From Chloroflexota bacterium (lineage in GTDB: Bacteria; Chloroflexota; UBA4733), in NCBI GenBank assembly GCA_023381895.1, contig JAMCTA010000097.1:1-34815 (forward strand): a DNA stretch of 34,815 bases, written 5' to 3'. How positions within the stretch are numbered: position 1 is the stretch's first letter; every line of letters begins with the position of its first letter. The notes under the pieces were generated by a model. That model did not search any database, had not been told where the DNA came from, and worked only from the letters and a program-made list of their open reading frames with translations. Shown one piece after another: positions 1 to 34,815 of the stretch. Both the position numbers and the translations under genes were made by a program.

Positions 1-167
1 GTAATGTCTCTTGTGAGGACGTTGCGGTCGGCCCGAACGATGTCGATCGCACCGATATCGCCTCCTACATCACCAATGGCAGAGAGGAGGCGTCCGAGCA
101 TCCCAGGTCGGTTGGAAATTGCGCAGCGAACTGTGAAGCTGTAACTGACGCTCGTGGAAATTGCCAT
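1..167 (-). CDS. NAD-dependent malic enzyme, N-terminal ACT domain (partial)
   Basis: Only the first 55 codons are in the window; the rest lies beyond base 1. The translation begins MAISTSVSYSFTVRC and continues with NRPGMLGRLLSAIGDVGGDI and an AIDIV segment. This is the pattern of the small ACT regulatory domain found at the N-terminus of some bacterial malic enzymes (oxidative decarboxylation of malate to pyruvate). The ATG at 165-167 is preceded on the minus strand by a good GAGGAG ribosome site. The gene is divergent from the glycosylase at 246, with 78 bases between the starts. The catalytic domains are not visible, so another ACT-domain enzyme cannot be excluded. Confidence 0.7.
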   Translation of the reverse strand, partial: MAISTSVSYSFTVRCAISNRPGMLGRLLSAIGDVGGDIGAIDIVRADRNVLTRDI

Positions 168-245
168 GGCCTGCTCCTCAAGAGGATTGATCGCCAATAC
201 CGCTATCTTAGTCGACAGCGCAGGGACAAAGGGATGTAGACCTCG

Positions 246-821
246 ATGACAAGCTACTTTTCATCCAAAGATGCGCAGGAGCCACGGTCTCCACTGCTTT
301 CTGACATCATTGCGCCGCAGTTGAAGGTGCTGTTCATTGACATCAACCCCAGCATCTATTCTGCAGAAGTAGGGCATCACTTCGCCCACCCTTCGAACCG
401 CTTCTGGCAGACGCTCTACGCCGCGGGTTTCACTCCCCGACTACTGGCGCCGAGCGAAGATGACGACACGCTACTGTGGGGCTTGGGCTTGACCAACATT
501 GTGACACGAGCAACCAGGTCAGCCAGTGAGCTTAGGCCGGTGGATTTCGCAACCGGTCGTGAGCGGCTCCGTGCGCTGGTGGAGCACTGGCGGCCACACA
601 CGCTCTGTTTCGTGGGTCGAGTGGCCTGCGAACAGGCCTGCCAAGTGAAATTGCCGCGCTACGGCGATACCGGCTTGACGTTTACGGACGTGCCAGCGTT
701 TGCTACGCCTTCTACGAGCGGACGTGCCAATCGTCTCACCCAAATCCGGTTGACTGCTCTTACAGAACTCTATCGCTTCATTCACCGAGAAGTAGGGGTT
801 GCATCGATGGTCCAGGCGTAG
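246..821 (+). CDS. mug: G/U mismatch-specific uracil-DNA glycosylase (Mug/TDG family)
   Basis: This 191-aa protein of the uracil-DNA glycosylase superfamily, family 2 (Mug/TDG), should excise uracil or thymine from G:U and G:T mismatches. Motif 1 is DINPS (about residues 32-36), with Asn34 in the place of the catalytic Asn of the Mug GINP motif. It is followed by HFAHPSNRFW, which matches the family HFxxPxNRFW signature. Motif 2 appears as ATPSTSGRAN near residue 155, closer to the TDG form (PSSSAR) than to the E. coli Mug form. Length is normal for the family apart from about 25 extra N-terminal residues. An AAGGGAT sequence 11 bases before the ATG can serve as ribosome site. The 3' end overlaps the convergent lipoprotein gene by 40 bases. 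Confidence 0.9.
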   Translation: MTSYFSSKDAQEPRSPLLSDIIAPQLKVLFIDINPSIYSAEVGHHFAHPSNRFWQTLYAAGFTPRLLAPSEDDDTLLWGLGLTNIVTRATRSASELRPVDFATGRERLRALVEHWRPHTLCFVGRVACEQACQVKLPRYGDTGLTFTDVPAFATPSTSGRANRLTQIRLTALTELYRFIHREVGVASMVQA

Positions 822-2362
822 ATGGTTCGACCCGCAGCTAGGAGTAGCGTGCGACCGGCAACAGAGGGCGTGATGAAGTGAGGAAGATCCTGCATCGGGA
901 GGTCAACACTGAACCGCTGCCGGCCCGTTGCGGCAGCGAATCCGTGCAACTGGTGGTGCGTGCGATCGACGGTCCAGACGACATCGCCAGTCACGATAGG
1001 GGACTCTGCGAACAAGCCTCCGGCTGTCCACGTCGTCGTAAAGCTGGAACTCTTGGCGTGCACTTCGAGAGCGACGAGTCCACTCTGACACGGGACGAAC
1101 AGCCTCGAGTCAGCATAGGCCACACCACCGAAGGCCATGAGCGCACCAGGACAGACCTCAGCTTCATACAGTGCGCCACCGAGATGACCGAGATGCGCGG
1201 GATCGAGGAGATACCCGATGCCCGCCTTACCGACTTGAAAGAGCAGCCGGCTGGAAAGCAATGCCGGCCCGACTGAGCCGAGGTCAAGGTCCCGGCGGTT
1301 GAACAAGGCCCAATTCGCTGGCGCAAACCAATCGAGAACGGTGAGCGCAGGCGATAGCTTTATCACCGTATTCCCGTAGTCGAAGACTGAGATCGAGCTG
1401 CCATTGCCAGTCGTGACGAACACGTTGCCGGCCCCGTCGATTGCGGGGCCGGACGGAGCCCATATTGCCCCCTCCCGCTGCGTCGGGACCTGATACCAGT
1501 GCTCTACTTGGAAACTCGCAGGAGAGATCGACGCGACGTAACCGTGGTAAGGACCACAATCTCCATCCAGTCCGCCGAAAGCGACATAGATGGCTTCTAC
1601 TCCAAGCGACAACGCAGCACGTTGCTGCAGATAGCGCGGCTCCGCTCCCGGCGGGTCAATGTTAGTGCGATGGAGCACTCTTCCTGTCGCGGAATCCAGG
1701 GCAAAGAGCTCGTGAGTAGCGCCCGACATCTCAGCCACAACGAAAATCTCGTGCGTTGCCGCATCGATGACGGGTGTGCTTGTGATGCCGAGCGGGCTGA
1801 TGTTGCCACACGGAAGCTGACTGCGTGGCTCGGGATTGCCTAGCGATGTCACCCATTGTACGGCGCCTGTGCTCAGTCTGAGAGAATAGACCTGATTCTG
1901 CTCAGTCACAACGTAGACACTCTCGCCATCGGAGAGTGGTTCCGCATACACATCGCCACCTAATTGCTGTGATTGCCACAGCTTGTTGATCGACGTGACG
2001 TGCAGGTCAGTCAGCGCGGCACCGAGACGGGCATTGCTACCGTGATAGGTCATCCAGTAACTCGGTGGGGCGAATGCTTCGGCTGACGTTGACTGCACTG
2101 GCGACGGCGTTATCATCGGTGGAGCAGATGCCAGTGACGATACGGCGACAATGCTCGTGTGCACTGCTGCCTGTACCTCCGTGGACATTGTGGACGTCGA
2201 CGTGGTGACCTGCGCTGTCGGTGTCTTGGTGCCGGTCGCGGCTGGGGATGCCAGCGAGGTCGTGAGGGTGTGCTGACTGCTCGTGACGCTGGATCCTCCC
2301 GCGGATGTAGGAGCAGCGCACCCCGACAGGAGAAGAAGAAGGATACCAAAGCGGAGAAGCAT
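782..2362 (-). CDS. Lipoprotein with PQQ-like beta-propeller repeats
   Basis: The 526-aa protein starts with a short hydrophobic signal ending in a lipobox (LLSGC, lipidated Cys15), so it should be anchored on the outside of the membrane. A Ser/Thr/Ala-rich linker of about 80 residues follows. From about residue 105 come repeats of the PQQ-like propeller type, for example VYSLRLSTGAVQW, LFALDSATGRVL and LHGFAAATGRQRF. Such domains usually act as protein-interaction or assembly platforms (as in BamB) and need not bind PQQ, so no enzymatic role can be assigned. The ATG at 2362 directly follows an in-frame GTG (2365), either of which could be the start; no strong ribosome site is visible. The stop lies inside the end of the convergent glycosylase gene. 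Confidence 0.8.
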   Translation of the reverse strand: MLLRFGILLLLLSGCAAPTSAGGSSVTSSQHTLTTSLASPAATGTKTPTAQVTTSTSTMSTEVQAAVHTSIVAVSSLASAPPMITPSPVQSTSAEAFAPPSYWMTYHGSNARLGAALTDLHVTSINKLWQSQQLGGDVYAEPLSDGESVYVVTEQNQVYSLRLSTGAVQWVTSLGNPEPRSQLPCGNISPLGITSTPVIDAATHEIFVVAEMSGATHELFALDSATGRVLHRTNIDPPGAEPRYLQQRAALSLGVEAIYVAFGGLDGDCGPYHGYVASISPASFQVEHWYQVPTQREGAIWAPSGPAIDGAGNVFVTTGNGSSISVFDYGNTVIKLSPALTVLDWFAPANWALFNRRDLDLGSVGPALLSSRLLFQVGKAGIGYLLDPAHLGHLGGALYEAEVCPGALMAFGGVAYADSRLFVPCQSGLVALEVHAKSSSFTTTWTAGGLFAESPIVTGDVVWTVDRTHHQLHGFAAATGRQRFSVDLPMQDLPHFITPSVAGRTLLLAAGRTIYAWTIDATPTSR

Positions 2363-2525
2363 CACCGTGCGCGACAGGCCTATGGCAATCTACTTTCTCT
2401 TCACGACAACAGTGTTCCTGGATTCTCTCAAAGCGCTGCAAGCTTCGGACCAAGCCCTCGGTATCTTGAGTTAGTTATGGTGTATCGTGAATGGTAATGG
2501 AAGGCGTGGAAAGGAAGACTATCAC

Positions 2526-3545
2526 GTGAAAGCGGCCATTCTCCACCGCCTTACCCTTCCCGAGAAGCTTACAGTCAGCGAAACAGAGATGCCACGACCG
2601 CAAGCTGGTCAGGTTCGTGTGCGCATTGAAGCCGCCGCCCTCAACCACCGTGATGTGTTCATCTGCCGGGGCCAGTATGGCGAACTGCGCTTCCCAGTGA
2701 TTCTGGGTGCAGACGGAGTGGGGATTGTCGACATCGTTGGCGGGGGAGTCAGCTCCGAGCACATCGGGCAGAAGGTGATCATCAATCCTGCACTGGAGTG
2801 GGGGGATGATGCGCGCCTTCCTGGACCCCACTTTCGCATTCTCGGGGTGCCAGACGATGGCACGTTTGCTGAAGCCGTGTGCATTCCTCAGAAGAACGTC
2901 TACCCGGTGCCAGAGCATCTCACGAGCGAGGAAGCTGCAGCCCTTCCCTTGGCTGGTCTGACGGCCTATCGCGCCCTCTTCACGCGTGCTCGCTTGAAGG
3001 CCGGGGAGCAGCTCGTCATCACCGGGGTGGGTGGCGGAGTCGCAGCTGCAGCACTGCAACTTTCCATAGTCGCTGGCGCTACCGTAGCTGTGACGTCTGG
3101 TCACGATTTCAAACTTGAGCGCGCCCGCCAACTGGGGGCTGTCGAGGCTGTCAGTTACCGATCCGATGACTGGGTTCACAAGCTCCGTGAGTGGTCTGGC
3201 GGCAGTGGACCCGATGTCGTGCTTGACGGGACGGGTGGAGCATCGCTTGAGGCTGCGATCGATCTGGTCCGTCCCGGCGGGCGGGTCGTTCTCTACGGCG
3301 CAACGCTCGGGAATGTACCCTCGCTCACCGCGCGCCGCATCTTCTGGAAGCAACTCGACGTCCTTGGCTCGACTATGGGTTCACCCGAGGATTTTGAGCA
3401 ACTGCTTGGCCTCGTGGGAGCACACCAGATTCGCCCGGAGGTGGACACCTCCTTCGCACTCGAAGACATCGGATCCGCCCTGCACCGCCTCGACACCGGG
3501 CTGCAGTTTGGTAAGATAGTGATCCACACCAATGACAGTCGCTGA
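2526..3545 (+). CDS. Medium-chain dehydrogenase/reductase, quinone-oxidoreductase-like
   Basis: The 339-aa enzyme of the MDR superfamily probably reduces a quinone, enone or alcohol/aldehyde with NAD(P)H. The N-terminal GroES-like half begins MKAAILHRLTLPEKLTV and contains GADGVGIVDIVG. The Rossmann half has GVGGGVAAAALQL at the nucleotide-binding position, then GPDVVLDGTGG and RPGGRVVLYGATLG. The four-Cys structural zinc lobe of classical alcohol dehydrogenases is absent, favouring the quinone-reductase branch. I chose the GTG at 2526 because GGAAAGGAAG lies just upstream and the product then starts with the canonical MKA; an in-frame start at 2487 would add 13 unrelated residues. It is convergent with the PLP-enzyme gene. 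Confidence 0.85.
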   Translation: MKAAILHRLTLPEKLTVSETEMPRPQAGQVRVRIEAAALNHRDVFICRGQYGELRFPVILGADGVGIVDIVGGGVSSEHIGQKVIINPALEWGDDARLPGPHFRILGVPDDGTFAEAVCIPQKNVYPVPEHLTSEEAAALPLAGLTAYRALFTRARLKAGEQLVITGVGGGVAAAALQLSIVAGATVAVTSGHDFKLERARQLGAVEAVSYRSDDWVHKLREWSGGSGPDVVLDGTGGASLEAAIDLVRPGGRVVLYGATLGNVPSLTARRIFWKQLDVLGSTMGSPEDFEQLLGLVGAHQIRPEVDTSFALEDIGSALHRLDTGLQFGKIVIHTNDSR

Positions 3546-3581
3546 CCCAGAACACGCCGCTGCGAAGACGGTTGATGCCCC

Positions 3582-4703
3582 CTACAACACAAGCGCCCGC
3601 TGCCGCGCAGCCACCTCCCAGCGCTCTTGCAGTGCTCCATCGGGGCCGATGACATACAGCACTGGATGCAGATTTGAACACGGACAGACGTGCTCAGGCA
3701 CGATCAACACCGTATCTCCAACCATAAAGCGGCTGGCCCAGGCTGAGCGCAGGCTCCAATGCTCTTCATTGTGCACCGAGGTCATAGCGTCTTCGAGGCC
3801 CAGGATCAGGCCACGCTGTCCAACTGGGGGATCGGCCGCAATGGCCTTGTTTCCTGCATCAAGAGTGACATAATCTACACCAGGTCTGCTGATGACTCTA
3901 CTCAGGAGGAGCGCAGCGGGAACGAAGAGCGGATCGAGATCCGGAATGCGCACGGCGTAGCCGTGATCCCAGAACACCGTGGTGCCGGGCGAGCCACGAT
4001 ATGGTGCACCGAGGCGAGCGTAGAGGTGTGCCGTGGCCGATCCCCCACTGACAACCTCTGTAACGGAGATGCCGGCTTCATCCAGGTGCTTGCGTAGCGT
4101 GTCAATGCGCTCCACCGTCACCGCAACGGCACGTGCCCTCTCTCCCACGTCCGGTGAACGATTATTTGCATCGTAGTTGTGTAGGCCGGCAAACCGGAGG
4201 TGGGGTGCACGCTGAACCTGTTCACAGAGCGATAGAGCCTCTTCTGGGGCCACGCCCGTGCGATGAAGTCCGACATCCAAGTCAACCATTGCACCAAGGG
4301 TGACACCGTGCTTCGCTGCCGCCTGGTCGAGCGCCTGGACTATCGCTGGAGTATCCACGAGAGCGGCAAGCCGCACCTCTTGGTGGGTCTGCGCCAGTTG
4401 CGCGAACTGGTCGACAAGAGGCCCGGTAAGCTGATAGGCCACAAGGACGTCACGCGCCCCCGCTTCAAGGCACATCGCCGCCTCACGCAGCGTTGCACAC
4501 TTGTGTACAGTGACGCCAAGCTCGATCCAGCGCCTGACGATCTCCCGTGTCTTGTGCGTCTTGCAGTGGGGACGGAGCCGCTCTGGCCCTCCAGCCAACT
4601 CGATGGTCTGGCGAAGATTGGCTTCAAGGTAATGACGGAATACCACAACGGCAGGAGTCGGGATGCACTCAGCATCGGAGAGAGGATAGGCTCCTAATGT
4701 CAC
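3582..4703 (-). CDS. D-threonine aldolase / D-serine dehydratase-like PLP enzyme
   Basis: This 373-aa fold-type III PLP protein has an N-terminal alanine-racemase-like barrel and a C-terminal beta domain. The family signature RPHCKTHK is present, with Lys48 expected to form the Schiff base. Near the C-terminus PEHVCPCSN gives the His-x-Cys pair that binds the divalent metal in eukaryotic-type D-serine dehydratase and related D-threonine aldolases. The enzyme probably cleaves or eliminates a D-3-hydroxy amino acid; the substrate is not determined by sequence alone. The GTG start has AAGGGA 11 bases upstream. It lies 33 bases after the FGE gene on the same strand, so the two are probably co-transcribed. 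Confidence 0.85.
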   Translation of the reverse strand: MTLGAYPLSDAECIPTPAVVVFRHYLEANLRQTIELAGGPERLRPHCKTHKTREIVRRWIELGVTVHKCATLREAAMCLEAGARDVLVAYQLTGPLVDQFAQLAQTHQEVRLAALVDTPAIVQALDQAAAKHGVTLGAMVDLDVGLHRTGVAPEEALSLCEQVQRAPHLRFAGLHNYDANNRSPDVGERARAVAVTVERIDTLRKHLDEAGISVTEVVSGGSATAHLYARLGAPYRGSPGTTVFWDHGYAVRIPDLDPLFVPAALLLSRVISRPGVDYVTLDAGNKAIAADPPVGQRGLILGLEDAMTSVHNEEHWSLRSAWASRFMVGDTVLIVPEHVCPCSNLHPVLYVIGPDGALQERWEVAARQRALVL

Positions 4704-4736
4704 GGCCGTACGTCCCTTCTGCGCGGTGAGCTTGCA

Positions 4737-5723
4737 CTACACCAGATCGCGAACTGTGCGAAAGCCGAGATTACCAGTAGAGCTGTCCGGCGTGTTCGCA
4801 CTCCGCGCCGCAACACGATAGCGATTACAGTAGGAGCGGTGACACAGATAGGATCCTCCGCGAACCACCTTCGACTGTCCAGATGGAGGTCCCTGGGGGT
4901 CGTCTCGCGGCCCTGTCAGATGGAACGTGGCGCTGAACCAATCATTGCACCACTCCCACACGTTCCCGCACACGTTGTAGAGGCCGTATCCATTCGGTGC
5001 AAACGCACCAGCAGGAGCCGTGCCGGCATAGCCATCCTCGGCGGTGTTGAGATCTGGAAACCGGCCTTGCCAGACGTTGCAGACGTGCTGACCATCAGGT
5101 TCCAGCTCGTTGCCCCAAGCGAAGCGCTCTTGCTCTAGTCCGCCTCGTGCGGCAAACTCCCACTCTGCCTCTGTGGGCAATCGAGTGCCTGCCCAGCGGC
5201 AATACGCCTGTGCATCATTCCACGATACGTGAATGACCGGATGGTTCTCTCGGCCACGTAGGGTCGATCCAGGGCCCTCAGGACGGCGCCAGCTTGCTCC
5301 TTTGATACCGAGCCACCACTTTGCAGGTCCGCTTACACCGACCTGTTGCCGCCGCGCTCGCTCTCCCACGAAGAGGTGAAAAACAAAAGACCAGCCGTAG
5401 CGCTCAGCCTCGGTACGGTAACCGGTTGCAGCGACGAACTCTGTAAACTGCGCGTTGGTTACGGCCCGCGCATCGATGAGGAAGGGCTTGACTACGACCT
5501 GACGGACTGGGCCTTCCCCGTCTTCTGGGAAGCCTTCACGGTCGTCCGTCCCCATCAAGAAGGCGCTACCTGGAACAGCGACCATTCCCGGCCGCGGTCG
5601 CACGGTATGCACAGCGTGCTCGCACCTTTCCTCGTTGTGGGTGCCTGCACCAGGCGACGTTAGGGATTCCGGCCGTGACGGTGTACAGCAGGATGCAGCT
5701 TCTTCCAGTTTGTCGACTCTCAT
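4737..5723 (-). CDS. Formylglycine-generating enzyme (SUMF1/FGE family)
   Basis: The 328-aa protein oxidises the active-site cysteine of type I sulfatases to formylglycine. The C-terminal signature GGSYLCHRSYCNRY, followed by AARSANTPDSS and NLGFR, matches genuine FGEs and retains both copper-binding cysteines (Cys294 and Cys299). This separates it from the many FGE-sulfatase-domain proteins that lack them. Other family blocks are PGSAFLMGTDD, LPTEAEWEFAARGG and NVCGNVWEWCNDWF. I chose the ATG at 5723, with AGAGGA ten bases upstream, over an in-frame TTG at 5780. It is followed by the PLP enzyme and divergent from the aldo/keto reductase. Its likely clients are the Cys-type sulfatases encoded at 19.2, 28.0 and 34.5 kb. 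Confidence 0.93.
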   Translation of the reverse strand: MRVDKLEEAASCCTPSRPESLTSPGAGTHNEERCEHAVHTVRPRPGMVAVPGSAFLMGTDDREGFPEDGEGPVRQVVVKPFLIDARAVTNAQFTEFVAATGYRTEAERYGWSFVFHLFVGERARRQQVGVSGPAKWWLGIKGASWRRPEGPGSTLRGRENHPVIHVSWNDAQAYCRWAGTRLPTEAEWEFAARGGLEQERFAWGNELEPDGQHVCNVWQGRFPDLNTAEDGYAGTAPAGAFAPNGYGLYNVCGNVWEWCNDWFSATFHLTGPRDDPQGPPSGQSKVVRGGSYLCHRSYCNRYRVAARSANTPDSSTGNLGFRTVRDLV

Positions 5724-5882
5724 TGCATGCGATTCCTCTCCCGAGGCATTGTAGAACACCTTTCCACAGAGCTGCGACAAGCCTTGACGGCCGGCGATGT
5801 GTAGCGCAGAGTGTCAGCAGCTGAATCCTTGCGGCCGTCCACTCTATGCGAGCGCCGTTGAAGTTGAAGGGGGTGGAGAATA

Positions 5883-6815
5883 GTGCGGACCACCGTATTT
5901 GGAGCGACGGGCGTGACGGTCACTCGGGTCTCGATGGGCTGCAATCGTCTGGGGGATCCTGGCACCAAGGTTGAAGATTGGTACCCACTGGCACGCCAGG
6001 CTCTCGAAGCAGGAGTGACATTCTTCGACACGAGCCAGAGCTACAACCAGGGTCGTAGCGAGGAGATTCTGGGCTACGTCACGTCGCAGTGGCGCTCACC
6101 CGTAACCATTGCCACCAAGGCGGGCGTTCCTATCGTGACCGATGACTTTCCCCACCGCTCATTTCAGGCAGCCAGCATCCTGCAGTCAGTGGAAGGCAGC
6201 TTGCGGCGCCTTCGTCGCGAGGCCATCGATCTGTATCAGCTGCATAGCCCGACGGTAGAGCAGCTCGAGCACCAAGATTGGGCAGTCGCCTTTGACCGGT
6301 TGAAGCAGGACGGGAAAGCACTCCACTGTGGTATCTCAACGAGCGATCACGCTTCCGGGGTATGGGCGATACGGCACGGCCTCGAGTTTCTCCAAGTGGA
6401 ATACAACATCCTTGACCCGACCGCTGAGGACGAACTGCTTCCACTCGCTCTACAGCATCACACCGGCATCATGGTCCGTCTCCCGCTGGCGCGTGGATTG
6501 CTCACCGGCAAGTTTGCACCTGACCAACCGATTCCTCCCGAACAGCAGTGGCGGCGACCACGCGGCGAACAGCTTGTACGGCGCTTGGCCAGGGTCGAGC
6601 AGTTGCGCTTTCTGGAACGACCAGGTCAGACACTCGCACAGGCGGCGATCCGCTTCGTGTTGCGACACCCTGCTGTTCACTGTGCGATTCCCGGTGCCCG
6701 TACTGCTGAGCAACTCGCCAGTAACATAGGTGCCGATGTTGGAGACCTCACCGATGACGAGTACCAGCGGATACGCGCACTGCAGACACAGTGGCGCTCC
6801 GAGGGCGCGTGGTGA
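5883..6815 (+). CDS. Aldo/keto reductase
   Basis: The 310-aa NAD(P)H-dependent aldo/keto reductase has the catalytic tetrad in place: Asp49 and Tyr54 in FFDTSQSY, Lys79 in IATKAG, and His121 in YQLHSP. The C-terminal IPGARTAEQL block provides the nucleotide phosphate-binding loop. The GTG start follows a purine-rich GGGGGTGGAG. The protein resembles AKRs that act on sugars or sugar-derived aldehydes, but the substrate cannot be named. It is divergent from the FGE gene with 159 bases between the starts, and an SDR dehydrogenase follows 48 bases downstream on the same strand, suggesting a two-gene catabolic unit. Confidence 0.9.
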   Translation: MRTTVFGATGVTVTRVSMGCNRLGDPGTKVEDWYPLARQALEAGVTFFDTSQSYNQGRSEEILGYVTSQWRSPVTIATKAGVPIVTDDFPHRSFQAASILQSVEGSLRRLRREAIDLYQLHSPTVEQLEHQDWAVAFDRLKQDGKALHCGISTSDHASGVWAIRHGLEFLQVEYNILDPTAEDELLPLALQHHTGIMVRLPLARGLLTGKFAPDQPIPPEQQWRRPRGEQLVRRLARVEQLRFLERPGQTLAQAAIRFVLRHPAVHCAIPGARTAEQLASNIGADVGDLTDDEYQRIRALQTQWRSEGAW

Positions 6816-6863
6816 TGATAATCACGTGGGCACCCAGCGAAAAATGAGAGGTGGAGTGGATTC

Positions 6864-7670
6864 GTGGGTCTTGAGGGCAAAGTGGCACTCGTCACGGGGG
6901 CGGGACGGGGCTTGGGCCGTGCGTATGCGCTGCGGCTTGCTCGAGCCGGTGCGGACGTGGTCATCAATGACATTCGCCTGGATTCGGCGAAGGAGTGGAA
7001 TGAGGAGCTGACAGCGCCGACCGTGATGGATGAGATTCGGAATCTTGGTCGGCGCTCTTTAGGAATCATCGCTGATGCCAGCAAGAAGAGCCAGGTAGAG
7101 GCCATGATCAAGCAAGTCGTGGCTGAGATGGGCCGTCTCGACATTCTCGTCAACAATGCTGGAGGTGCTCTCACGGGAACCGCCGACAGCACCCCTTCTG
7201 TCATGTCTGAGGAGAACCTTCGCTTCATCCTTGATGTCAATCTCATGAGCACCATTCTTTGTTGCCAGGCTGCTGTTCGTCCTATGCGGGAGCAAGGCTA
7301 CGGGAAGATCGTGAACGTCTCGTCACAGGCTGGCGTCAAGGCGGGTGGAAATGGTACTCTCGCCCACTATTCCGTTGCCAAAGCCGGGATTGCTCATTTC
7401 ACACGAGTGCTCGCTGCCGAAGTGGGACCTTGGGGTATCACGGTCAACTGTATCGCGCCGGGTTTGATCCTCACGTCGCGCGCAATCGGCCAGCTCAACC
7501 GCAACAACCCGGTCACTCGCGCCGCCGCGGAGAAGAATATCCCCCTCCGCCGTATGGGATTGCCTGAGGACGTCGCCAAGGTCGTCGAGTTCTTCGCATC
7601 CGACCTCTCTGACTACGTCACGGGCCAGGTGTTGCCGGTCTGTGGCGGCATTGTACTGTCGCCCTCTTAA
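6864..7670 (+). CDS. Short-chain dehydrogenase/reductase (SDR)
   Basis: The 268-aa classical SDR oxidoreductase has the cofactor motif TGAGRGLG at residues 11-18, the NNAG motif at about 97-100, the catalytic Ser in NVSSQAG (about 153), and Tyr169-x3-Lys173 in HYSVAKAG. The Asp/Ile pair of INDI after beta-2 suggests a preference for NAD(H). The C-terminal stretch DYVTGQVLPVCGG is typical of the family. It probably oxidises a secondary alcohol; the substrate is unknown. The GTG start has GAGAGGTGGAG upstream. It lies 48 bases behind the aldo/keto reductase and converges with the DUF2127 gene. Confidence 0.9.
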   Translation: MGLEGKVALVTGAGRGLGRAYALRLARAGADVVINDIRLDSAKEWNEELTAPTVMDEIRNLGRRSLGIIADASKKSQVEAMIKQVVAEMGRLDILVNNAGGALTGTADSTPSVMSEENLRFILDVNLMSTILCCQAAVRPMREQGYGKIVNVSSQAGVKAGGNGTLAHYSVAKAGIAHFTRVLAAEVGPWGITVNCIAPGLILTSRAIGQLNRNNPVTRAAAEKNIPLRRMGLPEDVAKVVEFFASDLSDYVTGQVLPVCGGIVLSPS

Positions 7671-7712
7671 GATCGTGGAACCGCCAACGTTGCAGCAACT
7701 AGGGAACGCCAT

Positions 7713-7729
7713 ACCTTCCAGTGGAGGGT
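7713..7729. terminator. Possible terminator hairpin between convergent genes
   Basis: In the 64-base gap between the convergent SDR and DUF2127 genes, ACCTTCCA and TGGAGGGT can pair with one G-T wobble around a three-base loop. There is no clear T-run on either side, so function as a terminator is only suggested by position. Confidence 0.25.
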
Positions 7730-7734
7730 TCGTA

Positions 7735-8256
7735 TCAATCGAAGCCCTCCTCCACAGACATAGAGACTTGACCGGCGGGTTGCCACTCACGCAGTTGACG
7801 GCGGCGAATATGGCGAACTACAAGGTAGGCCACGATGAGCAGGTTCAGCAACAGGGTGCCGACCTTGAGGAGAGAGAAGTGAACGACAAGCTCCCAGAGA
7901 TCGTATGGAAGAAAGGCGGCAAACTCGACGATGATAATGCTCTCCACCCACGTCCAGCGCCGCCAAAGACCATACGACTCAAAGAGTTCTAGCGCTGCAT
8001 AAGAGAGAGCAGCGATGCCTAAGATGAGTTCTGCGTTGAGGGACAGTTGGGGAATGAGATCCAGAAGGAGATTCACGAGGAAATCGTGTGGATCCTCGGA
8101 TAGCTCCTCGGCAAAGATCTTGTGGATGGGATCAGTCGCGCCATAAGCCCGGAGCTTGAGGAGCACGAAGGCAATGATGACCAGACCAGCAGCCCACACC
8201 GTCTTCTGGGCAATGATGAGCAGGATACCAGTCTCGCGTCGCGGGATCCCGGCCAT
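7735..8256 (-). CDS. DUF2127 family membrane protein
   Basis: The 173-aa integral membrane protein has four predicted membrane segments, at approximately residues 12-34, 80-100, 105-125 and 130-150. The blocks ELILGIAALSYAALELFE, SYGLWRRW and FLPYDLWELV are typical of DUF2127 proteins, whose function is not established. I chose the ATG at 8256 (CGAAGG six bases upstream) over an in-frame GTG at 8283. The highly basic C-terminus (RHIRRRQLREW) fits a cytoplasmic tail. It lies downstream of a Nudix gene on the same strand with a 69-base gap; co-transcription is possible, but nothing links the two functionally. Confidence 0.75.
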   Translation of the reverse strand: MAGIPRRETGILLIIAQKTVWAAGLVIIAFVLLKLRAYGATDPIHKIFAEELSEDPHDFLVNLLLDLIPQLSLNAELILGIAALSYAALELFESYGLWRRWTWVESIIIVEFAAFLPYDLWELVVHFSLLKVGTLLLNLLIVAYLVVRHIRRRQLREWQPAGQVSMSVEEGFD

Positions 8257-8325
8257 CGTAATCCTTCGAGACCCCTTCTCCACTATAGCCTGCTGGCTGA
8301 TGACAGCCTGATGGAACTCCTCGAC

Positions 8326-8826
8326 TTACGTTGCGCTGTGCCCGCGAGCGGATAGCCGTGATCGGGCAAGCTGAATGAGTTGCAGTTGATCAACAGGTAG
8401 CTCCAAGGACTGCAAATCATCCGTGCTCCACCAGAAGCTACCGAGCTCGTTCTCATCAGGCACGAGATGGGCTGGGTTGGCTGACACCGGTGTTGCCCAA
8501 TACACGAGCTGGAAGAAGTCGGGATAGGAGGAGCGAACGCCAACTGGTGGTGCACCCAGATGATGGAAGTGCAGCCAGCCGACTAACTCAGAGAGTTGCA
8601 CCGTCCACCCCGTCTCTTCGCGGACCTCGCACACAACCGTCTGCTCCAATGATTCTCCCGGCTCGCGCCGGCCTCCTGGTAGCACGTGTAGTCCCTGACG
8701 ATCGCGCAGAACGAGCACCTCTCTACCGTCAGTCTTCAAGATAATCGCTCGTGCTGGTGTGATTGCGCGCTCTGGTGGAGGTTCAGGGGCGCAATAGAAG
8801 CGTACGCGGAGGGCACTAGGCCCCAC
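8326..8826 (-). CDS. Nudix hydrolase
   Basis: The 166-aa protein has a complete Nudix box: GGRREPGESLEQ, then CEVREETGW, fitting GX5EX7REUXEEXGU with all metal-coordinating glutamates. It hydrolyses a nucleoside diphosphate linked to another moiety; the exact substrate is undetermined. Downstream, a WWSTDDLQSLELP block gives a normal C-terminal end. The GTG start at 8826 has only a weak AGCAGG ribosome site. The divergent 243 bases to the next gene contain a strong hairpin (9013-9031). Confidence 0.88.
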   Translation of the reverse strand: MGPSALRVRFYCAPEPPPERAITPARAIILKTDGREVLVLRDRQGLHVLPGGRREPGESLEQTVVCEVREETGWTVQLSELVGWLHFHHLGAPPVGVRSSYPDFFQLVYWATPVSANPAHLVPDENELGSFWWSTDDLQSLELPVDQLQLIQLARSRLSARGHSAT

Positions 8827-9012
8827 TGGACCTGCTGCTCAGAGAGGAGAACCGCTCCCCTGCTCCACACGGTGCCGCGTCGCACCATAGCGTCCTCTCC
8901 GGCGCTCAGGATACCTCATCCACATCCAACGCCCAGGATATCACAAGGGTATCCTGACTCTGGCCCACGCAGCTCGGGTTGCGCCGGACCCGCAACTTTG
9001 GCACAGTACAGA

Positions 9013-9031
9013 ACGGCGTGAGCCACGCCGT
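9013..9031. promoter_or_regulatory. Perfect 8-bp inverted repeat in leader of isomerase gene
   Basis: ACGGCGTG, a three-base AGC loop and CACGCCGT form a perfect, GC-rich stem-loop ending 38 bases before the GTG of the downstream isomerase. It could be a leader hairpin or an operator. No T-run follows, so a classical terminator is unlikely. Confidence 0.4.
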
Positions 9032-9069
9032 GAACGGCGACGCATGGACATCTAGAAAGTTGCACCACC

Positions 9070-9882
9070 GTGCTGAAGGGAATCTGTCTGGGAAGCCTCG
9101 CGGGTGAAAGCTTCCGCGAGAAGATGGAGCTTGCCAAGCGTGCTGGCTTCGACGCTGTGGAGCTTGGTAATCTCAATGCCACCGGGGTCGTGACTCCAGA
9201 AATGACCGACGCGGACGTACGCGCACTGCGACCCATTCTGGAAGACACACTGCCCGTCCACGGGATGTTTGCCGGAGATGCCTGGAAGCTGCCGCTCACG
9301 GACAACGATCCGGTCGTGCGTCAGCAGGGGCTGGATCTCATGTACCGTTCTGTCGAGGTTGCGCAGGTCCTCGGCATGACATCACTCCTCGTGGTCCCGG
9401 GAATCGTCACTCCACAGGTCTCTTATGAGCGCGCTTATGAGAGGGCGCTCACCGCACTGCAGAAGCTTGCTGCCCATAATCGTGGCTCTGGCATTGTCAT
9501 CGGGATCGAGAACGTCTGGAACCGCTTCTTGCTATCGCCCCTTGAGACGGCGCGGTTCATCGATGAAATCGGTGAACCGGACTTTGGAGCTTACTTCGAC
9601 GTTGGCAACATTCTCGCGTATGGCTTCTCGGACCAGTGGATTCGAATTCTGGGACACCGTGTGAAGCGTGTGCACGTGAAAGACTATCGTGGCTCCGGAC
9701 CAACCGGCCACTTCGTTCCACTTCTCGCGGGCGATGTCGACTGGCCAGCGGTGATGATCGCCTTGCAAGAAGTTGGTTACGATAGCTATCTGACCGCCGA
9801 GATCGGACAGTTCCGACATTGCGGTTCCGAAGGCGCGTTCCAAATCTCTCGCAGTCTGGATGCTATCCTCGGCCGGAGCTAG
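9070..9882 (+). CDS. Sugar phosphate isomerase/epimerase-like TIM-barrel protein
   Basis: The 270-aa protein belongs to the xylose-isomerase-like / AP-endonuclease 2 superfamily. Metal-site segments are recognisable: GIENVWNRF (about residues 143-151), the FGAYFDVGNI block near 175, VKRVHVKDY near 200, and a final YLTAEIG glutamate. Such proteins isomerise or epimerise sugars, keto-sugars or inositols; the substrate is not assignable. Its GTG start has only a weak ribosome site. The amidohydrolase gene starts 50 bases downstream, and the pair probably forms one operon. Confidence 0.85.
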   Translation: MLKGICLGSLAGESFREKMELAKRAGFDAVELGNLNATGVVTPEMTDADVRALRPILEDTLPVHGMFAGDAWKLPLTDNDPVVRQQGLDLMYRSVEVAQVLGMTSLLVVPGIVTPQVSYERAYERALTALQKLAAHNRGSGIVIGIENVWNRFLLSPLETARFIDEIGEPDFGAYFDVGNILAYGFSDQWIRILGHRVKRVHVKDYRGSGPTGHFVPLLAGDVDWPAVMIALQEVGYDSYLTAEIGQFRHCGSEGAFQISRSLDAILGRS

Positions 9883-9931
9883 TCTCGCCGTGTGCGGCGA
9901 GCTGCAACGCAGACTGACAGGAGTCGATCGT

Positions 9932-10732
9932 GTGGTAATCGTCGACACGCACTGTCACGTGTCGCAGCTGTGGTATGAGCCGGTCGAGTCGCTGCTGTTT
10001 CAAATGGAACGCCACAGTATCGGCTGCGCCGTACTCATTCAGATGATGGGCGAGTACGACAACACGTACCTGCTCGATTGCGCTCGCCGCTTTCCGGGCC
10101 GCTTTGCTCCGGTGGTGCTCGTTGACACGGACCGGCTAGATGCGTGCGATACTCTATGCCGGCTCGTCGATGCAGGTGCCAGTGGCGTGCGCTTGCGTCC
10201 AACCTCTCGGAGCCCTGGGAACGATCAGCTGGCAATTTGGCGCTGCGCAGCCGAGCTGCGCCTCCCGGTCAGCTGCCTCGGTACGGTGCAGGAGTTCGCC
10301 AGCGAAGACTTTGCTGGGATAGTGAATCAGTTCCGTGAGCTTCCCCTCGTGGTGGAACATCTCGGTGGAGTCGGAACCCTTCGCACGCGTGACGAGAATG
10401 ACTGGGCTGCCGCGGAAAGAGTCTTCGCCCTAGCACGCTTCACGAATTGCTACGTTAAGGTGACCGGGCTGGGAGAAATTCGGCGTCGGGCTCAGCCGGT
10501 GACGCGCCCTGACCCATTTCAACCGGATGCTCCGCCATGGCTGGCTCGAGCGTTGACTGCCTGGGGAGCAGATCGGGTTATGTGGGGAAGCGACTATCCA
10601 CCCGTCAGCAGCCGTGAAGGCTATGGAAATGCTCTCCGCTGGACCGTGCGCGCGCTCGAGCATCTTGGTATGTCAGAGCCAGCGACCACGCTTGGAGCGA
10701 ACGCTCTGCGCGTCTTCGCCATCGTCACCTGA
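9932..10732 (+). CDS. Amidohydrolase-family metal-dependent hydrolase
   Basis: The 266-aa TIM-barrel hydrolase of the amidohydrolase 2 family (relatives include 2-pyrone-4,6-dicarboxylate lactonase and L-fuconolactonase) has the N-terminal metal-binding motif VDTHCH. It also has a central VVEHLGG histidine and the C-terminal catalytic aspartate in MWGSDYPP. It probably hydrolyses a sugar lactone or similar ring, which would fit the preceding isomerase. I chose the GTG at 9932, with CAGGAG six bases before it, because the motif then falls at the normal distance from the N-terminus; an in-frame start at 9860 would overlap the isomerase gene. Confidence 0.82.
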   Translation: MVIVDTHCHVSQLWYEPVESLLFQMERHSIGCAVLIQMMGEYDNTYLLDCARRFPGRFAPVVLVDTDRLDACDTLCRLVDAGASGVRLRPTSRSPGNDQLAIWRCAAELRLPVSCLGTVQEFASEDFAGIVNQFRELPLVVEHLGGVGTLRTRDENDWAAAERVFALARFTNCYVKVTGLGEIRRRAQPVTRPDPFQPDAPPWLARALTAWGADRVMWGSDYPPVSSREGYGNALRWTVRALEHLGMSEPATTLGANALRVFAIVT

Positions 10733-10895
10733 ATCTCGGTGCAGGCCCTGCTTAGCAACGCGGCCCTCGTGCTTGCTAACCGTGCCCTTCTCACGACGGT
10801 AATGCTGAAGCTGTAGCTCTTCCACACTGTCGCCGACCACCCAGCTGAGCCACGATCGCCCTTGCCTGGTCTGGACTTGCGCGATACACAGATTC

Positions 10896-10923
10896 TTGCA
10901 TATATGCGATACTACGATAATAT
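10896..10923 (+). promoter_or_regulatory. Promoter with palindromic operator for rhodanese-arsR
   Basis: TTGCAT (10896-10901) and TAATAT (10918-10923), spaced by 16 bases, make a reasonable sigma-70-type promoter 42 bases before the rhodanese start. A perfect 10-bp palindrome, GCATATATGC (10898-10907), overlaps the -35 side. This is a plausible site for the ArsR-family repressor encoded two genes down. Confidence 0.5.
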
Positions 10924-10964
10924 CTATCTGCCGTCTTCTTATCTGGGAAAGGACAACGGACCTG

Positions 10965-11312
10965 ATGGGCTTGTTTGGGCGGCTCTTCGGCAGTGGGGGG
11001 CACGACGGCACGAGCGTGAACGTCAGCGAGGCGCATAGGCGTCAGCAGGCGGGTGCGCTCATTGTGGACGTCCGCGAGTTAGAGGAGTGGATTGAGGGCC
11101 ACGTGCCAGGAGCCAAGCATATCCCACTGGGGCGCTTGGCCGTGAAGCTGCACGAGCTACCCCGCGATTGCGAGCTGCTGCTGCTCTGTCGCAGTGGTAA
11201 CCGCTCCGGCGTCGCAGTAAGTCTCCTCCAGCGCCATGGCTTCAGCAACGTCTGCAACGTTGCCGGCGGCATCGTTGCCTGGGAGCGGGCTGGCTTACCG
11301 ACACAGCGGTAG
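10965..11312 (+). CDS. Single-domain rhodanese sulfurtransferase
   Basis: The 115-aa rhodanese-like protein has active-site loop CRSGNR (Cys75-Arg80), preceded by the substrate-side motif IVDVRELEEW and followed by VCNVAGGIVAW. It transfers sulfane sulfur from thiosulfate or a persulfide to a thiol acceptor in the cytoplasm; no signal peptide is visible. I chose the ATG at 10965 (AAAGGA upstream) over an in-frame ATG at 10896 that would lie inside the promoter. The ArsR-family gene starts 29 bases downstream, so the pair is probably co-transcribed, an arrangement common in sulfide or persulfide response. Confidence 0.9.
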   Translation: MGLFGRLFGSGGHDGTSVNVSEAHRRQQAGALIVDVRELEEWIEGHVPGAKHIPLGRLAVKLHELPRDCELLLLCRSGNRSGVAVSLLQRHGFSNVCNVAGGIVAWERAGLPTQR

Positions 11313-11341
11313 AGTTGCTGAGAATCGTAGGGAGGTACAGG

Positions 11342-11683
11342 ATGGATGTGAAGGACTGGCAAGCGGCTGCGGGTTTCGATCTCTTCGAGCGCCAGGCCAG
11401 ACTGTGCCAAGTTCTCGCAGATCCCAAGCGACTGCGGCTCCTGCACGTCCTGCGCCACGGGGAGCGGACTGTAGGAGATCTCGCCGGCATGATCGAAGTG
11501 AGCTATTCCAACGTGTCACAACACCTGGCCATCATGCGTGAGGCAGGCCTAGTGAGTACGCGACGGGAAGGCACAAGTATCTTCTATCACATCACCTACC
11601 CGCAGATCGTCGCGGCGTGCGACATGGTGCGCCTCGTGCTTCAAGCTCAGCTCGAGGAGGCCGCTGCTCTGGCGAAGCGCTAG
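11342..11683 (+). CDS. ArsR-family winged-helix repressor
   Basis: The 113-aa winged-helix regulator carries LADPKRLRLLHVL, the recognition helix region SYSNVSQHLAIMREAGLV, and the wing RREGTSIFYHI. It has two cysteines, Cys22 just before the LADPKR block and Cys93 in the last helix. It lacks the classical arsenite motif ELCVCD. With a rhodanese immediately upstream, a role in sensing sulfide or persulfide (as in the SqrR/BigR group) is reasonable but inferred. The ATG at 11342 has an excellent AGGGAGGT ribosome site, which decides it over an in-frame start at 11315. Likely regulates its own operon. Confidence 0.88.
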   Translation: MDVKDWQAAAGFDLFERQARLCQVLADPKRLRLLHVLRHGERTVGDLAGMIEVSYSNVSQHLAIMREAGLVSTRREGTSIFYHITYPQIVAACDMVRLVLQAQLEEAAALAKR

Positions 11684-12379
11684 TACCCCGTGTTACCTGT
11701 GTTTGTGATCGGTTCCGCGATAGTACGTCGTCGTGCCGCACCGTGGTGGGCCACCCGGCAAATCACGGGTCACAAGACACTAGCAACCGCGGCCACAGGA
11801 TTTTCAAGAGAATGACCCTGGAGGCACTCCCACCTTCTGGACATCCCCAGCGGGAGCCATTCCCGGGCTTTTCTCCTACCCGTTGCGGGCAGCCCGGGCC
11901 CATCCAGGCCGACCCGGAGCTGCGCCTGGTCAACCCGGCGACGACACTTTTTCTGATCGTCAGGCACTCCTAAAGGTGGCCTGTCCTCCACGTCGGTGTA
12001 TGATACTCCTCCGCTACGACGACACCGTTGTGGCTCGCGATCATCCACCACCCTGAGGCTGGCATGACCTCGTGAGACAGTGCTGAGTACGACTTTGTAG
12101 GATTCAGCAGAACATGATTGGAGAGTGCCATTAACTGACAGGAACTGTAAAAGTAGATTCATGCACGGAAGCGAACGAAACCCGTACAGGTCGGTGTTGA
12201 GCGCGAGTGACTCGCCCCGCGCTGCCAGTTGTTTGGTGGCGGACTGGTCGCCATACAGGTGGTGTGCAGCGAGCGATGGCCTGTGAGCGTCTCCAGCCCA
12301 ATGAGGTCACCGCAGTGAGCACAGTACAGGAAAGGATGGCGCTCAGCCGGCGATTCGCGCCACAGCTGGCACGGGCGAC
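11684..12379. other. 696-base region without a convincing gene; one hairpin and one Cys/His ORF
   Basis: The open frames here have low-complexity, protein-unlike sequences. Two details stand out. First, 11862-11898 can fold with CCCGGGCT pairing AGCCCGGG around an inner CCCG/CGGG hairpin. Second, an open minus-strand frame of about 70 codons, ending at a TGA at 12159-12161, reads HPFLYCAHCGDLIGLE and later HRSLHTTC, a zinc-knuckle-like spacing. I find no start codon or ribosome site for that frame, so it may be a gene remnant or chance. No RNA gene or mobile element is recognisable. Confidence 0.4.
11862..11898. promoter_or_regulatory. Nested inverted repeat downstream of the arsR gene
   Basis: An 8-bp perfect outer stem (CCCGGGCT and AGCCCGGG) encloses a 4-bp inner stem (CCCG and CGGG) with a TTG loop. 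It begins 178 bases after the arsR stop and has no adjacent T-run; role unknown. Confidence 0.35.
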
Positions 12380-13303
12380 TTAGAGAAAGCCAACCTTGCG
12401 CAGATGATCGACTGAACGTTGCAGACGCTCCTGTCGTTGCTCCAGCGTCAACTCCGGTTCGCCTTCGATACCCTCCAGTTCGATGCTGAAGGGACCGAAG
12501 AAACCGCCATCATTGAGGATGCGACCGACAGCGGCGAAATCCACAGCGCCGCCGTCGCCGAGGGCGGGGAAGTACCAGTCACGCAATTGTCCCCGGCTGT
12601 CCTTCAGGTGAACGTGGCCGATGTAGGGCACTACGGAGCGCAACTCAGTAAGAACGTCGGCACCCTCGTTGTAGTAGAGGACATTGGCGGTATCGAAGTT
12701 CAGCTTCACTGACGGATGCTGCAACTCTTGCATGGTGCGCAACATCTGAGCGGCGTTGACGGTGACGCCGGGATGGGTCTCCAGGCAGACGGTGAGGTTG
12801 CGCGCTGCCGCGTAGTCGCCAACCTCGCGTAGCGTGGCGATGAGAGCTGGACGGTCTTCTTCTGTCGCTTCGCCGCCACTGCCAATGATGAGGCACATAC
12901 CGAGTCGCTGTGCCATGTCCAGCCGAGCCTTGAAGCGGGCGACGCCGACCGGATCACGCATGTTGTCGCCGCCGTTGCCGGTGATGGCCTGTACACCGTG
13001 CGCCTGGAGTGTCTGGCGCAAGTGCGCTTCACGCTCCGGCCCCATAGTCTCATTGGCCACGACGTCCGTCGGCACGATCACCTGCCCCCCGTGCCCACGC
13101 ATGGCCAGTTCAATATGATCGAGGCCTAGCTTTGGCACCAGCTCCAGCGCTGCCGCCATGCCGTAGCGTCCGTAACAGTTGGTGAAGATCTCCAGAAGAT
13201 TGCCTGCTATGATGCGACCCTCATTTCTCTGTCCCTCGCGGCAAGAAGTTGTGACGCTCAACCTGCCATAGCCGAGCGTTGAATCCTTGTGCGCACACGT
13301 CAC
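12380..13303 (-). CDS. Sugar phosphate isomerase/epimerase (TIM barrel)
   Basis: The protein, up to 307 aa, is of the xylose-isomerase-like TIM-barrel family. Recognisable parts are LLEIFTNCYGRYG, LDHIELAMRGHGG, VCLETHPG, KLNFDTANVLYYNEG, YIGHVHLKDSRG and FSIELEGIEGEPELT, providing the expected Glu/Asp/His metal ligands. The start is doubtful. The GTG at 13303 overlaps the ceramidase remnant by four bases and adds about 33 residues that look non-native. A TTG at 13261 is possible. The best ribosome-like site (GAGGG) sits just before an ATC at 13213, right where family homology begins, hinting at a rare start codon. The true N-terminus is unresolved. Confidence 0.82.
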   Translation of the reverse strand: MTCAHKDSTLGYGRLSVTTSCREGQRNEGRIIAGNLLEIFTNCYGRYGMAAALELVPKLGLDHIELAMRGHGGQVIVPTDVVANETMGPEREAHLRQTLQAHGVQAITGNGGDNMRDPVGVARFKARLDMAQRLGMCLIIGSGGEATEEDRPALIATLREVGDYAAARNLTVCLETHPGVTVNAAQMLRTMQELQHPSVKLNFDTANVLYYNEGADVLTELRSVVPYIGHVHLKDSRGQLRDWYFPALGDGGAVDFAAVGRILNDGGFFGPFSIELEGIEGEPELTLEQRQERLQRSVDHLRKVGFL

Positions 13304-13684
13304 TCGTTATTTATTTCGGTGGAGTCATGCCGTATCCGCGGCTTTGCCTCCTTACGTACTGCTCCCGCCATTGTAGTCGTGCCAGACCTCTGCCATAAGT
13401 CGTGTGCTGCTACCATCAGGCGCTCCGTCGCGCCTGGCGCCAGTCGGGTCCACGGTCCGAGCGAAGTCTCATAGCCGCCAAGGTCGTAGCCGTTCGCGTA
13501 GGCGACGCTGCCTTCAAGTCCAGCCCAACTGGCAGAACAACTCGTCAGAGAGGGCCACGATGAGCGTTTCACCCAGTCGCAGCACCTGGATCTCGTAGGG
13601 AATGTCCTCGGTTCCTAAGTCAATCAGCCGTAACGCTTCACGTGCCGGCTGGGCCTGCTGGTATACGGCGCCTTCAACCCTCAT
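13300..13684 (-). pseudogene. Degraded C-terminus of a neutral/alkaline-ceramidase-like gene
   Basis: Two minus-strand frames read like consecutive parts of one protein. The first (13684 to a TGA at 13514) contains PYEIQVLRLGETLIVALSDE and ELFCQLGW. The second (from about 13530 to 13300, shifted frame) contains VAYANGYDLGGYE, then LAPGATERLMVAAHDLW. Neutral ceramidase-like proteins have the same order (IQVLRxGD, GLPGE, ANGYxGYxPT, GGYE, LxPGAGExLV). Here the segment after ANGY is deleted, a frameshift lies near 13525, and an upstream stop precedes the first fragment. It is therefore a non-functional remnant. The family assignment is from memory of conserved blocks. Confidence 0.6.
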
Positions 13685-13807
13685 CCACGAAGAACCTGTC
13701 TGCCGTCCCCCTGGCAGGGTACCAGCACTCTGTCATCACAAGCGGCGTGGGGTTGGTCAGTGCGCATCGAGCAGATCTCACTGTGTAAAGGACATCAGCA
13801 GGCCGAT

Positions 13808-14968
13808 CTACTTTGCCCGTTCGTACTGCACGGGCCAGCTAACCGCGTCCGGCACGCCGAGTGTCTTGGCGGCATGCATCGGGAAGTAGGGGTCGCGGAG
13901 AAACTCCCGCGCCATGACGATGAGATCGGCTTTGTCCTCTTCTAGAATCCGCTCGGCCTGCTCCGCCGTGGTGATGAGTCCAACGGTGGCAGTCTTGATG
14001 CCGGCTTCCTGTCGGATACGCTCGGAAAAAGGCACCTGATAACCGGGTCCCAATTGGATCTGCTGTTGTGGAACAAGACCACCGCTGGAACAGTCGATCA
14101 CATCGACGCCACGTTCAACCAGCGCCCGGGCAAGACGAACGCTGCTGTCAAGGTCCCACCCTCCATCAACCCAATCGGTGGCGGAGATACGGAGGAAAAG
14201 TGGCTTGTCTGCGGGCCACTGGATACGCACTGCCTCTGCTACCTCCAGTGTCAGACGTATCCGGTTTTCGAAGCTCCCACCGTAGCGATCAGCGCGCTGA
14301 TTGCTGAGAGGTGACAAGAACTCATGTAGCAAGTAGCCGTGAGCAGCGTGGATCTCGATGACATCAAACCCGCAACGATTGGCACGAGCGGCGGCGGTGC
14401 CGAACGCCGCTACGACGTCAGCGATATCCCTCTGAGTCATCTCACGGGGAACACGGTAGTCGGCATTGAAGGGAATAGGACTCGGTGCGATGGGTGTCCA
14501 CCCTCCTTCCGCGTCGGCAACGCCGCGGTGCCCTTCCCAAGGGCGAGCCGTGCTCGCTTTACGTCCCGCGTGGGCGAGCTGGATGCCGATCGCCGCACCC
14601 TGCGCCCGCACGAAGGCGACCGTCGCTGCGAGGGCGGCAGCGTGAGCGTCAGACCAGAACCCCAGGTCTTGAGGAGAGATCCGGCCTTCCGGGCTGACCG
14701 CTGCCGCTTCGGTAACGACCAGGCCGGCTCCGCCCACAGCTCGGCTACCCAGATGAACGAAGTGCCAGTTGGTCGCAAGGCCATCGCTCGCCTCACACGA
14801 ATACTGGCACATCGGGCTGACCACAAGCCGGTTGCGGAGCGCGAAGCCACGCAACTGCAACGGCTGGAAGAGTCGGGGCAACTGCGTGGAACCGGAAATC
14901 GAATTAGTCTCGTCCGGCAGCCCAGCAAGATGTCCAGATGCAGATATCTTGGAGAGAGGAGTAACCAT
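13808..14968 (-). CDS. Old Yellow Enzyme family NADH:flavin oxidoreductase (YqjM-like)
   Basis: The 386-aa FMN-dependent ene-reductase is of the thermophilic-like/YqjM class, reducing activated C=C bonds with NAD(P)H. It has SPMCQYS with the class-specific Cys54 next to the flavin, QLAHAGRKAS, the substrate-binding AAHGYLLHEFLSP region, RADRYGGSFENR, and a C-terminal VMAREFLRDPY phosphate-binding segment. I start at the ATG at 14968; an in-frame GTG at 14989 adds seven residues, and AAGGA lies 12 bases before the ATG. About 30 N-terminal residues precede the normal RLFQPL start, so the real start could be further in. It is isolated between the ceramidase remnant and a 204-base gap in which I see nothing. 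Confidence 0.88.
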   Translation of the reverse strand: MVTPLSKISASGHLAGLPDETNSISGSTQLPRLFQPLQLRGFALRNRLVVSPMCQYSCEASDGLATNWHFVHLGSRAVGGAGLVVTEAAAVSPEGRISPQDLGFWSDAHAAALAATVAFVRAQGAAIGIQLAHAGRKASTARPWEGHRGVADAEGGWTPIAPSPIPFNADYRVPREMTQRDIADVVAAFGTAAARANRCGFDVIEIHAAHGYLLHEFLSPLSNQRADRYGGSFENRIRLTLEVAEAVRIQWPADKPLFLRISATDWVDGGWDLDSSVRLARALVERGVDVIDCSSGGLVPQQQIQLGPGYQVPFSERIRQEAGIKTATVGLITTAEQAERILEEDKADLIVMAREFLRDPYFPMHAAKTLGVPDAVSWPVQYERAK

Positions 14969-15172
14969 ATGAAGAAAAATTCCTTCCACTACAAGGCGTG
15001 AAGTGCGCTCGAGCAGGCACGAGGTCTCTCATCCGAGTGGCACACCGGCTTGCAGCGCAACGCGTGCTGAAACAAATACCAGAGAATGGCGATCGCATCG
15101 CCAGGCGACGCGTCCCACTCCCCGAATGCACAGCCCGGTTCGCACTGGACTACGTGCTCAGCCGGATTGTCG

Positions 15173-16087
15173 TCATCGGGTGATGTCTAGTATGGCTTTG
15201 CCATTGATCTTACGGCCCAGCAACAGCTGCACTGCCTCGGCTGACCGCTCCCAGCTTCCACGCCAGTCTATCTGAGGATCCAACGCACCAGATTGGACGA
15301 GACCGGCCAGGTAGGCCAGGTCTGGTCCGATAGGACCACCCTCGCCTCGCATCGTGAAGCTGACCAAACTCCGGTGCGGTCCAACCGTGCTGTACGGAGC
15401 GAACGTCGTCGCCTGGCCGGAAGCGGCGCCTATGGAGATGACGCTACCGCCGGCTTCGAGCAAGCCAAAAGCAGTTGCAAGCATCTGACCGCCCACGGTC
15501 TCGATCACTGCAAACACGGGCTTGGTCACCACATCGATGCTAGTGACGATTTCGTCCGCACCGAGAGTGGTCAAACCAGCGCCACGTGCTTCACTGCCCA
15601 CGACGGCGATGATGTACGCACCGGCGCGGTGAGCAAGCTGCACCGCAAAGCGACCGACACCACCTGATGCGCCCGTCACGAGCACACGCCGGCCGAGCAG
15701 ACTGCCAGCTACGCGCAACGCCCGCAATGCCGTCACGCCGGCCACTGGTAGAGCAGCGGCTGCTCCGATATCCACGTCCGCAGGAAGTTCAGCAAGGTCC
15801 CGCACGTCGACGGCACGGAGCTCAGCCCAACCACGGGCAGGTCCGTTGGTCACCACTCTGGTTCCGACGGCCGGCCCATCTTGTGCCGCAGCCTGAATGA
15901 CCGTCCCGGCAGCATCCCATCCGAGCACCGTGCCGGCGGCGACCCGGGCGATCTGGTTCACCTCACCGCGATTAAGGGAGACGGCCTCGACGTGGATCAG
16001 ACACTCACCTGGCTTGGTTGTAGGATCTGGTACCTCGGCGATACGAAGGCGTCCGGGGGCGTCGGGAGCGACGACAAGTGCGCGCAC
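15173..16087 (-). CDS. MDR-family (quinone oxidoreductase-like) alcohol dehydrogenase
   Basis: The 304-aa medium-chain reductase lacks the zinc lobe. It begins MRALVVAPDAPGRLRI and contains GWDAAGTVIQAA, the LPVAGVTALRAL block, the nucleotide site VTGASGGVGRFAVQLA, and GGSVISIGAASG. It probably reduces quinones or enones with NADPH. The GTG start has an ideal AAGGAGGAATCAAC upstream. It is the last leftward gene of the long ROK-headed array, 200 bases after the serine hydrolase. That gap is large enough for a separate promoter, so membership in the operon is uncertain. It is only distantly similar to the other MDR protein at 2526. Confidence 0.86.
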   Translation of the reverse strand: MRALVVAPDAPGRLRIAEVPDPTTKPGECLIHVEAVSLNRGEVNQIARVAAGTVLGWDAAGTVIQAAAQDGPAVGTRVVTNGPARGWAELRAVDVRDLAELPADVDIGAAAALPVAGVTALRALRVAGSLLGRRVLVTGASGGVGRFAVQLAHRAGAYIIAVVGSEARGAGLTTLGADEIVTSIDVVTKPVFAVIETVGGQMLATAFGLLEAGGSVISIGAASGQATTFAPYSTVGPHRSLVSFTMRGEGGPIGPDLAYLAGLVQSGALDPQIDWRGSWERSAEAVQLLLGRKINGKAILDITR

Positions 16088-16287
16088 GTTGATTCCTCCT
16101 TAACTGAGCACCGCTGAGCCATTCTGTTGATGCCGTAGGCCTGGAGTGGTGGGTCGTCTCGCGGCAGCACCAGTATCCACTTTCCATAAAAGCACCCTAT
16201 TAGTGTGCCCTACTTCTCAACTTTCACTACGCTCAGCAAGAAGTGAGCCGTGACGCAGTACCGGCGGAGTGGCACTGCACTTTCGCT

Positions 16288-17724
16288 CTACACCAGCCGG
16301 CCCTCCAAAGTTGGCCTGGTCGTAGAGCCGAATGACACGTTGGCTTGCTGCTGGAGCAGCAGCCGGTCTCCTCCGAAACGACAAGTGAGCGTGCGTCCGA
16401 ATGGCGTCTCGTACCACCAGAGCTGCGCGACATACGTGTGCTCGTCTGTCCAGGCACCGCTTGCAGCGACCTTCCAGGGTAGAGCGCGCTCAATGGCAGC
16501 TGAACCCTGCACCCAAACGCCAGATCCGCACAGGATTCGCTGTTCGCCCTGACCATTGCGAATGGTCAGGATGCAGCCATCTTCCCCGAAGTTGAACGTG
16601 ATCGCCTTGAGCTCGTCGTCGTTCTTCGCCACAGTGAACGTCTTCCCGGAGACGGTGATTGCGATAGGAGAGGTAGGCTGTCCCTGCGGGGGGAGCAAGT
16701 GCAAACCCTTGAGCCGCCCGGCGAGAGCATCTTGTGCCGCCCGATCTCCTGGTAGGGTCGCGGGATCCATTGCCGGTAGGAGATGCTTCCAGACCAAGTT
16801 GAGCACCGCCTGCATATTGCCCACACCGGCAGTGATCGCGAGTACCGCCTCCTGTGAAGGCATGACGATGCAAAACTGGCCGAATGCCCCGTCACCGCGA
16901 TACGCACCATACCGACAACGCCAGAACTGGTAGCCATACCCCTGCTCCCAATCGCTGTCCGGGGCAGATCCATTGGACACCTGACGCTTTGTAGCCTCTT
17001 CCACCCAGGCTTCCGGGACGATGCGGACGCCCTGCCACATCCCCTTTTGCAGATAGAGCTGGCCGAAGCGGGCAAGAGCACCGGTCGTGACACTCAGTCC
17101 CGAGCCGCCGACGTCGATCCCTTGGGGCGAGGTTTCCCAAGTCGGGTTCTCAATACCCAATGGCTCGAACAACCGCGGCTGGAGATAATGGCGCATCCGC
17201 ATTCTGGTGATCCGCTGCACGATTGCGGACAACATGTAGGTGGCGGCGGTATTGTAGGCAAAGTGCGTGCCGGGCGCGTGTTCAACCGGTTGTGCCAAGA
17301 AGGCGCGTACCCAGTCCGTGGCCGTCTGCTCGAAGACCGCGCGCGTAGGATCCTCAGCGTGGCCAGTAGACATCGACAAGAGATGCCGGACGCGCATCGC
17401 ACAGAGGTTGGCGCTTGGCTCTGCCGGCACCTCCTCGGGAAAGAATGAGAGCAGAGAGTCGTCGACCGACAGTCTCCCCTCTGCCACGAGCAAGCCGATT
17501 GCCGTTGAAGTAAAGCTCTTGCTCAGCGAGAACAGCATATGGGGAGAGAATGGACCATAGGGCTCCCACCATCCTTCGGCAACCACGTGTCCGTGGCGCA
17601 GCAACATGAAGCTGTGGAGATCGTGGGTGTCACGCTCCACCGCATCCACGAAAGCGTGGATCGCCGCAGATTGGATGCCCCGCGCCTCGGGTGCGCTTCG
17701 AGGGAGACTTGATGCTTGAGTCAT
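16288..17724 (-). CDS. Beta-lactamase-family serine hydrolase
   Basis: The 478-aa protein has a penicillin-binding/class C beta-lactamase-type domain. The SxxK motif is FSLSKSF with nucleophile Ser66 and Lys69, and the second motif contains Tyr157 in FAYNTAA. Around residues 225-235 the VGGSGLSVTT block is typical of esterase/D-aminopeptidase-like relatives. The last 110 residues form an extra beta-rich domain (ITVSGKTFTV, DGCILTIRNGQGEQ). No signal peptide is visible, suggesting a cytoplasmic esterase or amidase rather than a resistance enzyme. The ATG at 17724 with GGAG seven bases upstream is preferred to an in-frame start at 17838. It follows the sulfatase-like gene by 142 bases; it might remove acyl groups from the substrate, but this is speculation. 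Confidence 0.82.
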   Translation of the reverse strand: MTQASSLPRSAPEARGIQSAAIHAFVDAVERDTHDLHSFMLLRHGHVVAEGWWEPYGPFSPHMLFSLSKSFTSTAIGLLVAEGRLSVDDSLLSFFPEEVPAEPSANLCAMRVRHLLSMSTGHAEDPTRAVFEQTATDWVRAFLAQPVEHAPGTHFAYNTAATYMLSAIVQRITRMRMRHYLQPRLFEPLGIENPTWETSPQGIDVGGSGLSVTTGALARFGQLYLQKGMWQGVRIVPEAWVEEATKRQVSNGSAPDSDWEQGYGYQFWRCRYGAYRGDGAFGQFCIVMPSQEAVLAITAGVGNMQAVLNLVWKHLLPAMDPATLPGDRAAQDALAGRLKGLHLLPPQGQPTSPIAITVSGKTFTVAKNDDELKAITFNFGEDGCILTIRNGQGEQRILCGSGVWVQGSAAIERALPWKVAASGAWTDEHTYVAQLWWYETPFGRTLTCRFGGDRLLLQQQANVSFGSTTRPTLEGRLV

Positions 17725-17866
17725 GAACGAGCTCCTGTATCGCCGGACGGATTCGACGTGCTGCCAGCGTGGAACGGGGTGTACAAGCGAGCTTGCTGTG
17801 GGTTCCTTATATCCCCTTTCAGCAAGTTGCTTCTTCAAGGCACACTCTACCGCCTGTTAGGCGCTT

Positions 17867-19216
17867 CTACCGGTAGCGAATACGTTCGGAATGCTGCCGC
17901 TTGCCCTGACGCGCGAGTTCCTCACGAGCCCGCTGTACACTGAGATCCTGATAGCTGAAGGGATCCGGCTGGCCAGTTGTCTCCGTTCGCTCTCGGAGCC
18001 AGCGTTCCAGAACCTGCCGCAAGGTCTCTACCACCGCTGGACGGCATTCGGCTAGGTTCTCCTGCTCACTGGAATCGATCAGGAGGTCATACAGCTCTAC
18101 TGGCGGCCGGTTGTGAAAATCCGGCTCTAGCGAAAAGATCGCCTTCCAGCGTGGCGTTCGCACGGCTCGTTTCCGCATCCACGAGCACTCGGTGAGAATG
18201 AGATACTCGCGCGGCGGGAGGCTGATTCCTTGTAGCAACGGCACGAGACTCCGACCATCAGTGCCTAGTGTTGGAAGACTCAGTCCCGTAAGGTCAAGAA
18301 TAGTAGGCATGATGTCGAAGGTAGCGACGCTGTCCTCGACCACTTGGCCAGCGGGAATTCCCGGCCCCCAGAGGATGAGGGGAACGTGCACGTTCGTCTC
18401 ATAAAGGCCATGATGGTCGAACCACATCTGGTGCTCGGTCAGCTCCTCCCCGTGGTCCGCGGTGAGCACTACCACGGTCTCGTCAGCCACCCCCAGTGCG
18501 GCCAAGCGCTCAATGAAGCTGGCGAAGGTAGCGTCCCAGTAAGCAATCGCGCCGTCATACTCGGCAACCGGATACTGGATATCGGTGATGTGTCCCCACC
18601 AGCGTCCCCAGACCTGGCGAAAAGGACCAAGCTGGAGCACCTCTTCCATCTCGTGCTGGTGCGGGTCTGAGGGGTCACCGCCATAGAACAGCCGATCGAA
18701 GGGCGGCGGTGGAAAATATGGCGTGTGCGGATCCCAGTAATGAATAAAGAGGAAGAAGGGCTGGCCGCTCTGCACGGCCCGGTCCAGAATCGCCGCGGCC
18801 GCCCGGTGGACCCCTTCGGCCTTACGCCACGGTCCCTGAGATGGCCGCTCCCACTCATAGGTCTGATAGTCGGTAAAGCCGCGCACAAACCAGCGCTGGA
18901 GATTGTCCGCTGCCGCGGTGTAGTAGCCCTGGGCCTGCAGCAGCTCTGCTAAGGTTGGAATCTCCGCTGCCAGCTCCACGTCTCCACCGTGGCAGATGAT
19001 CTGGTGGCTGACGGCATCGCGACCAGTCAGCATCGTCGTATGTCCTGGGTGCGTTGGGATGTGCGGGCTAGTACACTGAAGAAAACGGGTGCCGCGCGAT
19101 GTCATGCCGTCTACGTGCGGCGAGGTCAGGCGCGAGTAGCCATAGCAGCTCAGGTGATCCGCCCGTAAAGTGTCGACACTGATCAGGACAACGTTCGGCC
19201 TTCGATTCCGTGGCAT
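17867..19216 (-). CDS. Sulfatase-fold hydrolase with Thr instead of the formylglycine Cys
   Basis: The 449-aa alkaline-phosphatase-superfamily enzyme has the metal-binding LISVDTLRADHL at its N-terminus, HYWDPHTPY in the middle, and LTADHGEELTEH in the C-terminal half. At the position where type I sulfatases have CxPxR before LTG, this protein reads T55-H-P57-G-H59 before MLTG. It therefore cannot be converted to formylglycine. Threonine nucleophiles are known in the related phosphodiesterase (NPP) branch, so the enzyme may act on phosphate esters or be an FGE-independent variant. I chose the ATG at 19216 (GGAGG ten bases upstream) over an in-frame ATG at 19249 and a longer frame to 19378. 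It follows the next sulfatase by 29 bases. Confidence 0.85.
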   Translation of the reverse strand: MPRNRRPNVVLISVDTLRADHLSCYGYSRLTSPHVDGMTSRGTRFLQCTSPHIPTHPGHTTMLTGRDAVSHQIICHGGDVELAAEIPTLAELLQAQGYYTAAADNLQRWFVRGFTDYQTYEWERPSQGPWRKAEGVHRAAAAILDRAVQSGQPFFLFIHYWDPHTPYFPPPPFDRLFYGGDPSDPHQHEMEEVLQLGPFRQVWGRWWGHITDIQYPVAEYDGAIAYWDATFASFIERLAALGVADETVVVLTADHGEELTEHQMWFDHHGLYETNVHVPLILWGPGIPAGQVVEDSVATFDIMPTILDLTGLSLPTLGTDGRSLVPLLQGISLPPREYLILTECSWMRKRAVRTPRWKAIFSLEPDFHNRPPVELYDLLIDSSEQENLAECRPAVVETLRQVLERWLRERTETTGQPDPFSYQDLSVQRAREELARQGKRQHSERIRYR

Positions 19217-19245
19217 CTCTGCTGGTACCTCCTCTGCTCGGCTAC

Positions 19246-20691
19246 TCATCGTCTTGGAAGCGGCGCAGTCCACGGCAAGGGCTGTCGCTCCTGCTGGCAA
19301 CGTACTGCCTCGGCGCCGATCAGAGCATCCATCCGGGCAGAGAGCTCCTGGCAGAGTGCCTGTCGGGCTGGATCCCACGCCAGGTTGTTGAGCTCAGCCG
19401 GATCCTCCTCCATGTCGTAGAGTTCTGCTTCACCGGCCACATAGCGATTGTATTTCCAGCGACCGGTTCGCAGCATATACATCGGCCGCGACGTATCGAG
19501 GGCGAGCGCGGAGAGGATGTATTCCTTAGGTTGTCCTCCTGTGCCGCTGACCGCTCCCCAGAAGCTGCAGCCATCGAGATCGGCCGGGACGGCGGCGCCC
19601 ACTGCCTCCAACGAGGTCGGCAGCAGATCCGTAAGGTCCACGATCTCGGTCTTGTACACGCCGGCATCGATGTGTCCTGGCCAGCGCAGAATACACGGCA
19701 CCCGGCAGGACGCATCGAAGAAGGTGAACTTCGCCACGAGGCCATGGTCGTAGAGCATGTCGCCGTGATCACTCATGAAGATCACCAGCGTCTCCTCAGT
19801 GAGATGCAGCTCATCCAGCGCTGCGAGAACTTGACCAACGCAGTCGTCGACGTGGGCGACGTTGCCGCAGTAGCCGGCTACCCACTCTCGAGCCAGCGCA
19901 TCCCCCTCTGGTGTAAAGGCACTTTCGATCTCGCGGTGGCGGGCTTGTGCCGGCACTTTGCCCGGGTCATACCCCACTGGCGGCGGCGGCAGCGTGATCG
20001 ACTCGGGCGGATAACGCTCAGCGTGCCGTTGCGGCGGGGCGAAGGGGCGATGCGGCCGCAGAAAGGAGACGAACAAGAAGAAAGGCGCCTGCTCCTGCCC
20101 GGCACCGGATCCATACTGGCGGAGGAAACGAATCGCCTCCCGTGCGAAGAAGCTATCCGGGTGGTCCTCCTCTTGCAGCACTTGCGGTAACCCCGGCGCA
20201 AGCGCTGCGCCCTTCCAAGGATTCTTCCCGCCCGTATAGGTGTCCACCCACGGGACTCCACAGCCAGCATCAGTCGCTCCCATTGCCTTGCCAAACACTC
20301 CGGTCTGAGGCCCAAGGTAGTCGAAGTAATGGCCGAAGTCGACTAGCACGTCGAAGCCGTGTGTTTGAGCATCCACCGGGTGCAGCTTGCCGATCGACCC
20401 GGTCACATACCCACGGCGGGAAAACTCGTGAGCAGCCGTGCGAAACCGCAGTGGCAACGGCGTTCGGTTGGAAACACATCCGCTGCGATGCGGATAGATG
20501 CCGGTGAGGGCCGCAAAGCGAGCTGGCACGCATACTGGACTGGGGGTGTAACACTGGTTCAGCACTGTGCCCTCACGAGCCAAACGCCCGATGGAAGGAG
20601 TCTCGACGTGATACCAGCCGTCATATGATGCGAGCACCGAGCAGCTCAGCTGGTCGCACATCAACCAGAGCACATTCGGCCGTGCCGCCAT
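19246..20691 (-). CDS. Type I (Cys) sulfatase
   Basis: The 481-aa arylsulfatase-family enzyme hydrolyses a sulfate ester. The formylglycine motif is C54-V-P-A-R58 in SPVCVPARFAALTG, so it needs the FGE. Metal ligands are visible in LWLMCDQL (Asp13) and in FMSDHGDMLYDHGL; LRPHRPFAPP is a further conserved segment. The C-terminus has the usual sub-domain (RTGRWKYNRYV, ELYDMEEDPAELNNLA). No signal peptide is seen, so desulfation probably occurs in the cytoplasm after uptake. The ATG has an AAGGAGG ribosome site. It lies 106 bases downstream of the solute-binding protein and 29 bases upstream of the Thr-variant enzyme, in the leftward ROK-headed array. Confidence 0.92.
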   Translation of the reverse strand: MAARPNVLWLMCDQLSCSVLASYDGWYHVETPSIGRLAREGTVLNQCYTPSPVCVPARFAALTGIYPHRSGCVSNRTPLPLRFRTAAHEFSRRGYVTGSIGKLHPVDAQTHGFDVLVDFGHYFDYLGPQTGVFGKAMGATDAGCGVPWVDTYTGGKNPWKGAALAPGLPQVLQEEDHPDSFFAREAIRFLRQYGSGAGQEQAPFFLFVSFLRPHRPFAPPQRHAERYPPESITLPPPPVGYDPGKVPAQARHREIESAFTPEGDALAREWVAGYCGNVAHVDDCVGQVLAALDELHLTEETLVIFMSDHGDMLYDHGLVAKFTFFDASCRVPCILRWPGHIDAGVYKTEIVDLTDLLPTSLEAVGAAVPADLDGCSFWGAVSGTGGQPKEYILSALALDTSRPMYMLRTGRWKYNRYVAGEAELYDMEEDPAELNNLAWDPARQALCQELSARMDALIGAEAVRCQQERQPLPWTAPLPRR

Positions 20692-20797
20692 TTCTACCTT
20701 GCCTCCTTTGTGCTTGTCGGTACATTCACGCTACTAACTCCACCTCCTCTATGACATCTCTGAAGTGCTTTCAACATTGCTGGCTTGATGCAGTTCG

Positions 20798-22264
20798 TCA
20801 GGCTGACTGTTGCTTGAGGATGGCATCGATGGCGGAGGTGAGGGAGCGAGCGACCGTCGTAGGGCTCCGCGTGCCATCCGCCAGGTACGAGGTCCATTTC
20901 GGCCAGGTCACATTGATCTGCGGCCAGACCGGCAAATAAGGTAGCGAGCGGGAGTGCTTGCGGAGAAGAGCGAGGTACTGGATGTTTTTGGGCCGGGGAA
21001 GCTCCTGCATCCACTTGAGCCAGGCCTGGTAGACGCTCCGCCGCGGCGGCAGGGCGGTATGTTCCTTCTCCAGGTAGACCGGGCCCGAGGTCATATACTT
21101 GATGAAGGACCACGCCTCTTCGGCATGCTTGGACTTCGCACTCAGCGCGATGTTATTGAAGTTGTCGTTGACGATCTCCCCTTGGGGACCTACCGGTAGG
21201 GGCGCGATGTCCCAGGCGAAGTGTACGGGGCCATAGGTGATAGCTACCTGGTGGGCCCAGTTGATAGTCATCGCCAGCCGGCCACTCGTGAATTGACCGA
21301 ACGGCGACGCTGATCCCTGAAGAGCAGGGGGAGGGCCTATCTGCTCCTTGTGCTGGAGGTCGTACAGGAACTGCAACCCTTGGACGCTCTGCGCCGTGTC
21401 CAGGAGACACTTGGTGCGCTGCGGATTGAGCAGGTGCCCACCCGCTTCCCAGAGGAAAGAGCTCCCCATCTGGATGTCGAAGGGGACGAGGAAGCCGTAC
21501 TGGCTGGGCATGCTGTTCCCACTCGCCCGCATGGTCGCCTGTCGCGCCACCGTGGCGAAGTCATTCCAGGTCCACTTGCCGGCATCGTACATCTGCGCTG
21601 GCGTCTGGTCAATCCCTGCCTTGCGGAGCGCGTCGGCGTTGTAGACGAGCACGGCGGTGGAGAGCGGACTGATGATGAGACCATACTGCTTGCCCTGCCA
21701 CTGTCCCACCACCAGGGCCTGGGGGTAGAAGTCGTGGGGCTGGACGGCTGCGGCATCGCGGTCGATGAGCGGACTCAGATCGGCCAGGGCCCCTTTGCTG
21801 GCGAGCACGGGCAAGCCGGCCGCTGGCCCCCCCAGACCGATGACATCGGGAGGCACCCCACCGGCGATCATCGTCAGCAGCTTCTCGACGTAGGAAGGAC
21901 CGGCGGGAGCGATGATCACACTCACGTGGACACCGGGATGGGCATGCTCGAACTGAGTCGCAGGTCCATAGACGGTCCGCTTGAGCTCCTGCGGGGTGAC
22001 CTGCCAGTGCATGAAGGTGATGGTGGCCGTCTTGATGCTCCGAGCCGGCTGTGATGCAGCCGCCCTGCTGCTCGCCGGTGTGGATGAAGTCGTACCGACA
22101 CTCGCCGATGTGCCTACCGCTACAGCGTGTGCCGTTGAAGCAGGAGACGTCGCTGCAACTTGGCAAGCCGTCAGCAGCGACGCCGCGATGCTGCTGCTTC
22201 CTACCTTGATCAGAAAGGCGCGCCGGGTCAAGCTCACCCTTGACGAAGAGCACGGGGATGGCAT
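20798..22264 (-). CDS. ABC sugar-type extracellular solute-binding lipoprotein (copy 1)
   Basis: The 488-aa family 1 solute-binding protein has a twin-arginine signal (Arg14-Arg15 in LTRRAFL) and a lipobox LLTAC with lipidated Cys34, followed by a long Ala/Ser/Thr linker. The mature domain starts near ATITFMHWQVTP and has the typical FEHAHPGVHVSV, GGVPPDVIGL and PLPVGPQGEIV blocks. It should be anchored outside the membrane and deliver a saccharide or derivative to an ABC importer, but no permease is adjacent. The ATG at 22264 has GAGAAGGAG upstream and decides the start over a longer frame to 22360. Its closest relative in the window is the inverted copy at 26421-27875. Confidence 0.93.
   Translation of the reverse strand: MPSPCSSSRVSLTRRAFLIKVGSSSIAASLLTACQVAATSPASTAHAVAVGTSASVGTTSSTPASSRAAASQPARSIKTATITFMHWQVTPQELKRTVYGPATQFEHAHPGVHVSVIIAPAGPSYVEKLLTMIAGGVPPDVIGLGGPAAGLPVLASKGALADLSPLIDRDAAAVQPHDFYPQALVVGQWQGKQYGLIISPLSTAVLVYNADALRKAGIDQTPAQMYDAGKWTWNDFATVARQATMRASGNSMPSQYGFLVPFDIQMGSSFLWEAGGHLLNPQRTKCLLDTAQSVQGLQFLYDLQHKEQIGPPPALQGSASPFGQFTSGRLAMTINWAHQVAITYGPVHFAWDIAPLPVGPQGEIVNDNFNNIALSAKSKHAEEAWSFIKYMTSGPVYLEKEHTALPPRRSVYQAWLKWMQELPRPKNIQYLALLRKHSRSLPYLPVWPQINVTWPKWTSYLADGTRSPTTVARSLTSAIDAILKQQSA
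20816..22264. repeat. Inverted gene duplication, left arm (SBP copy 1)
   Basis: The whole mature SBP coding region is paralogous to 26421-27857 in opposite orientation, with protein sequences by eye about three-quarters identical. The 60 bases at 20816-20875 differ from the complement of 27798-27857 at one position only, far more conserved than the rest, suggesting recent duplication or gene conversion at the 3' end. Confidence 0.85.
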
Positions 22265-22299
22265 GGCGACACTCCTTCTCCAGCCCCGTAGCCGGCACA

Positions 22300-22339
22300 G
22301 CGCGGCGTTAGCCGGCCGCGCCCGTTGCGGGGCAACGGG
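22300..22339 (-). promoter_or_regulatory. Two adjacent GC-rich hairpins upstream of SBP copy 1
   Basis: Between the isomerase stop and the SBP start are two abutting stem-loops. CCCGTTGC/GCAACGGG (22321-22339) has 8 perfect pairs and a three-base loop. GCGCGGC/GCCGCGC (22300-22321) has 7 pairs and an eight-base loop. They share one base. With no T-run they look like an intercistronic mRNA-stabilising or processing element rather than a full terminator. Confidence 0.5.
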
Positions 22340-22364
22340 TGCAGCGCCTCTGCACTTCAAAACT

Positions 22365-23204
22365 TCAAACGGCGGAAGTCTCCTCCACGACCTGCTTCAG
22401 CCAGGCGATGTGCTGAGGCAAAGCGACTTCCGGCTCGGCGAGTTCGGGATGCCACTTCTTCTCCCACTCGACACACACCCATCCTTGATATTGCCGTCGC
22501 ACGAGGCTTTGTAGCTGCTCCCGCACGGGCACTTCCCCTTCACCGAGCAAGACCAGCTGCCAGTCAGCGTTTCCCGGCGTCCGGCGTCGCGCGTCTTTCA
22601 CGTGGACGTGGACCAGACGCGGGCCGAGAGCGTCGATTACCTCCTCTGGCGTCTCTCCTACGCGATAGGGATGATGACTATCCCAGAGCGCACCAACGTA
22701 GGCTGAGGAAACCTCGCGCAAGACGATCGCCGTCCGGCGCGCCGATGAGAAGGCGTCGTGCGTTTCGAGGGCGACCGTGACGCCCACGCGTGCTGCCGCC
22801 GGTGCTGCGGCACGCAGCGCAGTCACGACCCAGCTATTGACCTCATCTTCACTGGGGACCGGCCCCTCACCTGCCTGGTTTGCCCCTCCGAAGACACGCA
22901 GGAGCGGTACTTCGACAGCGTGGGCGAGCTCGATCCAGTGCAGCAGGCTCGTCGCCTGTGCTTCCCGGTCGTGTGGCGCCCGCAGGTTGAAACGGCAAGA
23001 GGTGTCCAGGGCACAAACGCCGATTCCCCGTTGCCGGCATTGCCTCACGGCCTGCTCTACCTGCTCGCGGCCGGCTACTGGGTCGATGACGTTGCCGTTG
23101 AGCAAGCGCCACTCGATGCCGTCGTAGCCTAGGTGCGCCGCGGCATCGACAACCTGCTCGACACCCCAGGAAGGACAGGCCAGTGTACTGAAGCCAAATT
23201 TCAC
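22365..23204 (-). CDS. Sugar phosphate isomerase/epimerase (TIM barrel)
   Basis: The 279-aa xylose-isomerase-like protein begins KFGFSTLACPSWGVEQVV, then HLGYDGIEWRLL. Metal-ligand regions are VALETHDAF, GALWDSHHPYRVGE, LVHVHVKDARR and WVCVEWEKKWHPEL. It probably interconverts a keto or epimeric sugar form. The GTG start has AAAGGGG five bases upstream. It lies 77 bases downstream of the ROK regulator and 100 bases upstream of the SBP, on the same strand. It is only distantly similar to the other two isomerase-like proteins of the window. Confidence 0.88.
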   Translation of the reverse strand: MKFGFSTLACPSWGVEQVVDAAAHLGYDGIEWRLLNGNVIDPVAGREQVEQAVRQCRQRGIGVCALDTSCRFNLRAPHDREAQATSLLHWIELAHAVEVPLLRVFGGANQAGEGPVPSEDEVNSWVVTALRAAAPAAARVGVTVALETHDAFSSARRTAIVLREVSSAYVGALWDSHHPYRVGETPEEVIDALGPRLVHVHVKDARRRTPGNADWQLVLLGEGEVPVREQLQSLVRRQYQGWVCVEWEKKWHPELAEPEVALPQHIAWLKQVVEETSAV

Positions 23205-23281
23205 GACTACCCCTTTCTTCGCATCGCGTCATTACCTTGAGACGCCCTCCTTGTGAGGTCACCTCGAACACGAGCCAGTTC

Positions 23282-24502
23282 CTAGGTCACGCCCAGCAGG
23301 CGATCCAGTGCAACGGCCGCTACGCCACGCGCTGCCGCGTGGATGCCGAGCTGGGAAAATCGAATAGCCGGCACCGGACGCAGCCAGGGAAAGATATGGT
23401 GCCGCGCCACACGCTCAACGGTGGAATGCAGCAGATCGGCAGCCTCAGCGAGTGGGCCGGCGACAATCACCGCATTCGGATTCAGCACGTGAACGCAGGT
23501 CGCGATGGCGAGGCCTACGTAGCCCGCCACTTCCTCCAAGACGTCTTGACTCAAGCGGTCGCCTACCCGGGCTGCCTCGAACACCGCTGCCAGCGTCAGG
23601 TCGCTAACCTGCGACAACGGCGACAGGACGCCTGCTTGGATGCCGTCACGGATACGGCGGAGGATCGCAGGTGTACTCGCTACTGCCCACAGACACCCCT
23701 GCATGCCGCAGTGGCAGCGTGGCCCGCCGGATGAGACGACCTGCAGGTGGGCAATGCTCCCGGCCTGGTTACCGGCGCCGCTGAGGATTGCACCGTGCTC
23801 AGCGATACCCATGCCGATCCCTTCTCCCAAGTAGAGACAGAGTACGTACGTATCTTCACGTCCTGCCCCGAAGCGAACCTCTGCCAGCGTCGCTGTGTAG
23901 GCGCGCCAGTCCACGACCGCTGGCAAGCCAATCCGCGCTTCTAGCAGCGTCTGGAGCGGGACGTCGAACCAGTTTCGTGTTGTGGGCAGCCAGTCTACGA
24001 CACCCTCCGCAACGTCCACCGTTCCTGGAACGGCTATGCCAGCGGCGCGTAGCGGCGTTTCTGACTCGATGCGCTCCGCAGCGATGCGCACGGCAACGGC
24101 AAGGGCATCGGCCGTTGCCTCTGGACCGGCAGTCGCCGAGAAACCGGCCTCTACCGTTTGCAGTACGTCGCCCACCGCGTCTACCACGACTCCCCGTATG
24201 AATCCGTCATTGGTGAGCTCGAGCCCGACCACGGCAGCAAAAGTGGGATTGATCCCAACCGGCCGGCCACGCACGCGAGCCGGATCGATATCCGCTGCTT
24301 CGGCGAGCCGGCCATCAGACAACAGCCCATCGACGAGAGTACTCGTCGCAGCCTTGGACAAGCCGGTCGCCCCGGCCAGCTCGTGGCGAGGCAGCGGTCC
24401 GCGCTCCCGGAGCGTCTGGAGGATGAGCGCCCGGTTATGACGTGAGAGATCGGTAAGGATACGTCGCCTTGGGGCACTGGACCGGCGGTCCGGCTCGAAC
24501 AT
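23282..24502 (-). CDS. ROK-family transcriptional repressor (NagC/XylR type)
   Basis: The 406-aa regulator has an N-terminal winged helix (about residues 18-72: LSRHNRALILQTLRERGPL, then ELAGATGLSKAATSTLVDGLL) fused to a ROK sugar-kinase-like domain. The zinc motif C263-H-C-G-x-x-G-C270 is intact. The ATP-site motif of active kinases is not evident, as usual in regulators. It should bind a sugar or sugar phosphate that releases it from DNA. The ATG at 24502 with GGAGGG upstream is preferred over a frame extending to 24685 across the promoter. The gene is divergent from the cupin gene. The shared intergenic promoter, repeated at 34.3 kb, is its most likely target. Confidence 0.92.
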   Translation of the reverse strand: MFEPDRRSSAPRRRILTDLSRHNRALILQTLRERGPLPRHELAGATGLSKAATSTLVDGLLSDGRLAEAADIDPARVRGRPVGINPTFAAVVGLELTNDGFIRGVVVDAVGDVLQTVEAGFSATAGPEATADALAVAVRIAAERIESETPLRAAGIAVPGTVDVAEGVVDWLPTTRNWFDVPLQTLLEARIGLPAVVDWRAYTATLAEVRFGAGREDTYVLCLYLGEGIGMGIAEHGAILSGAGNQAGSIAHLQVVSSGGPRCHCGMQGCLWAVASTPAILRRIRDGIQAGVLSPLSQVSDLTLAAVFEAARVGDRLSQDVLEEVAGYVGLAIATCVHVLNPNAVIVAGPLAEAADLLHSTVERVARHHIFPWLRPVPAIRFSQLGIHAAARGVAAVALDRLLGVT

Positions 24503-24610
24503 ATCTTCCCTCCGACGCGGCGTCTGAGCCCGGGATCCATAGCCGCCTCTCGCTGAAGCGGGCAAGAGACAGATTCCCTGTGAATCCGACGTGCAATCAC
24601 AACTCAGGTT

Positions 24611-24680
24611 AGCATATATCACAAACAAAATTGGTTGACAAGTGGTAGTATTTCGGTATACTCGTTCAGAATCTATACTA
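24611..24680. promoter_or_regulatory. Divergent promoter/operator module, copy 1
   Basis: Rightward: TTGACA (24635-24640), 16 bases, TATACT (24657-24662), a near-consensus housekeeping promoter for the cupin operon. Leftward: TTGTCA (complement of 24636-24641), 17 bases, TATATG (complement of 24613-24618), for the ROK gene. The two -35 boxes overlap by five bases, so the promoters probably compete. The AT-rich ATATATCACAAACAAAATT between the leftward elements is a good candidate ROK operator. The same module recurs at 34291-34360, ungapped, with 54 of 70 bases identical by manual alignment. Confidence 0.75.
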
Positions 24681-24714
24681 GTCATCTAGAACGATAGCGT
24701 GAATTCTCGAGAGG

Positions 24715-24731
24715 AGTACGCATAGCGTACT
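24715..24731 (+). promoter_or_regulatory. Hairpin between ribosome site and cupin start codon
   Basis: AGTACGC, loop ATA, GCGTACT is a perfect 7-bp stem directly between the GAGGAG ribosome site (24711-24716, whose last two bases lie in the stem) and the GTG at 24732. Unfolded spacing is 15 bases, too long. If the stem forms, the two signals are brought together. Confidence 0.5.
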
Positions 24732-25139
24732 GTGGACACTCAGGATAGGAACAATCCCATAGAGGTGCCGGCGAGTGCTGCCGCGACTGGCGCCGTCGTA
24801 CGCCGGTTGCAGGACACGGCAGGAGTACCCTGCTCCTGCGGCACGGCGTACCGCGTCATCCGGGCGGCCAACGGTAGCCCGGCCAGCGTTCATTTTGTCG
24901 ATATCCGTATCGACTCCGACCGCCACTACCACCGCACGTTCACGGAGATCTACACCTGTCTCCAAGGAAACGGCTTCCTCGAACTCGACGGCTCGGTCGT
25001 CGCCTTGACTCCAGGAACCGTGGTCGTCATTCCGCCGGGTGTGCGTCACCGGGCCTATCCGGCCAGCTCAGACCAGACCCTCCGGATTCTGAATACGGCG
25101 GTGCCGCCGTTCGACACGACTGACGAATGGCTGGACTGA
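24732..25139 (+). CDS. Cupin-domain protein
   Basis: The 135-aa single-cupin protein has motif 1 HYHRTFTEIYTCLQGNG, containing the His-x-His and Glu metal ligands, and motif 2 GTVVVIPPGVRHRAY with the final His. Small cupins of this kind can be sugar isomerases, oxygenases or binding proteins; no specific activity can be assigned. It is the first gene of the rightward transcription unit from the divergent ROK promoter. The GTG start depends on the unusual hairpin spacing described separately. The Gfo/Idh gene follows after 24 bases. Confidence 0.85.
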   Translation: MDTQDRNNPIEVPASAAATGAVVRRLQDTAGVPCSCGTAYRVIRAANGSPASVHFVDIRIDSDRHYHRTFTEIYTCLQGNGFLELDGSVVALTPGTVVVIPPGVRHRAYPASSDQTLRILNTAVPPFDTTDEWLD

Positions 25140-25163
25140 GGCAGTATCAGAAGGAAGGGTGAG

Positions 25164-26231
25164 ATGGACCTGACTACGCTCCCGTACCAGCCAGCGTGGC
25201 CGAACCGCGAACAGTGGAAGCGCCGGCGCATCGGTCTGATCGGACCGGGCAACATCGCTCAATCGGCCCACCTACCAGCCTACCGTAAGCTCGGACTGAA
25301 CGTCGTTGCGGCCGCCGACATCAATCCGGCCGTCCTAACAGCGATGCAGCAGCGGTGGGGGGTTGAAGCGCTCTACACCGACTACCGGGAGATGCTCGAG
25401 AAAGAACGCCTGGACGTTGTCGACATCACCGTCCACGAGCGCTGGTCAGACGTGAAGGTCGAGGCCGTCCGCGCCGCTGCAGCCGCCGACACGCACATCT
25501 TGATCCAGAAGCCGCTGGCCGAGACGTATGCCCAGTGCGCTGCGATGGTCGAGGCGGCGCGGACGGCGCATGTCAAGCTTGCCGTGAATCAGAACGCCCG
25601 TTGGGCGCCCACCTTCTATGCCGCCAAGCAGTTCATCCAGGTAGGCGGCCTCGGCGAACCACGGATGCTCTCGTTGGCTGCCCGGCGGCCACCACGCGGC
25701 GGCGACGTGCTGGTCAATTTCTCTGTACATAGCATGGACCTGGTGCGCTACCTGCTGGGCGCCGCGCTGGGCCGGGAGCCCAGGCGGCTCTATGCCCTGC
25801 TCTCGGAACACGCTGACCCGAACCAGCGTTTCATCAACGTCACACTCGACTTCGGTGATGGCATCCAGGGTGCGGTGTGGGACGACTGCGCCGGCCATCT
25901 CAATACGGATATGCCGTGGGAGCTTCACGTCGCCGGAAGCGACGGCAGCGTCCGCGCCGTCGAGTATTTTGCCGGCGGGCGCGGTGCCGCCTGGATCGAA
26001 GCCTTCCATCGGGGCCAGCACCGGGTGGCGATCCGGCCACGCCTAGAAGGCGCCTGGCAGCCGGACGCCTTCGGCCACGTGATGGCCGATCTCCTCGATG
26101 CCATCGATCAAGATCGCGAGCCGTCTAGCAATGGCGATGACAATCTCCGGACGGTGCGGCTCGTCTTCGCCGCGCGTCGATCTCACTGCGACGGCCTGCC
26201 CGTTGCGCCGGAGGCCATAACTACCACCTAG
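25164..26231 (+). CDS. Gfo/Idh/MocA-family oxidoreductase
   Basis: The 355-aa NAD(P)-dependent dehydrogenase of the glucose-fructose oxidoreductase/inositol dehydrogenase family has the Rossmann motif IGLIGPGNIAQSAHLPAY and VDITVHERWS. The catalytic-lysine motif ILIQKPLAETY replaces the common EKP by QKP. The C-terminal beta-sheet domain includes FINVTLDFGDG. It probably oxidises a sugar or inositol hydroxyl. The ATG has AAGGGTGAG upstream, 24 bases after the cupin stop. It is the second gene of the rightward arm, 189 bases before SBP copy 2. Confidence 0.9.
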   Translation: MDLTTLPYQPAWPNREQWKRRRIGLIGPGNIAQSAHLPAYRKLGLNVVAAADINPAVLTAMQQRWGVEALYTDYREMLEKERLDVVDITVHERWSDVKVEAVRAAAAADTHILIQKPLAETYAQCAAMVEAARTAHVKLAVNQNARWAPTFYAAKQFIQVGGLGEPRMLSLAARRPPRGGDVLVNFSVHSMDLVRYLLGAALGREPRRLYALLSEHADPNQRFINVTLDFGDGIQGAVWDDCAGHLNTDMPWELHVAGSDGSVRAVEYFAGGRGAAWIEAFHRGQHRVAIRPRLEGAWQPDAFGHVMADLLDAIDQDREPSSNGDDNLRTVRLVFAARRSHCDGLPVAPEAITTT

Positions 26232-26420
26232 AGTGAAGCCACGATGGAACTAACATGCGCCACGCTCGGGAGCATACGAGTTCACCATAGCTCCGGTGTA
26301 GTGTCATAAGCACGGCACGTTTGTGAGAATACTGATGGTTACCACCACCACTTGCCGGCAGATCACCCCACGCCGCATCCCTCTCCAATTGGCGGCGTGA
26401 GACCCCGAAAGGAGGTGCTC

Positions 26421-27857
26421 GTGAAGACATCGTTTGACCGTGTTCCCTTCTGCTCGCGTCGCCAGTTCCTGACCGAGCTAGCCGGAAGTGCTGCGGCCCT
26501 CTCTCTCGCCGCCTGCAGGGGAGCAGCGGCTAGTGTCACAAGCACGACACAGAACAGCAGCATCGGGAAGATCGCAACGACGCCAGCACCGTCGAGCACG
26601 AGAGCAGCCACCTCAGCGACGGCATCTGCTGTCAGGGCAGGATCAGTTACCCTCACCTTCGCACGCTGGCAGGTCTCTCCGAACATCATGAAGCAACTCG
26701 TCTATGACCCGGTCGCCCACTTCGAGCATGCCCATCCCGGTGTCCACGTGAGTGTGATCACTGCTCCCGCTGGACCTTCCTATCTCGAAAAGGTGCTCAC
26801 CCTAATTGCCGGTGGGGTGCCTCCCGATGTGGTTGGGTTGCCTGGTCCGGAGGCTGTCTTACCTGTGCTCGCCAGCAAAGGTGTCCTGGCCGACCTGGGT
26901 CCGCTCATCAACCGCGATGCCGCAGCCGTCCAGCCCCACGACTTCTACCCCCAAGCCCTGGCGGTGGGCCAGTGGCAAGGCAAGCAGTACGGCCTGCTCA
27001 GCAGTACTATCTCCACCGCCGTGCTCGTCTACAATGCCGATGCGCTCCAGAAAGCTGGGGTGTCTCAGACGCCGGCCCAGCTCTACGATGCCGACAAGTG
27101 GACCTGGAACGACTTCACCCAGGTGGCACGGCAGGCGACCCTGCGTACGAGCGGCAGCAGTCTGCCCAGCCAGTACGGCTTCCTCGTCCCCTTCGACGTC
27201 CAGATGGGGAGCTCTTTCCTCTGGGAGGCGGGAGGTCATCTCCTCAACCCGCAGCGCACCAAGTGTCTCCTGGACACGGCGCAGAGCATTGCTGGACTGC
27301 AGTTTCTCTTCGACCTCCAGCACAAGGAGCAGGTCTCACCCAGCCCTTCCTTTCTCAGCACCGAATCCTCGCTCAACCTCTTCACCAGTAGCCGGCTCGG
27401 TATGACCCTCAACTGGGCCCACACGACCGTGATACAGTACGGGTCGGTGCCCTTCGCCTGGGACATCGCCCCGCTGCCCGTCGGTCCGGCCGGAGAGATC
27501 GTGAACGGTAACTTCAACAATATTGGACTCACTCAGCACTCGAAGCATCGAGAGACGGGCTGGTCCTTCATCGAGTATCTGACCTCGGGGCCAGTCTACC
27601 TAGAGAAGCAGCGCTTTGCTCTGCCGCCGCGCCGGAGTGTCTACCAGGCCTGGCTCAAGTGGGCGCAGGGCCTCCCCCACCCCAAGAATATTCAGTATCT
27701 CCAGCTACTCCGCAAGCACTCACGGGAGCTACCCTATTCCCCGGTCTGGTCACACATCAACGTGACCTGGCCGAAATGGACCTCATATCTGGCGGAGGGC
27801 ACACGGAGCCCTACGACGGTCGCTCGCTCCCTCACCTCCGCCATCGATGCCATCCTC
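26421..27857. repeat. Inverted gene duplication, right arm (SBP copy 2)
   Basis: This is the counterpart of 20816-22264 in opposite orientation. Near the 3' end, 27798-27857 matches the complement of 20816-20875 at 59 of 60 bases. The signal peptide and linker regions differ much more than the mature domains. Confidence 0.85.
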
Positions 27858-27875
27858 CAGCACGGAGCAGCGTGA
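26421..27875 (+). CDS. ABC sugar-type extracellular solute-binding lipoprotein (copy 2)
   Basis: The 484-aa family 1 solute-binding protein has a Tat motif (Arg13-Arg14 in CSRRQFL), lipobox SLAAC with lipidated Cys32, and an Ala/Ser/Thr linker to about residue 70. The mature domain closely follows copy 1: FEHAHPGVHVSV, RDAAAVQPHDFYPQAL, QYGFLVPFDVQMGSSFLW and LPPRRSVYQAWLKW are the same or nearly so. The GTG at 26421 has an AAGGAGGT ribosome site and is preferred over a frame starting at 26352. It has no adjacent permease. The following sulfatase begins 133 bases downstream, mirroring the SBP-sulfatase order on the other arm. Confidence 0.93.
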   Translation: MKTSFDRVPFCSRRQFLTELAGSAAALSLAACRGAAASVTSTTQNSSIGKIATTPAPSSTRAATSATASAVRAGSVTLTFARWQVSPNIMKQLVYDPVAHFEHAHPGVHVSVITAPAGPSYLEKVLTLIAGGVPPDVVGLPGPEAVLPVLASKGVLADLGPLINRDAAAVQPHDFYPQALAVGQWQGKQYGLLSSTISTAVLVYNADALQKAGVSQTPAQLYDADKWTWNDFTQVARQATLRTSGSSLPSQYGFLVPFDVQMGSSFLWEAGGHLLNPQRTKCLLDTAQSIAGLQFLFDLQHKEQVSPSPSFLSTESSLNLFTSSRLGMTLNWAHTTVIQYGSVPFAWDIAPLPVGPAGEIVNGNFNNIGLTQHSKHRETGWSFIEYLTSGPVYLEKQRFALPPRRSVYQAWLKWAQGLPHPKNIQYLQLLRKHSRELPYSPVWSHINVTWPKWTSYLAEGTRSPTTVARSLTSAIDAILQHGAA

Positions 27876-28008
27876 TTCAGGCGAGCGCTGTTCCGCCAGT
27901 TGCATGGGAGATGGCAAAGGAGGCACGCTGCAACGGGAGGGAAAGTATCTAGAAAAGCACAGGCGCACCAGCGGCAGGCAGGACGGTATCGAATGAAAGG
28001 ACAGGTTT

Positions 28009-29490
28009 GTGGCCTCGCGCTCTGCCACTCCACCAAACGTCTTGCTACTCATGACAGACCAGCAGCGCTGGGATACGCTCGGCTATGCTGGCTGCACCCC
28101 ATGCCGCACACCAAACTTAGACCGCCTAGCACGGGAAGGTGTCGCCTGCGACCGCTGCCTCACCCCGAATCCCATCTGCTCACCCGCGCGGGCTGCCCTA
28201 TTCACCGGCCGTTATGCCCACGCTACGGGCGTCGGCAACAATCGTGAGCTGCCGCTGGAGCAACCGACGCTATTGGAAGCCTTTCGTGACGCTGGGTATC
28301 ACATCGCCTATAGCGGTAAATGGCACCTCGGTCGCGGTCGCGGCGCTGTAGCTCTGGAGAGCTGGCTGGGCGAGCGCGGGGAGGGCTACCGCCGGTGGCT
28401 CCAGGAATGTGACCATCCCGACACCTATCCCTATATGACCCCGGAGTTCTCCTTCGTTGTGCCTGGCGACACAACCACCTCTCTTCATCGCATCTCCACG
28501 CCGCATACGGCGCCTCAGGAGGGGCTGACCGAGTGGCTGCACGATACTTGGGTCGTGCAACGGACACTAGAGCAATTAGAATGCCGGCCAAAGGAGCAAC
28601 CGTTCTTCCACGTCTGCTCGCTCATTGGACCGCACCCGATCTTCGTGATTCCAGAGCCCTTCTACTCGCTCTACGATCCGTCGGAAGTGCCAGAGCCACC
28701 GAATTTCGCCGATCCCATGACCGACAAGCCCACCTGTCAGCGACAGTCGATCTGGCATCAGGTCGCCGAGGCCCACGGCACCACCTGGGAGCCTTGGCGC
28801 CGCTCGCAGGCGGTGTACTGGGGCTTCGTCACCTTGCTCGACGAGCTGCTTGGCCGGGTGCTCAACCGGCTGGATGTACTGGGGCTGACTGAGGACACCA
28901 TCGTGGTGATGCTGAGCGATCATGGCGAGATGATGGGCGGCCACGGCCTCTTTCAGAAGTCGTGTATGTATGAGGAAAGCTTGCGGGTACCGTTCCTCGT
29001 TCGGGCACCAGGTCGCATCTCCGCAGGATGGCGCCTCGACGCGCCGATGTCGCTCGTGGACGTTGCCCCTACGTTGCTCCGGCTGGCTGGTCTCTGGGAG
29101 GAGGGAAAGGCGCTGCTGCAGCTCCAGGGACAGGACCGCGCCGGCTGGCTTACCGGTGAAGATCGCATCCCGCCCGAAGCGCGGGGCGCTACGGATGACC
29201 CGGTCGCGGGAGCAGTATTCAGCGAGTATAAGCCTTACCAAGGCGAAGGGATGACCGATGTCCGCTGCATCATCGGACCACGCTTCAAGTATGTCTGGAA
29301 TCGCGACGATCGAGAAGAGCTGTACGATACCTGGGCCGACCCTTATGAGCTGCACAACTTGGCCAGTGATCCTGCAACGCGCCCCGTACTCCTGACCATG
29401 CGACGGCGCCTCACTGGCTGGTCACGGGAAACGGGGGATCCTCTGGAGGGGATCATCCAAGGGGAGCGAGAAAGCCGCTGGTTGAGCTAG
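28009..29490 (+). CDS. Type I (Cys) sulfatase
   Basis: The 493-aa arylsulfatase-like enzyme has formylglycine motif C57-S-P-A-R61 in NPICSPARAALFTG, so it should be activated by FGE. N-terminal VLLLMTDQQRWD gives metal ligands. SGKWHLG is the conserved Lys/His segment, and VMLSDHGEMMGGHGL supplies the second Asp/His pair. The C-terminal domain ends with FKYVWN and YDTWADPYELHNLA, typical of the family. The GTG start has AAAGGA seven bases upstream. It lacks a signal peptide. It is the last recognised gene of the rightward cupin arm and converges with the Gfo/Idh gene at 29650. Confidence 0.92.
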   Translation: MASRSATPPNVLLLMTDQQRWDTLGYAGCTPCRTPNLDRLAREGVACDRCLTPNPICSPARAALFTGRYAHATGVGNNRELPLEQPTLLEAFRDAGYHIAYSGKWHLGRGRGAVALESWLGERGEGYRRWLQECDHPDTYPYMTPEFSFVVPGDTTTSLHRISTPHTAPQEGLTEWLHDTWVVQRTLEQLECRPKEQPFFHVCSLIGPHPIFVIPEPFYSLYDPSEVPEPPNFADPMTDKPTCQRQSIWHQVAEAHGTTWEPWRRSQAVYWGFVTLLDELLGRVLNRLDVLGLTEDTIVVMLSDHGEMMGGHGLFQKSCMYEESLRVPFLVRAPGRISAGWRLDAPMSLVDVAPTLLRLAGLWEEGKALLQLQGQDRAGWLTGEDRIPPEARGATDDPVAGAVFSEYKPYQGEGMTDVRCIIGPRFKYVWNRDDREELYDTWADPYELHNLASDPATRPVLLTMRRRLTGWSRETGDPLEGIIQGERESRWLS

Positions 29491-29649
29491 TTTGAGCTAC
29501 CTGCTCTCCGCCGAGATTGCCGTCGTGAGGGGCCATCGTAGCGACCTATCGCTGGTGTTCCCGCAGCGCTAGCCGTGCCGGTGCTCATCAGCTTCTAAGA
29601 GGTGACGTCAGGCAGGGATACATCGCCCGTTCTGTGAGAATTCGTCGCT

Positions 29650-30849
29650 TCAGGCGATGTGCCAGTGTTGATCGATGGGGGCTTGATACGTCGCCACCTT
29701 GCCGTCGAGTACGTCTTGCACGCGGACGACCTGGTTCGTCGCAGCCGATTCGTAGATGGCACAGGCGATGGCCTTGGCATGCAAACCCTGTTCGCCGTCG
29801 ATTTCCGGCGGTCGCTGATCGCGGATGCTGTGGAGGAAGTCGCAGGTCTCGAGAGCGAAGCCGTTGGTGAGGCCATAGGGGAAGAGGCGGTCGCGCTCAT
29901 TGTTTCCCATCTCCGCGAGGTACTGCTCGTAGAGCTCGGCCAGAGGATATGCAGTCCCATCGAGGCGCTTGAGCGTGGCGGTCAGGCGCGGTCCGTGGAA
30001 GGGGTCGCCTGGATCGTTGATGGCACCCTCGCTGCCGTAGTACATGACGGTGTTGAATGTATCGGCTAGGGGACGGTTGATCACCGTCCAGGTACCTGTG
30101 ACACCACTCTTGAAGTTGAGCAGCGCCGTGAACGTGTCCTCACGCATGTCCGGCACGTGGTCCTCTCCCTTGACAAACGTGCCCTCGGCGTACTTGCGCA
30201 CACTGCCATACACACTCTCGCAGTCTCCCCACAGGTAGCGCATCGTGTCGCAGAAGTGTGCCCCGCTGTCGAGGACGGGACCGCCCCCGGAAAGGAGACG
30301 ATCGAAGCGCCACGCCCACGGCGTGGTTGCTGCCGTACGACGATCCAGTGTCCGCTGCACGAAAAAGACCTGCGGCGTGCCGATCATACCCTTGCGATGC
30401 ACGGCCCAATGCACGGTTCGTGGTCCCGGCATGCGCCGGATCTGCTCGGCAGTTGCGAAGATAACTCCTGTGCGCCTGCTCGTTGCTATCAGCTGTTTCG
30501 TCGCCTTGATCGACACGCCGATCGGCTTTTCTATCTGTATGTGGAGCCCCGCTTCCATACAGGCAATACCAGCAGTGTGATGCAGGAAATGGGGGAGGCA
30601 GATATCGACAGCATCCACACCACCGGCTTGGAGCAATGCCGCCCAATCGGTGTAGACTCGTGGCCGGTCCTGCTCCCAAGCAGCGGCACTTTCTGCGACG
30701 GCCTCCGCTCGTTCGGGAGCAGCATCACAGACGGCAGCGAGGGTAAACAAGCTTGGGTCCTGCTCTTTGATGAACCGATAGCCGGTGAGGTGTTGCTTGG
30801 TGGCAATGCCGCCACAGCCGATGAGCGCAAGCCGGATAGGTCGAGTCAT
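29650..30849 (-). CDS. Gfo/Idh/MocA-family oxidoreductase
   Basis: The 399-aa NAD(P)-dependent sugar/inositol dehydrogenase-like protein has the nucleotide motif LALIGCGGIATKQHL, VDAVDICLPHFLH, and the canonical catalytic IEKPIGVS. GGGPVLDSGAHFCDTM is the family GGG..D.G.H segment. The ATG at 30849, preceded by AAGGGAAG, is chosen over an in-frame start at 30888. It is the last gene of the leftward permease-permease-SBP-oxidoreductase operon, 50 bases after the SBP, so it probably oxidises the imported sugar or derivative. It is similar in fold but not close in sequence to the Gfo/Idh protein at 25164. Confidence 0.9.
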   Translation of the reverse strand: MTRPIRLALIGCGGIATKQHLTGYRFIKEQDPSLFTLAAVCDAAPERAEAVAESAAAWEQDRPRVYTDWAALLQAGGVDAVDICLPHFLHHTAGIACMEAGLHIQIEKPIGVSIKATKQLIATSRRTGVIFATAEQIRRMPGPRTVHWAVHRKGMIGTPQVFFVQRTLDRRTAATTPWAWRFDRLLSGGGPVLDSGAHFCDTMRYLWGDCESVYGSVRKYAEGTFVKGEDHVPDMREDTFTALLNFKSGVTGTWTVINRPLADTFNTVMYYGSEGAINDPGDPFHGPRLTATLKRLDGTAYPLAELYEQYLAEMGNNERDRLFPYGLTNGFALETCDFLHSIRDQRPPEIDGEQGLHAKAIACAIYESAATNQVVRVQDVLDGKVATYQAPIDQHWHIA

Positions 30850-30899
30850 AGGATCTTCCCTTCCCTTTCTTGTCACGGTGCCAGACATAGCAGCCTCAC

Positions 30900-32309
30900 C
30901 TAGCGGTGATTGGTGTAGGCCTGGTCAAGTACGTTTTGGATAGCTTGGTTCGCCGCAGTCAACGCTTGCTGGACCGATTCCTTGTGGTAGAAGATCTGCT
31001 GCCAGGCTTGGGTGAGCTGATCCCAGGCCTCTTGCGCTGCCGGGCTGATGGGCCGCACCCGCGTGTACTGCATGGCTTTCAACGCGTACTGTTCGGCCGT
31101 ATCGACTGCTGGAATACCGGTCTTGAACTTAGCGATCAGTATCTTATCAAGTGCGGGCTGTCCGCTCCACTGCACCGAGTATCCCTGACCGGCTTTGGCA
31201 TTGAAGGTCTGCTGCGCCTCCTGCCCGGCCACGATGCTCTCCTTGCTGATCAGCGCGCGCATCAGTTGCCACGACGCATCGGGGTGCTTACTCTTTGCGG
31301 GCGTCGTCCAGGCAAAGCCGCCAGAGAACGTCATGGGCTTCTGCCCCGCCTTCGGGACAGGAAACATCGCGTAGCCGAAGTTCATATGGGGCTTGTACTG
31401 CGCAATCGTCCCCAGTTCGAAGCCGTAGACCATCACCTGCTGACCGGCGATGAAAGGATCGTTCGTCTTCGTCTGGAAGGAAGCGGTGAAGGCGGCGATC
31501 TTCTGCGCCCCGCCCATGGCATCCACGATGTCAAGGATCGCCTGCACCCCGTCGACTACCTCGGGGCTATTCATTGTGGACTTGCGACCATTGTCGGCGA
31601 GAAAATGCCCACCATACTCCCAGCCGAACTGATAGAGTACTCCAACGCCCGGAAGATTATAGTTCCAGCCGAGTTGCGTGAGTTTCCCATTCGTCGATTT
31701 CGTCAGATGCACCGCGTACTGCTGTAAGTCGGCATAGGTCACCGGCCCCTTGTTCGGATCGAGCCCGGCGCTCGTGAACGCATCCTTGTTCCAGAACATG
31801 ATGCGGTCGTCGGTGGAGTTGGGCAGCCCGTACAGCTTCTTGTCAACGCCGTAGGCCTCCTTGAGAATCTCCGGGTAGAAGCGCTTCAGATCGTACTTGT
31901 CGACATCTACGTAGTGGTCGATCGGCGACAGGGCGCCGCGAAACGCTAAACTCGCCAGTTGAAAGCGGTCGATATAGACGACGTCCGCTGCCGTCCCGGC
32001 TGCTTCTGCCGTGAGGAACTTCTGCAGCTCCGTCGATCCGGTGACTCCACCCGGCTGAGGAGCGGCGGTTACCGGCATCGTCGGGTGCTGCTGGTTCCAG
32101 AGGGTCGCCTGGGCCTGGAGCCCAGTGATGGCGGTGCCGCCCCAGACCGTCAACTTGAGCGGCGCCTTGCTCGGCGACTGGGCTGTCGCCGCACCCGCCG
32201 TGGCGGACACCTGCTGAGCGCAGGCTGCCAGCACCCCAGCCAGCACCAGACCAGACCCGATCCCGGCGGCCTCGCGAAGCACCTGCCGCCGCGCGACTCG
32301 TGTACCCAT
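30900..32309 (-). CDS. ABC sugar-type extracellular solute-binding lipoprotein (third, unrelated to copies 1 and 2)
   Basis: The 469-aa family 1 solute-binding protein has a Tat-type signal (Arg7-Arg8 in ARRQVL) and lipobox VLAAC with lipidated Cys30. The mature part begins LKLTVWGG and contains GTAADVVYIDRFQLASLA, YGLPNSTDDRIMFWNKDAF, then GVLYQFGWEYGGHFL and MTFSGGFAW. It presents a saccharide-type ligand to the adjacent permeases. Its ATG has AAGGAGGT upstream, 36 bases after the second permease gene. It is clearly different from the duplicated SBPs, so its ligand probably differs. Confidence 0.93.
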   Translation of the reverse strand: MGTRVARRQVLREAAGIGSGLVLAGVLAACAQQVSATAGAATAQSPSKAPLKLTVWGGTAITGLQAQATLWNQQHPTMPVTAAPQPGGVTGSTELQKFLTAEAAGTAADVVYIDRFQLASLAFRGALSPIDHYVDVDKYDLKRFYPEILKEAYGVDKKLYGLPNSTDDRIMFWNKDAFTSAGLDPNKGPVTYADLQQYAVHLTKSTNGKLTQLGWNYNLPGVGVLYQFGWEYGGHFLADNGRKSTMNSPEVVDGVQAILDIVDAMGGAQKIAAFTASFQTKTNDPFIAGQQVMVYGFELGTIAQYKPHMNFGYAMFPVPKAGQKPMTFSGGFAWTTPAKSKHPDASWQLMRALISKESIVAGQEAQQTFNAKAGQGYSVQWSGQPALDKILIAKFKTGIPAVDTAEQYALKAMQYTRVRPISPAAQEAWDQLTQAWQQIFYHKESVQQALTAANQAIQNVLDQAYTNHR

Positions 32310-32345
32310 CGCTCTTACCTCCTTAAATGCTCAACACCCCCGGGG

Positions 32346-33227
32346 CTAGCCCTTGAGCCCCGTCAAGGTGATCCCCTGGATGAAATAGCGCTGCGTAAAG
32401 AAAAAGACCGCGATCACCGGTATCGTCATCAAGGTCGATGCTGCCATGAGCAGATTCCAGTAGGACGCATTCTCTTGTAAGAAGACGTAGAGGCCCAGCG
32501 AGAGTGGCTTGAGGCTGTTGGAGTTCAGATAGATGAGCGGGTTGATGAAGTCATTCCACACCCCCTGAAAGTTGAAGATCGCGACCGCGGCGAGCGCTGG
32601 GCGGGAGAGGGGTAACGCGATGTGGCGATAGACCCCGGCAAAGCTTGCCCCATCGATGCGTGCCGCATCTTCCAGTTCTCGCGGCAAACTGGCGAAAAAC
32701 TGACGGAGGAGGAAGATGAAGAAAGGCGCCCCGAGAAAGGCCGGGACTGTCAACGGCAGGAACGTATTGACCCAGCCAAGCGCATGAAAGATCAGGAAGC
32801 GCGGCACCATGGTGACCTCGGCCGGCACCATCAGAGTGGCGAGGAGAACAAGAAAGAAGAAATTCCGTCCTGGCCAGCGCAGTCGTGCAAAGGCATAAGC
32901 CGCAAGCGAACAGGACAGCAGCGTCCCCATCAGGTTGATGACTACCAGAATGACGCTATTCTTGACATACCCGAGGAGGTTTCCGAACAGGAGCGCGTAT
33001 GGATAGTTTGCCCAATCCAGCGGCCAGAAGAAGAGTTGGGGCGTCGTGGTCATGAGCTGGTCGTTGAACTTGAGCGAGGTGGAGACCATCCAGATAAAAG
33101 GCAGCAGAAAGAGCAAGCCGCCGAGGAGCAGGACCGCATGGAGGACGCCACGACGCAACATCTGACCTAGATGGCGCGGTAGTTGGGCGCCTGTCCCCGG
33201 TTGGCGCAGCCGGTAGGCACGGCTCAT
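32346..33227 (-). CDS. ABC sugar permease, MalG/UgpE type
   Basis: The 293-aa inner-membrane subunit of a CUT1-type carbohydrate importer has six predicted membrane segments. The cytoplasmic EAA loop appears as ELEDAARIDGASFAGVYRHI, ALPLSRPAL, which contacts the ATPase. The C-terminus (FTQRYFIQGITLTGLKG) is a family hallmark of the second permease. Its start codon overlaps the stop of the upstream permease by four bases (ATGA), indicating translational coupling. No ATP-binding subunit is encoded nearby; CUT1 systems often share one encoded elsewhere. Confidence 0.94.
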   Translation of the reverse strand: MSRAYRLRQPGTGAQLPRHLGQMLRRGVLHAVLLLGGLLFLLPFIWMVSTSLKFNDQLMTTTPQLFFWPLDWANYPYALLFGNLLGYVKNSVILVVINLMGTLLSCSLAAYAFARLRWPGRNFFFLVLLATLMVPAEVTMVPRFLIFHALGWVNTFLPLTVPAFLGAPFFIFLLRQFFASLPRELEDAARIDGASFAGVYRHIALPLSRPALAAVAIFNFQGVWNDFINPLIYLNSNSLKPLSLGLYVFLQENASYWNLLMAASTLMTIPVIAVFFFTQRYFIQGITLTGLKG

Positions 33228-34189
33228 CGCTTAATATCCCCTTCGTAGTGCACCCACCTTGGCGCGCCGTACAACTGCACCGCGGTCAGCAGCAGGATGA
33301 GCAAGAAGAGAAGCCAGGCGATCGCCGATGCGTACCCCATCTTAAAGTAGGCGAAGGCGTTATTGAACAGGTAGTAGACCACAAACAGGGTCGAATTGAC
33401 CGGGCCGCCTTGCGTCATAATGTAGGACTGGGCGAAGATCTGCAAGGTATGAATCGTACCGATGATGACGGTGAAGAAGAGCGTGGGCGTCATCATCGGG
33501 AACGTGACCGACCAAAATCGCCACCACCAACCGGCGCCATCGATCTGGGCCGCCTCGTACAGATGCGCCGGCACGCCCTGGAGACCAGCGAGATAGATGA
33601 CCATCGTGGCGCCCGTGCTGAACATCCCCATCAGCACCATGCCCGGTTTGGCCCAAGTCGGACTGACGAGCCAGGCCGGTCCGGCGATATGCACCACGGC
33701 AAGGAGCGCATTGACCAGGCCGAGACTCGGATTCAGCAGCCAGAGCCAGAGCACCGCATTCGCCACGCCAGGGACAATGGCCGGCATATAGAACATCGTG
33801 CGATAGAACTGCATGCCGCGTACGGCACGATTCAACAGCAGGGCCAGCCCGAACGCGGTTATGATGTTCAACGGCAAGCCAACCACGACCATAAACAAGG
33901 TATTGGCAAGCGCTGTGAAGAGCAGCGGATCGTGCAGAAGCTGCACATAGTTCCCCACACCGACCCACTGTGCCGGCTGCAGGACGTTGTAGCGCGTGAA
34001 GCTCAGGTAGAGTGAGGCGAGAATCGGGCCGGCGGTAAAGGCGACGAGACCCACCAGCCAGGGGAGGATGAAGAGATATCCCGTCACCCGCTCGTTGTCG
34101 AAAAGCCGGGCAAGAGCAGCAGGCTGGCAACGATTAGCCAGCGCTAGGACGCTCACCGTCCAATCGACTCGGCGCACGTGACTTTTCAC
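33224..34189 (-). CDS. ABC sugar permease, MalF/UgpA type
   Basis: The 321-aa inner-membrane subunit is partner of the downstream MalG-type permease. Six membrane segments begin with GYLFILPWLVGLVAF. The EAA loop reads HLYEAAQIDGAGWWWRFWSV followed by TFPMMTP. GGPVNSTLFVVYYLF is the typical segment near the end. I chose the GTG at 34189 (GAGAGGA eight bases upstream) over an in-frame ATG at 34267, which has no ribosome site and would add 26 hydrophilic residues. It heads the leftward transport operon, about 100 bases downstream of the leftward promoter of module copy 2. Confidence 0.93.
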   Translation of the reverse strand: MKSHVRRVDWTVSVLALANRCQPAALARLFDNERVTGYLFILPWLVGLVAFTAGPILASLYLSFTRYNVLQPAQWVGVGNYVQLLHDPLLFTALANTLFMVVVGLPLNIITAFGLALLLNRAVRGMQFYRTMFYMPAIVPGVANAVLWLWLLNPSLGLVNALLAVVHIAGPAWLVSPTWAKPGMVLMGMFSTGATMVIYLAGLQGVPAHLYEAAQIDGAGWWWRFWSVTFPMMTPTLFFTVIIGTIHTLQIFAQSYIMTQGGPVNSTLFVVYYLFNNAFAYFKMGYASAIAWLLFLLILLLTAVQLYGAPRWVHYEGDIKR

Positions 34190-34290
34190 TGGCCGTGTCC
34201 TCTCCGTGGCGTTGGAAAATGCAGTCGTGTCGTAGCCCACCGGACCGGAGTCAAGCGACCTACCCATCTATGGAGCTACAGCTCAGATCA

Positions 34291-34360
34291 AGTATATATC
34301 ATAAACAAGATTAGGCGACAGGTAGCAGTATCCTGGCATACTCGTTCACAATCTCTCCTA
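34291..34360. promoter_or_regulatory. Divergent promoter/operator module, copy 2
   Basis: This is the same layout as the module at 24611-24680. Leftward: CTGTCG (complement of 34316-34321), 17 bases, TATATA (complement of 34293-34298), for the permease operon. Rightward: GCGACA (34315-34320), 16 bases, CATACT (34337-34342), for the choline-sulfatase-like gene. Compared with copy 1 the leftward -10 is nearer consensus and the rightward promoter is weaker, suggesting different basal strengths. The core ATATATCATAAACAAGATT corresponds to the presumed ROK operator. The remaining 160 bases up to 34523 show no further gene that I can support. Confidence 0.75.
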
Positions 34361-34523
34361 ATTTTCTTATCGACAAGCGGAAATCCTGAGGGGTACTCTT
34401 GCCTATTTGATTATTGTATGATCGCCTTATGGAGCGTCAAGTGGTATCTGTTGGTCCCACGGCCGGCCGGCGCGCCTGCTTGACTCTGGGAATCGTGGCA
34501 TGAAGTGATGGGATAGACCTCGC

Positions 34524-34815
34524 GTGATAAGCGACCGACCAAACATTCTTTTGGTGATGGTGGACCAGCTCGCCGCGTGCTGGACGGGGCCGTATGGTGA
34601 GCGGGTAGCGAGCACACCAAACCTGGATCGCCTTGCCGGGCAGGGGATCACGTTCGAGCAGATGTACTGCAACGCTCCGATCTGCGTCGCCAGCCGGGCG
34701 AGCATGATGGCTGGTCGCTACATCAGTGCGGTGCGCGCCTACGACAACGGGTCGGAGTTCCCAGCCAGCCGGCCCACGTTCTGTCACTACCTGCGACTGG
34801 CTGGCTACCGGACCA
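34524..34815 (+). CDS. Choline-sulfatase-like type I sulfatase (partial)
   Basis: Only the first 97 codons lie in the window. NILLVMVDQLAACWTGPYG carries the first metal aspartate. The formylglycine motif is C54-V-A-S-R58 in YCNAPICVASRASMMAGR, with Ala instead of the usual Pro at the third position; CxAxR is an accepted sulfatase variant. The following AYDNGSEFPAS and PTFCHYLRLAGYRT closely resemble BetC choline sulfatases (choline O-sulfate to choline and sulfate). The specificity is not proven from this fragment. The GTG start has a weak ribosome site. It is transcribed rightward from promoter module copy 2. Confidence 0.85.
   Translation, partial: MISDRPNILLVMVDQLAACWTGPYGERVASTPNLDRLAGQGITFEQMYCNAPICVASRASMMAGRYISAVRAYDNGSEFPASRPTFCHYLRLAGYRT

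Follow-up and report, generated by a model that had tools for sequence, protein, structure and literature searches.

The two divergent intergenic regions at positions 24599–24729 (copy 1) and 34278–34405 (copy 2) of the window, the whole stretch of 34,815 nucleotides that was analysed, are best understood as paralogous copies of a single ∼130 bp promoter/operator segment, with both copies most likely under the shared control of the ROK-family repressor encoded next to copy 1. We put the chances of this combined reading at about even. The homology itself, the position of both copies between divergent gene sets and the occurrence of copy 1 in a relative that is ∼95% identical are seen directly, while the choice of the ROK protein as the regulator is suggested by its adjacency, its family and the gene content.

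Extent of the repeat

The ungapped core of the repeat (24611–24680 in copy 1 and 34291–34360 in copy 2) is identical at 54 of 70 positions, exactly as reported in an earlier note on this DNA, and the runner-up elsewhere in the window reaches 35/70. In a BLAST comparison of the window with itself, the copies (24599–24680 and 34278–34360) are found with an E value of 7e-9, ranking second behind a pair of genes for ABC substrate-binding proteins (SBPs). They also form the longest (77 nt, 75% identity) of the three direct repeats listed by a direct-repeat search.

The earlier note described a module of ∼70 bp, but gapped local alignment extends the homology to ∼130 bp, ending at the ribosome-binding region of the cupin gene that follows copy 1. 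The right-hand extension beyond the core scores higher than all 300 shuffles, and the left-hand extension is equalled by 47 of 300. Because the homology reaches the cupin ribosome-binding region, copy 2 should be regarded as a duplicated divergent intergenic segment and not as an operator alone. The proposal that only non-coding sequence is conserved holds, but for this longer segment including the cupin leader and not for a 70 bp module.

Entry of the homology into the cupin leader and its ribosome-binding region would also be expected of a conserved leader RNA, in which case the conservation would not reflect control at the DNA level. This explanation is poorly supported and highly improbable. 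The window has no Rfam match, the cupin leader shows no better folding than its shuffles (z = 0.46) and the most strongly conserved stretch is situated upstream of the predicted start. The covariation term for three sequences is unfavourable (+0.46), although four of the 38 predicted pairs show two-sided change.

Genes around the two copies

The first gene to the left of copy 1 (23282–24499, minus strand) encodes a ROK-family regulator (PF00480, E = 4.9e-40; 138.3 bits against a cut-off of 22.9). Alignments of its product to Mlc and to Lmo0178 span almost the full length. They include the N-terminal part, the region of the winged helix–turn–helix, from residue 18 with Mlc and from residue 21 with Lmo0178. 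The N-terminus scores 23.1 bits with the MarR profile, slightly below the cut-off of 24.6. The zinc motif of the ROK family is CxCGxxGC, and the CHCGMQGC of the translation, aligned to CHCGQKGC of Lmo0178, fits this motif. Of the 19 proteins of the window on which Pfam was run, this is the sole DNA-binding regulator, and its gene adjoins copy 1 in divergent orientation. It is followed on the same strand by a xylose isomerase-like TIM barrel (AP_endonuc_2; 22365–23204), SBP1 (20798–22360; assigned by Pfam), a sulfatase (19246–20691; PF00884) and a sulfatase-family protein (17867–19378; PF00884). To the right of copy 1, the plus strand carries the cupin (24732–25139; PF07883 and AraC_binding PF02311), a Gfo/Idh/MocA oxidoreductase (25164–26231; PF01408), SBP2 (26352–27875; PF01547), which is the inverted paralogue of SBP1, and a sulfatase (28009–29490; PF00884).

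Copy 2 is flanked on the left by two ABC permeases on the minus strand (33224–34267, the start codon of which is uncertain, and 32346–33227; both PF00528), followed by SBP3 (30900–32309; PF01547) and a second Gfo/Idh/MocA oxidoreductase (29650–30888; PF01408). On the right, a sulfatase gene starts at 34524 on the plus strand and leaves the window at 34815; its first 97 residues are recognized by models for choline-sulfatase and arylsulfatase, with scores under their full-length cut-offs. Across both loci, the genes scanned thus comprise three SBPs and a single pair of permeases, which makes it plausible that SBP1 and SBP2 depend on the operon at copy 2.

Promoters and conserved blocks

Copy 1 contains a σ70-type promoter directed towards the cupin operon (24635–24662, plus strand; TTGACA-16-TATACT), which was found by consensus scan, matches the consensus at 11 of 12 positions and has identical hexamers in the nearest genome compared (G001). 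A promoter-like site towards the ROK gene (24613–24641, minus strand; TTGTCA-17-TATATG) has a −35 element that overlaps that of the rightward promoter. It matches at 9/12 positions (5 + 4) by simple matching of −35/−10 pairs at a spacing of 16–18 on both strands, and is missed by the stricter consensus scan. The aligned counterpart of the rightward promoter in copy 2 (34315–34342, plus strand; GCGACA-16-CATACT) is weak, with 8/12 matches (4 + 4) counted by eye. The consensus scan finds no promoter within the copy 2 repeat, and by simple matching the two top-ranking sites given for each strand reach 8/12. The scan does return a leftward promoter-like site at 34440–34413, outside the repeat, with 0.4 expected in shuffles. 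Of the opposed σ70-type promoters that had been proposed for both copies, the pair in copy 1 is supported and that in copy 2 is doubtful. The copy 2 hexamers look weakened, and the suggestion that promoter strength is tuned differently in the two copies is speculation.

The best-conserved parts of the core, picked after inspecting the alignment, are two blocks that are candidate operators. The left block (24614–24632 and 34294–34312; ATATATCAyAAACAArATT) is present as previously described and is identical at 17 of 19 positions. The right block (24658–24674 and 34338–34354; ATACTCGTTCAsAATCT) is identical at 16 of 17 and lies over the −10 element and the start. Searches for lone single-block sites elsewhere in the window gave top scores within the range of random sequence.

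An inverted repeat of the ROK type (TTTGTTC-N-GAACAAA kind) common to both copies was not found. The best match is 11/14 in copy 1 and 10/14, in a different place, in copy 2, against a background of at least 29 window sites that score 11 or 12. Two further candidates were rejected. Comparison of the core with its own reverse complement gives 35/70 identical positions, centred on the same point in both copies, but this internal dyad was dropped because column permutation did as well in 771 of 2000 cases. An AGTAT-N6-ATACT repeat noticed by eye (24647–24662 and 34327–34342) has arms that are unchanged in copy 1, copy 2 and G001 and a spacer that differs between the copies. This makes it an appealing operator candidate, but five-base arms easily arise by chance in 70 bp.

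The lack of a shared ROK-type palindrome leaves some room for a regulatory segment that is read by another protein encoded elsewhere, such as a different repressor, an activator or a special σ factor. Retention of both blocks in copy 2 in spite of its weak −35 and −10 elements could fit an activator-dependent promoter. We nevertheless consider a non-ROK regulator unlikely: the ROK gene directly adjoins copy 1, and the sugar-responsive regulators that have been studied in Thermotoga maritima, several of them ROK proteins, are all encoded within the loci that they regulate (PMC3750489).

Selection acting on the core is weakly supported. The core is free of gaps compared with seven gap columns in the attached flanks (p = 0.09, suggestive only). 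Between the window and G001, 3/70 core positions differ compared with 122/1256 fourfold-degenerate sites (9.7%; p = 0.08, again suggestive only). The fourfold total was summed by hand over seven genes (ROK, the TIM barrel at 22365, the sulfatase at 19246, the genes at 13808, 9070 and 9860, and the N-terminal part of the cupin); three of ten genes were excluded, namely 20798 (13 residues aligned), 17867 (50 residues) and 12380 (no match).

Copy 2 could also be a drifting relic from rearrangement of a paralogue-rich cluster, in which case the transporter operon would be transcribed from another site, such as that at 34440–34413. The cluster contains a second duplication, that of SBP1 and SBP2 (80% nucleotide identity), in which 68 of 194 fourfold sites differ (35%). 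The 23% difference between the copies therefore needs no strong constraint if the two events are of like age. The weak copy 2 promoters and the promoter-like site outside the repeat agree with such decay. On the other hand, the core has stayed gapless (at the p = 0.09 given above), copy 2 is placed exactly between two divergent first genes, and a search of 34001–34815 with the cupin and ROK proteins reveals no decayed gene (best E = 0.2). We judge the relic to be about as improbable as a non-ROK regulator.

Distribution in other genomes

G001 (66% complete) has copy 1. Neither copy 2 nor a third copy was recognized in it, BLAST giving only a 14-nt match besides copy 1, and no third copy was recognized in 400 genomes of the phylum. 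When copy 1 was searched against 61 related genomes, ten gave matches at an E threshold of 1, all but that in G001 being of 15–26 nt with E values of at least 0.037. Copy 2 matched two of the 400 phylum genomes, G001 and G016; the latter match (28 nt, 89%, E = 7e-4) is taken as chance because it lies inside a coding frame. In four genomes a degenerate left-block pattern (at most three mismatches) matches once, at copy 1 of G001, with none for the control, and the right-block pattern matches 11 times against nine for the control, the mismatch-free match being only at copy 1 of G001. The scatter over unrelated loci that would have refuted the proposal of the earlier note was not seen in the genomes searched.

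These searches bear on another possibility, a dispersed repeat or mobile promoter element of which two instances fall in the window by chance. Spread of regulatory regions before other genes is on record (cited in PMC9944727), but several further copies are found neither in G001 nor in the other genomes searched, plasmid records give no match and neither does a single exact-pattern scan of viral contigs. Within the genomes searched this reading is largely refuted, and we regard it as very unlikely.

In G003, which is of the same family and 81% complete, both the Gfo/Idh gene at 29650 and the sulfatase gene at 34524 have counterparts with 75–76% DNA identity, and neither a close ROK homologue (matches are 32–36% identical) nor the module was found. 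Module-free paralogues or orthologues of the regulated genes occur in G003 and in G002 (57% complete), including an SBP gene (L088, 78%) and a sulfatase (L090, 77%). Homologues of the ROK protein with 74–80% identity lie on short contigs (P0002–P0004), among the 22 listed of 7995 scored candidates. A further locus (L045) has a ROK relative with 53% identity, in a tblastn match that spans residues 15–197 only, and a similar neighbourhood, with no recognizable module. Near-repeats resembling CTAGTGTAGCGAACA, seen there by eye between the ROK gene and an apparent cupin remnant, were discarded after a search of G401 gave 10 matches compared with 20 for the reversed control.

A proposed ROK-controlled regulon

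The simplest reading is a shared cis-regulatory segment before four transcription units. This part of the earlier proposal of four units under one regulator is retained, and no scattered copies were recognized in the genomes searched. The ROK protein is the candidate regulator by its adjacency, family and gene content; a ROK-like inverted repeat common to both copies was not found. The common sequence stands before all of the proposed member units, the limits of these operons being inferred.

A copy of the segment would have been placed before the transporter operon with the ROK/cupin divergon as its source, or vice versa. ROK repressor, sitting on the conserved blocks near the −10 and spacer elements, would silence transcription both ways from each copy until a ligand arrives, perhaps a sugar released by the sulfatases. 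Most simply, neighbouring gene sets that serve a sulfated substrate would thereby come under a single switch, namely ROK–TIM barrel–SBP1–sulfatases, cupin–Gfo/Idh–SBP2–sulfatase, permeases–SBP3–Gfo/Idh and the sulfatase at 34.5 kb.

In favour of the ROK regulon we count the core identity relative to the runner-up, the BLAST E value, the adjacency of the ROK gene, the alignment with Mlc and Lmo0178, the ratio of SBPs to permeases, the gapless core and G003, which lacks both a close ROK protein and the module. Against it we count the missing common palindrome, the dyad result, the weak copy 2 hexamers, the two marginal p values, the failure to find copy 2 in G001, the module-free relatives of the regulated genes and L045.

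A more specific scenario, which we consider less likely than not, is that the whole divergent segment, with leader and ribosome-binding region, was copied and recruited the transporter operon to the ROK regulon, after which selection kept the copy 2 operator blocks while the hexamers weakened. The regulon would then have been enlarged by copying of a control region and not by site-by-site growth.

Comparison with known systems

If correct, the shared ROK switch is a compact case, open to experiment, in which a regulon has grown through duplication of an entire divergent control region, and a Chloroflexi-type cluster of sulfatases and ABC transporters gains a regulator. If not, what remains is a local regulon of the ordinary type or a duplicate of long standing. 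As it stands, the find looks like a fresh instance of an ordinary arrangement.

A local duplication is favoured over spread, since there are only two copies, within 10 kb and between functionally similar gene sets. The present case resembles promoter propagation and horizontal transfer of regulatory regions (Matus-Garcia 2012; Oren 2014; both as cited in PMC9944727) in that an intergenic regulatory segment stands before unrelated genes; the difference is that here two copies with a core identity of 77% lie close together before gene sets of like function.

The XylR and ManR regulons of T. maritima, derived from 11 genomes with sites tested in vitro (PMC3750489), likewise have a single ROK regulator for several operons devoted to one carbohydrate, including ABC transporters and the regulator's own locus. 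By comparison, the present system has two candidate sites, no recognized palindrome and a gene set in which sulfatases are prominent. RokB of Streptomyces coelicolor (PMC4856308) has sites in its own bidirectional promoter, which resembles the position of the ROK gene beside copy 1, and its targets point instead to amino-acid metabolism. The genomic RokB sites described there have a central TVCVT motif and no perfect inverted repeat, so the segment described here may still hold a ROK operator even though it shows no clear palindrome.

Extent of the repeated segment

The stretches 24611–24680 (copy 1) and 34291–34360 (copy 2) align ungapped with 54 of 70 bases identical, as the earlier note had claimed and our recount confirms. 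The runner-up within the window, with both strands scanned, reaches 35/70. The pair is the longest of the three direct repeats listed for the window (77 nt, 75%), and self-BLAST pairs 24599–24680 with 34278–34360 at E = 7e-9. The repeat is genuine and is most simply a shared control region. The size limit of about 70 bp, however, does not hold: gapped alignment with stringent scoring widens the homology to 24599–24729 and 34278–34405. The rightward extension beat 300 of 300 shuffles, while the leftward extension does not rise above them (47 of 300 were equally good). What was duplicated is, as judged from the alignment, a divergent intergenic segment containing the cupin leader up to the ribosome-binding region, rather than an isolated operator.

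By eye, a perfect inverted repeat, AGTACGC-ATA-GCGTACT (24715–24731), separates the cupin gene's GTG start from its ribosome-binding sequence. It is missing from copy 2 and has one arm base changed in a close relative (G001). Its hairpin is present in the centroid fold, with overall folding no better than that of shuffles. RNA-based explanations of the conservation are unsupported.

Flanking genes

Leftward of copy 1 (minus strand) lie the ROK-family regulator gene (23282–24499), a xylose-isomerase-like TIM barrel, a substrate-binding protein (SBP1, 20798–22360) and two sulfatase-family genes. Rightward (plus strand) follow the cupin (24732–25139), a Gfo/Idh/MocA gene, a second substrate-binding protein (SBP2, 26352–27875) and a sulfatase (28009–29490). 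Copy 2 is flanked leftward (minus strand) by two ABC permeases, a third substrate-binding protein and Gfo/Idh/MocA, and rightward (plus strand) by a sulfatase truncated by the window edge; operon limits are predicted from gene orientation and spacing. SBP1 and SBP2, which belong to the two opposite operons at copy 1, are inverted paralogues (20811–22024 and 26649–27862, 80% identical). Neither has a permease gene alongside among the scanned genes, where the sole permease pair sits behind copy 2, and from the functional side it is this arrangement that argues most for common control.

In translation, the sulfatase-family protein of 17867–19378 has PTHPGHTT ahead of MLTG and lacks the C-x-P/A-x-R cysteine found in the other three sulfatases of these loci. 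A formylglycine-generating-type protein is encoded at 4737–5780.

Age and constraint

G001 (contig corresponding to JAMCRV010000007.1, a Chloroflexi MAG, 66% complete) is about 95% identical to the window across most of 1973–24994 (20 kb compared), interrupted near 12.4–13.5 and 16.1–17.8 kb. Two stretches of the window, 12380–13303 and about 16.1–17.8 kb, have no similar match in the compared 20 kb, so the strains differ there in gene content. Copy 1 is present at the contig end (96%); the copy-2 region was not found in this incomplete genome. Since G001 copy 1 shows 3/70 differences to the window's copy 1 and 15/70 to copy 2, we infer that the duplication predates the split of the two strains.

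Those three core changes compare with 122/1256 at fourfold sites (hand-summed over seven of ten genes; p = 0.08). When the two copies are compared, the core shows 54 matches, 16 mismatches (12 of them transitions) and no gaps, against 40 matches, 16 mismatches and seven gap columns in the attached flanks (p = 0.09). Each comparison favours selection on the core, though not conclusively. With SBP1 and SBP2 differing at 68/194 fourfold sites, the copy may instead be an old duplicate that is partly drifting.

A scan for further copies had been proposed, and scattered copies at unrelated loci were not found in the genomes searched, G001 at its 66% completeness among them. Across 400 genomes of the phylum, the ROK protein matched only in G001 (E 1e-70), and copy 2 (E 0.01) only in G001 and G016, the latter over 28 nt within a coding frame. 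Copy 1 matched in 10 of 61 genomes (E 1), all except G001 over 15–26 nt at E ≥ 0.037. G003, of the same family, has DNA that shares 75–76% identity with the Gfo/Idh and sulfatase genes flanking copy 2; neither the module nor a close ROK was found there (ROK matches 32–36% identical). G002 and G003 also carry genes resembling SBP1/SBP2 and the 28009 sulfatase, but no module beside them was recognised.

Promoters and conserved blocks

Opposite promoters with overlapping −35 boxes had been proposed for both copies. Copy 1 bears this out, with TTGACA-16-TATACT rightward (plus strand, 11/12 consensus matches) and a promoter-like TTGTCA-17-TATATG leftward (minus strand, 9/12), and G001 copy 1 has similar sites (11/12 and 9/12). 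For copy 2 the scan reported nothing within the repeat; the best two listed sites per strand score 8/12, as does, by eye, the counterpart of the rightward promoter (GCGACA-16-CATACT, plus strand). Just beyond copy 2, the scan did report a leftward promoter-like TTGACG-16-TACAAT (34440–34413), which would transcribe through it towards the permease operon.

Between-copy identity is 17/19 in the left block (24614–24632/34294–34312) and 16/17 in the right block (24658–24674/34338–34354), against 4/6 in the −35 element and 10/16 in the spacer; both blocks were picked after the alignment had been inspected. Searched with up to three mismatches in G001, G002, G003 and G401, the left-block pattern matched once, at G001 copy 1 (control 0), and the right-block pattern 11 times (control 9), mismatch-free only at G001 copy 1.

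Candidate regulator

The ROK protein (405 residues, PF00480 at 138 bits) is the sole DNA-binding regulator among 19 window proteins scanned with Pfam, and we give it roughly an even chance of being the regulator of the shared control region, for which it is the best candidate. A whole-module dyad was dropped as operator, the dyad not being significant. In a relative's locus (L045, JACQGX010000392.1), a ROK relative, whose match stops at residue 197, adjoins a matching Gfo/Idh gene and, by eye, an apparent substrate-binding gene; the module is not recognisable there. Upstream of this ROK gene (3900–4060), a word resembling CTAGTGTAGCGAACA recurs several times in nearly identical form, as seen by eye, and may be its operator; a genome search with such a word gave no excess over control.

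The literature searched, including passages of papers, yielded nothing on this locus. The ROK protein aligns with Lmo0178 and Mlc over nearly its full length, N-terminal part included; as it scores under the cut-offs of the NCBIfam NagC, Mlc and ROK glucokinase models, it is classed simply as a ROK regulator. A generic ROK palindrome modelled on the RokB site, TTTGTTC-N11-GAACAAA (PMC4856308), scores at best 11/14 in copy 1 and 10/14, at a differing place, in copy 2; among the sites listed across the window, at least 26 score 11 and at least three score 12. We judge the system to be an ordinary local regulon with one mildly interesting twist, the copying of an entire divergent segment.
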